From the NCBI RefSeq assembly GCF_000425805.1, contig NZ_AUED01000017.1, positions 62,001 through 126,000 on the forward strand: a DNA stretch of 64,000 nt, read 5' to 3'. This DNA is from Pseudomonas vranovensis DSM 16006 (GTDB lineage Bacteria > Pseudomonadota > Gammaproteobacteria > Pseudomonadales > Pseudomonadaceae). The position numbers and the translations under genes were made by a program. Within the stretch, counting starts at the first letter, position 1; each line of letters starts with the position of its first letter. A model generated the notes under the pieces. It was given only the letters and a program-made list of their open reading frames with translations. It did no database searches and was not told the DNA's origin. Of this stretch, positions 1 to 64,000 are shown piece after piece.

Positions 1-1092
1 CACCTGGACGCCGACTCCGTCGCCTGGCTGGAACACTTCCTCCACGACTTCCCGGGTACTGTGGTCGCGATTACCCACGACCGTTACTTCCTGGACAACG
101 TTGCCGGCTGGATCCTCGAACTCGACCGCGGCGCCGGTATTCCATACGAAGGCAACTACTCGGGCTGGCTTGAAGCCAAATCCGATCGTCTGGCCCAGGA
201 ATCCAAGCAGCAATCGGCTCATGAAAAGGCCATGAAGGAAGAACTGGAGTGGGTGCGCAAGGGCGCCAAGGCACGTCAGTCCAAGTCCAAGGCCCGTCTG
301 CAACGCTTTGAAGAAATGCAGTCGCAGGAATTCCAGAAGCGCAGCGAAACCAACGAGATCTACATCCCGGCCGGTCCTCGCCTGGGTGACAAGGTTATCG
401 AGTTCAAGAACGTCACCAAGGGCTATGGCGATCGCGTCCTGATCGACAACCTGTCGTTCAGCATGCCCAAAGGCGCCATTGTCGGTGTGATCGGTGGTAA
501 CGGTGCCGGTAAATCGACTCTGTTCCGCATGCTCATGGGCAAGGAGCAGCCAGACTCGGGCAGCATCGAAATCGGTGAAACCGTGCAACTGGCTTGCGTC
601 GACCAGAGCCGCGAGGACCTGGACGGCAGCAAGACCGTGTTCCAGCAGATCTCCGATGGTTCCGACCAACTGCGCATCGGTACCTACGAGATTCCGTCGC
701 GGACCTACGTGGGGCGCTTCAACTTCAAGGGTGGCGACCAGCAGAAGTTCGTCAAGGACCTCTCCGGTGGTGAGCGTGGCCGTCTGCACCTGGCCCTGAC
801 CCTCAAGGAAGGCGGCAACGTCCTGCTGCTCGACGAACCGTCCAACGACCTCGACGTTGAAACCCTGCGTTCGCTGGAGGAAGCCCTGCTGGACTTCCCG
901 GGCGCCGCCATCGTGATCTCTCACGATCGCTGGTTCCTTGACCGTGTGGCCACCCACATCCTGGCGTACGAAGACGACTCGCAAGCCGTGTTCTTCGAAG
1001 GCAACTACACCGAGTACGAAGCCGATCGCAAGAAGCGTCTTGGCGAAGCTGCCGCCCAGCCGCATCGGGTACGGCACAAAAAACTGGCATAA
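1..1092 (+). CDS. ettA: Energy-dependent translational throttle protein EttA (ABC-F ATPase), 5' truncated
   Basis: This is the C-terminal two thirds of an ABC-F protein; the reading frame is open from base 1, so the start lies outside the window. EttA binds the ribosomal E site and gates the first elongation steps according to ATP/ADP level. The end of the first ATPase domain (a D-loop/H-loop region ending ITHDRYFLD) is followed by the charged interdomain linker (the PtIM region of the family, rich in Lys/Arg) and a complete second ATPase domain with Walker [10 protein letters not shown], signature LSGGERGR, Walker [12 protein letters not shown] and a final [10 protein letters not shown]. It has no membrane segments, as expected for ABC-F. 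EttA rather than Uup or YheS is inferred from the overall sequence. Confidence 0.93.
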
Positions 1093-1110
1093 CCTTACCG
1101 GTTTGCACAA

Positions 1111-1136
1111 AAACGGGGCCTTCGGGCCCCGTTTCT
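1111..1136 (+). terminator. Rho-independent terminator after ettA
   Basis: A perfect 10-bp stem with a TTCG tetraloop (1111-1120 pairing with 1125-1134) stands 18 bases after the ettA stop. The T-run is short (three T, then CTGTT). Confidence 0.8.
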
Positions 1137-1285
1137 GTTCGGGGGGAAAGCCCCTGTACGAGCGGGCTTGCCCGGCGACAAAACTGTATACACTTATACA
1201 AACGCACCATTTAATTTCATAAAAACGACATTTCGCCCTGTTGCGGTGCGAGTGGTTCTTGGTAAAGTTCTGAAAAAACTAATAA

Positions 1286-3144
<1,859 letters not shown>

Positions 3145-3334
3145 GATTGCCTCCTTTCAGAGGAGACCATGCTGACAGGTTGGCGGTTTCATTGGCTGTC
3201 TGTTTGCGACCTACTGGCGTCGGCAGGCACGTGCGGCGTCGCGGTCTTTCTGATGACTAGCTGCTATCGATTGAAGTCGAACCGTGGTAGCCGCTGGCGC
3301 CAACCTGTGATCGGCCGCGCAGCGGCCGTGGGAC

Positions 3335-5188
3335 TCAATAGTGATACCACTTCAATTCAAGCATCACCTCGTTCTGCGCCGTCGACAGCTGGCTGAATTC
3401 ACGCTTGGCACTCAGGCGCAGCCCCAGGTTCTGTGACAGCTCCCATTGCTGGTTCAGGCTCAGGGTGCGGCGTACCTCGCCGTTGGTGAAGTAGTCACCC
3501 TTGGCTTCGAGCGTCATGTTCCCCAGCGGATTGCGCCACAGCAGGCCGGTGTTGAAACCGGCCGCCGGGGCGATGAACTGGGCGAAGTCGTTGTTGTGCT
3601 CCACCCGCACGGTGCCCAGGGCAAAGCCAAGCATGCCGTCGGCCAGTTGCCAGGTGCCGCCGGCGCCGCCATTGATGTGGCTGACCAGTACATCGTCCTC
3701 ATGTTTGCCCAATACACGCTCAAGGCCCCCGGTGACTTGCCACGACCAGGGTTGCAGCAAGGTATTGCGTGGCGTCAGCGATCGGATCGTCGCCAGGTCC
3801 AGGCGCTGCACCTGCCAGTCGTTGTTCTCGTACTGGCGCAGCTTGAGCTGAAGGATCTCGATCTGTGCGCCCAGGGGAAAGCCATAGGCATTGTCGTTGA
3901 GGTCGTGGTAGGCCATGCGCAGGCCGTACTCGGCGAAGGCTCGGTCTTCTCGGGTGCCCACGCCGAGCTGCCAGGTGCGTGATTCGTGGCCGTCTTCAGG
4001 CAGGCCGGGGCGCGCGATGTCCAGCTCTGGCGCCGGATTGCGGTTGATTGCCCGCAGCAGCTCGAAGCTGCGTTTGGTGCGCGCCGGATCACGCTCCTGG
4101 CCGTTGGCGCGGTAGCGCTCCAGCCGGTACGCCGCGTCCTGGATCAACGCCTGGCGCTCGCGGGGCAGGGCGGTGAATTCGGCGCTCTGTAGTAGGCCGG
4201 TGTCGGCGCTGACCGCCAGCACTTGCTGTTGTTCATCGGCATCCAGCGGCTTGGCCCGCTCCAGCAGCTCTCGTTCGCGGGAGGGACGATAGTCGATTCG
4301 CTCCACCAGGCCCGACTGCTTGACAGCCTTGACGGTGTCGGTAGGGATCGCCGTCAGCGGGAACTGCGACGTGAGGTCCAGGCCCGGGCGTGCCACTTGC
4401 AGCAGTTCAAGCAGGCGGTAGGAACAGTTCTCGTCGAAGAAGAAGTAATCGAACTGGATCTGCTTGAGTTCCCAGATGTGCTCGACCATGCGCCCGGTTT
4501 CCTCGGGCGTCAGGTTCAGCCGGTATTCCCACAGGTCGCGGTTTTCCAGGCTGCGGTACTCGGAGAGCTTTTCCTGATAGGGCACCAGGGCGAACAGGCC
4601 GGGGTAGCCACCCATCAGGCCCTTCCAGGCGTAGAGAATGCTGTTGTCGTTGCCTTCGATGTAGGCGCCGAAGTTGATCGCGTAGCTGAGCAGGGCCGTC
4701 TCGTTGCTCTGCACGTCGGCCTGGTCGATGCGCAGTAGGGTATGGCCGAACATCGAGGAGGGGCTGTTGAGGTAGGCGGCGGGGAAGATCATCACTGCGC
4801 TGTGCGGCGACACATCCTTGAACCACTGGGTGTACTCCTTGCATTCCGGCGCCGGCAGGTCATCGAGCTGGAGCTGCTCGCGCAGCCAGCGGGTGCGTGC
4901 CGGGAATACACACTGCGCATGCTTGTCGCCGCGGTTGGCCGGTGCGTAGAGCGCCTGCACCGTGGCGCGCAGTTCCTGGTCCGGATGGTGGGCGCCGTCC
5001 TCGGCCAGGAAGAAACGACGGTCGTCGACGTAGCTGCGCCAGCCGCCGAGCTTGGCGGTTTCGTAGTGGCCCAGGGCGATCCAGTAACGGTCTGCAGCCA
5101 GTTGCGCAAGGCGCGCGTCATCGAACGAAGGGGCAGCATGCAGCGGGGCGCAGGCACAGAGCGCCAGGTAGGCAAGGCGTTTGAGCAT
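3335..5188 (-). CDS. DUF4105 (Lnb N-terminal-type) exported protein
   Basis: The 617-residue protein starts with a signal peptide (MLKRLAYLALCACAPLHA, cleaved about residue 18). The middle has the DUF4105 pattern, including SMFGHTLLRID and an EDNCSYRLLELL-like stretch (FDENCSYRLLELL) containing the His and Cys residues conserved in this family. DUF4105 is related to the thiol-peptidase-like domain of lipoprotein N-acyltransferase Lnb. The C-terminal third alternates hydrophobic and polar residues and ends in an aromatic residue (LELKWYHY), which suggests an outer-membrane beta-barrel. ATG 5188 is chosen over a TTG three codons upstream because it begins the signal peptide. It lies downstream of the DUF3015 gene on the same strand; the substrate is unknown. 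Confidence 0.78.
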   Translation of the reverse strand: MLKRLAYLALCACAPLHAAPSFDDARLAQLAADRYWIALGHYETAKLGGWRSYVDDRRFFLAEDGAHHPDQELRATVQALYAPANRGDKHAQCVFPARTRWLREQLQLDDLPAPECKEYTQWFKDVSPHSAVMIFPAAYLNSPSSMFGHTLLRIDQADVQSNETALLSYAINFGAYIEGNDNSILYAWKGLMGGYPGLFALVPYQEKLSEYRSLENRDLWEYRLNLTPEETGRMVEHIWELKQIQFDYFFFDENCSYRLLELLQVARPGLDLTSQFPLTAIPTDTVKAVKQSGLVERIDYRPSRERELLERAKPLDADEQQQVLAVSADTGLLQSAEFTALPRERQALIQDAAYRLERYRANGQERDPARTKRSFELLRAINRNPAPELDIARPGLPEDGHESRTWQLGVGTREDRAFAEYGLRMAYHDLNDNAYGFPLGAQIEILQLKLRQYENNDWQVQRLDLATIRSLTPRNTLLQPWSWQVTGGLERVLGKHEDDVLVSHINGGAGGTWQLADGMLGFALGTVRVEHNNDFAQFIAPAAGFNTGLLWRNPLGNMTLEAKGDYFTNGEVRRTLSLNQQWELSQNLGLRLSAKREFSQLSTAQNEVMLELKWYHY

Positions 5189-5225
5189 GTCGGGCAACTA
5201 AGTCTGAATGATGCCGATAGAGGCG

Positions 5226-5256
5226 GAAAACAACCCGCCCCGGTAAAGGGGCGGGT
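5226..5256 (-). terminator. GC-rich hairpin between DUF3015 and DUF4105 genes
   Basis: ACCCGCCCC (5233-5241) pairs with GGGGCGGGT (5248-5256). Read on the minus strand it is followed by TTGTTTT. It lies 9 bases after the DUF3015 stop and before the DUF4105 start, so it may terminate or attenuate transcription between the two genes. Confidence 0.65.
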
Positions 5257-5264
5257 GGCCGAGC

Positions 5265-5753
5265 TTAAGCCTGGGTCGCGTATTTGGCCAGGCGTGGATC
5301 GCTTTTGAGTATGGCCAGCGTGTTGGTGTGGACATCTTCGGCGGTTACATCCGCGGTCTTGAAGATTTCCTGGAAGTGCTGGTGGGTGACTGCCGCGAAG
5401 TGGGCGCGGTCTTCCGGGGCGACACCGAGTACCACGGCATAGGTGGTCAGCGCTTCGCCCTGGCCCTTGGCCATGTCTTCGGAGAGCTCGTTCATCATGC
5501 CGTTCATGGCGAACCAGGATTTGCCGCCATAGGTCAGAGCAGCGTTGGTCGAGCAGCCGTTGGTGCCCGAGGTCATGCCGAAGGTGGCGTTGCCGGAAGT
5601 GCCGTTGGTGGTGGAAGCGAGGAAGTGGGCCGGTGTGCCGCGTTGGCCCTCGAACAGCATGTTACCCCAGCCGCAGTCCGGTCCGCCTGGCGCCTGGGCC
5701 ATTGCATTGAGGGAAACCGCGGTGAACAAAGTACCCAGAAGAATCCGTTTCAT
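5265..5753 (-). CDS. DUF3015 family exported protein
   Basis: A 162-residue protein with a clear signal peptide (MKRILLGTLFTAVSLNAMAQA, cleavage near residue 20). The mature part begins with the DUF3015 hallmark CGWGNMLFEGQ and contains a second region with TSGTNGCSTNAALTYG, giving two cysteines that may form a disulfide in the periplasm. The rest is helical. The family has no established biochemical function. The gene is followed on the same strand by the DUF4105 gene, a pairing that suggests a shared envelope role, although a hairpin separates them. Confidence 0.85.
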   Translation of the reverse strand: MKRILLGTLFTAVSLNAMAQAPGGPDCGWGNMLFEGQRGTPAHFLASTTNGTSGNATFGMTSGTNGCSTNAALTYGGKSWFAMNGMMNELSEDMAKGQGEALTTYAVVLGVAPEDRAHFAAVTHQHFQEIFKTADVTAEDVHTNTLAILKSDPRLAKYATQA

Positions 5754-6032
5754 AGCGTTGTTCTCGTTCTAGTCGTACATACCAAAGGTCAGGGTTGTCT
5801 GGCATGGCTTTGGGAGCGGTAGCCAGGGGCGGGTCGGTTGTTTACCCAGCCGCGCAGTTATGGAGTTTAGGCACGATCTAAGGGTTCCGTGATTTATTGC
5901 GAATAATTGGCTTGAAACATTGACGTAGCACGGGTTTTCGACCCTGCGACATATTGTGCCGATGAGCCTTGCAAGGCGCGGGCAGGCGGCGCCAGAATGC
6001 CGTCATCTGCCCCGCCGAAGTAAGGAAGCCCG

Positions 6033-8471
6033 ATGCCCGATCCTGTCGCTGCGAGTCTGCGTCTTGCGCCTGAAGCCCTGACCCGGCCGTTTTCCGCCGA
6101 ACAGTTCGCTTTTTCCACCACCAATGATCTGGAGCCTTTTCGCGGTGTGCTAGGCCAGGAACGTGCCGTCGAAGCCTTGCAGTTCGGCGTCGCCATGCCA
6201 CGTCCCGGCTACAACGTGTTTGTCATGGGTGAGCCCGGCACCGGGCGTTTCTCTTTCGTGAAGCGTTACCTCAAGGCCGAAGGCAAGCGCCTGCACACGC
6301 CGTCGGACTGGGTCTATGTCAATAATTTCGACGAGCCCCGCGAGCCGCGGGCCCTGGAGCTGCCGGCCGGCAGTGCCGGTGCGTTCATCAGCGATATTGG
6401 TGGCCTGATCGACAACCTGCTGGCCACCTTCCCGGCGGTCTTCGAGCACCCGTCCTACCAACAGAAAAAAAGCGCCATCGACCGCGGTTTCAACCAGCGC
6501 TACGACCGTGCCCTGGATGTGATTGAACGTGCCTCGCTGGAAAAGGACGTGGCCCTTTACCGCGACAGCAGCAACGTCGCCTTTACGCCCATGGCCGACG
6601 GCAAGGCGCTGGACGAGGCGGAGTTTGCCCAGTTGCCGGAAGCCGAGCGCGAACGCTTCCATGACGATATCTCCGCCCTGGAAGAGCGCCTCAACGAGGA
6701 ACTGGCGAGCCTTCCGCAGTGGAAGCGAGAGTCGAACAATCAGCTGCGTCAGCTCAATGAGGAGACTATCACCCTGGCGCTTCAACCCCTGTTGGCGCCG
6801 TTGTCGGAGAAGTACGCGGAAAATGCGGCCGTGTGTGCCTACCTGCAGGCCATGCAGGTGTACCTGTTGCGCACGGTGGTCGAGCAACTGGTCGACGACA
6901 GCAAGAGCGATGCCCAGGCGCGCAAGCTGCTTGAAGAACAGTACGCACCGAGCCTGGTCGTCGGTCACCACGCCAGTGGCGGCGCACCAGTGGTATTCGA
7001 GCCGCACCCAACCTACGACAACCTGTTCGGCCGTATCGAATACAGCACCGACCAGGGCGCGCTGTACACCACCTATCGGCAGCTGCGCCCGGGTGCCTTG
7101 CACCGTGCCAATGGCGGTTTCCTGATTCTGGAAGCCGAGAAGATGCTCGGCGAGCCCTTCGTCTGGGATGCACTCAAACGCGCGCTGCAGTCGCGCAAGC
7201 TGAAGATGGAGTCGCCGCTGGGTGAATATGGTCGCCTGGCCACCGTCACTCTCAATCCGCAGATGATCCCGTTGAACATCAAGGTGGTGATCATCGGTTC
7301 GCGCCAGTTGTACTACGCACTTCAGGACCATGATCCGGACTTCCAGGAAATGTTCCGGGTGCTGGTGGACTTCGACGAAGACATTCCCATGGTCGACGAG
7401 AGCCTGGAACAGTTCGCCCAGTTGCTAAAGACCCGTACCAGCGAGGAGGGCATGGCGCCGCTGAGCGCCGATGCGGTCGCCCGACTGGCTACCTACAGTG
7501 CCCGCCTGGCCGAACACCAAGGGCGCCTGTCGGCACGTATCGGTGATCTGTTCCAACTGGTCAGCGAGGCGGACTTCATCCGCCACCTGGCCAACGATGA
7601 GATGACCGATGCCGGGCACATCGAACGGGCACTCAAGGCCAAGGCCACGCGAACCGGCCGGGTGTCGGCGCGAATCCTCGACGACATGCTGGCCGGCATC
7701 ATCCTGATCGACACCGAAGGCGCAGCAGTCGGCAAGTGCAACGGCCTGACCGTGCTGGAAGTGGGCGACTCGGCCTTCGGTATACCGGCGCGGATTTCTG
7801 CCACGGTCTATCCCGGTGGCAGCGGCATCGTCGATATCGAGCGTGAGGTAAACCTCGGCCAGCCGATCCACTCCAAGGGCGTGATGATCCTTACCGGTTA
7901 CCTGGGCAGTCGCTACGCCCAGGAATTCCCCCTGGCGATCTCGGCAAGTATCGCCCTGGAGCAATCCTACGGTTACGTGGATGGTGACAGTGCGTCGCTG
8001 GGAGAGGCCTGCACATTGATCTCGGCCTTGTCGAAAACCCCGCTCAAGCAGTGTTTCGCCATCACCGGATCGATCAACCAGTTCGGTGAAGTGCAGGCAG
8101 TGGGCGGGGTCAACGAGAAGATCGAAGGCTTCTTCCGCTTGTGCGAGGCACGCGGCCTGACCGGTGAGCAGGGCGCGATCATCCCCAAGGCCAACGTCGC
8201 CACGCTGATGCTCGACGAGCGGGTGCTGCAGGCGGTGCGTGCGGGCATGTTCCACGTCTATGCGGTCAGCCAGGCCGATGAGGCGCTGAGCCTGTTGGTA
8301 GGGGAGCCGGCCGGTGAGCCCGATGCCGAGGGCGAGTTCCCCGAGGGCAGCGTCAACGCCCGGGTGGTGGAGCGCCTGCGGGTGATCGCCGAAATGATCA
8401 GCGAGGAGGACCTCAAGGAAGCCGAGAAGGAGCAGGCCGAGCAAGCCCTGGCCCAGGTCAAACCGTCCTGA
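6033..8471 (+). CDS. Lon-like ATP-dependent protease (AAA+/S16 peptidase)
   Basis: The 812-residue protein has an N-terminal ATPase part with Walker A GEPGTGRFS near residue 68 and a long helical insertion (about 130-260). Its C-terminal Lon peptidase domain has DGDSAS with catalytic Ser653 and VNEKIEG with Lys696, exactly the 43-residue Ser-Lys spacing of LonA. It lacks the LonA substrate-binding N domain, so it belongs to the 'putative Lon/LonB-like' group common in Pseudomonas. It should degrade proteins in the cytoplasm using ATP. AAGGAAG stands just before the ATG. The 278 bases upstream contain no other gene and must carry its promoter. A strong terminator follows. Confidence 0.9.
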   Translation: MPDPVAASLRLAPEALTRPFSAEQFAFSTTNDLEPFRGVLGQERAVEALQFGVAMPRPGYNVFVMGEPGTGRFSFVKRYLKAEGKRLHTPSDWVYVNNFDEPREPRALELPAGSAGAFISDIGGLIDNLLATFPAVFEHPSYQQKKSAIDRGFNQRYDRALDVIERASLEKDVALYRDSSNVAFTPMADGKALDEAEFAQLPEAERERFHDDISALEERLNEELASLPQWKRESNNQLRQLNEETITLALQPLLAPLSEKYAENAAVCAYLQAMQVYLLRTVVEQLVDDSKSDAQARKLLEEQYAPSLVVGHHASGGAPVVFEPHPTYDNLFGRIEYSTDQGALYTTYRQLRPGALHRANGGFLILEAEKMLGEPFVWDALKRALQSRKLKMESPLGEYGRLATVTLNPQMIPLNIKVVIIGSRQLYYALQDHDPDFQEMFRVLVDFDEDIPMVDESLEQFAQLLKTRTSEEGMAPLSADAVARLATYSARLAEHQGRLSARIGDLFQLVSEADFIRHLANDEMTDAGHIERALKAKATRTGRVSARILDDMLAGIILIDTEGAAVGKCNGLTVLEVGDSAFGIPARISATVYPGGSGIVDIEREVNLGQPIHSKGVMILTGYLGSRYAQEFPLAISASIALEQSYGYVDGDSASLGEACTLISALSKTPLKQCFAITGSINQFGEVQAVGGVNEKIEGFFRLCEARGLTGEQGAIIPKANVATLMLDERVLQAVRAGMFHVYAVSQADEALSLLVGEPAGEPDAEGEFPEGSVNARVVERLRVIAEMISEEDLKEAEKEQAEQALAQVKPS

Positions 8472-8481
8472 GTCAAATAAT

Positions 8482-8520
8482 CGGCGCCGCAGCGGGTCTG
8501 ACCGCTGGGCGCCGGTTTTT
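8482..8520 (+). terminator. Rho-independent terminator after the Lon-like gene
   Basis: CGGCGCC plus CAGCGG (8482-8495) pair with CCGCTG plus GGCGCCG (8502-8514), followed by five or more T. Confidence 0.88.
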
Positions 8521-8630
8521 CCACGCACTATCGGAATTCTTCTATCCTGATAAACAGGGAGTGTAGTCGCTAAAGGATCGAAACAGCCTTGCCCGCAAGG
8601 CTGAACAAGGGTTTACCGAGGGACGTCGCC

Positions 8631-8972
8631 ATGCCGCGCAACCTCAGCCTCACCCGCCAATGCCTGGGCCTGGTGACCCGCATTGAATGCAGTATCCGCC
8701 CACTGGCCGGCGACAACGGCATGTGGACCCTCCTGTTTGCCGCCGGCATGGCTGGCGAGCAACCTTCGGCCATCAAGGCCCAGGGGCCGTTTCATGGGCC
8801 CTTCGTGGCCGAGTCGGTCCTCAGTGCCATTGTCGACAGCCTCACCCTGCACGGTTATCAAGTGGCCGACGATCCACAGATCTGGTGCGTGCACCTGCAA
8901 GCCCAGCTACGCCGGATCAATGGTGAACGGGTCCATCACGTCGGCGACTTCCAGTTCCATCCGGAAACCTGA
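8631..8972 (+). CDS. Conserved hypothetical protein, 113 aa
   Basis: A small soluble protein beginning [20 protein letters not shown]. The ATG at 8631 is chosen because GAGGGA lies seven bases before it; longer versions use weak start codons. No signal peptide, membrane segment or catalytic motif is visible. Its place between the Lon-like protease gene and a YqhA-family gene matches the order I recall for this locus in other Pseudomonas genomes, which argues that it is real. Function unknown. Confidence 0.7.
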
Positions 8973-9073
8973 GCCGTCTGGGCGTCACGCCTGTGGCAGC
9001 GTGCCACGGGCTTTTTCTGTCATGGCTGGCTGTTATACTCGCGCTCGCTTTTTGGCCACCTGACGAGTTTTCA

Positions 9074-9562
9074 ATGGAACGTATTATCGAAAATGCGATG
9101 TATGCCTCGCGCTGGCTGCTCGCCCCGATTTATTTTGGTCTGTCGTTGGGCCTGCTGGCGCTGGCGCTGAAGTTCTTCCAGGAGATCTTCCACGTCCTGC
9201 CCAATGTCTTCGCCCTGGCCGAAGCAGACCTGATCCTGGTGCTGCTGTCGCTGATCGACATGGCACTGGTGGGTGGCCTGTTGGTGATGGTGATGATCTC
9301 GGGTTACGAGAACTTCGTCTCGCAGCTGGACATCGACGAAGACAAGGAAAAGCTCAACTGGCTGGGCAAGATGGACTCTTCTTCGCTGAAGATGAAAGTT
9401 GCAGCCTCCATCGTGGCGATTTCCTCGATTCACTTGCTGCGGGTGTTCATGGACGCGCGCAATATAGAGACCCAGTACCTGATGTGGTACGTGATCATCC
9501 ACATGACCTTCGTGGTATCGGCCTTCGCCATGGGTTATCTGGATAAGCTGACCAAGCACTGA
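9074..9562 (+). CDS. UPF0114 (YqhA/TIGR00645) inner-membrane protein
   Basis: A 162-residue protein with about four hydrophobic segments (near residues 11-38, 50-78, 104-124 and 135-157), beginning [27 protein letters not shown], typical of the UPF0114 family. The family is widespread in proteobacteria but without a defined activity. The ATG at 9074 gives the standard family length; an upstream in-frame extension would put a long hydrophobic tail before the conserved N-terminus. A strong terminator follows. Confidence 0.88.
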
Positions 9563-9586
9563 TTCAGAGGCTTGGCGCAGTTCCAG

Positions 9587-9627
9587 ACCGCCCGTCCGTT
9601 GCAAAACGGACGGGCGGTTGCGTTTTT
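9587..9627 (+). terminator. Rho-independent terminator after the YqhA-like gene
   Basis: ACCGCCCGTCCGTT (9587-9600) pairs perfectly with AACGGACGGGCGGT (9605-9618) across a short loop, followed by TGCGTTTTT. Confidence 0.9.
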
Positions 9628-9697
9628 ACCTTGTGCTTTGCCTCGTGCTGTACGAAAAATGAACGGTCACTCGAAGTGCCAGTCACGAGGTATCGCA

Positions 9698-10003
9698 ATG
9701 AACCTTCAACAACTGAACACCGAGGCCAGGGCTGGTCATGTCGAAGAGCTCAACCTGATCGCCATCGAAGGCGGTGATTACATTCTCGAAGCTCGCGTAA
9801 AAGGCCATGCGCATCCCCTGTCGGATACCCGCGGCGAGCGCCTTAAAGTCCATTCGGTAGTCGATGCGCAGCGCCTGCTCAATGGTTTGCCGGCCGTGCC
9901 GTTGCACCTGGTGCATTGGTCGATGGACGACGAGATGTGCGGGGGAGACGTCACCGGTGACGGCGACCTGAAAATACCGATGCCCCGCCGTTCCGCCTGG
10001 TAG
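9698..10003 (+). CDS. DUF6482-like small protein, 101 aa
   Basis: The ATG at 9698 (MNLQQLNTEARAGHVEELNL) follows ACGAGG by seven bases; the longer open frame upstream covers the preceding terminator and is not coding. The protein is soluble and has a short acidic stretch near the C-terminus (MDDEMCGGDV). It resembles small Pseudomonas proteins grouped as DUF6482, which have no known function. It stands alone between the terminator and fklB. Confidence 0.7.
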   Translation: MNLQQLNTEARAGHVEELNLIAIEGGDYILEARVKGHAHPLSDTRGERLKVHSVVDAQRLLNGLPAVPLHLVHWSMDDEMCGGDVTGDGDLKIPMPRRSAW

Positions 10004-10089
10004 CTGATCTGCTTTGCCGCAGTGTGCTAGGCTGCTCGCCCTTTTCATAAAGGGCGCGGTTGTCGTGCGCCCTGCTGCGGAGCAAACAA

Positions 10090-10707
10090 ATGTCCGAAAT
10101 CAACCTGTCTACCGACGAAACCCGCGTCAGCTACGGCATCGGCCGTCAACTGGGTGGTCAACTGCGTGACAACCCGCCACCGGGCGTGAGCCTGGAAGCC
10201 ATCCTCGCCGGTCTGACCGACGCCTTCAACGGCCAGGACAGCCGCGTCAGCGAAGCCGACCTGTCTGCCAGCTTCAAGGTCATTCGTGAAATCATGCAGG
10301 CCGAAGCCGCCGCCAAAGCCGAAGCGGCTGCTGGCGAAGGCAAAGCTTTCCTGGCCGAGAACGCCAAGCGTGACGGCATCACCACCCTGGCATCGGGCCT
10401 GCAGTTCGAAGTGCTGACCGCTGGTGAAGGCGCCAAGCCAAGCCGCGACGACAGCGTTCGCACCCACTACCACGGCACCCTGATCGACGGCACTGTATTC
10501 GACAGCTCCTACGAGCGCGGCCAGCCAGCCGAGTTCCCGGTCAGCGGCGTGATTGCCGGCTGGACCGAAGCCCTGCAACTGATGAACGCCGGCAGCAAAT
10601 GGCGCCTGTACGTTCCGAGCGAGTTGGCCTACGGTGCTCAGGGCGTTGGCAGCATTCCGCCGCACAGCGTTCTGGTATTCGACGTCGAGTTGCTGGACGT
10701 CCTGTAA
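10090..10707 (+). CDS. fklB: FKBP-type peptidyl-prolyl cis-trans isomerase (FklB/FKBP22-like)
   Basis: A 205-residue protein with an N-terminal helical dimerisation domain (about 1-95, with an Ala/Glu/Lys-rich helix) and a C-terminal FKBP domain (about 100-205) containing VRTHYHGTLIDGTVFDSSYERG, VIAGWTEAL and the terminal FDVELLDVL. It catalyses proline isomerisation during folding. ATG 10090 gives the family start MSEINLSTDETRVSYGIGRQ; GCGGAG lies about nine bases upstream. No signal peptide is present, so it is cytoplasmic like E. coli FklB. It is followed by a REP-like hairpin. Confidence 0.93.
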   Translation: MSEINLSTDETRVSYGIGRQLGGQLRDNPPPGVSLEAILAGLTDAFNGQDSRVSEADLSASFKVIREIMQAEAAAKAEAAAGEGKAFLAENAKRDGITTLASGLQFEVLTAGEGAKPSRDDSVRTHYHGTLIDGTVFDSSYERGQPAEFPVSGVIAGWTEALQLMNAGSKWRLYVPSELAYGAQGVGSIPPHSVLVFDVELLDVL

Positions 10708-10713
10708 TACCTG

Positions 10714-10763
10714 ATCGCGGGGCAAATTCGCTCCTACCTGTAGGAGCGGGTTTGCCCCGCGAT
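10714..10763. repeat. REP-like inverted repeat, possible bidirectional terminator
   Basis: ATCGCGGGGCAAATTCGCTC (from 10714) pairs with the matching arm at 10741-10763 around a four-base loop. The core GCGGGGCAA...CGCTCC recurs near 16.5, 26.2 and 34.3 kb. It lies between convergent genes and ends in a T-run on the plus strand. Confidence 0.85.
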
Positions 10764-10770
10764 TTTTGTA

Positions 10771-11019
10771 TCAGTTCCACTCGGTCCCACCTCCTGGGCG
10801 CAACGCCCGGGCATAGCAGAACAGGAACAGGTTCCTCACCAGTTCCTTGAGCACGATTGGCTCACTCGAATTCAAGCCGTTGAGATCCAGGTCGCCCTGG
10901 TCGCGAAGTTCGTCCAGTGCTTCTTCTTCAAGCACGGCACAGACCTCGCCGGTTTCCCGGTGCAGGATGCGCAGGTATGGATGGGGGCGGTCAAGCCAGG
11001 CGTCTATCAGATAAGTCAT
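10771..11019 (-). CDS. Small conserved protein behind a Fur-box-like site, 82 aa
   Basis: The protein starts MTYLIDAWLDRPHPYLRILH, with AAGGAG about eight bases before the ATG. It is acidic, has no membrane segment or signal peptide, and no catalytic motif. A 19-base Fur-box-like sequence (11046-11064) stands 27 bases upstream, so expression is probably induced by iron limitation. The function is unknown. The gene is convergent with fklB. Confidence 0.78.
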   Translation of the reverse strand: MTYLIDAWLDRPHPYLRILHRETGEVCAVLEEEALDELRDQGDLDLNGLNSSEPIVLKELVRNLFLFCYARALRPGGGTEWN

Positions 11020-11045
11020 GGCTATTCTCCTTGGAAGCGTCCAAT

Positions 11046-11064
11046 GAGAATAATTCTTATTATC
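11046..11064 (-). promoter_or_regulatory. Fur-box-like operator
   Basis: GAGAATAATTCTTATTATC matches the 19-base Fur consensus at 14 positions by my count. It is located directly upstream of the 82-residue gene and could cover its promoter. Confidence 0.65.
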
Positions 11065-11153
11065 AAAATAGCAAGTGCCTATTGGCAGAAAATTGCCGCC
11101 GTGTGCTTGCGCGGCGCTTCGAGGCTGGAGGCCAGCCCCGAAACCATTGGGGT

Positions 11154-11495
11154 TCAGACCTTGCGGACGAACTCCGACTTGAGCTTCATCGGGCCGATGC
11201 CATCGATCTTGCAGTCGATGTCATGGTCGCCATCGCACAGGCGGATGTTCTTGACCTTGGTGCCGACCTTGACTACCAGCGACGTGCCCTTGACCTTCAG
11301 GTCCTTGATCACGGTGATGGTGTCGCCGTCCTGCAGGACATTGCCCACCGAATCCTTCTTGACCGCTTCGTCGCTCACTGCTTCGGCGTCACCGGCGGCA
11401 GACCACTCGTGGGCGCATTCGGGGCAGATCAGCTGGGTGCCGTCTTCGTAGGTGTATTCGGAGTTGCATTTAGGGCAGGGTGGCAAAGTGCTCAC
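11154..11495 (-). CDS. PhnA/YjdM-family zinc-ribbon protein
   Basis: A 113-residue protein with an N-terminal zinc ribbon (CPKC at residues 7-10 and CPEC at about 24-27) followed by the conserved PhnA C-domain ([15 protein letters not shown], then [12 protein letters not shown] and a [12 protein letters not shown] end). Despite the PhnA name, this protein (YjdM in E. coli) is not the phosphonoacetate hydrolase, and its role is unclear. The length matches the family. It is monocistronic, with its promoter in the 100 bases before ispB's end. Confidence 0.92.
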
Positions 11496-11595
11496 TAGGG
11501 TTCCTCAAGACGTACAGGTACAAAGCCTACATTGTATAGGGTTTTGTCCGTCAGAGGTTAGTCGGGCCCATCGAGCGATGGGCCACAGGGCAGGC

Positions 11596-12564
11596 TCAGT
11601 GGGTACGGGCGACAGCGAATTCGCTCAATTCCACCAGGGCGTCGCGGTATTCGCTGGCTGGCAGCACGTCCAGGCAAGCGATGGCACGGGCCACGTAGTC
11701 GCGTGCCAGTTGCGCGGTGTAGTCCAGGGAGCCCGAAGCTTCAACCGCAGCGCGGATGCTTTCCAGGTCTTCGATACCACCTTTCTGGATCGCCTGGCGA
11801 ACCAGGGCGGCCTGTTCGGCAGTACCTTCGCGCATGGTGTAGATCAGCGGAAGGGTCGGCTTGCCCTCGGCCAGGTCGTCGCCGACGTTCTTGCCCAGGG
11901 TCTGTGCATCGCCCTTGTAGTCGAGCAGGTCGTCGACCAGCTGGAAGGCCACGCCAAGGTGGTCGCCGAACGTGCGCAGGGCTTCGCTCTGCTCAGTTGT
12001 GGCCTGGGCCAGGGCAGCGGCGCTGTGGGTCGAGGCCTCGAACAGCATCGCGGTCTTGCCGCGGATGACGTCCATGTAGACTTCTTCGGTGGTGCTGGCG
12101 TCGCGGACCTTGGACAGCTGCAGGACTTCACCTTCAGCGATGACCCGGGTGGCCTTGGAGAGGATCTGCATGACCGGCATCGAGCCCAGTTCGACCATCA
12201 TCTCGAACGAACGCGAATAGAGGAAATCACCGACCAGTACGCTCGGCGCATTGCCCCACAGGGCATTGGCGGTGGAGCGACCACGGCGCATGCCCGACAT
12301 GTCGACCACGTCGTCGTGCAGCAGGGTGGCAGTGTGCAGGAATTCGATGGTGGCGGCCAGCAGGCGCAGGTCATCGCCTTCGCGGCCCAGTGCCTTGCCG
12401 CACAGCAGCACCAGCAGAGGGCGCAGGCGCTTGCCGCCAGCCGAAGTAATGTAGTCGCCGATTTTCGATACCAGCGGTACACGCGAAGTCAGCTGTTTCT
12501 TGATAATCTCGTCAACGGCGCTGAAGTCGTCCGCTACCGCGCGGTAGAAAGCTTGGGGTTGCAT
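11596..12564 (-). CDS. ispB: Octaprenyl diphosphate synthase
   Basis: IspB elongates farnesyl diphosphate with isopentenyl units to make the side chain of ubiquinone. The 322-residue protein carries both aspartate-rich motifs that bind Mg-diphosphate: DDVVD (about residue 84) and DDLLD (about residue 211), plus GGKRLRP near the N-terminus. The start at 12564 (MQPQAFYRAVADDF) matches the family; an ATG six codons upstream is possible. The gene is divergent from rplU. Pseudomonas ubiquinone usually has nine isoprene units, so the chain length could be nona- rather than octaprenyl. Confidence 0.93.
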   Translation of the reverse strand: MQPQAFYRAVADDFSAVDEIIKKQLTSRVPLVSKIGDYITSAGGKRLRPLLVLLCGKALGREGDDLRLLAATIEFLHTATLLHDDVVDMSGMRRGRSTANALWGNAPSVLVGDFLYSRSFEMMVELGSMPVMQILSKATRVIAEGEVLQLSKVRDASTTEEVYMDVIRGKTAMLFEASTHSAAALAQATTEQSEALRTFGDHLGVAFQLVDDLLDYKGDAQTLGKNVGDDLAEGKPTLPLIYTMREGTAEQAALVRQAIQKGGIEDLESIRAAVEASGSLDYTAQLARDYVARAIACLDVLPASEYRDALVELSEFAVARTH

Positions 12565-12655
12565 CGGCCACAGGTGCTCCATAAAGGTTGCGCGGCATGC
12601 TAGGTCGCGGGTCCCGGCCTGTCAAGGCGCGGTCCCGGCGGGCCGGGGGCGGGAC

Positions 12656-12684
12656 TTGCAAGGGGCGGGCGGCTTGCGTACAAT
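12656..12684 (+). promoter_or_regulatory. Sigma-70-type promoter for rplU-rpmA
   Basis: TTGCAA (12656-12661) and TACAAT (12679-12684) are separated by exactly 17 bases, about 130 bases before rplU and in the gap divergent from ispB. The resulting transcript would have a leader of about 125 bases. Confidence 0.7.
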
Positions 12685-12815
12685 CGCGCACCCTGAACTT
12701 CCTGGGCAGCACCTGCCTTACGCAATTGCACTGGGCCGTTCCAGCCCTATGCAGCCATGCCAGCCAATACTCTTCCTATAAAGAGCTGGGTGAGCAGGAT
12801 TATCGGAGAAATACC

Positions 12816-13127
12816 ATGTACGCAGTAATTGTTACCGGTGGCAAGCAGTACAAAGTCGCCGAAGGTGAATACCTGAAAATCGAAAAACTGGAAATCGCCA
12901 CTGGCGAATCCGTGACTTTCGACCGCGTTCTGTTGGTTGCCAATGGCGACGACGTGAACATCGGCGCTCCAGTCGTTGCTGGTGCCAAGGTTGTTGCTGA
13001 AGTGATCTCGCAAGGTCGTCACGACAAAGTGCGCATCATCAAGTTCCGCCGCCGTAAGCACCACATGAAGCGTATGGGCCACCGCCAGTGGTTCACCGAA
13101 ATCAAGATCACCGGTATTTCGGCGTAA
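12816..13127 (+). CDS. rplU: 50S ribosomal protein L21
   Basis: The 103-residue protein starts [20 protein letters not shown], the L21 hallmark, and ends with the basic [26 protein letters not shown] region that contacts 23S rRNA. The length equals that of E. coli L21. CGGAGAA lies just before the ATG; the longer open frame upstream covers the promoter and leader. It is the first gene of the L21-L27 operon, with rpmA 32 bases downstream. Confidence 0.98.
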
Positions 13128-13159
13128 TCGCCTAAATCCCTTTTCTGGAGAATTGAACC

Positions 13160-13417
13160 ATGGCACACAAAAAAGCTGGTGGTAGTACCCGTAACGGTCG
13201 CGACTCAGAAGCCAAACGCCTTGGCGTGAAGATGTATGGCGGCCAGGCTATCATTCCTGGCAACATCATCGTCCGTCAGCGCGGCACCCAATTCCACGCT
13301 GGCTACGGCGTTGGCATGGGCAAGGATCACACCCTGTTCGCCAAGATCGCGGGTAAGATCAAGTTTGAAGTAAAAGGCGCCTTCGGTCGTCGTTACGTGA
13401 GCGTTGTCGCCGAGTAA
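13160..13417 (+). CDS. rpmA: 50S ribosomal protein L27
   Basis: The 85-residue protein has the L27 N-terminus [20 protein letters not shown], whose tail reaches toward the peptidyl transferase centre, and the conserved [15 protein letters not shown] precedes the ATG. It is cotranscribed with rplU and ends at a strong terminator. Confidence 0.98.
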
Positions 13418-13432
13418 TCGCGCGGACGCTGG

Positions 13433-13462
13433 AAAAGCCCTGTCTCGCGACGGGGCTTTTTC
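13433..13462 (+). terminator. Rho-independent terminator after rpmA
   Basis: AAAAGCCC (13433-13440) pairs with GGGCTTTT (13453-13460), followed by TTC; the loop contains CTCGCGAC. Confidence 0.88.
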
Positions 13463-13595
13463 GTTTGTGGGGTGAGTCTCTTGCAAAGCTGTTTGTATGG
13501 GCTGCCGGCGCTGGTGTTTCGGTCGTTGACGGGGGCCGCCGCGCTCACTTTTGCAAGAGCCTTATGTCTTTGTGTCACTCAGCTCGTCCAGCTGA

Positions 13596-14831
<1,236 letters not shown>

Positions 14832-14844
14832 TTCGTTGCAGTAC

Positions 14845-14877
14845 ACTAAACGCCGCTCTCTGGAGCGGCGTTTTAGT
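14845..14877 (+). terminator. Rho-independent terminator after obgE
   Basis: ACTAAACGCCGCTC (from 14845) pairs with GAGCGGCGTTTTAGT (to 14877), allowing one bulge, with a T-run inside the 3' arm. The stem may serve both directions. Confidence 0.85.
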
Positions 14878-14906
14878 ATCTAAAGATCTCTATAGGTTGG
14901 AAGAAG

Positions 14907-16025
14907 ATGCGGAGCAAGGTGACGGGTGCGCAGCGCTGGGTGGTGAAGATCGGCAGTGCCCTGCTGACAGCAGATGGCAAGGGGCTCGATCGTACGGCCA
15001 TGGGCGTCTGGGTCGAGCAGATGGTGGCGTTGCATGAGGCGGGTGTCGAGTTGGTACTGGTATCGTCCGGGGCGGTTGCCGCCGGGATGAGCCGCCTGGG
15101 TTGGTCCAAGCGACCGAGTGCCATGAATGAGCTGCAAGCGGCAGCCTCGATTGGCCAGATGGGCCTGGTGCAAGCCTGGGAGTCGAGTTTCGCCGAGCAT
15201 GACAAGCACACCGCGCAGATTCTCCTGACCCACGACGACCTGTCGGATCGCAAGCGCTACCTCAACGCGCGCAGTACCCTGCGCACGCTGGTGGAGCTGG
15301 GCGTGGTGCCGGTGATCAACGAGAACGACACCGTGGTGACCGACGAGATCCGTTTCGGCGACAACGACACCCTGGCTGCCCTGGTGGCCAACCTGGTCGA
15401 AGCCGACCTGCTGGTGATCCTCACCGACCGCGATGGCATGTTCGACGCTGACCCGCGTAACAATCCCGATGCCCAACTGATCTATGAAGCCCGTGCCGAC
15501 GATCCGAGCCTGGATGCGGTGGCGGGCGGTACCGGTGGCGCACTGGGCCGTGGCGGCATGCAGACCAAACTGCGTGCTGCGCGTCTGGCGGCCCGGTCCG
15601 GTGCCCATACCATCATCGTCGGTGGTCGCCTGGAGCGCGTACTCGATCGCCTCAAGGCTGGCGAGCGCCTGGGTACCTTGCTGTCGCCCGAGCGCGGCAT
15701 GTTGGCCGCGCGCAAGCAGTGGCTGGCCGGGCACCTGCAGACCCGCGGCACCCTGGTGCTCGACGCCGGTGCCGTGCAGGCCTTGCGTCAGGCCAACAAG
15801 AGCCTGCTGCCGGTCGGCGTCAAAACCGTGCAGGGCAGCTTTCGCCGTGGCGAAATGGTCGTTTGTGTCGGCCCGGATGGCCTGGAAGTCGCCCGTGGCC
15901 TGGCCAACTACAGCGCCCTTGAAGCGCAGAAGATCATCGGCCAGTCCTCCGAGGCCATCGAAAGCCTGCTGGGCTACATCGCCGAGCCTGAGCTGGTTCA
16001 CCGCGACAACCTGATTCTGGTCTGA
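14907..16025 (+). CDS. proB: Glutamate 5-kinase
   Basis: ProB phosphorylates glutamate in the first step of proline synthesis. The 372-residue protein has an amino-acid-kinase domain (about 1-260) with VVKIGSALL at the N-terminus, VSSGAVAAG and [18 protein letters not shown], then [18 protein letters not shown], and a C-terminal PUA domain (about 275-360), as in E. coli ProB. It follows obgE, the usual Pseudomonas order, and is followed ten bases later by the CreA-like gene, so the two are likely cotranscribed. Confidence 0.97.
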
Positions 16026-16035
16026 GGAAACAACC

Positions 16036-16494
16036 GTGTTCAAAGGGATGATTGCAGCGGCGCTGCTGGCATTGCCGGCAGTGGCTGCGGCCGAGGAAAT
16101 CGGTCAGGTGTCGACCGTGTTCAAGTTCGTCGGGCCAAACGACCGCATCGTGGTCGAGGCGTTCGACGATCCGAAAGTCGAGGGTGTGACCTGCTACCTG
16201 TCCCGTGCCAAGACGGGCGGAGTGAAGGGCGGCCTGGGCTTGGCCGAAGACCGTGCCGAAGCCTCCATTGCCTGTCGCCAGGTAGGGCCAATTCGCTTCA
16301 AGGAGAAGCTCAAGGACGGTGACGAGGTGTTCAAGGAGCGCACCTCGCTGGTGTTCAAGACCATGCAGGTGGTGCGCTTCCTGGACAAGAAGCGCAACAC
16401 CCTGGTCTACCTGGTGTACTCGGACCGGCTGATCGAAGGCAGCCCGCAGAACGCGGTGACGGCGATTCCGATCCTGCCCTGGCCGCAGCAATAA
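16036..16494 (+). CDS. CreA-family exported protein
   Basis: A 152-residue protein with a signal peptide ([21 protein letters not shown]). The mature part has the CreA pattern: [41 protein letters not shown] near the start and a conserved second cysteine ([10 protein letters not shown]), which probably form a disulfide. The family is periplasmic and has no defined function. It is ten bases downstream of proB; the operon ends at a REP-like hairpin. Confidence 0.9.
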
Positions 16495-16496
16495 TC

Positions 16497-16548
16497 ATCG
16501 CGGGGCAAGCCCGCTCCTACTGGTGTAGGAACGGGCTTGCCCCGCGAT
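16497..16548. repeat. REP-like inverted repeat between convergent genes
   Basis: ATCGCGGGGCAAGCCCGCTC (from 16497) pairs with the matching arm at 16526-16548 around a six-base loop. The same core is found at the other REP-like sites of the window. It lies between the CreA gene and the end of mksB. Confidence 0.85.
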
Positions 16549-16552
16549 TGCA

Positions 16553-19384
16553 TTAGACCGAAGCCGCTTCCTCTTCCTCGCGCACCACCGCCTTCACCTC
16601 ATCCAACCGGCTGATGAACTTCCAGTCGGCCTCGTCGATGTAGATGCCGTTCGGCCCGCTACCGCCTTCCAGGTCGATGGCGACATGCGCCGAGACCTGC
16701 GGCTTCACACTCGCCAGAATCGGCACGAAGCCCAACTGCAAGCTGGTTTCCAGCAGGGCGGCCTGGTTGCGTTCGTCGATGTCTGCCGCTTCGTCCAGGT
16801 AGTACGGCAGGCGCACGCGACCGGCGAGGTCGCGGTCCATCAGGTGCAGCAACAGGTACATGTTGGTCAGCGCCTTGATGGTCATGGTGGTGCCGTTGGA
16901 CGCCGCACCGTCGATGTCGGTGTGGATCACCGGCTGACCGTTGACCTTGGTGATCTCGAAGGCCAGCTCGAACAGGTCCTTGAGGCCCAACTGGTTGTGG
17001 TTGGCCGCTACCAGTCGCGCCAGGTACTCCTTGGCTTCCTCGTTCTTGTTGTCCTGCTCGGCACTGGCGCTCAGGTCGAACACCGACAGGGTCTCGCCTT
17101 CTTCGTACTGTCCGGCGCTGTGGATGATCTGGTCGATGTGCTTGAGGGCTTCCTTGTTCGGTGCCAGCACGATGCGGAAGCTCTCGAGGTTGGACACCTG
17201 GCGCTTGTTGATCTCGCGGTTGAACAGCGCCAGCTGGTGCTCGAGGCTGTCGTAGTCGCTGCGGATGTTGCGCAGGGTCCGGGCGATGTCGGTGACCGCC
17301 GCACGGCGCGCCTTGCCCAGGGTCAGGGCTTCGTCGGTGCGGTGCGCGTAGGCGTTGATCAGCAGCTGCAGGCGGCGCTCCATGTCGTCTTCGCTGTCGA
17401 ACTTGGCCACGCCCTTGAGGCGAACCTGGGCGTACAGCGCCTCGATCTGGCCATCGACCCGCAGCAGGCCCTGCCAGCTGTCCTGGTAGTCGTTGAGCAG
17501 GGGCAACAGGTTGTCCATGGAGTCGTCCACCGGCTCCATGAACGGCGTACCGAACGGCAGGTCGGCCGGCAGCAGCTGGCGGCGGCGCAGGGCGTCGTCG
17601 AGGGTGCGCTGCTTGGCTTCCATGTCGGCGATCTGGCGGCCAACCAGTTGCAGCTTGGCCGACAGTTGCTGGACGCGTTCGGTGAAGGCATCGCTGGAAC
17701 GCTTGAGCTCGTCCTGGGCGGCTTCCATCTGTGCCAGCTGTTCGAGCTTGTCGCCTTCTTCGGCAGACAGTGTCTGGGTGCGACGGAAGTCTTCCAGGGC
17801 CTTTTGCGCGTCCAGTACCTGTTGGTACAGGGTTTCGGTCTGGGTCTTGCTCGCGGCGCGGTCGGCGGCCACGGCCTGCTGGGTCTTGAGCTGCTTGAGC
17901 TCCTTTTCCAGGCGCTCCTTCTGGTCGCGCAGGGCGGCGCGGTCGGCCAGGGCCTGCAGCGCTGGCGGTTCGATGTGCGAGAGATCGATCGACAGCCCCG
18001 GAGCCTCGAAACGCTCGCCCTTGAAGCCGTCGAGCACGGCCTCCAGGGATTTGACCCACAGGTCGCTGTCGTCCAGCTCGATGCCGCGCTCACCCAGCGG
18101 CAGGCTGAACAGCGCGCCGTTGAACAGGCGCATCAGGCGCTCGACATCCTGCTGGGAGAATTCTTCGCGCAGGCGGGCATAGCTGTTGTTGTCAGCATGG
18201 TCGAGCTGCTGCTTGACCGACTTGAGGCGTTTCTCCAGGTCGCGCAGGCGCTCTTCGAGGTCTTCGGCGCTGAACTGGCGAGACTGCGCCAGGGCACCGG
18301 CCAGTTCGTCGTGGGCATCCTTGGCGGCCAGCAGTTGCTGCTCCAGCACCTTGACGTCATCGACCAGGGCGAAGCGGTGCTTGAGTACCGACAGCTCGCC
18401 GAGCCAGCGCTGGATACCAGTGATTTCGCGCTCCAGGCGCATCAGCTCCTGGGTGCCGCCACGCTGGTCGTTCTGCAGGCTGTCCTGTTCGTTCTTGTAG
18501 TGCTCGGCCTGGATTACCAGCTCTTCCTTGCGGGCGCTGGCGTAGTCCTGCCAGGTGCCCAGCAGCGAGTCGAGCAGCGGCGACAGGCGATGCAGCTTGC
18601 CGCGCAGGATGTCGCGCTGGGCCACGCCGTTGGCCAGGGCCTCGACCAGCGGGCCGGCAGCGACCAGGGAGTTGTAGTCCTGCTCCATGCGGCGCACGTC
18701 GCGGAAGGCCTCCTCGCAGGCGGCGATGTAGTCGACGCTGCCCGAGCGCAGGCTGTGCTCGAAGGCATCGAGGAACAACTGCTTGAGCTTGGCCGCGGTG
18801 ATCTCGCGCATGTGCAGCAGGTTGATGAACAGTGCGCGGAAGGTCTTCAGGCTCTGCTCGCTGGTGGAGCGCAGCGGGATCAGGGTCAGGTCCAGCGGGA
18901 TCGAGGTGTGGCCACCGACCAGCAGGCGACGCAGCTCGTCAGGTTTGAGTTCGTAGGCCTTGAGGCCGTTGCGCTCCAGGTTGCTGAACAGCACTTTCTG
19001 GCGCAGGCAGGTGTCGTTCTTCTGGTAATGGGCCAGGTCAAGTTCGCCGGCATAGGCGAAGAACTGGTGGCCGAAGCCGCCACCCGGGCCGCGGCCGACC
19101 ACGCCGATCACGTGCGGGCCGTGGGGCAGGTTGACCTCGCAGAGGATGTAGCTGGTGTCGCTGGCAAAGTAGAAGCGCCGGGACTGTTCCAGGCTGTACT
19201 TGCCGAAGCTCATGTCCGACATGCGCGCCAGGATCGGGAACTGCAGGGCGTTGATCGAGGCGGATTTACCCAGGTTGTTGGCGCCGTAGACCGACAGCGG
19301 GTGTTCCAGCGGGAACAGGCCCAGGCTGTAGCCGGCGGTGTTGAGCAGTGCAAAGCGGCGAATGCCGTAGCGTTCCTGGCTCAT
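16553..19384 (-). CDS. mksB: MksB, SMC-like ATPase of the MksBEF condensin
   Basis: A 943-residue SMC/MukB-like protein. The N-terminal head contains Walker A GANNLGKSA (residues 34-42). Long coiled coils follow (roughly 270-420 and 480-750, dense in Leu/Glu/Gln/Lys/Arg), and the C-terminal head has LPYYLDEAADIDERN as Walker B/D-loop and a GTTMTIKALTNMYLLLHLMD signature-like region. MksBEF is an alternative condensin that compacts DNA in pseudomonads. Its ATG overlaps the end of mksE by four bases, and mksF-mksE-mksB form one operon. No mksG (TOPRIM nuclease, Wadjet JetD) gene is beside it. Confidence 0.9.
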   Translation of the reverse strand: MSQERYGIRRFALLNTAGYSLGLFPLEHPLSVYGANNLGKSASINALQFPILARMSDMSFGKYSLEQSRRFYFASDTSYILCEVNLPHGPHVIGVVGRGPGGGFGHQFFAYAGELDLAHYQKNDTCLRQKVLFSNLERNGLKAYELKPDELRRLLVGGHTSIPLDLTLIPLRSTSEQSLKTFRALFINLLHMREITAAKLKQLFLDAFEHSLRSGSVDYIAACEEAFRDVRRMEQDYNSLVAAGPLVEALANGVAQRDILRGKLHRLSPLLDSLLGTWQDYASARKEELVIQAEHYKNEQDSLQNDQRGGTQELMRLEREITGIQRWLGELSVLKHRFALVDDVKVLEQQLLAAKDAHDELAGALAQSRQFSAEDLEERLRDLEKRLKSVKQQLDHADNNSYARLREEFSQQDVERLMRLFNGALFSLPLGERGIELDDSDLWVKSLEAVLDGFKGERFEAPGLSIDLSHIEPPALQALADRAALRDQKERLEKELKQLKTQQAVAADRAASKTQTETLYQQVLDAQKALEDFRRTQTLSAEEGDKLEQLAQMEAAQDELKRSSDAFTERVQQLSAKLQLVGRQIADMEAKQRTLDDALRRRQLLPADLPFGTPFMEPVDDSMDNLLPLLNDYQDSWQGLLRVDGQIEALYAQVRLKGVAKFDSEDDMERRLQLLINAYAHRTDEALTLGKARRAAVTDIARTLRNIRSDYDSLEHQLALFNREINKRQVSNLESFRIVLAPNKEALKHIDQIIHSAGQYEEGETLSVFDLSASAEQDNKNEEAKEYLARLVAANHNQLGLKDLFELAFEITKVNGQPVIHTDIDGAASNGTTMTIKALTNMYLLLHLMDRDLAGRVRLPYYLDEAADIDERNQAALLETSLQLGFVPILASVKPQVSAHVAIDLEGGSGPNGIYIDEADWKFISRLDEVKAVVREEEEAASV

Positions 19385-20082
19385 GCATCAATCTCCTGTT
19401 GCTCTTCGGCGATGGCGCGGGCCAAGGCGTCTTCTTCACTTTCCTCGAACGGGCTCAGGTCGAGCGGGTCGTCGGTCCGGTTCAGCACTTCGGGGCTTTC
19501 TTCTTCGACCAGTACTGGCGTTGGCAGCGGCAGGGTGCTGTGCAGGCTGGCGGCGAGGTCGCGGTCCTGCTGCACCGACAGGCACACGTCGAGGAAGCGG
19601 TGCATTGGGGGCAGGAAGCGGTAGATACCGTTCTCTTCGTGGGCAAAGCCCAGCTGGGTCATGCGGCGCATGATCTTTTCTTCCAGCTCGTCCGGGGTCT
19701 GCACCTCGGCCTGGATGAACAGGTCGCGGTACTTTTCCAGCATCGAGGGCAGCTCGTCACGGCCCAGGCTGCCACCGTCGAGCACCGACATCGGGTCGCG
19801 GCCCTGGTCGGCCAGGTGCTCCACCAGGATGAAGGTGAACAGCGACAGGCGCTGGGCTGTCTTGTTGACCTGGGCGGCGGCCTGGTCGGGAACGAAGTAG
19901 TAGAAGCCGCGGGTGTCGCACACCAGCTCAAAGCCCAGGGCCTTGAACAGGCCGCGGTACTGGTCCTGGAAGTTCGACAGCTGGCCGTACAGTTCCGGGT
20001 CGCGGCGACTGATGTGAAAGCCCTTGAACAGCTCGCGGAAGATCGGTGCGAGCTGGGACAGTTCGGAAAGATCAAGATGCAT
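19381..20082 (-). CDS. mksE: MksE, condensin accessory subunit
   Basis: A 233-residue, MukE-like protein beginning MHLDLSELSQLAPIFRELFKGFHISRRD, with the family pattern of a winged-helix fold and an acidic C-terminal tail (EESPEVLNRTDDPLDLSPFEESEEDALARAI). MksE binds the kleisin MksF and modulates MksB ATPase. It overlaps mksF by eleven bases and mksB by four, implying translational coupling and fixed stoichiometry. Recognition rests on size, position and sequence character. Confidence 0.86.
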   Translation of the reverse strand: MHLDLSELSQLAPIFRELFKGFHISRRDPELYGQLSNFQDQYRGLFKALGFELVCDTRGFYYFVPDQAAAQVNKTAQRLSLFTFILVEHLADQGRDPMSVLDGGSLGRDELPSMLEKYRDLFIQAEVQTPDELEEKIMRRMTQLGFAHEENGIYRFLPPMHRFLDVCLSVQQDRDLAASLHSTLPLPTPVLVEEESPEVLNRTDDPLDLSPFEESEEDALARAIAEEQQEIDA

Positions 20083-21349
20083 GGGCAGGGCTCGCAGTTG
20101 GTTCAGGCGATGGTTCGCGGCTGGATGTCAGGGCGAAGGAACGCAGGCTGACCAGGTGTTCGCGGGTGGTGTATTCGCGGCGCTCGAGGCGTTCGCGGGT
20201 AAAGCGTTTTTCCCGCGACAGGCGCGAGAACCAGTACAGCAATTCGTCGGTGGCGCCGTCGGGCTCCTGGTCCAGCAGCCAGACCATCAGGTCGGGCAGT
20301 GGCAGGGCGCTTTCGCAGCGCTGGAGCATTTCCTTGACCGTGCGCGGCGCTTTCGGGCTGTCGCCACGGTTGCTCTTGTGGGCCTTGGGGAACTGCGCAG
20401 GCTTGGGCTCGAAGCGGGCCAGTGCATAGACGTAGGCCTCGACCTGGCTGGCGCTGCCCAGGAACGTGCTTTGCGGGCGGGTGAACATTGGCATGGCCGC
20501 TTGCGGTACGGCGTCCAGGCCCTTGCGGCGGATCACCGACAGGGCCAGGGCGGCGCCACGGGTCACGGCGTTGTGGCGGCGGGCTTCTTCACGCAGCGGC
20601 AGCAGCAGTTCACGGGCATGGCGCAAGGTCAGCTGGGCGCTGGTCTGCATTTCAAGGATGCGCGCGTGGGTGCGCAGGAGCATGTCGTCGTCGACCAGAT
20701 GGCCCAGGCGCGCCTGTTCGCCCAGCAGGCGCAGCAGCACGGTCTCGACCTTGCGCACGCCTTGCTCGAAGGCGCCGTCGGCGTTCACCAGTTGGATCAT
20801 CGGTTCGACGTACTCGTCCCAGGTCGCCAGTACTTCGGCATAGCGCTGGCGCAACGGAATCTGCCGGTCGCTGGTCTTGGCCCGTTCGGCCACGGCGACC
20901 AGGGCCTGTTCGTCGTTGTCGAGTTTTTTCAGCACGTCGCGCACGCGCATGTCGAGCAAGCGCAGCTGGCGGGCCAGGTCGTTGCTGTCACGAATCTCGA
21001 AGGCGTCCTGGATATGCCCGGCCAAACGCTCCAGGTGGCGCAGGTAGGCTTCGATCTCAAGGCACAGGCCCAGGCGGTGTTCGCGGCGCAGGTAGGCGAG
21101 GAAGTCGTGGATCTGCGCATTGAGCTCGAATCGGTTGGGGCTCTTGGCCACCGGCACCAGGATATCGAGGCGAATCCAGACGTCGAGCAGGCTGGTGATG
21201 TCCTGGGGCGTGCTCTCCAACTGCTGGTTGGCCAGTTGCTGGCGCAGTTCGCCGAGGCTCAGGGTGCCTCCGTCGAAGCGCTCGCACAACGGCTCAAGCA
21301 AGGCCCAGTGTTCGGCTAGGGCGCGCAGGACGCGCTTGGGTTCGATCAT
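20072..21349 (-). CDS. mksF: MksF, kleisin subunit of MksBEF
   Basis: The 425-residue first gene of the condensin operon. It is helical throughout, with an N-terminal winged-helix region (about 1-110, RALAEHWALLEPLCERFDGG), a central helical region (about 120-300) and a C-terminal part ending in a low-complexity Ser/Pro/Ala tail. This fits the MukF-like kleisin that bridges MksB heads. The start ATG is the first in frame (MIEPKRVLRALAEHW). The promoter must lie in the 179 bases divergent from holD. Confidence 0.86.
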   Translation of the reverse strand: MIEPKRVLRALAEHWALLEPLCERFDGGTLSLGELRQQLANQQLESTPQDITSLLDVWIRLDILVPVAKSPNRFELNAQIHDFLAYLRREHRLGLCLEIEAYLRHLERLAGHIQDAFEIRDSNDLARQLRLLDMRVRDVLKKLDNDEQALVAVAERAKTSDRQIPLRQRYAEVLATWDEYVEPMIQLVNADGAFEQGVRKVETVLLRLLGEQARLGHLVDDDMLLRTHARILEMQTSAQLTLRHARELLLPLREEARRHNAVTRGAALALSVIRRKGLDAVPQAAMPMFTRPQSTFLGSASQVEAYVYALARFEPKPAQFPKAHKSNRGDSPKAPRTVKEMLQRCESALPLPDLMVWLLDQEPDGATDELLYWFSRLSREKRFTRERLERREYTTREHLVSLRSFALTSSREPSPEPTASPAHAS

Positions 21350-21528
21350 TGGCGGGTCGACTCGTTGCCAAATAAAAGCGCCGATTGTACTGCATCAAGT
21401 GCCTGTCGATTCACCCCCTGATCGATTCGCGCGGCATCCCGGCGGATTTGTGCCGATCAACAGCGGCGCAGCGCGGCGAACAACGTTAGAATGTCGCCCC
21501 TGACTTATCCACAGATGGCCGACCCTTC

Positions 21529-22326
21529 TTGTTAATCGAGTCCCGCCGCCGCGCTTACCTCAACGCCATGCAAGTGGTGCACTGGCTGCCACGTGCCGAA
21601 CTGCCGTTCGCCGCACCGTCGCGTCTGGAGCTGTTGCAGCCGGTGGCGCCGCTGGACGAGCCGGCGCTCGAGCCGCAGGTGCAGGTGCCCGCTGCGCAGG
21701 TCGCAGTGCCCAGCGCACCGGCAGCACGCACGGGCGAGCGACCGAAGATCGAGATTCCGCGCCCTGGCACCACGCCCAAACTAGCCGGCAAACCGGTGGA
21801 GGAGGCCGAAAAGGCACCCGCTCCAGCGCGTCCGGCCCCGGTACCGCCACCGCGATTCGCACTGCAGCTGCTGCGTGCCGGCAACTGCCTGCTGCTGGTG
21901 GAACTCGCCACCGGCGAGCCATTTCAGAGCCGCGACCCGTCGTACCTCCTGCTCAAGGACATGCTGCGCGCCGCCGGGTTGCCCGACAGCCCGCAGATCA
22001 TCGGAGAGCCGGTGCGTTGGCCGTTGCTGGTGCGTGGCAACCTCGACCAGGGGCCCCAGGCGGCCACCGATTTCGTCCAGGGCTTTATCCAGGCCCGGCT
22101 CGAAGAGTCGCCCTGTGTCTGCCTGTGGCTGGTCGGCCTGCCTGCCGTGCGTTTTGCCGGCGAGGCGGATGCCGAAAGTTATTACCGCGAGCTGCCGGTC
22201 GAGGGCCTGGGCACTGCCTGGGCCTTGCCTGGCCTCGAACTGTTGATGGACGAGCCGCAACGCAAGGCGGACGTCTGGCAAGCCATGCGCCGGCTGATGG
22301 CGCGCTGGAAACCAAGCGATGAGTGA
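21529..22326 (+). CDS. holD: DNA polymerase III psi subunit (pseudomonad HolD)
   Basis: A 265-residue protein directly upstream of rimI, the place holD holds in E. coli. It begins MLIESRRRAYLNAMQVVHWLPR, where the basic-hydrophobic N-terminal pattern resembles the E. coli psi N-terminus that contacts the clamp loader. A Pro/Ala-rich linker (about 50-105) separates it from a C-terminal domain (about 110-265). Pseudomonad psi is longer and strongly diverged; it was identified biochemically in P. aeruginosa as the product of the gene upstream of rimI. The start used here is TTG 21529, since the only upstream ATG is out of frame; an internal ATG at 21568 would remove part of the conserved N-terminus. 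It overlaps rimI by eight bases. Confidence 0.78.
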   Translation: MLIESRRRAYLNAMQVVHWLPRAELPFAAPSRLELLQPVAPLDEPALEPQVQVPAAQVAVPSAPAARTGERPKIEIPRPGTTPKLAGKPVEEAEKAPAPARPAPVPPPRFALQLLRAGNCLLLVELATGEPFQSRDPSYLLLKDMLRAAGLPDSPQIIGEPVRWPLLVRGNLDQGPQAATDFVQGFIQARLEESPCVCLWLVGLPAVRFAGEADAESYYRELPVEGLGTAWALPGLELLMDEPQRKADVWQAMRRLMARWKPSDE

Positions 22327-22771
22327 CACAATCAGCTTCCGCCGGATGACCGAGGCGGATCTGGATGCCGTACTGAAGATCGAATACGCCGCCTTCAGCC
22401 ACCCCTGGACCCGCGGGATTTTCCTCGACGGGCTCAAGTCCTATGAAATCTGGCTGATGTTCGAGGGCGAGCAACAGGTAGGCCACGGCGTGATCAACGT
22501 GATCATCGACGAAGCCCATCTGCTCAACATCACCGTCAAGCCCGAAAGCCAGGGCCGTGGCCTGGGCTTGCGCCTGCTCGAAGAGTTGATGAGGCGTGCC
22601 TACGCGCTCAACGGCCGCGAGTGCTTCCTCGAGGTGCGGGCCAGCAACCAGTCCGCCTATCGCCTGTACGAGCGCTACGGCTTCAACGAGATTGGTCGTC
22701 GCCGCGACTACTACCCGATTGCCGGTGGCCGTGAAGACGCACTGGTCATGGCCTGCACCCTGTTCGAATAA
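22319..22771 (+). CDS. rimI: Ribosomal protein S18-alanine N-acetyltransferase
   Basis: RimI acetylates the N-terminal alanine of ribosomal protein S18. The 150-residue GNAT protein contains the acetyl-CoA-binding QGRGLGLRLLEEL (motif A) and the family C-terminal pattern SAYRLYERYGFNEIGRRRDYY. Its ATG overlaps the end of holD, so the two are translationally coupled. Confidence 0.95.
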   Translation: MSDTISFRRMTEADLDAVLKIEYAAFSHPWTRGIFLDGLKSYEIWLMFEGEQQVGHGVINVIIDEAHLLNITVKPESQGRGLGLRLLEELMRRAYALNGRECFLEVRASNQSAYRLYERYGFNEIGRRRDYYPIAGGREDALVMACTLFE

Positions 22772-22775
22772 CGCC

Positions 22776-23186
22776 TTAGCGCTCGGGCTTGCCGTCCAGC
22801 GGGTCGCGCCGGGCAAGCTCGGCTTCATCCAAGCCGTTGCCGCCGCCAATGTCGTCTTCATCGACCAGGCTCAGGTCCCAGTCGGCGGGGTTGTCTTCGC
22901 CGGCTTCAGTGGCCGAGCGGGCCCCGTCTTGGTGAATCAGGGTCTCCGGGCTCAGGTCATCGTCGGTGGGTGCGTGGTCATCGCTTGATGCGCCGGTCAT
23001 GCCGGCTTCGCGTACGCGCTCGGCGGGCATCAAGTGCTCGCGCTCCTGATCGGGAATCAGGTCGCCGATTTTTTCGCTGGGCGTATCATCGTCGAAGTCC
23101 AGGCTTTCCATTGAACCCATGCGGTCTTCGTTGGTGTCGATGGGCGCGGGTTCCGGGGCGTGGGGTGGGCGTCTTGATTCGTTCAT
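22776..23186 (-). CDS. Acidic disordered conserved protein, 136 aa
   Basis: A highly acidic, Pro/Asp/Glu-rich protein (MNESRRPPHAPEPAPIDTNE) with no predicted hydrophobic core, signal peptide or catalytic motif. Similar proteins in Pseudomonas are sometimes labelled 'serine kinase/phosphatase', but no kinase or phosphatase motif is visible, so that name is not supported. GGAGAAT precedes the ATG. It converges with rimI (four bases between stops) and is divergent from the carbonic anhydrase gene. Confidence 0.75.
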   Translation of the reverse strand: MNESRRPPHAPEPAPIDTNEDRMGSMESLDFDDDTPSEKIGDLIPDQEREHLMPAERVREAGMTGASSDDHAPTDDDLSPETLIHQDGARSATEAGEDNPADWDLSLVDEDDIGGGNGLDEAELARRDPLDGKPER

Positions 23187-23309
23187 GGGGGCTATTCTCC
23201 TGCGGGTGCCTGTCTTTCGGTGGACCGGGCCCCGGCGGGAAGATTCAAAGGCGTGACCCGGACGGGGCCATGCCTGTCACAAGATGCGCATCAACCATGA
23301 GGCTTGAAC

Positions 23310-23948
23310 ATGCACGACCTACAAGAACTGATTGATAACAACGCGCGTTGGGCTGATGCAATCAAGCAGGAAGACCCGGATTTCTTCGCCAAGCTTGCCC
23401 GCCAGCAAACCCCTGAATTCCTCTGGATCGGCTGCTCCGATGCCCGTGTACCGGCCAACGAGATCGTCGGCATGTTGCCCGGTGATCTGTTCGTCCATCG
23501 CAACGTGGCCAATGTGGTGCTGCACACCGACCTCAATTGCCTGTCGGTGATCCAGTACGCGGTGGACGTCCTCAAGGTGAAACACATCCTGGTGACCGGC
23601 CACTACGGCTGCGGCGGGGTGCGGGCATCGATGCAGGACCGTCAGCTGGGCCTGATCGATGGTTGGCTGCGCTCGATTCGTGACTTGTATTACGAAAACC
23701 GGGTAGAGCTGGGCAAGCTGCCCACCGAAGAGGAACGTGTCGACCGCTTGTGCGAGCTCAATGTGATCCAGCAGGTGGCGAACGTCGGTCACACCACCAT
23801 CGTCCAGAATGCCTGGCACCGTGGCCAGAGCCTGTCGATCCACGGGTGCATCTACGGCATCAAGGATGGTCGCTGGAAAAGCCTCAACGCGACCATCAGC
23901 GGCCTGGACCAGTTGCCCCCGCAATACCGCCTGCGTCCGCAAGACTGA
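23310..23948 (+). CDS. can: Beta-class carbonic anhydrase
   Basis: The 212-residue protein has all zinc and catalytic residues of the class: Cys42, Asp44, Arg46 (CSDAR), His98 and Cys101 (HYGCGG), at the same numbering as E. coli Can. It interconverts CO2 and bicarbonate in the cytoplasm. ATG 23310 is preferred over TTG 23304 because ATGAGG is seven bases before it and the residue numbers then match the family. Single gene, with a promoter in the gap toward the acidic-protein gene. Confidence 0.95.
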   Translation: MHDLQELIDNNARWADAIKQEDPDFFAKLARQQTPEFLWIGCSDARVPANEIVGMLPGDLFVHRNVANVVLHTDLNCLSVIQYAVDVLKVKHILVTGHYGCGGVRASMQDRQLGLIDGWLRSIRDLYYENRVELGKLPTEEERVDRLCELNVIQQVANVGHTTIVQNAWHRGQSLSIHGCIYGIKDGRWKSLNATISGLDQLPPQYRLRPQD

Positions 23949-24006
23949 CCCGTAGCCGCAGCCTGACGGCAGCGGCTACGATGTCATGAGGACAAGGGGG
24001 GAAGGG

Positions 24007-24621
24007 ATGATGAACCTGTGGAGCAAGGTCGGACTCGGCACTGGCGTATTATTGGCTGGGCTGTGCAGCGCCCATGCCGACCCGCGCGATCTGTACATGT
24101 TCGCGCAATGGGCCGGCGACCATGAAACCCGCGCCTTTCGCGAAATGCTGGTGGATGCACGCCTGTACGGGGTGGTGCCGATCTACCAGTTGCTGCGCTC
24201 GGCCAGCGACTGGCGGCTGTGTCGCGCCGAGCCCTTTGCCGTGGCCCCCGCGAGCCAGTGGCCAGCGGTGCGCTCCACGGTGCAATTGCTCAAGACCCTG
24301 GGGGATCAGGGTATCTTGCGCCAGTTCGAGGTGGTCTCGGCCTATCGCGACCCGCAGCTCAATCGCTGTGCTGGTGGTGCGCTGGCCAGCGCCCATACCC
24401 GGGCCTTCGCCGTGGATGTACTGCTGCCGCGCTGGACCGATCCCACGCCGCTGTGCACTTTCTGGCAAGCCCACGGCAAGGCCTGGAACATGGGCCTGGG
24501 GCGCTATCCGTCGGGCCGCATTCACATCGACACGGCGGGGTTTCGCACCTGGGGCGGGGACTTCAGTGCCAACTCTTCGTTCTGCGCCTTGCCGGTGGCG
24601 GGCAAGCCTCAGAGCAAGTGA
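24007..24621 (+). CDS. Exported M15-like (D-Ala-D-Ala carboxypeptidase type) protein
   Basis: The protein of 204 residues has a signal peptide (MNLWSKVGLGTGVLLAGLCSAHA) and a C-terminal part with an M15/DUF882-like arrangement: SAYRDPQLNRCAGG, then SAHTRAFAVDVLLP (His and Asp ligands) and RIHIDT with a third His. This points to a zinc-dependent peptidoglycan hydrolase in the periplasm; activity is inferred from the motif set only. ATG 24007 is immediately followed by a second ATG at 24010, both behind a purine-rich AAGGGGGGAAGGG. The end overlaps the LysR gene on the other strand. Confidence 0.78.
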   Translation: MMNLWSKVGLGTGVLLAGLCSAHADPRDLYMFAQWAGDHETRAFREMLVDARLYGVVPIYQLLRSASDWRLCRAEPFAVAPASQWPAVRSTVQLLKTLGDQGILRQFEVVSAYRDPQLNRCAGGALASAHTRAFAVDVLLPRWTDPTPLCTFWQAHGKAWNMGLGRYPSGRIHIDTAGFRTWGGDFSANSSFCALPVAGKPQSK

Positions 24622-25487
24622 GCCAGGCAGGCCTGCGCTTCTGCGCTGACCCACTGGGCAAAGCGCCGGCAGGTGTCGTCGGCCAGGATCGGTCGCGGGC
24701 ACAACAGGACGTAGCCCGATTGATCCTGCACAAAGCTGCGCGGTGCCTGCAGCTGGCCGCTGTCGATTTCATCCTGGACCATCAGGAACGAGGCCATGGC
24801 CACGCCCAATCCTGCCACGGCCGCCTGGATGCACAGGTAGAAGTGTTCGTAGTCGGTGCGGCTGGCGCCATTGGCCGACTCGCCACTCAGACGCAGCCAG
24901 GTGTTCCACGCCCCCGGGCGTGAGGCGCTGTGCAGCAGGCGCTGCCCGTCGAGGCTGGTGTCGGGCAGGGGCAGGTTGACGCTGCACACCGGCCCCACCC
25001 ATTCATCGCAGATCTTCAGGCTGTGCAGGTCGGCATCCCAGCGAAAGTCATCGCGGCGCAAGGCCAGGTCGACGCCGCTGCGCGAAAAGTCGATGGGCCC
25101 GCCAGCCGCCACCAGGTGCAGGTGAATATCGGGATGTGCGGCATGAAAGGCCGGCAGGCGCGGAATCAGCCATTTCATGGCGATGGTCGGTTCGCACGAC
25201 AGCACCAGCACGTTCTCCCGCGCTTGTTGCTGCAAGCGGTACACCGTGCCTTCCAACTGCTCGAAAATCGACTGGGTGGTGCCGTGCAGGGTGCGCCCGG
25301 CTGCCGTCAGGAAGATCGCCCGGTTGCGCCGTTCGAACAGTTGCACGCCCAGTGATTCTTCCAGCAGGCGCACCTGGCGGCTGACCGCACCGTGAGTGAC
25401 GTTGAGCAGTTCGGCAGTGCGCACGAAGCTCTGGGTCTGGGCGGCGACGTCGAAGTAACGAAAAGCGGTGAGTGCAGGCAGTTTCAT
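24609..25487 (-). CDS. LysR-family transcriptional regulator (GcvA/AmpR type)
   Basis: A 292-residue regulator with an N-terminal winged HTH (residues 1-60; FVRTAELLNVTHGAVSRQVRLLEESLGVQLFERRNR) and a C-terminal effector-binding domain. The start ATG 25487 (MKLPALTAFRYFDVAAQTQ) is the family start; the longer frame upstream is not coding. It is divergent from a LysE-family exporter gene with 123 bases between, so the exporter is the likely target and the effector may be an amino acid. Confidence 0.92.
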   Translation of the reverse strand: MKLPALTAFRYFDVAAQTQSFVRTAELLNVTHGAVSRQVRLLEESLGVQLFERRNRAIFLTAAGRTLHGTTQSIFEQLEGTVYRLQQQARENVLVLSCEPTIAMKWLIPRLPAFHAAHPDIHLHLVAAGGPIDFSRSGVDLALRRDDFRWDADLHSLKICDEWVGPVCSVNLPLPDTSLDGQRLLHSASRPGAWNTWLRLSGESANGASRTDYEHFYLCIQAAVAGLGVAMASFLMVQDEIDSGQLQAPRSFVQDQSGYVLLCPRPILADDTCRRFAQWVSAEAQACLAHLL

Positions 25488-25610
25488 ATCTGTGAGAAAA
25501 ACTAGCGGATTTCCTACACTATAAATCGCTTTTGGCCAGCCACTGAGCTTTCGATAATGGGCATGCACGGTGCTATCTGTGCAATTGCCTAGCAGATCGA
25601 GGAGCTTTTC

Positions 25611-26228
25611 GTGAATGAACTCATAGCCGTTGCCCTGTTCACCATCCTGGCGGTGATCAGCCCCGGCGCCGACTTTGCCATGGTCACCCGCAGCAGCTAC
25701 GCCTTCGGCCGCCGCGCCGGGCTGTCGGCCGCGCTGGGCATTGCCCTGGGCGTGCAGGTCCATGTGCTGTACACCGTGTTTGGCATCGCCGTGATCATCA
25801 GCCAGACACCGGCGTTGTTCATGGCGATGAAGGTGCTGGGGGCAGGGTATCTGGTCTACCTGGGCTACAAATCGCTGACCAACACCACGCGAATCTCGCT
25901 CGATGACAACGATGGTTCAAGCCGGCTGGGGGTAGTGGCGGCCTTTCGTTCGGGCTTTTTGACCAACGCCATGAACCCCAAGACTATGTTGTTCGTGGTC
26001 AGTGCCTACACGCAGGTGGTGCAACCCGGCAGCTCGCTGGCCAGCAGCCTGGGCTACGGCCTGTTCATGTCGTTGGCGCATGGGGTGTGGTTCAGCCTGG
26101 TGGCGATCTTCTTCTCGTCGCACGGTTTGCGCCGGATCATGCTCGAGCGTCAGATCCTGGTCGACCGGGTGATCGGCGTGGCGCTGATCGGTTTGGGCCT
26201 GGCGGTGGTGATGGCGAGCGTGCGCTAA
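25611..26228 (+). CDS. LysE-family amino-acid exporter
   Basis: A 205-residue membrane protein with about six hydrophobic segments and the LysE/RhtB pattern (N-terminal SPGADFAMVTRSSYAFGRRAGLSAALGIALG and FLTNAMNPKTMLFV). Such proteins export amino acids or homoserine lactone-like compounds. The start is GTG 25611, with GAGGAGC about eight bases upstream. The divergent LysR gene is its probable regulator. A REP-like hairpin follows. Confidence 0.92.
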   Translation: MNELIAVALFTILAVISPGADFAMVTRSSYAFGRRAGLSAALGIALGVQVHVLYTVFGIAVIISQTPALFMAMKVLGAGYLVYLGYKSLTNTTRISLDDNDGSSRLGVVAAFRSGFLTNAMNPKTMLFVVSAYTQVVQPGSSLASSLGYGLFMSLAHGVWFSLVAIFFSSHGLRRIMLERQILVDRVIGVALIGLGLAVVMASVR

Positions 26229-26231
26229 GCG

Positions 26232-26290
26232 TTTCGCGGGGCAGGCCCGCTCCCACTGTATTGAGGTGGGAGCGGGCTTGCCCCGCGAAA
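26232..26290. repeat. REP-like inverted repeat
   Basis: TTTCGCGGGGCAGGCCCGCT (from 26232) pairs with the arm at 26266-26290. It shares the GCGGGGCA...CCCGCTCC core with the other REP-like sites and lies just after the LysE gene. Confidence 0.85.
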
Positions 26291-26302
26291 AATCAACGCA
26301 TA

Positions 26303-26335
26303 AAAAAAGGGCCTACCTTTCGGTAAGCCCTTTTT
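26303..26335 (-). terminator. Rho-independent terminator after tRNA-Met
   Basis: AAAAAGGGCCTACC and GGTAAGCCCTTTTT form a stem around a short loop. Read on the minus strand it follows the tRNA 3' end and ends in a run of seven T. Confidence 0.85.
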
Positions 26336-26342
26336 CAGTACT

Positions 26343-26419
26343 TGGTGGCTACACAGGGACTTGAACCCCGGACCCCAGCATTATGAATGCTATGCTCTAA
26401 CCAACTGAGCTATGTAGCC
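26343..26419 (-). tRNA. tRNA-Met (anticodon CAU, elongator type)
   Basis: 77-base cloverleaf: acceptor GGCTACA pairs with TGTAGCC, the D arm is GCTC...GAGC, the anticodon loop TTCATAA gives CAT, the T arm contains GGTTCAAGTCC, and the encoded 3' end is ACCA. The 5' G-C first base pair and sequence resemble elongator tRNA-Met of E. coli (metT). The CAU anticodon could in principle be a modified Ile tRNA, but the overall sequence favours Met. It is a single-gene unit with a terminator. Confidence 0.93.
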
Positions 26420-26511
26420 AAGTGGCGCGCATTATTCGCTCGAAACGAAGTTGTGTCAACACCTCTTTCAAAAAATTTTACGCATGATCAACCGCTTAGC
26501 CGATTACCGGG

Positions 26512-28929
26512 TCAGAAGTCGTATTTGAACGTGGTCATCAGGTTACGCGGCGCGCCGTAGTTACCGTATGACGAGGCCATGGAGAAGTACTCGCGGTCAA
26601 AGGCATTGTTCAGGTTGACGGTGGCGCTGAGGTTTTTGCTGATGTCGTAGCGCGCCATCAGGTTGACCAGCGCGTAGCTGCCTTGATCGAAGCTGTGCAG
26701 GTCCTGCCCCACTTTGCTCTGCCAGTTCACCCCGCCGCCTACGGTCACCTTGTCGAGCATGCCCGGCAGGCGATAGCTGGTGAAGGTCTTGAGGCTGTGG
26801 CGCGGCACCACGGTGGCGATGCGCTCATCCTGGTTGTCGGTGGTCAGGGTGTAGGTGTAGCCCGCCGATGCCTGCCAGCCTTCGGCCAGTTCGCCATTGA
26901 GCTCCATCTCCAGGCCCTTGGAGGTGGTGTCCTGCTTGGCTTCGTACACGTTGTCATGCAGCCAGATCGCCAGGTTGTCCTGTTCGAGCTTGAACAGCGC
27001 CAGGCTCGAGTTCAGCGTGCCGTCGAAGTGACTGCCCTTGACGCCGACTTCATAACCCACGCCCTCCATCGGATCGAGCGGCTGGTTGTTGGCATCGGTG
27101 ACCCACGAAGCCTGCGGGTTGAAGATCTTGGTGTAGCTGGCATAGAGCGCCCAGGTCTCGTCCAGGTCATAGACCACGCCGGCATAAGGGATGAAGACGC
27201 CAGTCTCCTTGCGATTGACTTCGGTGGTGGCCCCACCGTAAGGGCGATCTTCGGTGTCGCGTTTCCAGTCGATCACCCGGCTGCCGAGGATCAGGTTCAG
27301 GTCGTCGGTCAGGTGCAGGCGTGAGGTGAGGTAGGCCGCGTACTGGGTTTCCTCCATCGAGGACTTGCCACTGATGGTCCAGTCCGGCTCGGGCTGTCTG
27401 CCGTTCCAGTCGAAAATGTTCTCGACCGATGCCCCTGGCGTAGCATTGTAGTCGTAGCGCCAGCCGCCCCAACTCGGCACGTTTTCGTTGTATCTGGACA
27501 GGGTTACGCCGCCGATCAACTCGTGTTCACGATTGAACAGGCTGAACGGCCCGGTCACGTACACATCGAGGTTGTCCTGGCGCGGGGTGCCGGAGAAACG
27601 CACCGGCAGTTGGCTCAGGCCACTGCCATCGGGCTGCAGGTCACCCATGAGAAAGCCGAACACTTCGTCGAACTGGTTCTCGGAATGGCTGTACTCGACC
27701 TTGCCGCTCCAGCCGTTGCCCAGTTGCTGCTCGATGGAGGTGAAGAAGCTGGTCTGCTCGTGGTCGTTGTACGACCAGGTCGGCGCCATGTTGATCGAGC
27801 GCTTGAGGTCGGAACGTTCGCCTGTGCTGAAGCGGGTGGGCAAGCCGGTACGCAGGGGCGAGTCGACATCGGTGCGCTGGTAGCTGAAGCCCAGGGTCAG
27901 CAGCGTGTCTTCGCTCAGGTCGAATTCGCTGATGCCGTAAAGCAACTGGCTTTCCATCTTGTAGCGGTCGACCCAGGCGCCTTCGGTCTTGTAGTCGGCG
28001 ACCAGGCGGCCGCGGATGTTGCCGGTTTCGGTCAGCGGCCCGGACACATCAAAGCCGGTGCCGTAGCGGTCCCAGGTGCCGGCCGAGCCGCTGACACTGG
28101 CCTGGGCGTCGGCGGTGGGACGCTTGCGGATCAGGTTGATGGTCGCCGACGGGTTGCCCATGCCGCTGATCAGGCCGCTGGCGCCGCGCACGATCTCGAT
28201 GCGGTCATACATCGCCATGCTCTGGGTGTAGTTGTCCATGCGCGAGACGGTCGGCACACCATCGATCTCGTAGTTTTGGATTACGAAGCCGCGCGAGTAG
28301 TAGGTGTCGGTTTCCGCGCCCAGGCCGTCGCGCACCACGATCACGCCCGGCGTCGCTTCCAGGGCATCGCTGAGGTTGGTCAGGCGCTGGTCGTCCAGAC
28401 GCTGGCGGGTCATCACCGTCAGCGACTGCGGGGTTTCCTGGGGTGTCAGGTTAAGGCGCGTCGAGCTGCTGGAGGAGTAAGTGGTGTACAGCCCGGTGCC
28501 TTCGGTGGTGGAACCCGGCGCCTTGCCGGAAATACTCAGGACATCCAGTTGCAGTGCGCCGCCCCGTTCGATGGGCAGATCGATCACGAAGCTGCTGGCA
28601 TTGGGTTGGCTGAGGTGCGCATTGCTACCGGCGATCAGGGCCCGGAGTGCCTCTGCCGGGTTCAGCTTGCCCTGCACGCCGGGCGAGCTGTGGCCGGCCA
28701 GCTGGCTGGCGTCGTAGATCACCTGCAAGCCGCTCTGGGCGCTGAACTGGTCCAGGGCATCGGCCAGTGGCTGGGCCTTGATGTTGAAGTCCAGGCGCTG
28801 GGCCTGGCTTTGCGCGGCGGCAGGTTGGGCCGCCTGGGTCGCCAACGGCAGTGCCGAGAGCAAGGTGGTTGCAAGAATGGCGCTGGCCAGTGGCAAGCGG
28901 GCAAAGCCGAAATCGCGTGGGTACTGCAT
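26512..28929 (-). CDS. TonB-dependent siderophore receptor with signalling domain
   Basis: An 805-residue FpvA/PupB/FoxA-type receptor. It has a signal peptide (cleaved near residue 35), an N-terminal STN domain (about 45-125, FNIKAQPLADALDQFSAQSGLQVIYD) used to signal to a FecR-type anti-sigma, a plug domain starting at TPQETPQSLTVMTRQRL, and a beta-barrel ending in aromatic FKYDF. It imports a ferric siderophore across the outer membrane; which one cannot be told. The fecI-fecR pair upstream on the same strand should control it. A short palindrome lies in the fecR-receptor gap. Confidence 0.92.
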   Translation of the reverse strand: MQYPRDFGFARLPLASAILATTLLSALPLATQAAQPAAAQSQAQRLDFNIKAQPLADALDQFSAQSGLQVIYDASQLAGHSSPGVQGKLNPAEALRALIAGSNAHLSQPNASSFVIDLPIERGGALQLDVLSISGKAPGSTTEGTGLYTTYSSSSSTRLNLTPQETPQSLTVMTRQRLDDQRLTNLSDALEATPGVIVVRDGLGAETDTYYSRGFVIQNYEIDGVPTVSRMDNYTQSMAMYDRIEIVRGASGLISGMGNPSATINLIRKRPTADAQASVSGSAGTWDRYGTGFDVSGPLTETGNIRGRLVADYKTEGAWVDRYKMESQLLYGISEFDLSEDTLLTLGFSYQRTDVDSPLRTGLPTRFSTGERSDLKRSINMAPTWSYNDHEQTSFFTSIEQQLGNGWSGKVEYSHSENQFDEVFGFLMGDLQPDGSGLSQLPVRFSGTPRQDNLDVYVTGPFSLFNREHELIGGVTLSRYNENVPSWGGWRYDYNATPGASVENIFDWNGRQPEPDWTISGKSSMEETQYAAYLTSRLHLTDDLNLILGSRVIDWKRDTEDRPYGGATTEVNRKETGVFIPYAGVVYDLDETWALYASYTKIFNPQASWVTDANNQPLDPMEGVGYEVGVKGSHFDGTLNSSLALFKLEQDNLAIWLHDNVYEAKQDTTSKGLEMELNGELAEGWQASAGYTYTLTTDNQDERIATVVPRHSLKTFTSYRLPGMLDKVTVGGGVNWQSKVGQDLHSFDQGSYALVNLMARYDISKNLSATVNLNNAFDREYFSMASSYGNYGAPRNLMTTFKYDF

Positions 28930-29011
28930 GTGTCCTCCCCCAGAAAGTGCAAATGCTAATGCTTCTTATCCGAGGTGTGACGCAACAGCGCTTGAAATTA
29001 CCGCAGGCCGC

Positions 29012-29024
29012 GTAAATTATTTAC
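29012..29024. promoter_or_regulatory. AT-rich palindrome upstream of the receptor gene
   Basis: GTAAATTATTTAC is a perfect inverted repeat about one central base. It lies 7 bases past the fecR stop and about 83 bases before the receptor ATG. It could be an operator or part of the sigma-factor promoter region, but no consensus proves this. Confidence 0.35.
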
Positions 29025-29031
29025 CAGGCCC

Positions 29032-29973
29032 TCAGCGTACGATGATCAACTGCCCGGCCAGATTGTTGATGCTCAGGTTCTGGCTCTGGGCCAGGGCATC
29101 GAGCGCGCTGTCGGCCTTGTCGAGGTTGAAGCTGCCACTCACCAACCGGCGTCCGAGCTGCTCGTCGAGCAGTACCAGGCGAGCGCCGTGATAACCCGCC
29201 AGTTGTTCGAGCACCTGGCGCAGTGGCACTTCGCGAACGCGCAACTGTCCATCGCGCCAGGCGGTCAGGCGTTCGGCATCGACAGCCTGGACCGCGTCCA
29301 GGCGCTGGCCGCTGAAGGTCACGCGCTGACCGGGGTCGAGCATGCGCTTCTGGCCACTGTTGCTGACTTCGACCTTGCCCTTGAGCAACACCACTTCGTC
29401 ATGATCCTTGGTCCGGCTGACCGAGAAGCGCGTACCCAGCACCTGGACCTGTGCGTCATCGACATCGACGACAAACGGCCGGCCATCGTGGGTCACGTCG
29501 AGGAACAACTGCCCCTGAACCAGGCGGACCTTGCGCACCGGCCCCCGCAGGTCGACATCCACGGCGCTGGCGCTGTCGAGCACCATTAGCGTGTCATCGG
29601 CCAGGCGCAGGTGGCGGCGTTCGCCGGCCGAGGTGGCGTAGTCACTGTTCAGGCGCTCCAATACGGGCAATTGCAGTACCAGCAGGCCACTGACCAGCAT
29701 GACGCACGCGGCCACCGCCAAACGCCGCCAAGGGCGTCTGGCTGGTCGGTGTTCAGCGCGGCGCACCCGGCGCGCCGGCAGTTCCACCTGTTGCCAGAGC
29801 AGTTCGATTTCGGCAAAGGTCCGGGCGTTTGCCGGCGCCAGGCGCCACTGCGCAAAGGCGTGCTGCTCGGCGGCGCTCAGGTCGTGGGCGCGCAGGCGGG
29901 TGAACCAGTCCAGGGCTTGTTGTTCCCGGTCGCCCGGTTCGATCGATGAGGTTGTTTCAGGCGATGGGTTCAT
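29032..29973 (-). CDS. FecR-family anti-sigma/sigma regulator
   Basis: A 313-residue inner-membrane protein: an N-terminal cytoplasmic part (1-85) with the DUF4880-type pattern ALDWFTRLRAHDLSAAEQHAFAQWRLAPANARTF, one transmembrane segment (about 90-108, RLAVAACVMLVSGLLVLQL) and a periplasmic FecR domain (TLMVLDSASAVDV...GQLFLDVTHDGRPFVV). It transmits the signal from the receptor STN domain to the FecI sigma factor. The real start is ATG 29973, overlapping the sigma gene by four bases; the longer open frame is a shadow. Confidence 0.92.
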   Translation of the reverse strand: MNPSPETTSSIEPGDREQQALDWFTRLRAHDLSAAEQHAFAQWRLAPANARTFAEIELLWQQVELPARRVRRAEHRPARRPWRRLAVAACVMLVSGLLVLQLPVLERLNSDYATSAGERRHLRLADDTLMVLDSASAVDVDLRGPVRKVRLVQGQLFLDVTHDGRPFVVDVDDAQVQVLGTRFSVSRTKDHDEVVLLKGKVEVSNSGQKRMLDPGQRVTFSGQRLDAVQAVDAERLTAWRDGQLRVREVPLRQVLEQLAGYHGARLVLLDEQLGRRLVSGSFNLDKADSALDALAQSQNLSINNLAGQLIIVR

Positions 29974-30491
29974 GGCGAGACATCTTTGTGTTGGGCATGA
30001 AGTGCTGCCGCGGCGCAATGGCTCAGGGCTTTGTTCAGGTGACGCTCGACGGCGCGCGGGTCCAGCCCCAGGCGCGCGGCGATGTCCTTGTAGCTCAGCT
30101 GTTCGACCCGGGCCAGCAGGAACACCTCGCGGGTAGGCGAGGGCAGGCCGTCGATCAGGCGCTCGAGATGGTCGAGGGTATTGCCGGCCACCGCGCTGCG
30201 CTCCGGCGAGGTTTCGTTGAGCAGAAGCCCCAGCGCCTGTTCGTCGTTGACGCCACGTACCTGGGTGCGACGGGCATGGTCGATGCTCAGGTTGTTGGCG
30301 ATGCGGTAAAGGAAGGCACGCAGGTTGCCCACCTCGCCACGCTCGCTGTGCATCAGGCGGACAAAGGCATCCTGGAGCAGATCGAGCGCGGTCTCCCGGC
30401 AACGCACCCGACGTGTGAGGAACGCCAGCAGTTCGCTGCGATGACGCTGGTAGAGCAGCGACAGGTTGCGTTGATCCTGGTTGTCGGGCAT
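29970..30491 (-). CDS. FecI-type ECF sigma factor
   Basis: A 173-residue extracytoplasmic-function sigma factor with region 2 (LLAFLTRRVRCRETALDLLQDAFVRL) and region 4 (LPSPTREVFLLARVEQLSYKDIAARLGLDPRAVERHLNKAL). It should direct RNA polymerase to the receptor promoter when the cognate ferric siderophore is sensed. It overlaps fecR by four bases. A Fur-box-like site lies about 60 bases upstream, fitting expression only under iron limitation. Confidence 0.93.
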   Translation of the reverse strand: MPDNQDQRNLSLLYQRHRSELLAFLTRRVRCRETALDLLQDAFVRLMHSERGEVGNLRAFLYRIANNLSIDHARRTQVRGVNDEQALGLLLNETSPERSAVAGNTLDHLERLIDGLPSPTREVFLLARVEQLSYKDIAARLGLDPRAVERHLNKALSHCAAAALHAQHKDVSP

Positions 30492-30549
30492 GGCGTGTGC
30501 GGCCTCTAAACAGGCGGGCAGTGGGGTTACATGTTTTGGCGATGCTAAC

Positions 30550-30568
30550 GTTATTGAGAATTATTAAC
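30550..30568 (-). promoter_or_regulatory. Fur-box-like operator upstream of fecI
   Basis: The minus-strand sequence GTTAATAATTCTCAATAAC matches the 19-base Fur consensus at 13 positions by my count and lies about 60 bases before the sigma-factor start. It also sits ahead of the divergent MFS gene. Confidence 0.6.
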
Positions 30569-30662
30569 AAGTACGCCTGTCGGTTGCCGTGGAAAAGAGA
30601 TAGTGCGCTTGCTAACGAATTCTGGATAATTGGATCCCGCCTACCGGATGGATGTTTTTGTC

Positions 30663-31880
30663 ATGGCTGTGAGCAGTGCCTCGTCGACTTCCCCCGCCAG
30701 CACCGCGACTGCCCAGAGCAGCCCGTTGGTCATGCGCATCATTGCCGCCTGCGCCCTGGCGCACCTGATCAACGACTTGATTCAGGCGGTATTGCCGTCG
30801 ATCTACCCGTTGCTCAAGGCCAACTACGGGCTGAGCTTTGCCCAGGTGGGCCTGATCACCCTGACCTTCCAGATCACTGCCTCGCTGCTGCAACCCTGGG
30901 TGGGGTTCTACACCGACCGCAAACCGATGCCGAACCTGCTACCCCTGGGCACCCTTTGCACGCTGGTGGGGATCGTCATGCTGGCCTATGTCGGCAGCTT
31001 CCCGATGATCCTGCTGGCGGCGGCGCTGGTGGGGATTGGTTCCTCGACCTTCCACCCCGAGACTTCACGCATTGCGCGCCTGGCCTCGGGCGGTCGCTTC
31101 GGGCTTGCACAATCGACCTTCCAGGTGGGTGGTAACGCCGGCTCGGCGTTCGGTCCGTTGCTGGCGGCGGCGATCATTATTCCCTTCGGCCAGGGCAACG
31201 TGGTGTGGTTCGGCCTGTTCGCAATCTTCGCCGTGCTGGTGACCTACGGCCTGAGCCGCTGGTACAAGGAGCACCTGAACCTGTTCAAGGCCAAGCAGGG
31301 CCAGCGCGCCACCCACGGCCTGTCGCGCCAGCGAGTGATCGGAGCGCTGGTGGTACTGGGCCTGCTGGTGTTCTCCAAGTACTTCTACATGGCCAGCTTC
31401 ACCAGCTATTTCACCTTTTACCTGATCGAGAAGTTCGACCTGTCGGTGGGCAGCTCGCAGCTGCATCTGTTCCTGTTCCTCGGCGCAGTGGCGGCCGGCA
31501 CCTTTTTCGGTGGGCCGATCGGTGACCGGATCGGCCGCAAGGCGGTGATCTGGTTCTCGATCCTGGGCGTGGCGCCGTTCACCTTGTTACTGCCTTATGT
31601 GGACCTGTTCTGGACCAGCGTCCTGAGTGTGATCATCGGCTTTATCCTGGCCTCGGCGTTCTCGGCCATCGTGGTGTATGCCCAGGAGCTGGTGCCGGGC
31701 AATGTCGGCATGATCGCGGGAATTTTCTTCGGACTGATGTTCGGTTTTGGCGGTATCGGTGCGGCGCTGCTCGGCTACCTGGCCGACTTCAAGGGCATCG
31801 AGTACGTCTACAGCCTGTGTTCCTACCTGCCATTGTTCGGCTTGCTGGCGGTCCTGCTGCCGTCTACCGGCAAGCGCTGA
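30663..31880 (+). CDS. MFS transporter, Fsr/fosmidomycin-resistance type
   Basis: A 405-residue membrane protein with 12 predicted hydrophobic segments. The pattern LAHLINDLIQAVLPSIYPLLKANYGLSFAQVGLI and FHPETSRIARLASGGRFGLAQSTFQVGGNAGSA is that of the Fsr subfamily of major facilitators, whose members export fosmidomycin and similar compounds. Several start codons are possible; ATG 30663 (MAVSSASSTSP) is used here, with ATG 30648 as an alternative. It is divergent from fecI and shares the region with the Fur-like site; whether iron regulates it is unknown. Confidence 0.85.
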   Translation: MAVSSASSTSPASTATAQSSPLVMRIIAACALAHLINDLIQAVLPSIYPLLKANYGLSFAQVGLITLTFQITASLLQPWVGFYTDRKPMPNLLPLGTLCTLVGIVMLAYVGSFPMILLAAALVGIGSSTFHPETSRIARLASGGRFGLAQSTFQVGGNAGSAFGPLLAAAIIIPFGQGNVVWFGLFAIFAVLVTYGLSRWYKEHLNLFKAKQGQRATHGLSRQRVIGALVVLGLLVFSKYFYMASFTSYFTFYLIEKFDLSVGSSQLHLFLFLGAVAAGTFFGGPIGDRIGRKAVIWFSILGVAPFTLLLPYVDLFWTSVLSVIIGFILASAFSAIVVYAQELVPGNVGMIAGIFFGLMFGFGGIGAALLGYLADFKGIEYVYSLCSYLPLFGLLAVLLPSTGKR

Positions 31881-31957
31881 AGGCTCAAGCACGGGCTATT
31901 GACGGGTGGCATGGGTTCTCCTAGAGTGCCGCCCGTCCTTTACTGCGTAGCCGACGA

Positions 31958-32101
31958 ATGAATCGCTCCAGCCTCCCTTGCCAGTACTGCCAGCCGGTTA
32001 TCCTGACCCGCTGCTGCGATTGGCCGAGCGATACCGTCCTCAAGCGTCGGCGCAGCGTGCTGTTCGCCTTTACCTTCTCCCCTCCCCGTCACACCCTCTG
32101 A
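31958..32101 (+). CDS. Possible small cysteine-containing protein, 47 aa
   Basis: The gap 31881-32222 (342 bases) between two MFS genes contains an open frame from ATG 31958 encoding 47 residues (MNRSSLPCQYCQPVILTRCC...). It has CQYC and CC pairs that could bind metal. No good ribosome binding site is seen, so it may be noncoding. Nothing else, apart from a likely promoter for the next gene, was recognised in this gap. Confidence 0.2.
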   Translation: MNRSSLPCQYCQPVILTRCCDWPSDTVLKRRRSVLFAFTFSPPRHTL

Positions 32102-32222
32102 CAAGGCCGTTGCACGCCCGGCGCCTTGCCGTGGCCCGGCCTTGATGCACCTGAATATTTTATCGGTCGTGTAGACCCGGCCCGGGGCGCGAAGTCGCGT
32201 CTGCGCCGGGAGTGGAGTTGTG

Positions 32223-33383
32223 ATGAACAAGCGTTTTCTGGCGGGCCTGTTGTTCGCCGTGTCGGTGGTCGGCTTCAGCCTTGGTGCGAGCCTGCCACTG
32301 GTGTCCCTGCGTCTGCTCGAAGCGGGCGCCAGTACCCTGCAGATCGGCGTGCTTTCGGCCATTCCGGCGGCGGGCATGATGCTCTCGGCATTCATGGTCG
32401 ATGCCTGCTGCCGGCACCTGACCCGGCGCACCATTTACCTGCTGTGCTTTGGTTTGTGCACCTTGAGCATCGGCCTGCTGGAATGGGCGTTCTCTTCGAT
32501 CTACCTGCTGGGTCTGTTGCGCCTGGGGCTGGGGATCGGCATGGGCATCGCCATCATCCTGGGTGAGTCGTGGGTCAACGAACTGAGCCCGGAGCACAAC
32601 CGCGGCAAGATCATGGCGCTGTACGCCACGGCCTTCACTGGCTTCCAGATGCTCGGCCCGGCGATGCTGGCGTTGGTCGGCGCGCAGAGCACATCGGTGA
32701 CCGCCGTGGTCACGGCCTGCTATGGCCTGGCGCTATTGTGCATCCTGCTGACGGTGCCCAACGATCATGTGGAGCATGGTGAAGAGGGCGAAAAGAGCTT
32801 CTCGCTGGCGGGCTTTTTCCGCGTCGCGCCGGCGCTGTGCATGGGCGTGTTGTTCTTCTCCTTCTTCGATGCGGTGATCCTTTCGTTGATGCCGGTGTAT
32901 GCCTCCAGTCACGGGTTTGCCGTGGGGGTGGCCGCGTTGATGGTCACCGTGATCCTGACCGGCGACATGCTGTTCCAGCTGCCGCTGGGCTGGCTGGCGG
33001 ACCGCAGTGAGCGCACCCTGGTGCATCTGGTGTGTGGTGTGGTGGCGATGCTGATCGGCATCGCCTTGCCCTGGCTGCTGCAGGTGCAGTGGTTGCTGTG
33101 GCCGGCACTGGTGTTGCTCGGCGCGGTGGCGGGCGGGGTGTATACCCTGGCGCTGGTGCTGATCGGGCAGCAGTTCAAGGGGCAGGACCTGGTGACCGCC
33201 AATGCCAGTGTCGGCTTGCTGTGGGGCGTGGGTAGCCTGGTGGGGCCGTTGGTCAGTGGTGCGGCGATGGATGTGGCGCCGCATGGCCTGCCCATGGCGC
33301 TGGCGGTGATGGCGGCGCTGTTCGTGTGCTTTGCGCGCAACGCTAATCGCAAGGCGTACCGAGTCAGGGCAGAGGCGCCGTAG
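32223..33383 (+). CDS. MFS transporter, YcaD/UMF2-like
   Basis: A 386-residue membrane protein with about 12 hydrophobic segments, beginning MNKRFLAGLLFAVSVVGFSLGASLPLVSLRL. The pattern GLGIGMGIAIILGESWVNELSPEHNRGKIMALYATAFTGFQMLGP is typical of the YcaD/YfkF group. The substrate is unknown. ATG 32223 follows GTGGAG by five bases; GTG 32220 is an alternative. It is followed by an FCD-type regulator on the same strand, but that gene has its own promoter. Confidence 0.86.
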   Translation: MNKRFLAGLLFAVSVVGFSLGASLPLVSLRLLEAGASTLQIGVLSAIPAAGMMLSAFMVDACCRHLTRRTIYLLCFGLCTLSIGLLEWAFSSIYLLGLLRLGLGIGMGIAIILGESWVNELSPEHNRGKIMALYATAFTGFQMLGPAMLALVGAQSTSVTAVVTACYGLALLCILLTVPNDHVEHGEEGEKSFSLAGFFRVAPALCMGVLFFSFFDAVILSLMPVYASSHGFAVGVAALMVTVILTGDMLFQLPLGWLADRSERTLVHLVCGVVAMLIGIALPWLLQVQWLLWPALVLLGAVAGGVYTLALVLIGQQFKGQDLVTANASVGLLWGVGSLVGPLVSGAAMDVAPHGLPMALAVMAALFVCFARNANRKAYRVRAEAP

Positions 33384-33436
33384 CCACTGCCGTGAGGCTG
33401 CGATTGGCCGCGAAGCGGCCAGCGCTTCTGATGCAT

Positions 33437-33464
33437 GTGATCGTACAACTGATTGCGCTATGAT
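33437..33464 (+). promoter_or_regulatory. Operator-promoter region of the FCD regulator
   Basis: GTGATCGTACAAC (33437-33449) matches 12 of 13 bases of GTTATCGTACAAC at 40129-40141 upstream of kdgD. A TATGAT -10-like box (33459-33464) lies just downstream, so the operator would overlap the -35 region. This suggests autoregulation. Confidence 0.55.
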
Positions 33465-33489
33465 CCGGGTTAAAGAATATTCGGGACAG

Positions 33490-34257
33490 ATGTTCGATAT
33501 GAAAGACCAGAGCGCACTGCCACGTGCCCGCAGAAAGCCCCGTAGCCTGGCCCAGGAGCTGGTGACCGTGCTCACCGAGCGTATCCGTGATGGCCACTTG
33601 AAGCGCGGCGACAAGCTGCCGACCGAGTCGGCAATCATGGAAGAGCAGGGCGTCAGCCGCACCGTGGTGCGCGAGGCGATCTCGCGCCTGCAGGCGGCCG
33701 GGCAGGTGGAAACCCGGCATGGCATCGGCACCTTTGTGCTGGATACACCGAGCCCGAGTGGTTTTCGTATTGATCCGGCGACCATCGTCACCTTGCGAGA
33801 GGTGCTGGCGGTACTGGAGCTGCGTATCAGCCTGGAGACGGAGTCGGCAGGGCTTGCTGCGCTGCGCCGCAGCCCGGAGCAACTGGCGGCGATGCGTGAG
33901 GCGCTGGATGCGTTGAACGAAAGCGTGGCCCATGCCAGTGATGCGGTGGCTTCGGACTTTCAGTTCCACCTGCAGATTGCCATGGCGACGGGCAATCGCT
34001 ACTTCACCGACATCATGACCCACCTGGGTACCAGCATCATCCCGCGTACTCGGTTGAACTCCGCCCGGTTGGCGCACGATGATCAGCAGCATTACATGAG
34101 CCGCCTGAGTCATGAGCACGAGGCGATTTATGAGGCTATTGCGCGTCAGGATGCCGAGGCGGCGCGGGCGGCGATGCGCCTGCACCTGACCAACAGCCGG
34201 GAGCGGTTGCGGCTGGCCCATGAAGAGGCCGAGGCGCAAGGGAACAAAACCAACTGA
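33490..34257 (+). CDS. FadR-family (GntR/FCD) transcriptional regulator
   Basis: A 255-residue regulator with an N-terminal winged HTH (about 20-80, LAQELVTVLTERIRDGHLKRGDKLPTESAIMEEQGVSRTVVREAISRLQAAGQVETRHGIGTFV) and a C-terminal FCD helical domain (LRISLETESAGLAALRRSPEQLAAMREALDAL) with His residues that bind metal and ligand in this family. ATG 33490 is chosen because the operator and -10 box lie directly before it; 33460 and 33499 are alternatives. The position next to the aldarate genes and a shared operator suggest it controls them. Confidence 0.88.
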   Translation: MFDMKDQSALPRARRKPRSLAQELVTVLTERIRDGHLKRGDKLPTESAIMEEQGVSRTVVREAISRLQAAGQVETRHGIGTFVLDTPSPSGFRIDPATIVTLREVLAVLELRISLETESAGLAALRRSPEQLAAMREALDALNESVAHASDAVASDFQFHLQIAMATGNRYFTDIMTHLGTSIIPRTRLNSARLAHDDQQHYMSRLSHEHEAIYEAIARQDAEAARAAMRLHLTNSRERLRLAHEEAEAQGNKTN

Positions 34258-34268
34258 CGGCGGGGCTC

Positions 34269-34340
34269 TGTGGGAGCGGGCTTGCCCCGCGATGCGATCT
34301 GCCTGACGGTACGTTTTCGCGCGGCAAGCCCGCTCCTACA
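34269..34340. repeat. Inverted pair of REP-like units
   Basis: TGTGGGAGCGGGCTTGCCCC (from 34269) is matched by an inverted copy at 34318-34340 with a 26-base spacer. Each unit is itself partly palindromic. It stands between convergent genes. Confidence 0.82.
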
Positions 34341-34371
34341 GAAATCCGCTATGCCCTGCGATCTTTGCCGA

Positions 34372-35955
34372 TCAGCCAATCGATTCAACCGACCACTCGC
34401 CATTGACCAGGCGCTTCAACCCCAGCGGGTTGCTGTTGCGCAAGGCCTCGGGCAGCAATGCCTCGGGGTAGTTCTGGTAGCACACCGGCCGCAGGAAGCG
34501 GTCAATCGCCAAGGTGCCCACCGAGGTTCCACGGGCATCGGAGGTCGCAGGATAAGGCCCGCCATGAACCATGGCATCGCACACTTCCACACCGGTCGGG
34601 TAACCGTTGACCAGGATACGGCCCACCTTCTGCTCCAGCACCGGTACCAGCCACTGATACCCCTGCAGGTCTCCCGGCTCGCCAATCAGGGTGGCGGTCA
34701 GTTGGCCGCGCAATCCCTGCAATGCTGCCTTGAGCTCGGCATCGTCGCGGGCTTCGACGACGATGGTGGTTGGGCCGAAAACTTCTTCCTGCAGCAGATC
34801 GTCGCCGTTCAGCAGCAGCTCGACATCGGCCTTGAACAGTTGCGGTCGGGCCTGGTTGCCTTCCTGCGGCTGGCCGGCCAGGTGGCTGATGCCAGGATGG
34901 CTGTGCAGGTGCTCCAGCCCTTTGCTGTAGCTGCGCAGGCCCCCGGCATTGAGCATGGTCTGTGGCGCCTGGGCAGCCATTTGCTCCTGCAGGTGCGCCT
35001 GGAAGGCGGCGAAGGCTGGCGAACGGATGCCCAGCACCAGGCCAGGGTTGGTGCAGAACTGGCCGCAGCCCATCACCACGGAAGCGGCCAGTTCGCGGGC
35101 TACGGTTTCACCTCTGGCGGCCAACGCCTCAGGCAACAGGATGACCGGGTTGATGCTCGACATTTCGGCAAACACCGGGATCGGCTGCGCCCGCTCGGCC
35201 GCCATCTTGCACAGGGCATTGCCACCGCTGAGCGAGCCGGTAAAGCCTACCGCCTGGATCGCCGGGTGCTTGACCAGCCATTCGCCGACGCCAGCGCCGA
35301 AGATCATGTTGAACACACCTTTGGGCATGCCGGTACGTTCGGCGGCGCGAACAATGGCGCAGCCGACCAGGTCGGCGGTGGCCATATGGCCGCTATGGGC
35401 CTTGAACACTACCGGGCAACCGGCCGCCAGGGCCGCAGCGGTATCGCCGCCGGCGGTGGAGAAGGCCAGCGGGAAGTTGCTGGCGCCAAACACTGCCACC
35501 GGGCCGACGCCAATACGCATCTGGCGCAGGTCGACACGCGGCAATGGCTTGCGCTCAGGCAGCGCCAGGTCGATGCGCGCACCGACAAAATCCCCGCGCT
35601 GCAAGACTTGGGCAAACAAGCGCATCTGTCCGCTGGTACGCGCACGCTCTCCCTGGATGCGGGCCGCGGGCAGGGCGGTTTCCTGGCAGACGATGGCGAC
35701 GAAATCATCGCCCAGGGCATCCAGTTCATCGGCAATGGCCAGCAGAAATTCGCTACGGCGTTGCGGGCTCAGCTGGCGAAACTCGATGAACGCTGCTTCG
35801 GCCGCACGGGCGGCGCTGTCCACTTCGCTTTCGGTGGCCTGGATGAAGCTGTACGGCAGGGCTTCACCGGTACTGGCATCGAGGCTTTTCAAAGTCTGGC
35901 TGCCTGCGGCGCTGCGCGCACCGGCAATGAAGTTGTGACCCAGAACGGTTGGCAT
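34372..35955 (-). CDS. 2-oxoglutarate-semialdehyde-type aldehyde dehydrogenase
   Basis: A 527-residue NADP-linked ALDH of the group that oxidises 2-oxoglutarate semialdehyde (2,5-dioxopentanoate) to 2-oxoglutarate. It has the nucleotide-binding region (VGPVAVFGASNFPLAFSTAGGDTAAALAAGCPV), Glu in FAEMSSINPV and catalytic Cys in MGCGQFCTNPG. It is the last gene of the minus-strand aldarate operon (kdgD product is exactly its substrate), with a 104-base gap and hairpin after garD. Substrate is inferred from subfamily and context. Confidence 0.88.
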   Translation of the reverse strand: MPTVLGHNFIAGARSAAGSQTLKSLDASTGEALPYSFIQATESEVDSAARAAEAAFIEFRQLSPQRRSEFLLAIADELDALGDDFVAIVCQETALPAARIQGERARTSGQMRLFAQVLQRGDFVGARIDLALPERKPLPRVDLRQMRIGVGPVAVFGASNFPLAFSTAGGDTAAALAAGCPVVFKAHSGHMATADLVGCAIVRAAERTGMPKGVFNMIFGAGVGEWLVKHPAIQAVGFTGSLSGGNALCKMAAERAQPIPVFAEMSSINPVILLPEALAARGETVARELAASVVMGCGQFCTNPGLVLGIRSPAFAAFQAHLQEQMAAQAPQTMLNAGGLRSYSKGLEHLHSHPGISHLAGQPQEGNQARPQLFKADVELLLNGDDLLQEEVFGPTTIVVEARDDAELKAALQGLRGQLTATLIGEPGDLQGYQWLVPVLEQKVGRILVNGYPTGVEVCDAMVHGGPYPATSDARGTSVGTLAIDRFLRPVCYQNYPEALLPEALRNSNPLGLKRLVNGEWSVESIG

Positions 35956-36020
35956 GGGGAGCTCCTGGTTCGAGTTTAAGGATGAAGGACGTCGGATGAC
36001 TTGAAAGGCAGTAACGCAAT

Positions 36021-36052
36021 CACCTCCAACACCGCGTCGGGTGCGGGAGGTG
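36021..36052. other. Intercistronic hairpin before the aldehyde dehydrogenase gene
   Basis: CACCTCC (36021-36027) can pair with GGAGGTG (36046-36052) between garD and the dehydrogenase gene. No T-run follows on the minus strand, so it is probably an mRNA hairpin or an attenuator rather than a terminator. Confidence 0.45.
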
Positions 36053-36059
36053 ACGACGC

Positions 36060-37613
36060 TCAGGTAATGGGTGCAGGGTTGAACAGGGTGATGTCGTTGT
36101 GCAGCCTGTAGCGTTCGGCCCAGGTCTGCTTGCGGCCGCTGGCTACGTCCAGGTAGTAGTGGAACAGTTCCCAGCCCAGCTCTTCGATGCTGGCGCGGCC
36201 GGTGGCAATGCGCCCCGCGTCGATGTCGATCAGGTCGGGCCAGCGTTCGGCAAGCTCGGTGCGGGTCGACACCTTGACCACCGGCGCCATGGCCAGGCCA
36301 TAGGGCGTGCCGCGCCCGGTGGTGAATACATGCAGGTTCATGCCGGCCGCCAGTTGCAGGGTACCGCAGACAAAATCGCTGGCCGGCGTGGCGCAGAACA
36401 CCAGGCCCTTGCTGGCAACGCGCTCGCCAGGGCCGAGCACGCCATTGATGGCGCTGCTGCCGGACTTGACGATCGACCCAAGGGACTTCTCGACAATGTT
36501 GGACAACCCGCCTTTCTTGTTGCCCGGCGTGGTGTTGGCACTGCGGTCGGCCTCGCCGCGTTGCAGGTACTGGTCGTACCAGTCCATCTCGCGCACCAGG
36601 GCATGGGCCACTTCCGGGGTTTCGGCGCGGGAGGTGAGCATGTAGATGGCGTCACGCACTTCGGTGACTTCCGAGAACATGACCGTGGCACCTGCGCGAA
36701 TCAATAGGTCCGATGCATAGCCCAGCGCCGGGTTGGCGGTGATGCCGGAAAACGCATCGCTGCCACCGCACTGCATGCCCAGGATCAGTTCCGAGGCCGG
36801 TACGGTTTCGCGGCGGCGCTGGTCGAGTTTTTTCAGGCGTGTTTCAGCCAGTTCCATGATCTGCTCGACCATTTCGGCAAAGCCGTGGCTGGCATCCTGC
36901 AGGCGGTAGAGCCAGGGCTCGCTCAGGTCGACCGAGGCGTCGCCCTCGTGCATCACCTGGCCTGCCTGCAGCTTTTCGCAGCCCAGGCTGATGACCAGTG
37001 CTTCGCCGCCCAGGTTGGGGTTGCGGGCCAGGTTACGCACGGTACGGATCGGAATATAGGCGTCGCGGGCGTTGATCGCTACACCGCAGCCATAGCTGTG
37101 GGTCAGGGCCACCACGTCATCGACGTTGGGGTACTTGGGCAGCAACTCGTCGCGGATGCGTTTTACCGCATGGTCAAGCACCCCGGTCACGCACTGTACG
37201 GTGGTGGTGATGCCCAGTATGTTGCGGGTGCCGACTGTGCCGTCGGCGTTGCGATAGCCCTCGAAGGTGTAGCCTTCAAGCGGCGGCAGCGCGGCGGGCA
37301 CGGCGTCCGACATCGGCAGGCTGTCCAGTGGCGGTGCCGACGGCATGGCCAGTTGAGTTTCCTTGACCCAACTGCCCTGGGGCAGGTCTTGCAGCGCGTA
37401 GCCGATGATCTGGCCGTAGCGCACTACCTGCTCACCCTTGGCGATGTTCACCAGGGCCACCTTGTGGCTCTGTGGAATGCCTTCGGTCACCGTCAGGCCA
37501 TCGGCAAAGCGGCTGCCTTCGGCAACACCCTGATCATTCACCACGACAACGACGTTGTCCTGTTCATGCAGGCGCACGTAGCGGGGTGAGTCGGCGTGTT
37601 CGATCATGTGCAT
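36060..37613 (-). CDS. garD: Galactarate dehydratase
   Basis: GarD dehydrates galactarate to 5-dehydro-4-deoxy-D-glucarate. The 517-residue UxaA/GarD-family protein has an N-terminal SAF domain (about 1-90, [30 protein letters not shown]) and a catalytic domain with [40 protein letters not shown] and [38 protein letters not shown]. The length equals E. coli GarD (523). AAGAAGGG lies about nine bases ahead of ATG 37613. It sits between the transporter and dehydrogenase genes of the operon; altronate dehydratase is a less likely alternative. Confidence 0.9.
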
Positions 37614-37653
37614 GGGTTGGCCCTTCTTGTACTGTATTCAGGCTGATCAACAC

Positions 37654-37675
37654 GCCTGCGGCCAGGGCCGCAGGC
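37654..37675. other. Intercistronic hairpin between gudP and garD
   Basis: GCCTGCGGCC (37654-37663) and GGCCGCAGGC (37666-37675) are perfectly complementary around a two-base gap. There is no T-run on either side, so a role in mRNA stability or attenuation is more likely than termination. Confidence 0.55.
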
Positions 37676-37682
37676 GCTTCAC

Positions 37683-39059
37683 TCAACGACGGGTTTCGGC
37701 CAGCGCGCCCGCAGTTGGCTGCGTTTGGGCGTTGCCGTTCTTGCTCGGGTCTTCACGCAATTCGATCCGCTTGATCGGGCCGACGATCACCAGGTAGCTG
37801 AACACCGCCACCAGAGCGTTGGCACCCACATACACCAGGGCCCACTTGAACGAGCCGGTGGCGCTGATGATGTAGCCGATGATGATCGGCGTGGTGATCG
37901 AGGCGATGTTGCCGAAGGTATTGAACATGCCGCCGGACAGCCCGGCGATCTGCTTGGGCGAGGTGTCGGACACCACCGCCCAGCCCAGCGCACCCAGGCC
38001 CTTGCCGAAGAATGCCAAGGCCATGATGCCTACCACCATCCACTCGGCATCGACGTAGTTGCAGATGATCATCGAGGTCGACAGCAGCAGGCCGATGACG
38101 ATGGGCGCCTTGCGGGCGAAGGTCAGCGAGTTGCCACGGCGCAGCAGGTGATCGGAGATGATCCCGCCCAGCACGCCGCCGATAAACCCGCAGATTGCTG
38201 GCAACGAGGCGATGAAACCGGCCTTGAGGATCGACATGCCACGCTCCTGCACCAGGTACACCGGGAACCAGGTCAGGAAGAAATAGGTAATGGCGTTGAT
38301 GCAGTACTGGCCCAGGTAGATGCCGAGCATCATGCGGCTGCTGAGCAGCTGTTTGATGTAGCCCCATTTCGGCCCGCTCTTGCCGGCCTGCCTGGGTTTG
38401 TCCATGTCCACCAGACCGCCGTTCTGCTCGATGTGCTCAAGCTCGGCAACGCTGATCATCGGGTGTTCCTTGGGGTTGTAGATCAGCTTCATCCAGGCAA
38501 CCGAGAACAGGATGCCCAGCACGCCCATGACGATGAACACATGCTCCCAGCCCCAGGAATGGACGATCCAGCCCATCAGCGGTGCGAACAGCACAGTGGC
38601 GAAGTACTGCGCCGAGTTGAAGATGGCAGAGGCCGTGCCACGCTCGGCCGTCGGGAACCAGGCCGCGACGATACGGGCGTTGCCAGGAAAGGAGGGCGCT
38701 TCGGCAAAGCCGACCAGAAAGCGCAGCATGAACAGGGCGATGATCGCGTTGGCCACTGGCAGGTAGCCGACAAAACCTTGCAGCACGGTGAATGCCGACC
38801 AGGTGAAGATGCTCAGGGCGTAGACCTTCTTGGAGCCGAAGCGGTCGAGCAGCCAGCCGCCAGGGATCTGCCCCAGCACATACGCCCAGCCAAACGCCGA
38901 GAAGATGTAGCCGAGGGTGACGGCGTCGATGCCCAGGTCCTTCTGCAGGCTTGAGCCGGCAATGGAAATGGTGGCGCGGTCGGCATAGTTGATCGTGGTC
39001 ACGATGAACAGCATGAACAGGATCAGATAGCGCACATGCGTCTTTTTAGTCGCTTGCAT
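37683..39059 (-). CDS. gudP: MFS transporter for aldarates (GudP/GarP-like)
   Basis: A 458-residue anion:cation symporter family MFS protein, start MQATKKTHVRYLILFMLFIVTTINYADRATIS, the hallmark of the GudP/GarP/ExuT group. It has twelve hydrophobic segments with a cytoplasmic loop in the middle (about 210-245). It should import galactarate and/or glucarate. Operon order kdgD-gudP-garD-ALDH supports this. Which aldarate is preferred cannot be read from sequence. Confidence 0.86.
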   Translation of the reverse strand: MQATKKTHVRYLILFMLFIVTTINYADRATISIAGSSLQKDLGIDAVTLGYIFSAFGWAYVLGQIPGGWLLDRFGSKKVYALSIFTWSAFTVLQGFVGYLPVANAIIALFMLRFLVGFAEAPSFPGNARIVAAWFPTAERGTASAIFNSAQYFATVLFAPLMGWIVHSWGWEHVFIVMGVLGILFSVAWMKLIYNPKEHPMISVAELEHIEQNGGLVDMDKPRQAGKSGPKWGYIKQLLSSRMMLGIYLGQYCINAITYFFLTWFPVYLVQERGMSILKAGFIASLPAICGFIGGVLGGIISDHLLRRGNSLTFARKAPIVIGLLLSTSMIICNYVDAEWMVVGIMALAFFGKGLGALGWAVVSDTSPKQIAGLSGGMFNTFGNIASITTPIIIGYIISATGSFKWALVYVGANALVAVFSYLVIVGPIKRIELREDPSKNGNAQTQPTAGALAETRR

Positions 39060-39107
39060 GCAGGTGTACTCCCACTAATTATTTTTGTGCGGGGTTCTGT
39101 TTATTGT

Positions 39108-39135
39108 GGAGCCGAAGGGGTCAGGCTTCGGCTCC
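39108..39135. other. Intercistronic hairpin between kdgD and gudP
   Basis: GGAGCCGAAG (39108-39117) pairs with CTTCGGCTCC (39126-39135). There is no T-run on the minus strand, as with the other gaps of this operon. Confidence 0.55.
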
Positions 39136-39157
39136 GGCGACCTGCGGTCGTCAGGTG

Positions 39158-40069
39158 TTACTGCGCACCCTGTTTGTCCATCAGCGCGGCGAGCATTTCG
39201 TATTCTTCAGCGGTCAGGTCAGTGAGCGGCGTGCGCACCGGGCCTGCGTCGTAACCGGCGATCTTGGCACCGGCCTTTACGATGCTCACGGCATAGCCGG
39301 CCTTGCGGTTACGGATGTCCAGGTATGGCAGGAAGAAGTCGTCGATGATCTTGGCCACGGTGGCGTGATCGTCCCGGGAGATCGCGTGGTAGAACTCCAT
39401 CGCGGTTTTCGGGATGAAGTTGAACACCGCCGAGGAATACACCGGTACGCCCAGGGCCTTGTAGGCCGCCGCGTAGACTTCGGCAGTCGGCAGGCCGCCG
39501 AGGTAGGTGAAGCGCTCGCCCAGGCGACGGCGGATCGACACCATCAGCTCGATATCACCCAGGCCGTCCTTGTAGCCGATCAGGTTCGGGCAGCGTTCGG
39601 CCAGCTGTTCCAGTTGCACGGCATTTAGACGGCAGACGTTGCGGTTGTAAACCACCACACCGATATCCACCGACTTGCACACTGCCTCGACGTGGGCGGC
39701 AACGCCGTCCTGGCTGGCTTCGGTCAGGTAGTGCGGCAGCAGCAGCAAGCCTTTGGCGCCCAGGCGCTCGGCCTCTTGCGCGTATTCAATGGCCTGGCGG
39801 GTCGAACCGCCGACACCGGCCAGGATCGGCACGCTGGTGGCACAGGTGTCGACGGCGGTCTTGATGATTTCCGAGTATTCACTGGCCGCCAGCGAAAAGA
39901 ACTCACCGGTGCCACCGGCGGCGAACAGGGCGCTGGCGCCGTACGGGGCCAGCCATTCCAGGCGTTTGATGTAGCCAGCGCGGTTAAAGTCGCCCTGGGC
40001 GTTGAAGTCGGTGACCGGGAAAGACAACAGGCCGCTGGAGAGGATGGTTTTCAGTTCTTGTGGATTCAT
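39158..40069 (-). CDS. kdgD: 5-dehydro-4-deoxyglucarate dehydratase
   Basis: KdgD decarboxylates and dehydrates 5-dehydro-4-deoxyglucarate to 2-oxoglutarate semialdehyde. The 303-residue DapA-superfamily protein has the Schiff-base lysine Lys167 ([10 protein letters not shown]), Tyr141 (VVVYNRN) and the N-terminal GGTGEFFSL phosphate-like loop. ATG 40069 ([18 protein letters not shown]) is the family start; nine extra upstream codons are possible but not conserved-looking. It is the first gene of the minus-strand operon; the shared operator motif is 60 bases upstream. Confidence 0.93.
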
Positions 40070-40128
40070 TGTTGTAGAACACCCTGTAAGACACATGGAA
40101 AGACGCAGTGGTACTCGAGTAGAGATAC

Positions 40129-40141
40129 GTTATCGTACAAC
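40129..40141 (-). promoter_or_regulatory. Putative operator of the aldarate operon
   Basis: GTTATCGTACAAC is nearly identical to the sequence before the FCD regulator gene (12 of 13). It is 60 bases upstream of the kdgD start. GTT and AAC ends form an imperfect palindrome, as FadR-type operators often do. Confidence 0.55.
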
Positions 40142-40310
40142 TTAAAAAGTGAATAGCCCCACCGGTCCTCTTTTTTCGCGAACCCCGCCCAACCTGCCAC
40201 CCACTCCACGTGGGTGGGGGCTTGCTGCCTGTTGGCACACTAGTCTGCATACGTCGTCAAGCACTGGCCTGCCCGGTGCGCGAATTGCCCGAATTGAAGA
40301 GGTACGCGTT

Positions 40311-41174
40311 GTGAACCGGAGTATTTCCACGCTCTCCAGCGGCAGCCGCACGCTCGATGGCGGCGTCATGTTTGGCGCTACCCCACGAAAAGACTGGGCA
40401 GCGTTGATAAAACCCGACCACGAAAACCTGGTGCAGTTGCCCTCACGCGCCCTGCTGGTGCAGCAGGGCGACAAGAACATCCTGGTACTGGCCGGCACTG
40501 ATGCGCTGCTGGCGCCATTGCCGCGCACCTGTCGCTGCCAGAAGCACACCCACGGCCTGCTCGACAGCCTGGCCCGCCACGGCCTGGGCGAACATGACAT
40601 CCACGCGGTGGTGCTCACCCACCTGCAAGCCCTGGTGTCGTCCGAGCTGCGCCACGCCATCGAGGATGGCGACACCCCGCGTCTGCTGTTTCCCACCGCG
40701 CGCTATCTCACCGGCAGGCGCCATTGGCTGCGGGCATTGCGGCCGCATCCGCGCGATCGTGCGTTGTTCATCAGCCCGATCCTGGGCCAATTGCAAGTCA
40801 GCGAGCGCCTGGAACTGCTCGATGAGACCAGCGAAGACGTGCTGGGCAGTGGCTGGCGCTTTCATTTCAGTGATGGCCATACCCCCGGCCAGTTGTTGCC
40901 TGAAATCGACCTTCCCGGCGGTTGTGTGGTGTTTGCCGGCGATTTGATTCCCGGTACCCACTGGCTGAGCCTGGATGCGGGCAGTGGCTTTGATCGCAAC
41001 CCTGAATGCCTGGCCGACGAGAAGGAGCGTCTGCTCGATCACCTGGTGGCCAAGCGCGGCCGACTGGTGCTGGCACGTGATCCTGCCGTGGCGATGATCA
41101 AGGTGATGCGTGATCGCAAGGCACGCTACGCCCCCTATGACCAGTACGCGCGCTTGCGGTCCTTCGACAACTGA
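40311..41174 (+). CDS. Metallo-beta-lactamase-fold protein lacking the metal motif
   Basis: A 287-residue protein of the MBL superfamily (start VNRSISTLSSGSRTLDGGVMFGATPR, with ENLVQLPSRALLVQQGDKNILVLAG). The normal THxHxDH motif is THLQALV here: His104 remains but the second His, Asp and third His are Gln106, Leu108 and Val109. A later GHTPGQLLPEI and FAGDLIPGTHW are kept. Metal hydrolysis is therefore doubtful; it may be non-catalytic. GTG 40311 is chosen, with GAAGAGG eight bases before it. Confidence 0.8.
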   Translation: MNRSISTLSSGSRTLDGGVMFGATPRKDWAALIKPDHENLVQLPSRALLVQQGDKNILVLAGTDALLAPLPRTCRCQKHTHGLLDSLARHGLGEHDIHAVVLTHLQALVSSELRHAIEDGDTPRLLFPTARYLTGRRHWLRALRPHPRDRALFISPILGQLQVSERLELLDETSEDVLGSGWRFHFSDGHTPGQLLPEIDLPGGCVVFAGDLIPGTHWLSLDAGSGFDRNPECLADEKERLLDHLVAKRGRLVLARDPAVAMIKVMRDRKARYAPYDQYARLRSFDN

Positions 41175-41316
41175 CCTCTGTGGCCGCCTTCCGGGTAGCC
41201 GCGGGCTTGCTCCAAGATAAACCAGGCCCGCCCACTCGCTACGGGTGGGGTGCCCCGGCCATGCGCTCTGTTCTACTCGCACCCTCAAAAGCCCTGCCCG
41301 ATACGAGTATTGAGCC

Positions 41317-43113
41317 ATGAGTGAATACACCGCGCCGCTGCGCGACATGCAGTTCGTCCTCAACGAACTCGGCCATCTTGACCACGTCCGCCGCCTGCCT
41401 GGCTGCGAAGAGCTGGGCAGCGACCTGGTCGACGCCATCCTCAACGAAGCCGGCAAGTACGCCCAGGGCGTGCTCTCGCCACTCAACGTCAGCGGTGACC
41501 GCGAAGGCGCGCGCTGGGTCGATGGCCAGGTGATCACCCCCAAGGGTTGGCGCGAAGCTTACGAACAGTTCGTCGAGGGCGGCTGGAATGCGCTGTCCTG
41601 TGATACCACGTTCGGCGGCCAGGGTTTACCACGGTTGATCTCGGCCCTGGTCGAGGAAATGTGGAACGGCGCCAACGTCTCGTTCGGCCTGTGCCCCATG
41701 CTCACCCGTGGCGCCATCGAGGCCATCGAACTGCGCGGCGGCGACCTGCTCAAGCACACCTACCTCGCCAAGATGATCAGCGGCGAGTGGACCGGCACCA
41801 TGAACCTCACCGAGCCCCAGGCCGGCTCGGACCTCGCCGCCGTGCGCAGCCGCGCCGAGCCCCGGGACGATGGCACTTACCGGGTGTTCGGGCAGAAGAT
41901 TTTCATCACCTATGGCGAGCACGACCTGACCGACAACATCGTCCACCTGGTACTGGCCCGGGTGCCCGGCGCACCGGAAGGGGTCAAGGGCATCTCGCTG
42001 TTCGTGGTGCCCAAGTTCCTGGTCGAAGCCGACGGCAGCCTGGGTGAGCGCAACGATGTGCGCTGCGTGTCCATCGAGCACAAGCTGGGCATCCATGCCA
42101 GCCCCACGGCGGTGCTGGCCTTTGGCGACAAGCAAGGGGCCACCGGCTGGCTGGTGGGCGAAGAAAACCGTGGCCTGGAATACATGTTCATCATGATGAA
42201 CGCGGCGCGCTTCTCGGTTGGCATTGAAGGCGTCGGCCTGTCCGAGCGCGCCTACCAGCGGGCCCGCAGCTATGCCCGCGACCGGGTCCAGGGCACTGAA
42301 GTCGGGGTAAAGAGCCGCGACAAGGTGGCCATCATCCGTCACCCCGACGTGCGACGCATGCTCCTGTCGATGAAGGCCCGCACCGAAGCCATGCGCGCCC
42401 TGGCCTGTACCGTGGCCGCGGCGATGGACAGCGCCGAGCGCAACAGCGACCGGCAACAGCGCGAGCTCGACCAGGCGTTCGTGGACCTCATGATCCCGGT
42501 GGTCAAAGGCTGGAGCACCGAGCAATCGGTGGACATCGCCTCCCTTGGCGTGCAGGTCCACGGTGGCATGGGTTTCATCGAAGAAACCGGCGCCGCCCAG
42601 CACCTGCGTGATGCGCGCATCACCACCATCTATGAAGGCACCACCGGTATCCAGGCCGCCGACCTGATCGGCCGCAAGATCGCCCGTGACCAAGGGCGAG
42701 CCATCGGTTGGGTAATCGAACAGATGCGCCAGGTGACCCATCAACTGTTGGCCGCCGACGACCCGTCGCTGACCGCCATCGCCGCTTCCCTGGGGCAGGG
42801 TGTCAGGGCCCTGGAACAAGCGGTCGCGTTCATCGTTTCGAACTACGACAGTCGGGTAGCGGCGGTATCGGTCGGGGCAGTACCGATGCTGGAGCTGTTT
42901 GGCACCGTGGTCGGGGGCTGGCAACTGGCACGCTCGGCGCTGGTGGCGCAGCAGTGCTTGAAGGTTGCCAGCTTTGAGCAGGACTTCTACAGCGCCAAGC
43001 TTGTAACCGCACGCTTCTACGCCGACCACGTGCTGTCCCGCGCCCCGGGCCTTGCCCACACGTTGATTCAGGGCGGTGATTCGGCCCTGGCGCTTGGCGA
43101 CGATCAGTTCTAG
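41317..43113 (+). CDS. Acyl-CoA dehydrogenase with C-terminal extension
   Basis: A 598-residue flavoprotein of the long acyl-CoA dehydrogenase group (DmdC/AcdA-like). It has TGTMNLTEPQAGSDLAAVRSRA in the beta-domain, FITYGEHDLTDN, the C-terminal domain with YEGTTGIQAADLIGRK containing the putative catalytic Glu, and an extra helical C-terminal segment (about 480-598). It introduces an alpha-beta double bond into an acyl-CoA. The natural acyl chain is unknown. It lies between two MBL-fold genes on the same strand; a terminator follows. Confidence 0.9.
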   Translation: MSEYTAPLRDMQFVLNELGHLDHVRRLPGCEELGSDLVDAILNEAGKYAQGVLSPLNVSGDREGARWVDGQVITPKGWREAYEQFVEGGWNALSCDTTFGGQGLPRLISALVEEMWNGANVSFGLCPMLTRGAIEAIELRGGDLLKHTYLAKMISGEWTGTMNLTEPQAGSDLAAVRSRAEPRDDGTYRVFGQKIFITYGEHDLTDNIVHLVLARVPGAPEGVKGISLFVVPKFLVEADGSLGERNDVRCVSIEHKLGIHASPTAVLAFGDKQGATGWLVGEENRGLEYMFIMMNAARFSVGIEGVGLSERAYQRARSYARDRVQGTEVGVKSRDKVAIIRHPDVRRMLLSMKARTEAMRALACTVAAAMDSAERNSDRQQRELDQAFVDLMIPVVKGWSTEQSVDIASLGVQVHGGMGFIEETGAAQHLRDARITTIYEGTTGIQAADLIGRKIARDQGRAIGWVIEQMRQVTHQLLAADDPSLTAIAASLGQGVRALEQAVAFIVSNYDSRVAAVSVGAVPMLELFGTVVGGWQLARSALVAQQCLKVASFEQDFYSAKLVTARFYADHVLSRAPGLAHTLIQGGDSALALGDDQF

Positions 43114-43193
43114 AACTCGCTGCGTGCTGATCGGGTCAGCACGCGGCAGTGACGCAGTGTCGGTGACGGTGGGTTCGTCGGCCTGCGCCCTTT

Positions 43194-43221
43194 GGGCTGT
43201 CCAAGTGACGGCCCTTTTTTA
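43194..43221 (+). terminator. Rho-independent terminator after the acyl-CoA dehydrogenase gene
   Basis: GGGCTGTC (43194-43201) pairs with GACGGCCC (43207-43214), followed by six T. Confidence 0.8.
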
Positions 43222-43231
43222 TCTGTTGGCG

Positions 43232-43287
43232 CGGGCTTGTCCCGCGATACGATGGCGGCGTCACTATCGCTAACGCGGGACAAGTCG
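43232..43287. repeat. Degenerate REP-like inverted repeat
   Basis: CTTGTCCCGCG (43236-43246) has a perfect inverted copy CGCGGGACAAG (43274-43284) with a 27-base spacer. It is a weaker relative of the other GCGGG...CTTGCCCCGC repeats. Confidence 0.6.
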
Positions 43288-43345
43288 AGACGTCGCAGCG
43301 CCGCTCCCACCAGGCGGCGGTATGCGCGAACAGGAGTCATAGGTC

Positions 43346-44392
43346 ATGAATCAGGAACGCCAATCACTGAACTACCCCTGTGGCCCCGCGCCGATGCCAG
43401 GCACCGCGGTTGAGGTTGCCCCGGGAGTGTTGTGGCTGCGCATGTCGCTGCCGATATCGCTCGATCACATCAACCTGTGGGCGGTACGCGACGGTCAGGG
43501 CTGGGCGATCTTCGATACCGGCATGCATACCCCGGACACCCTCGATGCCTGGCAGGCCTTGCTCGCCAGCGACGGGCCGCTGGGGGGCCTGGGTATTACC
43601 CGGGTGTTCGCCACCCATATGCACCCCGACCACATCGGCATGGCCGGCTGGTTGACCGAGACCCTGGGGTGCGCGTTGTGGATGACGTTTGGCGAGTACA
43701 TGAATTGCCGGGTGTTGGTGGCCGATTGTGGGCGCGCAGCACCCGCGCAGGGCGTCAACTTCTATCGACGTGCCGGATGGGATGCCAAGGCCATCGAGAA
43801 CTATCGCGTGCGCTTTGGTGGTTATGGCCGCTATATCTCGCCACTGCCCCAGGGTTATCGGCGCCTGCGTGATGGCGACAGTTTGCGCATTGGTGAGCAT
43901 GACTGGCAGGTGGTGGTGGGCGAGGGGCATTCGCCGGAGCATGCATGCTTTCATTGCCCGGCGCTGCAGTTGCTGATTTCTGGCGACCAGGTGCTGCCGC
44001 GTATTTCTTCCAACGTGTCGGTGTTTCCTACCGAGCCTTATGCCGACCCGCTGGCACTGTGGCTGGCATCGCTGGAGAAACTCAAGCGCCAGATCCCCGA
44101 TGATGTGCTGGTGTTGCCGTCGCATAACGAGCCGTTCAAGCCATTGCATGCCAGGCTCGATCAGTTGCATGACAGCCAGCACCGCGCGGTCGAGCGGCTG
44201 CAACAGGCATTGCTGGATGGGCCCAGGCGGGCGGTGGACCTGTTCAGTGTGTTGTTCAAGCGCACCATTGATGATGGGCTACTGACCATGGCGACCGGGG
44301 AGTGTCTGGCCAATCTCAATTACCTGCTGCACCGGGGGGTGGTGCGGGTGACTGAGGATGATGAGGGTGTGGCGTGGTATTGCAGTGCCTGA
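43346..44392 (+). CDS. MBL-fold metallo-hydrolase with intact metal motif
   Basis: A 348-residue protein. The metal-binding motif THMHPDHIG (His91, His93, Asp95, His96) is complete, with GEGHSPEHACFHC and GDQVLPRISSNVSVFP after it, so it should be an active dinuclear hydrolase. A C-terminal winged-helix-like part (LFSVLFKRTIDDGLLTMATGECLANLNYLLHRG) resembles that of MBL hydrolases such as LACTB2-like proteins. It may be a thioesterase or lactonase. It is downstream of the acyl-CoA dehydrogenase, with a terminator between. Confidence 0.88.
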   Translation: MNQERQSLNYPCGPAPMPGTAVEVAPGVLWLRMSLPISLDHINLWAVRDGQGWAIFDTGMHTPDTLDAWQALLASDGPLGGLGITRVFATHMHPDHIGMAGWLTETLGCALWMTFGEYMNCRVLVADCGRAAPAQGVNFYRRAGWDAKAIENYRVRFGGYGRYISPLPQGYRRLRDGDSLRIGEHDWQVVVGEGHSPEHACFHCPALQLLISGDQVLPRISSNVSVFPTEPYADPLALWLASLEKLKRQIPDDVLVLPSHNEPFKPLHARLDQLHDSQHRAVERLQQALLDGPRRAVDLFSVLFKRTIDDGLLTMATGECLANLNYLLHRGVVRVTEDDEGVAWYCSA

Positions 44393-44423
44393 TGTTTGGG
44401 GTTGATCCGTTATCTTGGTTGAC

Positions 44424-44507
44424 GCTGCCGGCCCCTTCCGCCTTTACGGCAGGCTACTTTTCCCAAGAGAAAAGCAGGCCGCCGTAAGGGCGGAAGGGGC
44501 CGGCAGC
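44424..44507. repeat. Long hairpin-forming inverted repeat
   Basis: 27-base arms (44424-44450 and 44481-44507) match at 26 of 27 positions. The inner part (44451-44480) is also partly complementary, giving about 39-base arms round a short loop. It lies between two convergent genes and can act as a bidirectional terminator; the sequence (GGCCCCTTCCGCC...) resembles intergenic repeats of pseudomonads. Confidence 0.75.
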
Positions 44508-44564
44508 ATCACCACCACGACTGGATAGGCTCACCCAGGCGCCCAACCACCCACCGCCCATCTC

Positions 44565-45416
44565 TCAGTTGGCCTCTTTCACCGCACTCAGAAACGCCCG
44601 CGTCCGCTCCTGCTGCGGATTCTCGAAGATCTGCTTGGGCGTACCCTGTTCATGAATCTGCCCCTTGTAGAAAAAGCACACCCGATCAGCAAACTCGCGG
44701 GCAAAGCCCATCTGGTGGGTAACCATGAGCATGGTCAGGTTGTGCTCGCTGCCAAGCGTGCGGATCACATTGAGCACTTCGCCGCACAACTCCGGGTCCA
44801 GCGCCGAGGTGACCTCGTCAAACAGCATGACCTTTGGCCGCATGGCCAGCGCCCGGGCGATGGCCACCCGTTGCTGTTGCCCACCCGACAACTGCGAAGG
44901 GTAGTGATCGAACTTGCTGCCCAGGCCCACCAGTTCCAGCAATTGCGCGGCGCGCTCGCGGGCCTCGGCAGGCTTGACCCCCAGTACCTGCACCGGCGCT
45001 TCGATCACGTTCTGCAGGGCGGTCATGTGCGGGAACAGGTTGAAGCTCTGGAACACCATGCCGATCTTGGCGCGCACCTTGCGCACGTGACGGTCGTTGG
45101 CCGGCACCAGGATGCCGTTGCGGTTGCGCATGTGGGTCAGGGAGTCGTTGTCGACCTCGATCATGCCTTCATCGATGCCTTCAAGGGTCATCAGGACCCG
45201 CAGCAGGGTCGATTTGCCCGAGCCGCTGGGGCCGATGATGGCGACTTTCTCCCCCGGCGCAACACTGAGGTTGAGGCGGTCCAGTACAGTGAAGCTGCCA
45301 TAGCGCTTGGTCACGTCGTTGAAACTGACGATCGACTGGGCACTGTCCACGGCAGGCGTTGCTACCTGCTGCAGCGGGTTGGTGTTGACGGCAAGGGTCG
45401 AGACGGGCGCGATCAT
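44565..45416 (-). CDS. ehuA: Ectoine/hydroxyectoine ABC transporter ATPase
   Basis: A 283-residue polar-amino-acid-type ATP-binding protein: Walker A IGPSGSGKSTL, signature LSGGQQQRVAIARAL, Walker B VMLFDEVTSALDPE and H-loop MVTHQMGFA. The start ATG 45416 overlaps the stop of ehuD by one base. It energises EhuCD import. Its identity as EhuA rests on subfamily and on the ectoine-degradation genes next door. Confidence 0.88.
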   Translation of the reverse strand: MIAPVSTLAVNTNPLQQVATPAVDSAQSIVSFNDVTKRYGSFTVLDRLNLSVAPGEKVAIIGPSGSGKSTLLRVLMTLEGIDEGMIEVDNDSLTHMRNRNGILVPANDRHVRKVRAKIGMVFQSFNLFPHMTALQNVIEAPVQVLGVKPAEARERAAQLLELVGLGSKFDHYPSQLSGGQQQRVAIARALAMRPKVMLFDEVTSALDPELCGEVLNVIRTLGSEHNLTMLMVTHQMGFAREFADRVCFFYKGQIHEQGTPKQIFENPQQERTRAFLSAVKEAN

Positions 45417-46072
45417 TAGCGTAACTCCAGGCGCACTTCGAGGCGCCGAACCAGGTAAGCCAGAGCAACGCTCAGGGCCAGGAAGAACAGGCCGACCAGG
45501 GTGATCGGCTCCAGGTAACGGAAGCTCTCGGAGCCCACGTTTTTGGCTTGCTGCATGATTTCCACCACGGTGATCGCCGACAGCACGGGGGTGTCTTTGA
45601 GCATGGCGATCAGGTAGTTGCCCAGCGGCGGCAGGATTGGCCGGATCGCCTGGGGCAGGATGATGGCGCGGTAGGCGGTCCAGGGCGCGAAGTTCAGGGC
45701 GATGACCGCTTCCCACTGGCTGCGCGCCACCGAGTCCAGGCCGCCGCGATACACCTCGGCGATGTAGCAGGCGTAGTGCAGGCCGATGCCGAGGATCCCC
45801 GCCTGCATGGCCGTGAGATTGACGCCGTAGTTGGGCAGTACGTAGTAGAGGAAGTACACCTGGATCAGCAGCGGCGTGCTGCGGATGAACTCGATCAGCA
45901 GGGTCACAGGCCACGACAGCCAGACCTTGCGGCTACGCCGGCCGATGGCCAGAAACAGCCCCAGGACGATGGCGATCATGAAGCCCACCAGGGTGATACC
46001 CAGGGTGTTGAGCGAGGCACGCAGCAGTTCGGGAAGAATCTGCCAGACGTAGTTCCAGTCCCACAGGTTCAT
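45416..46072 (-). CDS. ehuD: Ectoine/hydroxyectoine ABC transporter permease EhuD
   Basis: A 218-residue HisM/GlnP-type permease with five hydrophobic segments and the EAA-like loop (WEAVIALNFAPWTAYRAIILPQAIRPILPPLGN) that docks the ATPase. It overlaps ehuC by four bases and ehuA by one. With EhuC it forms the channel of the importer. Confidence 0.87.
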   Translation of the reverse strand: MNLWDWNYVWQILPELLRASLNTLGITLVGFMIAIVLGLFLAIGRRSRKVWLSWPVTLLIEFIRSTPLLIQVYFLYYVLPNYGVNLTAMQAGILGIGLHYACYIAEVYRGGLDSVARSQWEAVIALNFAPWTAYRAIILPQAIRPILPPLGNYLIAMLKDTPVLSAITVVEIMQQAKNVGSESFRYLEPITLVGLFFLALSVALAYLVRRLEVRLELR

Positions 46073-46728
46073 GACAGACCTCCACGCAGACGACCACGGC
46101 TCAAGCGGCGTTCAAAGCCACGCATGGTGAAGTTGATGACCTGGGCCAGGACGAAGTACATCACCAGGGCCAGGCTGAAGATCTCCAGGGTCTGGAAGGT
46201 TGCCTGGTCCAGTTGGCGGGCCCGGAAGCTCAAGTCCGACAGGGTGATCAGCGACACCAGCGAAGTATTCTTGAGCAGCTCGATCAGCAGGTTGGTGCCC
46301 GGTGCAATGGCCGCGAGCAGCGCCTGGGGCAGGATGATCCGCCGAAAGCGCGTACGCGATGGCATGTTCAGGGCGATGGAGGCTTCGTACTGGCCCTTGC
46401 CGACCGAACTGATGGCGCCGCGCATCACCTCGGCACCGTAGGCGCCGATGTGCAGGCCCAGGCCGACGATGGCCACGGTGTAGGAGCTCAACTCGATGTT
46501 GAAGGGCGGCAGGGGCAAGACGAAGAACAGCCAGAACAACTGCACCAGCAATGAGGTGCCACGAAACAGTTCGATGTAGGCCACGCAGAACCAGCGTAGC
46601 GGCCGCCAGCTGGAGAGGCGCCCGAGGGCTGCGAGGATCGCGGCCACCACGGCCAGGATCGAGCCGAAGAAAGTGACCTGGATGGTGATCCAGGCCCCCT
46701 GCAGTAACAACGGTATCAATTCACCCAT
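46069..46728 (-). CDS. ehuC: Ectoine/hydroxyectoine ABC transporter permease EhuC
   Basis: A 219-residue permease of the same family, with the EAA loop YEASIALNMPSRTRFRRIILPQALLAAIAPGTN. It is second in the operon after ehuB, with a 62-base gap, and overlaps ehuD by four bases. The C/D naming follows gene order. Confidence 0.87.
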   Translation of the reverse strand: MGELIPLLLQGAWITIQVTFFGSILAVVAAILAALGRLSSWRPLRWFCVAYIELFRGTSLLVQLFWLFFVLPLPPFNIELSSYTVAIVGLGLHIGAYGAEVMRGAISSVGKGQYEASIALNMPSRTRFRRIILPQALLAAIAPGTNLLIELLKNTSLVSLITLSDLSFRARQLDQATFQTLEIFSLALVMYFVLAQVINFTMRGFERRLSRGRLRGGLS

Positions 46729-46790
46729 GGTTCGACCTGACTATTCAGACTACGCAGGGAACGGCATGGCAGGCGCCATGCCACCTCGAC

Positions 46791-47648
46791 TCACTGGGCG
46801 CAGAGCTCGGCAGCGGTCTTTTTGGTCACGTTGGACTTGTCGAAGCCAAAGGGCTCGACGGCCTTGAGATGCTCTTCGCTGCCCAGCCACTTCTGCAGCT
46901 CGGCGTTGACCGCATCACGCAGGTCCTTGTCTTCAGGGCGGAAGGCCAGGGCGCCGTAGCCGGTGTGCGACGGGTCGTCGGTGAAATCGCTGATGGCCTC
47001 GACCTTTTCACCGCCTTTCTTGGCCAGGCCCTTCATGGTCAGCTGGGTGCCGACGGCGGCGTCGGCGCGACCGGCGCGTACGGCCTGCAGTTGTGCGGTG
47101 GTGTCGGGCACCTGGAGGATCTGCGCCTCTTTGACCCCGGAATCGCGGGCATAGGCCAGATTCACCGTGCCGGCCATGATCGCCAGTTTCACGTCGGGAT
47201 TCTTGGCGACATCGGCGTAGCTGTGCAGGTTTTTCGGGTTGCCTTTGGCCACCAGCAGGGTATCGGGCAACTGGTATTGCGGGTCGGTGAAGATCACCTG
47301 CTTGCAGCGCGCCGGGGTGATGTACATGCCCGCGGCAATCACGTCGAAGCGTCCCGCACGCAGGCCAGGGATCAGCGAGCCCCACTCGGTGAGCACGCCA
47401 TCGACTTTCTTGATGCCCATTTTCTCGAAGATGATCTTGGCGATTTCCGGCGACTCGCCGGTAACCCGGCCGTCGGTTTCGGTAAAGGCGAAGGGGGTTT
47501 CGTTGGCATAGCCGATGCGGATGCTGTTGTTCTGCTTGATCGTTTCCAGCGTGGTTGCCGCCTGGGCGCTGGCCATCAGGCCGAAGGCTGCGCAGGCAAG
47601 CAACAGTTGCTTGAACGGTGTTGCTGCGTTCTTGAACGTTGGGCTCAT
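46791..47648 (-). CDS. ehuB: Ectoine/hydroxyectoine-binding protein EhuB
   Basis: A 285-residue periplasmic SBP (family 3) with signal peptide MSPTFKNAATPFKQLLLACAAFGLMASAQA. The mature protein starts with IRIGYANETPFAFTETDGRVTGESPEIAKIIFEKMGI, matching EhuB, including residues of the ectoine pocket (for example ITPARC and DVIAAGMY). It delivers ectoine or hydroxyectoine to EhuCD. ATG 47648 is preceded by AGGAGA at a good distance; the longer frame is not supported. Confidence 0.9.
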   Translation of the reverse strand: MSPTFKNAATPFKQLLLACAAFGLMASAQAATTLETIKQNNSIRIGYANETPFAFTETDGRVTGESPEIAKIIFEKMGIKKVDGVLTEWGSLIPGLRAGRFDVIAAGMYITPARCKQVIFTDPQYQLPDTLLVAKGNPKNLHSYADVAKNPDVKLAIMAGTVNLAYARDSGVKEAQILQVPDTTAQLQAVRAGRADAAVGTQLTMKGLAKKGGEKVEAISDFTDDPSHTGYGALAFRPEDKDLRDAVNAELQKWLGSEEHLKAVEPFGFDKSNVTKKTAAELCAQ

Positions 47649-47857
47649 CGTTGAAATCTCCTGTTTGTTATACGTCCGTCGTTGACGGCACTGTGTTAGG
47701 AGGCAGTGGAGCAAGAACTTCAAACGTGCAGGGCCGTTCCATTTTGGAGCGGGCAAACGGTGGATCCGTTCCGGCACCGGTCGAGTTGGCTATTGTTGAC
47801 GCCGGCGAACCGGGCGAATGATCGACCTTGGACCGAGCATACAAAAGCTGCGCCAGC

Positions 47858-47890
47858 GATTGCATTGCACTAGGACAATTGCCTGCAATC
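47858..47890. promoter_or_regulatory. Putative EnuR operator in the ehuB-enuR gap
   Basis: GATTGCA (47858-47864) and TGCAATC (47884-47890) form an inverted repeat with a 19-base spacer that includes GACAATTGCC, close to GACAATTTGCC in the second site at 49359-49398. It lies between divergent ehuB and enuR. Confidence 0.45.
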
Positions 47891-47940
47891 ACTTCCCGGG
47901 CGATGCTGTGCATCCCGTCAGTACTAGCGGTGCGATCACT

Positions 47941-49335
47941 ATGGAAAGCTGGAAAACGGCCCTCGGCGCGGCGCGTATCGGCGAGTCGAAGTACAAGATT
48001 CTGGTGCAGGCCATCACCCGCGAAATAGAGCAGGGCGACCTGGTCAACGATCAGCGCCTGCCTCCCCAGCGCCAGGTCGCCGATGCCCTGGGCATCAGTG
48101 TGCAGACCGTCACCAATGCCTATAAGGAGCTGGAGCGCCAGGGCCTGGTGCGCTGCGAGATCGGCCGTGGCAGCTTTGTCACCCGGCGCATGAGCGACCG
48201 TGTGGCCAACGACATTCTGGATACGCCTGAACGGGCTCTGGTGGACTTCTCCATCACCCGCATCCTGCACACCCAGGAGCATGAACGGATCTGGCGCGAC
48301 ACCTGTGCCGAGTTGAGCGTTGAAGAAGACCAACCGTGGATTCATGCCTTTCGGCCCATCGCGGGCTTCGAGGCACACCGCGAGGCAGCCGCGCAGTGGG
48401 TGCGCGGCCTGGGGCTTGATGTGGCGCGCGAGGATGTGTTGATCACCAACGGCGCCGCCCACGGGATTTTCCTGGCGCTGGCCTCGCTGGCCGGCCCTGA
48501 TGATGTGGTGTTGTGCGAAGGCCTGACCGACCACGGCGTGATTGGCAATTCCCAGGTGTTGGGCTTCACCCTCAAAGGCCTGGAACTGGATCGCGACGGG
48601 ATTGATCCGGAGCATTTCGAAGACATGTGCAGCAACGAGCGCATCACCGCGCTGGTGTGTACGCCGAACCTGAATAACCCCACCACCAGCCTGATGCCCG
48701 ATGCCCGTCGTCGCGAAATTGCCGCGATTGCCCGGCGCTTTGGCGTGCATATCATCGAGGATGATGTGTACGGGCCGTTGCTGGGCGAGCGCCACGCACC
48801 ACCGCTGAGCCATTACGCGCCGGAGCTGTCGTTCTATTGCACCAGCATGACCAAGTCGGTGCTCACGGGCCTGCGCGTGGGTTACCTGGCAATGCCCAAG
48901 CGCCTGGCGCTGCGCACCGAAAGCATCTTGCGGGTCAACAGCTGGATGGCCACGCCCATGGTCTCGGAGATCGCCAGCCGCTGGATCCGCGACGGGCGAG
49001 CCGAGACCCTGGTGCAGTTGCAGCGCAAGTTGCTGGGCGCGCGTCAGGCCATGGTGCGCGAGTACCTTGATGAGTATCTGCTGGGGCACCACCCTCAGGC
49101 ACTCAGTGCCTGGCTGGGCATTCCTGCGCACTGGGAGGTGGACAGCCTGGTGCGGGCACTGCGCCACCGGCACATTGCCGTGACACCACCCGAACCGTTC
49201 CTGGTACGGGGCACACCACGTCCGCGTGCAGTGCGCTTGTGTGTGGGCGCCGAGTGCAGCGACAGGGAAATGCGCCAGGCGTTGGCCGGCATGCGCGAGC
49301 TGTTCGGGCAGTATCCGCAGATACACGACTTCTGA
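47941..49335 (+). CDS. enuR: MocR-type regulator of ectoine use (EnuR)
   Basis: A 464-residue MocR/GntR chimera: N-terminal winged HTH (about 10-80, GESKYKILVQAITREIEQGDLVNDQRLPPQRQVADALGISVQTVTNAYKELERQGLV) joined to a class-I aminotransferase-like domain with the PLP lysine Lys305 (TSMTKSVLTGLRVGYL). EnuR represses the ectoine genes; in the Ruegeria protein the PLP-bound lysine reacts with the inducers alpha-ADABA/DABA. ATG 47941 begins the conserved part; the ORF extends further upstream without support. Confidence 0.9.
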   Translation: MESWKTALGAARIGESKYKILVQAITREIEQGDLVNDQRLPPQRQVADALGISVQTVTNAYKELERQGLVRCEIGRGSFVTRRMSDRVANDILDTPERALVDFSITRILHTQEHERIWRDTCAELSVEEDQPWIHAFRPIAGFEAHREAAAQWVRGLGLDVAREDVLITNGAAHGIFLALASLAGPDDVVLCEGLTDHGVIGNSQVLGFTLKGLELDRDGIDPEHFEDMCSNERITALVCTPNLNNPTTSLMPDARRREIAAIARRFGVHIIEDDVYGPLLGERHAPPLSHYAPELSFYCTSMTKSVLTGLRVGYLAMPKRLALRTESILRVNSWMATPMVSEIASRWIRDGRAETLVQLQRKLLGARQAMVREYLDEYLLGHHPQALSAWLGIPAHWEVDSLVRALRHRHIAVTPPEPFLVRGTPRPRAVRLCVGAECSDREMRQALAGMRELFGQYPQIHDF

Positions 49336-49358
49336 TTGCACAGCGAAAATAAAAATCC

Positions 49359-49398
49359 CGGCAAATTGACCTAGTACATTCATCACGACAATTTGCCG
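49359..49398. promoter_or_regulatory. Putative EnuR operator before eutB
   Basis: CGGCAAATTG (49359-49368) has a perfect inverted copy CAATTTGCCG (49389-49398) spaced by 20 bases, 46 bases upstream of eutB. It shares GACAATTTGCC/GACAATTGCC with the ehuB-enuR site. Confidence 0.55.
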
Positions 49399-49443
49399 CT
49401 CTTACACTCCGCCCAACACCAGACCTTCTGTTGGGATTCGGAT

Positions 49444-50415
49444 ATGTCAGCGCTTTCGCTAAACGCTATCTACCTCGCCCGCCAGCGTATCGCCGGCCTC
49501 GTGCGTACAACGCCGATGGAGCATTCGCCGAGCTTGTCGAAGCTCATGGGCGTGGCGGTCTACCTCAAGCTCGACTCCCAGCAGATTACCGGCAGCTTCA
49601 AGCTGCGCGGTGCCAGCAATGCCATTGCTCAACTCGATACCGACAAGAAGGCCCGGGGCGTGGTGGCCGCGTCTACCGGCAATCATGGCCGGGCGCTGGC
49701 TTACGCCGCTGCGCAGTTGGGGGTTCGGGCCACGATCTGCCTGTCGCAGTTGGTGCCGGCCAATAAGGTTCAGGCGATTCGCGATTTGGGCGCCGAGGTG
49801 TGCATCGTCGGCCATTCCCAGGATGACGCCCAGTGCGAAGCCGAGCGTATCGCCGCCGAGCAGGGCGCCACCTTGCTGCCGCCGTTCGATCACCCCGAGA
49901 TCATTGCCGGCCAGGGCACCCTGGGCCTGGAGATTCTGGAGCAACTTCCACAGGTCGCCCAGGTGCTGGTGCCGCTGTCGGGCGGTGGCCTGTTTGCCGG
50001 CGTGGCGCTGGCACTCAAGAGCACCAACCCGGCCATCACCCTGCACGGCATCAGCATGCGTCGTGGTGCGGCCATGCACGCCAGCCTGTTCGCCGGCCAG
50101 CCGGTGGACGTGCAGGAGCTGCCCACCCTGGCCGACTCCCTGGGTGGCGGCATCGGCCTGGACAACCAGTACACCTATTCCATGACCCGCGAGCTGTGCG
50201 ACCAGGTACACCTGCTCGATGAAGCCTCGATTGCCGCCGGCATGCGCCACGCCTATCGCCAGGAGCGGCAGGTGGTGGAGGGCGCGGGCGCGGTGGGCAT
50301 CGCGGCCCTGCTCGACGGGCTGATCCCGGCGCGGGGCCCGATCGTGGTGGTGGTCAGTGGCCGCAATGTCGACATCGAACAGCACCTGCGGGTGATGAAC
50401 GGCGCCGACGCCTGA
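49444..50415 (+). CDS. eutB: Hydroxyectoine utilisation dehydratase EutB
   Basis: A 323-residue fold-II PLP enzyme of the threonine dehydratase type with Schiff-base Lys53 (GSFKLRGASNA) and the PLP phosphate loop SGGGLFAGVALAL. In ectoine clusters EutB converts the hydroxyectoine-derived intermediate. ATG 49444 (MSALSLNAIYLARQRIAGL) gives the family length. Threonine dehydratase activity is the alternative; the context favours EutB. Confidence 0.86.
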   Translation: MSALSLNAIYLARQRIAGLVRTTPMEHSPSLSKLMGVAVYLKLDSQQITGSFKLRGASNAIAQLDTDKKARGVVAASTGNHGRALAYAAAQLGVRATICLSQLVPANKVQAIRDLGAEVCIVGHSQDDAQCEAERIAAEQGATLLPPFDHPEIIAGQGTLGLEILEQLPQVAQVLVPLSGGGLFAGVALALKSTNPAITLHGISMRRGAAMHASLFAGQPVDVQELPTLADSLGGGIGLDNQYTYSMTRELCDQVHLLDEASIAAGMRHAYRQERQVVEGAGAVGIAALLDGLIPARGPIVVVVSGRNVDIEQHLRVMNGADA

Positions 50416-50440
50416 GACGGTTTCCAACGGAGGATATGTG

Positions 50441-51433
50441 ATGCCTGCTACTACCTTGCTCAGCGAAGCCGACCTGCGTGCCTGCGTCAGCCTTGACCCG
50501 GCGGCGGTCGATGCCATCGAGCATGCCTTTGTATTGCTGGCGACGGCGGCGGTGGCCATGCCACCGATCCTGCGCCTGGATGTGCCGGAGCATAACGGCG
50601 AGGTCGACGTAAAGACTGCCTACCTGCCAGGTCTCGAGCGTTTTGCAATCAAGGTCAGCCCGGGTTTTTTCGACAACCCCGCGCTGGGCTTGCCCAGCCT
50701 CAACGGCATGATGATGCTGCTGTCGGCTCGTACCGGCCTGCTCGAAGCCTTGCTGCTCGACAACGGCTACCTGACCGCGCTGCGCACTGCCGCTGCCGGC
50801 GCTGTGGCTGCCCGCTGGTTGTCCCGTGAAGACAGCCGCAGTGTGGCCCTGATCGGCACGGGCGAACAGGCGCGCCTGCAGCTGCAGGCCTTGCGCCTGG
50901 TGCGTCCGATCGAGGCGGTGCGAGTGTGGGGGCGGGACGCCGAAAAGGTCGCGGTCCTGTGTGACGAGCTGGGCTGTGATGGCCGCCTGCAGGTGCTGGC
51001 CTGCAGCTCGGTCGATGAGGCCATGCACGGGGTGGACATCGCCGTCACCACGACGCCGAGCCGTGAGCCATTGATCGAGGTACGCCACCTGCAGCCGGGC
51101 CTGCACATCACCGCCATGGGCTCGGATGCCGAGCACAAGAATGAAATCGCCCCGGCCGCGCTGGCCGCGGTGGACTGTTATGTGGCCGACCGCCTGAGCC
51201 AGACCCGCGTGCTGGGCGAGATGCATCACGCACTCAAGGCTGGCCTGGTCAGCGAAGAAAGCGGTTTCAGCGAGCTGGGCCAGGTGATTGCTGGCCAGCG
51301 TCCGGGGCGCAGGGACGCCCGCGATATCACCCTGTGCGACCTGACTGGCACCGGCGCCCAGGACACCGCCATTGCCAACCTGGCCTTCGAGCGTGCGCTC
51401 AAGGCGGGCAAGGGATTGCAGTTCAACAGCTGA
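50441..51433 (+). CDS. eutC: EutC, ornithine cyclodeaminase/mu-crystallin family
   Basis: A 330-residue protein of the ornithine cyclodeaminase/alanine dehydrogenase family with the NAD-binding SVALIGTGEQARLQLQALRLVRPIE and FKVSPGFFDNPALGLPSLNGMMMLLSARTGLLEALLLDNGYLTALRTAAAGAVAARWL region. EutC is paired with EutB in hydroxyectoine use. ATG 50441 has CGGAGG seven bases before it. Confidence 0.87.
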   Translation: MPATTLLSEADLRACVSLDPAAVDAIEHAFVLLATAAVAMPPILRLDVPEHNGEVDVKTAYLPGLERFAIKVSPGFFDNPALGLPSLNGMMMLLSARTGLLEALLLDNGYLTALRTAAAGAVAARWLSREDSRSVALIGTGEQARLQLQALRLVRPIEAVRVWGRDAEKVAVLCDELGCDGRLQVLACSSVDEAMHGVDIAVTTTPSREPLIEVRHLQPGLHITAMGSDAEHKNEIAPAALAAVDCYVADRLSQTRVLGEMHHALKAGLVSEESGFSELGQVIAGQRPGRRDARDITLCDLTGTGAQDTAIANLAFERALKAGKGLQFNS

Positions 51434-51467
51434 TCACTCCGATTACTCACCCAACGAGGGTATTTGC

Positions 51468-52658
51468 ATGTCTGAGGTCGTCGTCAATCTGCCGTTCAGT
51501 CGGCAGGAGTATGCGCAGCGCCTGGCCAAGACCCGCGCCGCGATGCAAGCGCAAGGCATCGAGTTGCTGCTGGTTACCGACCCGTCGAACATGGCGTGGC
51601 TGACGGGCTATGACGGTTGGTCGTTCTATGTGCACCAGTGTGTGTTGCTGGCGCTGGACGGCGAGCCGGTGTGGTATGGCCGCGGCCAGGACGCCAATGG
51701 CGCCAAGCGCACGGTGTTCATGCGCCACGAGAACATCGTCGGTTACCCGGACATCTACGTGCAGTCGCGCGAGCGTCATCCCATGGATTATCTCTGCCAG
51801 GAGGTGATCGCCGCCCGGGGCTGGAGCACGCTGAGCATCGGCGTTGAAATGGACAACTACTATTTCAGCGCCGCCGCCTTCCTGTCGCTGCAAAAGCATT
51901 TGCCCAAGGCACGCTTCAGCGATGCAGCAGGGCTGGTGAACTGGCAGCGGGCGATCAAGTCGAGCCAGGAAATCGAGTACATGCGTATTGCTGCGCGCAT
52001 TGTCGAGAACATGCATGCACGGATTCTGGAGCGCATCGAGCCGGGCATGCGCAAGAACGAGCTGGTGGCCGAGATCTACAGCAGCGGCATCCTCGGTGCC
52101 GACGGTCATGGCGGCGACTACCCGGCCATCGTGCCCTTGCTGCCTACCGGTGCCGACGCCAGTGCCCCGCACCTGACCTGGGACGACACCCCGTTCGAGA
52201 AAGGCGCCGGCACCTTCTTCGAGATCGCCGGCTGCTACAAGCGCTATCACTGCCCATTGTCGCGCACGGTGTACCTGGGCAAACCGCCGCAGCACTTTCT
52301 CGATGGCGAGAAGGCCGTGGTCGAAGGCATTGCCGCTGGCCTGGAGGCGGCACGTCCCGGCAACACTACCGGTGACGTGGCCAAGGCCTTTTTCAAGGTG
52401 CTGGAGAAGTTCGGCATCCACAAGGACAGCCGCTGCGGCTACCCGATCGGTATCAGCTATCCGCCAGATTGGGGCGAGCGCACCATGAGCCTGCGTCCAA
52501 GCGACACCAGTGTGTTGCAACCGGGCATGACGTTTCACTTCATGCCGGGCCTATGGATGGACGACTGGGGCCTGGAGATCACCGAAAGCATTCTGATTAC
52601 CGACACCGGCGTCGAAACGTTATGCAACGTACCGCGCCAACTGTTCGTGAAGGATTGA
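51468..52658 (+). CDS. doeA: Ectoine hydrolase DoeA
   Basis: A 396-residue pita-bread-fold (M24 peptidase-like) enzyme. DoeA opens the ectoine ring to N-acetyl-diaminobutyrates. The N-terminal creatinase-like domain starts MSEVVVNLPFSRQEYAQRLAKTRAAM and ends with NMAWLTGYDGWSFYVHQCVL; the C-terminal M24 fold contains GDYPAIVPLLPTGADASAPHLTWDD, but a full dimetal ligand set is not obvious, as in the DoeA family. It is 34 bases after eutC. Confidence 0.9.
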   Translation: MSEVVVNLPFSRQEYAQRLAKTRAAMQAQGIELLLVTDPSNMAWLTGYDGWSFYVHQCVLLALDGEPVWYGRGQDANGAKRTVFMRHENIVGYPDIYVQSRERHPMDYLCQEVIAARGWSTLSIGVEMDNYYFSAAAFLSLQKHLPKARFSDAAGLVNWQRAIKSSQEIEYMRIAARIVENMHARILERIEPGMRKNELVAEIYSSGILGADGHGGDYPAIVPLLPTGADASAPHLTWDDTPFEKGAGTFFEIAGCYKRYHCPLSRTVYLGKPPQHFLDGEKAVVEGIAAGLEAARPGNTTGDVAKAFFKVLEKFGIHKDSRCGYPIGISYPPDWGERTMSLRPSDTSVLQPGMTFHFMPGLWMDDWGLEITESILITDTGVETLCNVPRQLFVKD

Positions 52659-52661
52659 GCC

Positions 52662-53681
52662 ATGAACGCACCTCTGCCTGAAGCCACGCTGGCGGTGAAC
52701 CCGATCAGCAGCACGGTCGACTTCGAACGCGACGGTGTACAGCACGGTTTTCTCAAATTGCCCTATTCGCGGGACGACTCGGCCTGGGGCGCGGTGATGA
52801 TCCCGATCACCGTGGTGAAGAATGGTACAGGCCCCACGGCGTTGCTCACCGGCGGCAACCACGGTGACGAGTACGAGGGGCCGGTGGCCTTGAGCAAGCT
52901 GGCGCAACGGCTTGAGGCCGGCCAGGTAAGCGGGCGGGTGATCATCGTACCGTTCATGAACACCCCGGCGTTCCATGCCGGTCAGCGCACCTCGCCGATC
53001 GACAAGGGCAATATGAACCGCAGCTTTCCCGGCAAGCCCGACGGCACCGTGACGCAGAAGATCGCTGATTACTTCCGGCGCACGCTGCTGCCACTGGCCG
53101 ACATCGTACTGGATATCCATTCCGGTGGCCGCACCCTGGACTTCCTGCCGTTTGCCGCCTGTCACGTGTTGCCCGACAAAGCCCAGCAAGCGCGCTGCGA
53201 GGCCGCCATGCGGGCCTTTGCCGCGCCCTACAGCATGCGCATGCTCGAACTGGATGCGCAGGCCATGTACGACACCGCCGCCGAGAGCCAGGGCAAGGTG
53301 TTCGTGACCACCGAACTGGGGGGCGGCGGCTCGTCCACCGCCCGGAGCGTGGCCGTGGCCGAGTGCGGAGTGCGTAACGTGCTGGTACACACGGGAATCC
53401 TTGAAGGCGAAGTACTGCCCGGCGACTCGATCATGCTCGACATGCCGGGTGACGACTGCTTCGTGGCCAGTGAGCACGACGGTCTGCTGGAGATGTGCCG
53501 CGACCTGGGCGAGCGGGTCGAGCAGGGCGAGGTGATCGCCCGTATCCACGATATCAAGCGCAGCGGTGCCACGCCGGTCGAGTACCGCGCCCGGCGCAGC
53601 GGGTTGCTGGCTGCGCGGCATTTTCCGGGGCTGGTGCAGTGTGGCGATACCCTCGCGGTAGTCGCCGAGGTCCTGCAGTAG
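52662..53681 (+). CDS. doeB: N-alpha-acetyl-L-2,4-diaminobutyrate deacetylase DoeB
   Basis: A 339-residue zinc-dependent deacylase of the succinylglutamate desuccinylase/aspartoacylase family. Zinc ligands are seen at His67 and Glu70 (GGNHGDEYEGP) and His153 (LDIHSGG). It deacetylates the DoeA product to diaminobutyrate. It begins three bases after doeA. The family belongs to the ectoine operon. Confidence 0.92.
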   Translation: MNAPLPEATLAVNPISSTVDFERDGVQHGFLKLPYSRDDSAWGAVMIPITVVKNGTGPTALLTGGNHGDEYEGPVALSKLAQRLEAGQVSGRVIIVPFMNTPAFHAGQRTSPIDKGNMNRSFPGKPDGTVTQKIADYFRRTLLPLADIVLDIHSGGRTLDFLPFAACHVLPDKAQQARCEAAMRAFAAPYSMRMLELDAQAMYDTAAESQGKVFVTTELGGGGSSTARSVAVAECGVRNVLVHTGILEGEVLPGDSIMLDMPGDDCFVASEHDGLLEMCRDLGERVEQGEVIARIHDIKRSGATPVEYRARRSGLLAARHFPGLVQCGDTLAVVAEVLQ

Positions 53682-53712
53682 CGCATTACCCACACGGTTT
53701 GGAGAACTCGAT

Positions 53713-55185
53713 ATGCCACACAAGCATGCGCTGACGTTCAAGACCCTCTGTCATGTGGACGGCCAATGGCTGCACAGCGCCACGGGCAACAGCATTGCCG
53801 TGCACAACCCAGCCACCCGCCAGGTCATTGGCCATGTGCCAATGCTTGAGCACGAACAGATCGTTGCTGCCGTCGACGCCGCCCAGCGTGCTTTCGGAGC
53901 GTGGCGCGCCCGGAGCCTGGAAGAGCGGGCGACGCTGCTGCGCCGTTGGGCCGAGCTGATCCTGGATCATCAGGAAGAGCTGGCGCGGATCCTCAGTGAA
54001 GAGCAGGGCAAGTCACTGGTCGAGGCACGGGGCGAGATCGCCTACGCGGCCAGCTTTATCCCCTGGTTCGCCGAAGAGGCGCGGCGCCTGTACGGCCAGA
54101 CCATCCCCAGCCATATCCCAGGTGCTCACCTGGGGACGGTGAAGGAACCGGTGGGCGTCTGCGCCTTGCTTACACCGTGGAACTTCCCCAGCGCGATGAT
54201 TACCCGCAAAGCCGCTGCCGCGCTGGCCGCTGGCTGTACCGTGGTGGTCAAGCCCGCCCATGAAACACCGTTCTCGGCCCTGGCCCTGGCCCAGTTGGCA
54301 GAAGAGGCAGGTTTTCCCGCCGGTGTCTTCAACGTGGTGATCGGCGAACCACAGATGACCATGGAAACCCTGGTGCGTGATTCCCGGGTACGCTCGGTCA
54401 GCTTCACCGGCTCCACCCGGGTGGGCAAGCTGGTGCTGCAGGCCGCCGCGCAGGACGTGAAGAAAGTAGCCCTGGAATTGGGTGGCAATGCCCCCTTTAT
54501 CGTCTGCGCCGATGCCGACCTGGAGCTGGCGGTGAAGGTCGCGGTGGCGGCCAAGTTCCAGACCTCGGGGCAGGATTGCTGCGCCGCCAACCGGATCATG
54601 GTGCAACGACCGCTATACCCGGCCTTCGTCGCCCGCTTCGCCGAAGCGGTGCGGGCGTTGCGTGTGGGGCCGGCGATGGTGGGCGGCGAAGAGATGCCGG
54701 TGGATGTCGGCCCACTGATGCACCAGGGCGCGTTCGATGCCACCTGCACCCGGGTCGAGGACGCCATTCACAAAGGTGCCCGTTGCCTGGTGGGCGGTGA
54801 AGGGCACGCACTGGGCGGCTGGTTCTATCAGCCCACCGTGCTGGTCGATGTGAGCCCGCAGATGCGCATTTACCAGGAAGAAAACTTCGCCCCGATTGCC
54901 GGCGTCATGCCGTTCGACACCCTCGATGAGGCGGTCGCCATGGCCAATGACACCGAGTACGGGCTGGCGGCCTATATCTGCTCCAACCGCCTTGACCAGG
55001 TGTACCCGCTGATCCGGCGGCTGGACCACGCAATGGTCGCGGTCAACGGCGTGAAATTCACTGGCCACCCGATCCCCTTCGGCGGCATGAAGGCTTCGGG
55101 CCTGGGCCGCGAGGGCGGTAGCGAAGGCTTTGAGCCCTTTATCGAAACCAAGTACTTCTGCCTGCACCACCAAGGTCAACTTTAA
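53713..55185 (+). CDS. doeC: DoeC-type aldehyde dehydrogenase
   Basis: A 490-residue NAD(P)-dependent ALDH of the succinate-semialdehyde-dehydrogenase group, with ELGGNAPFIVCADADLELAV and catalytic Cys in FQTSGQDCCAANR. In ectoine breakdown DoeC oxidises aspartate semialdehyde to aspartate. It starts 31 bases after doeB. Confidence 0.86.
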   Translation: MPHKHALTFKTLCHVDGQWLHSATGNSIAVHNPATRQVIGHVPMLEHEQIVAAVDAAQRAFGAWRARSLEERATLLRRWAELILDHQEELARILSEEQGKSLVEARGEIAYAASFIPWFAEEARRLYGQTIPSHIPGAHLGTVKEPVGVCALLTPWNFPSAMITRKAAAALAAGCTVVVKPAHETPFSALALAQLAEEAGFPAGVFNVVIGEPQMTMETLVRDSRVRSVSFTGSTRVGKLVLQAAAQDVKKVALELGGNAPFIVCADADLELAVKVAVAAKFQTSGQDCCAANRIMVQRPLYPAFVARFAEAVRALRVGPAMVGGEEMPVDVGPLMHQGAFDATCTRVEDAIHKGARCLVGGEGHALGGWFYQPTVLVDVSPQMRIYQEENFAPIAGVMPFDTLDEAVAMANDTEYGLAAYICSNRLDQVYPLIRRLDHAMVAVNGVKFTGHPIPFGGMKASGLGREGGSEGFEPFIETKYFCLHHQGQL

Positions 55186-55196
55186 GGAGCGTTGCC

Positions 55197-56582
55197 ATGA
55201 GCCAAGATTTCAGCCAACTGTTCGAACAAGACCGTGCCCATTTCATGCATCCGTCAACCCACGCCCATGATCACGCCAGCGGTGCGCTCAAGGGCCGAAT
55301 CATCACCGGCGCAGAAGGTATCCGCCTGCGCGACCACGAGGGCCGCGAGCTGATCGACGCCTTTGCCGGCCTCTACTGCGTGAACATCGGCTACGGCCGC
55401 ACCGAAGTGGCCGAGGCGATCTACAAGCAGGCCAAGGAGCTGGCGTACTACCACACCTATGTGGGCCACTCGACCGAGGCGATCATCGAGCTTTCCAGCC
55501 GCATCATCGACTGGGCGCCCGAGGGCATGAAAAAGGTCTACTACGGGCTCTCCGGTTCCGATGCCAACGAAACCCAGATCAAGCTGGTGCGTTACTACAA
55601 CAACATCCTGGGCCGCCCGCAGAAAAAGAAAATCATCTCCCGCGACCGCGGCTACCACGGTTCGGGGATCATGACCGGCAGCCTCACCGGCCTTGCCAGT
55701 TTCCACCAGAATTTCGACTTGCCGGCCGAAGGCATCAAGCACACTGTCTGCCCGCACTGGTACCGCAAGGCCCCGGCCGGGATGGATGAAACCGCGTTCG
55801 TGCAGTACTGCGCCAACGAGTTGGAAAAGATGATCCTGGCCGAAGGTCCCGACACCGTGGCGGCGTTCATTGGCGAGCCGCTGATGGGGACCGGCGGCAT
55901 CATCGTGCCGCCCAAGGGCTACTGGGCGGCGATCCAGGCGGTGCTGAACAAGTACGACGTGCTGCTGATCGCTGATGAAGTGGTGTGTGCGTTCGGTCGC
56001 CTGGGTTCGAAAATGGGCAGCCAGCGCTATGGCATGAAGCCCGACCTGATCACCACCGCCAAGGGCCTGACCAGCGCCTACGCGCCATTGTCGGCGGTGA
56101 TTGTCGGTGAGAAAGTGTGGAGCGTGATCGACCAGGGCTCGCAGAAAGAGGGCGCCATGGGCCACGGCTGGACCTACTCCGGGCACCCGGTATGCGCCGC
56201 GGCGGCACTCGCCAACCTGGACATCCTGGAACGAGAGAACCTCACCGAGAATGCCGAGGTGGTGGGGGCCTACCTCAACCGCGCACTGCGCGAAGCGCTG
56301 GAAGGTCACCCGCTGGTGGGCGAAGTGCGTGGCGACGGCATGCTCGCGGCGGTGGAGTTCATGGCCGACCGTGAAGCACGCACGCCATTCGACCCGAGCT
56401 TCAAGATCGGTCCGCAAGTGTCCGCTGCCTGTCTTGAGCGTGGCATGGTCGCCCGGGCGATGCCTCATGGTGACATCCTGGGCTTCGCACCGCCGCTGGT
56501 GCTGACCCGCGAGGATGCCGACCTGATCGTCGCCATCACCAAGGATGCGGTCGACGAGGTAGCAGGCAAAGTGCTGGGCTAA
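55197..56582 (+). CDS. doeD: DoeD diaminobutyrate transaminase
   Basis: A 461-residue class-III PLP aminotransferase with the PLP lysine in TTAKGLTSAYAPLSAVIV and substrate-like motif ADEVVCAFGRLGSKMGSQRYGMKPD. DoeD turns diaminobutyrate into aspartate semialdehyde. It begins 11 bases after doeC and is the last gene of the ectoine operon. Confidence 0.9.
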   Translation: MSQDFSQLFEQDRAHFMHPSTHAHDHASGALKGRIITGAEGIRLRDHEGRELIDAFAGLYCVNIGYGRTEVAEAIYKQAKELAYYHTYVGHSTEAIIELSSRIIDWAPEGMKKVYYGLSGSDANETQIKLVRYYNNILGRPQKKKIISRDRGYHGSGIMTGSLTGLASFHQNFDLPAEGIKHTVCPHWYRKAPAGMDETAFVQYCANELEKMILAEGPDTVAAFIGEPLMGTGGIIVPPKGYWAAIQAVLNKYDVLLIADEVVCAFGRLGSKMGSQRYGMKPDLITTAKGLTSAYAPLSAVIVGEKVWSVIDQGSQKEGAMGHGWTYSGHPVCAAAALANLDILERENLTENAEVVGAYLNRALREALEGHPLVGEVRGDGMLAAVEFMADREARTPFDPSFKIGPQVSAACLERGMVARAMPHGDILGFAPPLVLTREDADLIVAITKDAVDEVAGKVLG

Positions 56583-56608
56583 ACCTGCCGGCGCCCCCTG
56601 AAAAGGCA

Positions 56609-56645
56609 AAACCCCGTCTCGGCAACCGAAGACGGGGTTTTGTAT
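56609..56645. terminator. Bidirectional terminator after doeD and ppk2
   Basis: AAAACCCCGTCT (56609-56620) and AGACGGGGTTTT (56631-56642) are perfectly complementary, with T-runs usable on both strands, between convergent doeD and ppk2. Confidence 0.88.
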
Positions 56646-56657
56646 TCATGGCGCTGG

Positions 56658-57467
56658 TCAGAAGCGTTGGGGAATCTTCCGGAACGGGTAGTCGATGCTC
56701 TTGTACTGGCCGATCTTGCCGCGCTTGGGCAGCTTGATCTTCTCGTCCTGGGTGATGTCCTTGTAGGGAATCTGCTTGAGCAGATGGCTGATGATGTTCA
56801 GCCGCACCCGCCGTTTGTCTTCGGAAGGTGCCATGTACCACGGGGCCCAGGAGGAGTCGGAGGCGGCGAACATCTCGTCGCGGGCGCGGGTGTAGTCGTC
56901 CCAGCGATTGAACGACTTGAGATCCATGGGCGAGAGCTTCCAGATCTTGCGGCCATCGGTGATGCGCTCTTCCAACCGGCGCTGTTGCTCTTCGGGGCTG
57001 ACCTCAAGCCAGTACTTGATGACAATGATGCCGGACTCCACCAGCATCCGTTCGAACAGCGGTACGACGTCGAGGAATTTCTTCGCCTGGTCTTCAGTAC
57101 AGAAGCCCATGACCCGTTCGACGCCGGCGCGGTTGTACCAGCTGCGGTCGAAGATCACTACCTCGCCTGCCGCAGGCATGTGCTCAAGGTAGCGTTGGGA
57201 ATACATCTGGCTCTTTTCCCGCTCGGTCGGCGCCGGTAGCGCCACAACGCGGAACACCCGCGGGCTGACCCGTTCGGTGATGGCCTTGATGGTCCCGCCC
57301 TTGCCGGCGCCGTCACGGCCTTCAAAAATGACGCAGACCTTCAGGCCCTTGGCCACGACCCACTGCTGGAGCTTGACCAGCTCGACGTGCAGGTTCTTGA
57401 GTTCCTTTTCGTAGTCCTTGCGAGGTAGTCGTTCTGCGTCACGGGCCTTGTCTTTTTTCTTGCTCAT
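56658..57467 (-). CDS. ppk2: Polyphosphate kinase 2 (PPK2 class I)
   Basis: A 269-residue P-loop kinase: Walker A EGRDGAGKGGTIKAI, lid region and Walker B VIFDRSWYNRAGVERVMGFC, plus KYWLEVSPEEQQRRLEERITDGRKIWKLSPMD. PPK2 phosphorylates nucleoside diphosphates using polyphosphate. The length fits single-domain class-I PPK2. The gene is monocistronic and convergent with doeD. Confidence 0.95.
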   Translation of the reverse strand: MSKKKDKARDAERLPRKDYEKELKNLHVELVKLQQWVVAKGLKVCVIFEGRDGAGKGGTIKAITERVSPRVFRVVALPAPTEREKSQMYSQRYLEHMPAAGEVVIFDRSWYNRAGVERVMGFCTEDQAKKFLDVVPLFERMLVESGIIVIKYWLEVSPEEQQRRLEERITDGRKIWKLSPMDLKSFNRWDDYTRARDEMFAASDSSWAPWYMAPSEDKRRVRLNIISHLLKQIPYKDITQDEKIKLPKRGKIGQYKSIDYPFRKIPQRF

Positions 57468-57583
57468 GGAGGTTGCCTGGTCAGTGAAAGTGGAATTGAG
57501 TATAGGCAGGGCTGTTGAAGGAGAACGCTGACCCGAGGCAATGAAAGAGGATTACTTGAGACGCTGAGGGATAGTGCAGGGAA

Positions 57584-57620
57584 ATGAACAGAACTCCGGG
57601 GTTGCCGGGGCTCTGTTCAT
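57584..57620 (-). terminator. Hairpin at the end of the WYL-associated operon
   Basis: ATGAACAGA (57584-57592) pairs with TCTGTTCAT (57612-57620), with additional CCGG pairing inside. Read on the minus strand it follows the stop of the glycine-rich gene by 23 bases and is followed by TTTCCC. The 57468-57643 gap otherwise shows nothing. Confidence 0.6.
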
Positions 57621-57643
57621 GGTCTTTACCGCAGTCTTGTCGT

Positions 57644-58648
57644 TCAGGCCGCGAGTTTGCCGCGGATATCCTGGGAGTGCGCCAATTCTTTGTGGATATT
57701 GTCCTGCAGTACCACGTCTTTGCCGTTTTTCTTTTTCACCAACACCGTCTGAACCAGATCGGTCAGCAACTTGACCAGCATGATGTTGTTGGATAGCAGG
57801 TCTTTTTCGTCTTGGCTGAAGGCGTTGTAGTCGGTTTGGCGCTGGATTAACTGTTCAAGGCGAGTGAGATGTTTGACGTACAGGTTGAATGTGATGGTCA
57901 GCTCACCAATGATCTTGTCGCTGATCAGCCTGAGCTTTTTGAGATAAACCGTCGACTCTTTGATCAACTGGACAGCATTGTCCACTTCCTTGCGGATTTC
58001 TTCGGCTTTCTCCAGGCTGGAGTTACCCTTGGCATTGAGCAGTAGGCCGCCAACTGCAAGCACGGGCCCGGCAACCGCCCCCGACAGAACCATCGAGCCC
58101 AGGGCCATGCCACCCCCTCCTGCGGAAAGAGCGCCGCCACCCAGAGCGGCCAGGGTCGCATTGTAGGCGGCGACACCCGAAAGCGAACTTATGGCTGTAC
58201 CGGTGGATGCCACGCCCAGGGCCATGGTTCCGCCATAGGCCGCGAAGCCGGCCAGCGCGCCAGCACTTGCGGTGAGTGCGGAGCTGCCCAATAGGTCGAT
58301 AGCGGAAATGGAGATCTGCTTGATTTCGTCCAGTTGGTGCTTGGAGAAGCGGATGTCTTCGCCGTGGAACTCTTTGAACTCCGGCTTGTTCTTGATCTTC
58401 TCGTAGGCTGCGGCAAAGCGTCCAAAGCTGCGGCTGACGTCCAGCTTCAGGGTGCCCAGCGTCTGCAGAGACATTTCGGTCTGCTTCTGGTCGTTATCCA
58501 GTTGGTCTTTTGCGCGGTTGTATCGACCCTCGGCATCGCTGACGATACCCTTGGCTTCAGAGATCTTCTTGGCACCTTTGACCCCGCCGGCAATCCCGGC
58601 CCCGCCTGCAACTACAGCTGCACCGATCAACAATAACGGTAATGGCAT
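57644..58648 (-). CDS. Glycine-rich membrane protein of unknown function
   Basis: A 334-residue protein not recognised as a known family. A hydrophobic, Gly/Ala-rich N-terminus (1-23, MPLPLLLIGAAVVAGGAGIA) is followed by a helical charged part (30-110), a long glycine/alanine-rich hydrophobic region (about 115-205, including GGGALSAGGGGMALGSMVLSGAVAGPVLAVGG), and a helical C-terminal part. The layout suits a membrane-inserting or pore-like protein, but this is inference. It is last in a four-gene operon-like cassette, two bases after the CxxCxxCC gene. Confidence 0.7.
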   Translation of the reverse strand: MPLPLLLIGAAVVAGGAGIAGGVKGAKKISEAKGIVSDAEGRYNRAKDQLDNDQKQTEMSLQTLGTLKLDVSRSFGRFAAAYEKIKNKPEFKEFHGEDIRFSKHQLDEIKQISISAIDLLGSSALTASAGALAGFAAYGGTMALGVASTGTAISSLSGVAAYNATLAALGGGALSAGGGGMALGSMVLSGAVAGPVLAVGGLLLNAKGNSSLEKAEEIRKEVDNAVQLIKESTVYLKKLRLISDKIIGELTITFNLYVKHLTRLEQLIQRQTDYNAFSQDEKDLLSNNIMLVKLLTDLVQTVLVKKKNGKDVVLQDNIHKELAHSQDIRGKLAA

Positions 58649-58650
58649 GT

Positions 58651-58917
58651 CTATCCTGTCCTTTTGCTCTTGAGGGTTTCACACGCCGCCTGGTTGAGTG
58701 CATGAAACTGCTCTCGCGTCATGTGATGTGCGTAGAAGTGCTCGTAGCTTTCGTCGATCCGACACTTGAGGGGACGTTGTGCATAGGTGCCGCAACGACG
58801 ATTGGCGCGGTCGTAATGGCGGCAGACGCCCGTTCCGTCATCCAGGTCGCTGTAAAGTGGATTGGCGCCCAAGTTCTGGCAGCACAGTCCACATGCATCG
58901 CAATTGAAGCGCGACAT
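58651..58917 (-). CDS. YkgJ-like CxxCxxCC small protein
   Basis: An 88-residue protein of the YkgJ/PF03692 type with Cys6, Cys9, Cys12 and Cys13 (CDACGLCC) and more cysteines at about 32, 42 and 52 (CRHYDRANRRC and LKC). Such proteins probably bind zinc or an Fe-S cluster. It lies six bases after the HNH-motif gene and two before the glycine-rich gene, so it is part of the same transcript. Its role is unknown. Confidence 0.78.
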   Translation of the reverse strand: MSRFNCDACGLCCQNLGANPLYSDLDDGTGVCRHYDRANRRCGTYAQRPLKCRIDESYEHFYAHHMTREQFHALNQAACETLKSKRTG

Positions 58918-58923
58918 GCTGGG

Positions 58924-60588
58924 TCAGAACACCAGCACGGCATCTTTGTCGTTCATGAAATCGTCCAGGCCTTGGCGGTCCTGATAGGGCATATCGATCT
59001 TGCAGGTGTTCATCGCTTCAAACAGTGCGTCGTTGAGCTCTGCATTGTTTTGCGACCGCGCCAGATTGGCATTGATCTGTTGCAGCTTGTCCAGGTCCGC
59101 TTGCAACTGCTGGAAGTCGATGCCCGCCAGTTGTGCGGTGTAGGCTTCCAGCCGCTGGCTCACCGCTTTGTAATAGTCCAGTGTGTAGTCGATGCTGGAC
59201 TTCAGGCCGTTGGCGAACGTGACAATTTGGTTGACCAGTGGCGAATGGTCAATGAAGTAGAGCAGCGAAATGTTCAACAAGCCGCCTGCCAATGCGCCTA
59301 CGAATGTCGACAGGATTTCGCCCAGAATTGGTACCTGAAGACCTGGCACCTTGGAGATGGCCTCCTGGACCAGAGCGCCAGTACAGACCGAGACACCGGT
59401 GGCGACGATCTTGGAAACCGCACGCAGCAGCTCGCCGAAGGGAAGGTGCTGCGGATTGAAGACCAGCGTCTTTACCGCCTCGACAATAGTTGCCCAGGAC
59501 TCGCGGAGAATCTTGGCCACATTCTTTGCAGTGGTGAAGAAAATGTTGATCAAGGTGGTCATCACCGACGACAGTGCACCAGCCAGCATGCCGTCCTTGA
59601 AGCGAGTCAACAATTCGCCACGCTTGGCCTGAACGCGCTCGAAAGCACCTCTGCAAGTGTTGCCCAGATGCTGCAGGAACAGACCGAGATCAAAGTTGCC
59701 TTTCAAACTCTCCAAAATGTGTGGCAGTTCTTGGCGCACCGCATTCCAGGCTTCGAGCATAATCATGCCGAGCGTCTCGCGAGCGCCCATGCGCAGCCCC
59801 TGGTTGAGGCTGGCGCTGGCACTGGCAGCTAGGAACTCGCTACTGTTGTAGTAGCTGCTGGCCAAGTCTTTTTCGTAAGCTTCGCGGGCAATCTTGTCTT
59901 TTTCACGCAGCTTGGCAGGGTCGACGGCGTCGAGTTTCTCAAGCTTATTCAGCGTCTTGCGCTCCTTGTCATCGAGCCCGACGGTGCGCTGCTTTGATTT
60001 CAGTGAACTGATCTCGGCCTTGCGACCAGCTTCGTTCTGGTCGAGGTAGTTGATGAACTGCTCGGCGCTCTTGTCCTTCTTCGAGGTATTTACCGACCCG
60101 TCGGTGGCATTGAGGTTGCTGCGCTGGTTGGCCAGCTCGACACCGTCTCGGCCCGCCAGGACTCGCGCCGGATCATCGTGTATTGCCTTGGCCGAGATGG
60201 TGTGGTCGCGGTGTACATCGGCGTTGGCGGCAAAGGCCTGGCCGGTATAGGCGTCGTTCAGAGTACCGGCCTGTTTACCTGCTTTGTACTCTCGCCCCAC
60301 CTGAATGTAGGTGTCGGTGGAGTGGTAGGCTGCGCTGTCATACTCGCCACGCGCGTTGAAGCGTGCCTCATTGCGCACATCAGCGTAGCCGACCGAATCG
60401 GCCCGGACAGTGTGCAAGGTGTCAACATGTCCACCTCGTCGGTCGTTGGCCAGGAGAAAGTCCAGCCCAAACGAGGTCAGGAGGCTTTTGACCACCACCT
60501 GCTCATACTGCTGCAGGAGGCTATAGCTGACATCCGGCGTAGCGTGGCGGATGGCCTGCGACAGAGGGTCCAGGGCGAGGCTGGTCAT
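58924..60588 (-). CDS. Large protein with HNH-type motif and hydrophobic C-terminal half
   Basis: A 554-residue protein with no family recognised by me. Residues 124-170 hold an HNH-like pattern: DVHRDHT (Asp128-His129), SNLN (Asn158, Asn160) and SVNTSK (Asn167, Lys170), with the DH...N...NxxK order seen in Cas9-type HNH nucleases. Residues 185-245 are charged and helical, and two hydrophobic stretches follow (about 333-356 and 394-445). A nuclease tied to the membrane is suggested but not proven. ATG 60588 is supported by AAGGAG nine bases upstream; the longer frame is rejected. Confidence 0.72.
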   Translation of the reverse strand: MTSLALDPLSQAIRHATPDVSYSLLQQYEQVVVKSLLTSFGLDFLLANDRRGGHVDTLHTVRADSVGYADVRNEARFNARGEYDSAAYHSTDTYIQVGREYKAGKQAGTLNDAYTGQAFAANADVHRDHTISAKAIHDDPARVLAGRDGVELANQRSNLNATDGSVNTSKKDKSAEQFINYLDQNEAGRKAEISSLKSKQRTVGLDDKERKTLNKLEKLDAVDPAKLREKDKIAREAYEKDLASSYYNSSEFLAASASASLNQGLRMGARETLGMIMLEAWNAVRQELPHILESLKGNFDLGLFLQHLGNTCRGAFERVQAKRGELLTRFKDGMLAGALSSVMTTLINIFFTTAKNVAKILRESWATIVEAVKTLVFNPQHLPFGELLRAVSKIVATGVSVCTGALVQEAISKVPGLQVPILGEILSTFVGALAGGLLNISLLYFIDHSPLVNQIVTFANGLKSSIDYTLDYYKAVSQRLEAYTAQLAGIDFQQLQADLDKLQQINANLARSQNNAELNDALFEAMNTCKIDMPYQDRQGLDDFMNDKDAVLVF

Positions 60589-60655
60589 AGAGCGTGCTCC
60601 TTGCAGGAATGAGGCAGGCATGGCTCTTGTCACCGATGCGCCTTGATATGGCGCG

Positions 60656-60684
60656 AATATAGCCAAGTGCCATTATCCATTCAA
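60656..60684 (-). promoter_or_regulatory. Sigma-70-type promoter of the HNH-motif gene
   Basis: On the minus strand TTGAAT (60679-60684) and TATATT (60656-60661) are 17 bases apart. GCGCC/GGCGC (60638-60654) forms an inverted repeat at the expected start site, and ATAATG repeats lie in the spacer. These could be operator sequences for the WYL regulator upstream. Confidence 0.65.
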
Positions 60685-60707
60685 GGCATTATGCTATCAC
60701 TCCGTGG

Positions 60708-61580
60708 TCAATCGTACAGCCACGGTCTCAATTCCTTAAGGTTGGAAACCACGATTTGCTGTGCTTCAGGATTAGGGTCCAGGTTTCTGTGATCGATCTG
60801 GTAACGCTGCAAAACATATTTCACCAGTGCCTTGCGGCTGGGTACCAGCAAATGTCCATCCGTCATGCCGAAGTCGGTCTCGATGATCGCTTTTTGCGCA
60901 TCGTTCAATCGTCCATCGGGCGCGATGATGACTGGTACTTCAGTGTTCCAGTCCTCATCCAGTGAACGGGTGTTCTGCGATACATCAAGCAGTTCTGGCT
61001 GGCCCCGCAGGCGGCTGAGTACAAAGTCCCGGTACTGGCCGTTCTTTTCACAATAGGCTCGCACATGCCAGCGCATGCCGGTGTAGACCAGCGTGTGAGG
61101 GGCAATAAGACGTACATCCACATTCGGGGAGTTGAGCGACACGTACTCGGTTTCCAGGCGCAGGCCATCGCGGCAGGCCTTGAGTAGTGGACGCAGGACC
61201 TCGGGGCGAATGGGCCGGTCCGGAACCTCCAGAACCTTGGTGTGGGCATAGGCCAGTGCCAGGCCTTCGATGTGTGGAGCCCGTTCGTTGTTTTGATAAA
61301 GCAGGTGTAGATAGGCGCTGGCACTGTCGTCGATAAACAGCGGCTTGAAGGATTTGCTCGGTACATAGCCCTTGAGCTGTTTGTCATATGTCAAGTTTCG
61401 AGGCGCATGTTCAGTGATGTAGGTGTTGATGTCTTTGGACGCCTGCTGGCGGCTGATGCCGAAGCTCTGGATCAGGCGCCCCGTGGTCAGCCGGCCTTCC
61501 CACCAGGCAACGGTCTCGATCAAGCGATAGCGAAGTGCCAGGTCCCAGCGAACTTGTTTGATGGACTGCTTGCGCTTCAT
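60708..61580 (-). CDS. WYL-domain transcriptional regulator (BrxR/CapW-like)
   Basis: A 290-residue protein with an N-terminal winged HTH (about 15-60, SIKQVRWDLALRYRLIETVAWWEGRLTTGRLIQSFGISRQQASKDINTYI), a WYL domain (about 125-195; the WYL tripeptide is Trp171-His172-Val173, followed by RAYC and YRDFVLSR) and a C-terminal WCX-type part. The N-terminal GYVPSKSFKPLFI and overall layout resemble regulators of BREX and CBASS phage-defence operons. It is upstream of the HNH-motif gene by 119 bases, and has its own promoter at 61610-61638. Confidence 0.86.
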   Translation of the reverse strand: MKRKQSIKQVRWDLALRYRLIETVAWWEGRLTTGRLIQSFGISRQQASKDINTYITEHAPRNLTYDKQLKGYVPSKSFKPLFIDDSASAYLHLLYQNNERAPHIEGLALAYAHTKVLEVPDRPIRPEVLRPLLKACRDGLRLETEYVSLNSPNVDVRLIAPHTLVYTGMRWHVRAYCEKNGQYRDFVLSRLRGQPELLDVSQNTRSLDEDWNTEVPVIIAPDGRLNDAQKAIIETDFGMTDGHLLVPSRKALVKYVLQRYQIDHRNLDPNPEAQQIVVSNLKELRPWLYD

Positions 61581-61609
61581 AACCTCTCCATGTGTGCGAA
61601 TACTTTACC

Positions 61610-61638
61610 TGTATAAGTCTACATTCTAGATCTGTCGC
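61610..61638 (-). promoter_or_regulatory. Possible promoter of the WYL regulator gene
   Basis: On the minus strand GCGACA (61633-61638) and TATACA (61610-61615) are 17 bases apart, 30-58 bases before the WYL start. Both boxes are 4/6 matches, so this is tentative. Confidence 0.4.
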
Positions 61639-61698
61639 TAAACACTACATATCGTGTTCCTGTCTTGGGGTGAATCGAATTCACGAAAGGAAGTGAGC

Positions 61699-61959
61699 AT
61701 GGATATGTCTGAAGTGGTTTCGGTGGGGGCAATGGTAATGATGGGGGCAATATTGCTAGCGCTTTTGCTGCAGTACCTTAGATTGTGTGAGCTCTGGAAA
61801 ATGGCGCTCGGCTGCCAAAAGAACGCGCGTTGGGCGCGGATCTGGGAAATGGAGAATCGGGAGTTGCGCTCGGCGTTGCGGGCGGAGAAAGCACACTTGG
61901 AGCAATTGCGTAAACAACTGGTAGTTTTGCAAAGCCGGAATCTTGAGGGATCTCGATAA
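61699..61959 (+). CDS. Small single-pass membrane protein with coiled coil
   Basis: The 86-residue protein has one hydrophobic segment (about 6-27, VVSVGAMVMMGAILLALLLQYL) followed by a charged helical coiled coil (about 40-78, MENRELRSALRAEKAHLEQLRKQLVVLQ). AAAGGAAG precedes ATG 61699. It is divergent from the WYL gene, so it may belong to the same locus. No family is recognised. Confidence 0.6.
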   Translation: MDMSEVVSVGAMVMMGAILLALLLQYLRLCELWKMALGCQKNARWARIWEMENRELRSALRAEKAHLEQLRKQLVVLQSRNLEGSR

Positions 61960-62027
61960 AAGTCACGGGTAAATAAAAAGCACGGGCTTCCATCTCCTAT
62001 GTGTTCTCTTGAATCCTGATGGAAAAG

Positions 62028-62065
62028 AAAAACCCCTTGAGGCCTAAATCCTCAAGGGGTTTTCT
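62028..62065. terminator. Bidirectional terminator after the small membrane protein and ychF
   Basis: AAAAACCCCTTGAGG (62028-62042) pairs with CCTCAAGGGGTTTT (62050-62063). T-runs are present on both strands. Confidence 0.88.
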
Positions 62066-62081
62066 GTGCAGCGGAAGCGGC

Positions 62082-63182
62082 TTAGACGTTGAAGCGGAAG
62101 TGCATCACGTCACCGTCCTTGACGATGTAGTCCTTGCCTTCCAGGCGCCATTTGCCGGCTTCTTTCGCGCCGCCTTCACCCTTGTACTGGATGAAGTCGT
62201 CATAGGCGACCACTTCGGCACGGATAAAGCCTTTCTCGAAGTCGGTGTGGATCACACCGGCCGCCTGTGGCGCGGTAGCGCCGACGCGTACGGTCCAGGC
62301 GCGTACTTCCTGAACGCCGGCGGTGAAGTAGGTCTGCAGGTTGAGCAGGCCGTAACCGGCGCGGATCACGCGGTTCAGGCCTGGTTCTTCCAGGCCCAGG
62401 GCCTCTAGGAACATGTCCTTTTCTTCGCCTTCGTCGAGCTCGGCGATTTCCGCTTCGATCTTGTTGCACACCGGCACGACCACTGCGCCTTCTTCTTCGG
62501 CAATGGCACGCACGACGTCCAGGTGCGGGTTGTTGTCGAAGCCGTCTTCAGCAACGTTGGCGATGTACATCACCGGCTTGCTGGTCAGCAGGTGGAAGCC
62601 GCGGATCAGTGCCTTCTCGTCGTCTGCCATGTCCTTCATCAGGCTGCGCGCAGGCTTGCCTTCGGTGAAGTGCGGGATCAGTTTCTCGAGGATGGCTTTC
62701 TGCGCCAGGGCGTCTTTGTCACCGCCCTTGGCGTTGCGCGCAACCTTTTGCAGTTGCTTCTCGCAGCTGTCGAGGTCGGCGAAGATCAGTTCCAGGTCGA
62801 TGATCTCGATGTCACGCTTGGGGTCGACGCTGTTGGAGACGTGAATCACGTTCTCGTCTTCGAAGCAGCGCACCACGTGGGCGATGGCGTCGGTCTCGCG
62901 GATGTTGGCAAGGAACTTGTTGCCCAGGCCTTCACCTTTGGAGGCGCCGGCGACCAGGCCTGCGATGTCGACGAATTCCATGGTGGTCGGCAGCACGCGG
63001 TTTGGCTTGACGATGGCGGCCAGGGCATCCAGGCGTGCATCAGGCATTGGCACGATGCCGCTGTTCGGCTCGATGGTGCAGAAGGGGAAGTTCTCTGCCG
63101 CGATGCCGGATTTGGTCAAGGCGTTGAACAGGGTGGACTTGCCGACGTTGGGCAAACCGACGATGCCGCAATTGAAACCCAT
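62082..63182 (-). CDS. ychF: YchF/OLA1-family ATPase
   Basis: A 366-residue Obg-like P-loop protein: G1 [15 protein letters not shown]3-like [17 protein letters not shown], a coiled coil about 130-190, and a C-terminal TGS domain ([19 protein letters not shown]...). YchF binds ribosomes and ATP. It is 21 bases after pth, matching the conserved rplY-pth-ychF order. Confidence 0.97.
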
Positions 63183-63203
63183 GGTGAATCCCTCTTCGTG
63201 GAG

Positions 63204-63788
63204 TCAGGCCTTCTGGCTGTGCAGCTCTCTCATCGCACGCGTCCAGTCGCCGGCGAGGATGTCCGGCAGCACGCCGAGGGCAAAATCGATACTGGCATCC
63301 AGTTTTTCCTGTTCGGCGCGTGGCGCCTTGCCCAGGACAAAGCCGGAGACCCTGCTGCTGTCACCCGGGTGGCCGATGCCAAGCCGCAGACGGTGAAAGT
63401 CGTTGTTGTTGCCGAGTTGCGCAATGATGTCGCGCAAGCCGTTGTGCCCACCATGGCCGCCGCCCTTTTTGAGCTTGGCGACGCCTGGGGGCAGGTCGAG
63501 TTCGTCGTGGGCCACCAGGATGGCATCTGGCGGGATGCGGAAAAAATTCGCCAGTGCAGCAACGGCCTGGCCGCTGCGATTCATGTAGGTGGTGGGGATC
63601 AACAGACGGACGTCGTTGCCCTGATGGCTGAATTTAGCCGTCAGGCCGAAATACTTGCGATCAGCAGTCAGGTTGACACGCTGGGCGCTGGCAATGCGTT
63701 CTACGAAAAGAGCCCCTGCGTTATGCCGGGTCTGTTCGTATTCGGGGCCGGGGTTTCCCAGGCCGACGATCAGTTGGATGGCGGTCAC
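63204..63788 (-). CDS. pth: Peptidyl-tRNA hydrolase
   Basis: A 194-residue Pth: [27 protein letters not shown] at the N-terminus with catalytic His in TRHNAG, plus [22 protein letters not shown] and [13 protein letters not shown]. It frees tRNA from peptidyl-tRNA that has left the ribosome. It lies between rplY and ychF. Confidence 0.97.
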
Positions 63789-63865
63789 GTCAGGGGCTCT
63801 TCCTTGGAGTTGGGGGCTACAGTGCGGGGCACTGTAACCCGATCAACGCCGGCGTGCCGAGTGGA

Positions 63866-64000
63866 TTACTCAGCAGCGCCTTCTGCAGCTTCAGGCGCAA
63901 CACGCGGAGCGTGAACGTTGGCAACAGCTTTGTCATCACCGTGGGCCAGAGCTACGAACTCTACGCCTTTAGGCGCTTTGAGGTCCGACAGGTGGATGAT
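63866..64000 (-). CDS. rplY: 50S ribosomal protein L25/general stress protein Ctc, C-terminal part
   Basis: Only the last 44 codons lie in the window (…[21 protein letters not shown]...AAEGAAE, stop TAA at 63866-63868). The gene continues past base 64000. The sequence and its place before pth identify the long, Ctc-type L25 with an Ala/Glu-rich tail. Confidence 0.9.

Follow-up and report, generated by a model that had tools for sequence, protein, structure and literature searches.

A horizontally exchanged cassette of Pseudomonas vranovensis encoding a predicted HNH nuclease, a CxxCxxCC protein and a glycine-rich membrane protein: a candidate phage-defence module

The window analysed here is a 64,000-nucleotide stretch of contig NZ_AUED01000017.1 from Pseudomonas vranovensis DSM 16006. 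A check of its open reading frames found four minus-strand genes between ppk2 and ychF (Table 1), where a preliminary description made from the sequence had placed them: a WYL-type regulator, 119 bases upstream of B and on the same strand, followed by B, C and D, with gaps of 2, 6 and 119 bases between D, C, B and WYL. The A+T-richness mentioned in that description was recovered as well, the G+C content of the insert (0.556 vs 0.622 for the window) being the lowest among all 4.5-kb windows taken in 500-base steps. Two features had been overlooked, namely a divergent small gene for a transmembrane/coiled-coil protein and the ychF terminator at the right edge.

Table 1. Features of the cassette and its borders (window positions)
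Feature	Position	Strand	Evidence or remark
Variable region	57516..62014		Close relative G346 aligns to 57515 and resumes at 62015; G007 lacks the insert
D, 334-aa Gly-rich membrane/coiled-coil protein	57644..58648	-	PADLOC PDC-M09A, 1.1e-34
C, 88-aa YkgJ-like CxxCxxCC protein	58651..58917	-	PF03692
B, 554 aa, predicted N-terminal HNH nuclease with C-terminal hydrophobic helices	58924..60588	-	Motif; AlphaFold; PADLOC PDC-M40B, 1.1e-32
Possible promoter for B-C-D, TTGAAT-17-TATATT	60656..60684	-	Inside the WYL-B gap; weak
WYL regulator, BrxR/CapW family	60708..61580	-	PDB matches to BrxR and CapW
Conserved 51-bp block, candidate shared operator/promoter	61603..61653		In the interval separating WYL from the small divergent gene
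86-aa small protein starting at ATG 61699, with one TM helix and a coiled coil	61699..61959	+	Divergent from WYL; within the insert
ychF terminator	62028..62064	-	Right edge of the insert; similar hairpin beside ppk2 in G007

Two relatives identify the cassette as an insert in the chromosome. In one of them (G007) the site is empty and ychF is joined directly to ppk2, and in the other (G346) the slot carries a different gene set adjoining the same WYL gene. The genes are thus not fixed at this locus, and B of any kind occurs in only 18 of 298 genomes of the genus, our own genome counted; this figure replaces a one-sequence count of 6/194, which had missed the type with the order D-B-C.

The WYL protein (290 aa) combines an N-terminal DNA-binding part with a WYL domain (Pfam, 1.1e-12) and is similar over nearly its full length to the regulators of the BrxR/CapW family, with PDB matches to BrxR (7t8k, 1.3e-67 over residues 12–262) and to CapW (5e-44 over residues 8–288), which confirms the likeness to BREX and CBASS regulators proposed earlier. 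According to the BrxR paper (PMC9122601), members of the family co-localise with diverse defence systems, and inverted repeats are reported for 193 of 347 homologues. A defence-type neighbourhood is shared with BREX and CBASS, but here the WYL gene adjoins non-BREX, non-CBASS genes and a divergent small TM gene, and no close inverted repeat of the classical BrxR kind was found upstream of it. The small divergent gene, whose product contains a hydrophobic segment, is present at 20/20 related WYL loci and directly divergent in 17. Each of 28 loci scanned, the window among them, has one strong match (score at least 57.8) to the 51-bp block between the two genes; the weight matrix was derived from 24 aligned upstream regions, mostly from the same scanned loci. 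The 22-bp core of the block has a single match in our genome with up to three mismatches allowed.

The catalytic motif of HNH (beta-beta-alpha-metal) endonucleases has the form D-H ... N ... N/H. In B, for which alignment and a start check favour ATG 60588 over TTG 60666, the corresponding D129-H130, N159 and N168 are kept in 44/44 sequences (alignment A6, the window and 43 of 80 loci, after removal of the broken copies L094, L108, L143, L145 and L149 and others), and likewise in 16/16 sequences of an alignment that includes more distant, type-2 forms. The predicted structure has a strand at 126–130, a strand at 160–164 and a helix at 165–171, with pLDDT about 95 in the HNH region. The motif noted in the preliminary description is invariant, although no Pfam HNH model matched B, and the "hydrophobic half" of B includes a single segment above a strict threshold. 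Foldseek retrieved nothing from PDB at E 0.001, and PDB sequence-profile searches with A6 and with alignment A7 gave no credible match. In VIA comparisons, whose rows were middling and never used as sole evidence, B aligned with V. cholerae endonuclease I (Z 6.6, rmsd 4.2, 117 aligned; unrelated receptors are equal, the top row having Z 6.8) and with Cas9 8d2k (Z 5.7, rmsd 3.4, 91 aligned; unrelated receptors score as high). The HNH region of a B relative (L008) matches the effector SspE weakly (3.7e-4), but B differs from SspE and other HNH effectors of this type in its hydrophobic half, and no GTPase part was found in it. Many database records misname relatives of B as "cobalamin adenosyltransferase".

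C passes the Pfam gathering score of PF03692 (25.7 vs 23 bits), in agreement with its earlier designation as YkgJ-like. D has hydrophobic segments at 1–24 and 181–206, and its AlphaFold model (mean pLDDT 68) shows long helices at 22–84 and 208–270 on both sides of a low-confidence Gly-rich stretch. Foldseek found no significant match for D in PDB (none at E 0.001); among alpha-pore-forming toxins AhlB came best, at a non-significant E 0.18, and the VIA alignment with ClyA (Z 6.5, rmsd 8.6, 192 aligned) is equalled by unrelated helical matches. We do not count the missing fold match of B or D as a new fold; nor was there a credible structural match to any metabolic family. The "pore-like" character of D and the "suicide" function put forward earlier are conjectural. 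"Chemotaxis protein" is a frequent misnaming of D relatives in the databases.

B, C and D form a conserved triad: D lies near B in 79 and C in 77 of 80 loci, and the loci fetched represent five phyla and two gene orders. In a tree of 52 rows, fewer than all loci, the window copy groups with the Bacillota-type branch. The triad also occurs on plasmids (71 records). Among genome contigs, relatives were detected with an alignment-based scan, whereas a single-sequence scan with B yielded 33 pattern matches and no relative. A description of the B-C-D operon was not found in the literature searched. The earlier label "uncharacterised" is nevertheless not quite accurate, since PADLOC contains models for B (PDC-M40B) and D (PDC-M09A), and the BrxR family has been described (PMC9122601). 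The two models belong to two different candidate systems, PDC-M40 and PDC-M09 (compared by HMM names alone), whereas here B and D share one operon with a CxxCxxCC protein, which no PADLOC model matched. The literature searched yielded no paper naming PDC-M40 or PDC-M09.

In E. coli, 425 of 5,426 complete genomes match one form of the cassette, 365 of them with 80% or more of the query covered. Ten contexts were picked by hand for viewing (three of the 30 best rows, one of three long matches and six of 12 spread rows). The triad lies in islands with an integrase in all ten; R-M, CRISPR or helicase-methylase genes are found within 15 kb in eight, two of these being damaged, and two of the ten are without intact R-M or CRISPR. 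All nine contexts of the L007 type lie between genes for an outer-membrane protein and a phosphoethanolamine-transferase-like protein. Among these flanking genes, one is annotated as sulfatase-like and one is truncated.

These flanks suggest an envelope role, as does pagP, the next gene after D-B in both jumbo phages looked at. D and B would then repair or remodel the membrane in an envelope-stress or antimicrobial-peptide response, with the HNH part serving stress-linked DNA processing, and the TerB-like gene present in six of 80 loci (two of these weak) would agree with such a function. We consider it unlikely, as the invariant HNH motif is hard to account for in this way, R-M and CRISPR neighbours are frequent and the regulator is of the BrxR type. 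The plasmid records and integrase-bearing islands, together with VapBC adjoining L008 and L016, could also point to a selfish, non-protective module for plasmid or island maintenance or competition, in which B and D would be the toxin and C or WYL the control. This we regard as quite improbable: no constant antitoxin-like gene was noticed, in a count over 80 loci that scored only D, C, WYL and TerB, and in phages the D-B pair occurs without C, with no WYL annotated near the pair in two phages.

The phages in question are Chimalliviridae, the sole named phage records found to carry D and B together. Phage D is detected by a profile search, whereas tblastn of D against phages gave none; viral contigs contained two D-like matches and, apart from a single terminal fragment on a 6.4-kb contig, no B relative. 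Juk (jumbo phage killer) comprises the sensor JukA and JukB, which forms a tetrameric pore. A type-2 B directly follows a JukA-domain protein in three plasmid records of one lineage, and this arrangement, the membrane theme and the D-B pair of Chimalliviridae connect the cassette with Juk, from which it differs in encoding a predicted nuclease, in place of a pore protein or in addition to one. One JukA model did not find JukA in our genome, and no match bearing the name JukB appeared among PADLOC matches at E 1.

The preliminary description took the four genes for one unit, but the pair of WYL and small gene occurs with no B beside it in each of its 20 closest relatives, which makes the single unit uncertain. 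The 20 WYL loci studied are the best-scoring ones, one per genome, from 71 genomes, and hence a non-random sample. Among the matches listed, drawn from the best 25 of 94 and the best 25 of 48 families, the modules flanking related WYL loci in the genus are LeoA/B/C, IetA, HEC-06, JukA, ZorA-like genes and phospholipase; the 66 flank proteins were hand-picked from 135 ORFs at 18 of the 20 loci (without L237 and L247), a choice that favours real-looking ORFs. As a control, 43 ORFs of the window gave no Leo or Juk match; the matches obtained were mad3 2, mad8 2, AriA 1, AbiLi 1 and ATPase-Toprim 1. P-loop genes, counted over all 20 loci, occur in at least 11, vs none in 18 ychF loci and 52.5 kb of the window; the count missed LeoB of L232 and, at L235, the LeoBC-like gene, and is therefore a minimum. 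The LeoABC dynamin-like modules thus adjoin the same WYL pair as the cassette, and in four of the 20 loci a C-like CxxCxxCC gene lies among the Leo-like GTPase genes; B and D differ from them in having no GTPase domain detectable with Pfam, and the match of D to LeoBC is weak (5.6e-4).

Nine further loci, representing seven distinct sites and two other cassette types, have the WYL type of the window near B; it is upstream on the same strand in one (L021), convergent in six and divergent in two. These orientations, with the occurrence of the pair alone, make an exclusive tie of WYL to B-C-D less likely. They strengthen, at the expense of the explanation we prefer, the alternative that two units lie side by side, WYL and the small TM gene forming a pair of their own and B-C-D an insert transcribed from a separate promoter. 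A promoter-like site does exist in the WYL-B gap, albeit a weak candidate, since shuffled sequence holds as many such sites. We regard two units as a real possibility, though short of an even chance, given that the same WYL type recurs near B at those seven sites, 46 of 80 loci have other WYL genes close to the triad and on its strand, and WYL in the window sits so close upstream of B.

On balance, with a confidence somewhat above even, we favour the view that the cassette is an immune module exchanged horizontally, whose HNH nuclease, bound to a membrane, would act on DNA there together with a partner that perturbs the membrane. A role in phage defence is probable, in keeping with the earlier proposal of a candidate defence cassette, which the regulator, the variable neighbourhood and the patchy presence in the genus all sustain. 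The proposal also survives the conditions under which that description would have given it up, as the genes vary at this locus among relatives and no credible structural match to a metabolic family emerged. The explanation as a whole is favoured by the empty and swapped sites, the spread of the triad and its presence on plasmids, the BrxR/CapW regulator, the PADLOC candidate models, the E. coli integrase islands near R-M and CRISPR, type-2 B after JukA, the flanks of the WYL loci and the D-B pair of Chimalliviridae. It is weakened by WYL being mostly not upstream of B on the same strand, by WYL without B in 20 relatives, by the two E. coli contexts without intact R-M or CRISPR, by the envelope-related flanks and the pagP gene of the phages, by the lack of structural matches for D or B, by the one strict hydrophobic segment in B and by the missing BrxR repeat.

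In such a module the WYL repressor of BrxR type, which may take its cue from the adjoining small membrane protein, would hold the B-C-D operon low until the membrane is disturbed by infection or the ligand of the repressor appears, whereupon B and D would be made or freed. D could enter the membrane via its Gly-rich hydrophobic segment and be joined there by B through its hydrophobic C-terminal half; B might then cut DNA at or behind the membrane, either incoming phage DNA or, as a last resort, that of the cell, with C as a putative metal-binding accessory. A wider scheme, which we consider doubtful, is that WYL and the divergent TM coiled-coil gene constitute a transferable sensor signalling from membrane to promoter, next to which immune modules that act on membranes are exchanged (the HNH-membrane triad, Leo dynamins, JukA, ZorA-like genes and phospholipase), that the nuclease of the triad reaches DNA behind a membrane, e.g. 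in the early vesicle that nucleus-forming jumbo phages make, and that those phages use D-B against competing phages.

If the preferred explanation is true, B-C-D would be a widespread immune operon with a nuclease built into a membrane protein, and might serve to counter phages whose DNA is hidden behind a membrane. One regulator pair beside many exchangeable immune modules would moreover make it directly testable what BrxR-type regulators sense.

The ORF calls bear out the preliminary description of four minus-strand genes between ychF and ppk2, with intergenic gaps of 2, 6 and 119 bases, but a fifth gene on the opposite strand had been overlooked. The five encode a glycine-rich membrane/coiled-coil protein (D), a YkgJ-like protein (C), an HNH-membrane protein (B), a WYL regulator and a small TM protein. 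The variable stretch was also correctly described as richer in A+T than its surroundings: its G+C is 0.556 versus 0.622 for the window, the lowest among all 4.5-kb windows taken in 500-base steps.

Genes of the cassette in the window
Feature	Position	Strand	Basis and remarks
D	57644-58648	-	ORF call
C	58651-58917	-	ORF call; CxxCxxCC domain
B	58924-60588	-	ORF call; ATG start at 60588 most likely
WYL	60708-61580	-	ORF call; BrxR/CapW similarity
Small gene, 86 aa	from 61699	opposite to the other four	One hydrophobic segment; coiled coil by reading

Fixed presence at this locus, which had been proposed as a check against a defence role, was not found in relatives. In one (G007, YchF identity 98%) the ychF terminator leads straight into the ppk2 upstream region, with no insert. 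The slot of a closer relative (G346; DNA 93% identical over 50353-57515, 97% at ychF) lacks B; going from ychF to ppk2 it contains a 334-aa protein, two P-loop proteins, the small TM gene, a caspase-like protein and a WYL gene, which adjoins ppk2 and is 89% identical to that of the window. One of the P-loop proteins is LeoBC-like (PADLOC, 4.1e-11) and the other was assigned by reading, as were the caspase-type His and Cys motifs of the caspase-like protein, for which PADLOC gave no match. The window cassette sits as an insert in a slot whose content can be exchanged: G346 has the WYL and small TM gene there too, but next to another predicted conflict module.

The WYL protein does resemble the regulators of BREX and CBASS, as had been suggested (BrxR 1.3e-67, CapW 5e-44), and C matches the CxxCxxCC domain. 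In B, residues D129-H130, N159 and N168 are invariant in 44/44 aligned sequences including the window, and the HNH residues are also kept in 16/16 sequences when forms of a distant branch (type 2) are included. The HNH region of the B model is of high confidence; VIA aligned this region with endonuclease I of V. cholerae (Z 6.6) and with HNH regions of Cas9 (Z up to 5.7), although unrelated receptors reach equal scores on other parts of the model. Foldseek against the PDB gave no match for B at E 0.001. The C-terminal half of B is helical in the model, with one segment above a strict hydrophobicity threshold. A short hydrophobic C-terminal tail (VLVF or VLVFE) occurs in B of the window and of one B-C-D locus, L009; no similar tail was seen in the other rows of the alignment in which these two were compared. 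In the model of D, two long helices flank a Gly-rich segment that is strongly conserved and modelled with low confidence; a fold search gave no significant match.

An alignment search of genome contigs yielded 84 relatives of B, and 80 of these loci were retained. D (same strand, within 2.5 kb) is near B in 79 of the 80 loci, the sole exception, L122, having its contig end 160 bases from the B start; C, by the same measure, is near B in 77. A WYL gene lies on the same strand within 3.5 kb in 46 loci (53 with a wider limit and either strand), and a TerB-like gene is near B in 6. The longest B and C frames touch or overlap in 70 of 74 cases measured. D precedes B in 66 loci; the order B-C-D was found in the window and 13 loci (one without C) from Bacillota, Bacteroidota, Spirochaetota and Fibrobacterota, while L137, also from Bacillota, has D first. 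Since a tree of B (52 rows) places the window and the tree's 13 other B-C-D rows in one group (support 96/90), the window copy was probably acquired from outside its own phylum; its position inside this branch is weakly supported (86/37). In plasmid records (n=72,556, tblastn) B was detected in 71 and D in 11. In public records of plasmids, phages and E. coli, B often bears the annotation cob(I)alamin adenosyltransferase and D that of a chemotaxis protein.

Among 5,426 complete E. coli genomes, 425 contain a match to the form found in locus L007 (365 over at least 80% of the query), chromosomal in every case. Ten E. coli contexts picked by hand (nine L007-type, one Klebsiella-type) all contain an integrase, with a tRNA gene beside it in nine; in eight, R-M, CRISPR or helicase-methylase genes lie no more than 15 kb away, two of these being damaged. 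In all nine L007-type contexts the upstream flank is an outer-membrane protein gene and the downstream flank a phosphoethanolamine-transferase-like gene (sulfatase-like by annotation in one, truncated in one). These flanks are the main ground for a less likely, rival reading of the cassette as an envelope-stress or antimicrobial-peptide response instead of phage defence.

One link to phage defence comes from PADLOC, which identifies B as PDC-M40B and D as PDC-M09A; such PDCs are described as putative "guilt-by-embedding" candidates, mostly without experimental validation (PMC12988326). In one plasmid lineage (3 records) type-2 B immediately follows a JukA-domain protein (2.6e-58). In these enterobacterial plasmids (the two genes at 5603-8413 of L014) that protein carries an additional C-terminal part; its end is TerB-like by reading, and a Pfam scan detected no TerB there. 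Type-2 partners read in the genus are coiled-coil or Gly-rich proteins, one with a sub-cut-off TerB match (6.8e-4). JukA is reported to sense proteins made early by nucleus-forming jumbo phages, and JukB to form pores on the early vesicle of these phages (PMC13282480). In theme the cassette would resemble Juk somewhat, but that of the window is not a member of it, since one JukA model found no match in its own genome. Among 50,697 phage records B occurs in only seven; all are Aeromonas phages (D3, D6, D9, LAh10), about 260 kb in size. LAh10 is classified in Chimalliviridae, genus Ludhianavirus, to which D3 also belongs, and the LAh10 protein was the sole match at E <=0.001 in a BFVD structure search. 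The two phages read, LAh10 and D3, encode D and B but no C; the D/B homologs (7967-11041 in both L152 and L153) lie directly before pagP, a lipid A acylation gene. With a single viral lineage involved, and many genes in jumbo genomes generally, the link to jumbo phages is suggestive only.

The WYL type of the window (matches at E <=1e-60) is present in 71/298 genomes of the genus and B in 18/298. The small TM gene is present in all 20 closest WYL loci, in 17 of them directly divergent from WYL; none of the 20 contains B. Between the two genes or close by, a 51-bp block has one strong match in each of 28 loci, and its core occurs once in the own genome. From 18 of these 20 loci, 66 flank proteins were selected and scanned; the matches listed include LeoBC (19), LeoA (15), IetA (3) and HEC-06 (2) by PADLOC, besides seven ADP-ribosylglycohydrolases; a control with 43 ORFs of the window gave no Leo or Juk match. 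Phage resistance conferred by a bacterial dynamin has been reported (PMC8844932). Individual loci contain JukA (1.1e-49) with a ZorA-like gene (1.3e-13) (L238), LeoB (1.6e-206; L232) or a phospholipase-effector match (6.6e-6; L241). ADP-ribosylglycohydrolase genes adjoin the pair in loci among L230-L249 and, by reading only, in L081 (7392-8600). CxxCxxCC genes overlap or adjoin Leo-like GTPase genes in L240, L242, L243 and L245; the family may therefore take part in modules of more than one type. Near B, the window-type WYL was found in nine other loci (seven distinct sites), with D-B-C and type-2 cassettes; L021 alone has it on the same strand ahead of B, while it is convergent in six and divergent in two. 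Judged by these flanks and positions, the WYL/small TM pair commonly accompanies modules of different kinds, and several of these belong to membrane-acting families. The pair likely controls the adjoining module in the window and L021 and may do so elsewhere; the small TM protein as sensor is a conjecture.

A literature search found no paper naming these PDC candidates or combining WYL with YkgJ and HNH. Several lines support the predicted phage-defence role of the cassette well: the family of its regulator, its place in islands, the PADLOC candidate models, the associations with Juk and Leo, and a patchy spread that crosses phyla. Judging from the anatomy of the proteins, B would be a membrane-bound nuclease working with a membrane-perturbing partner, D.
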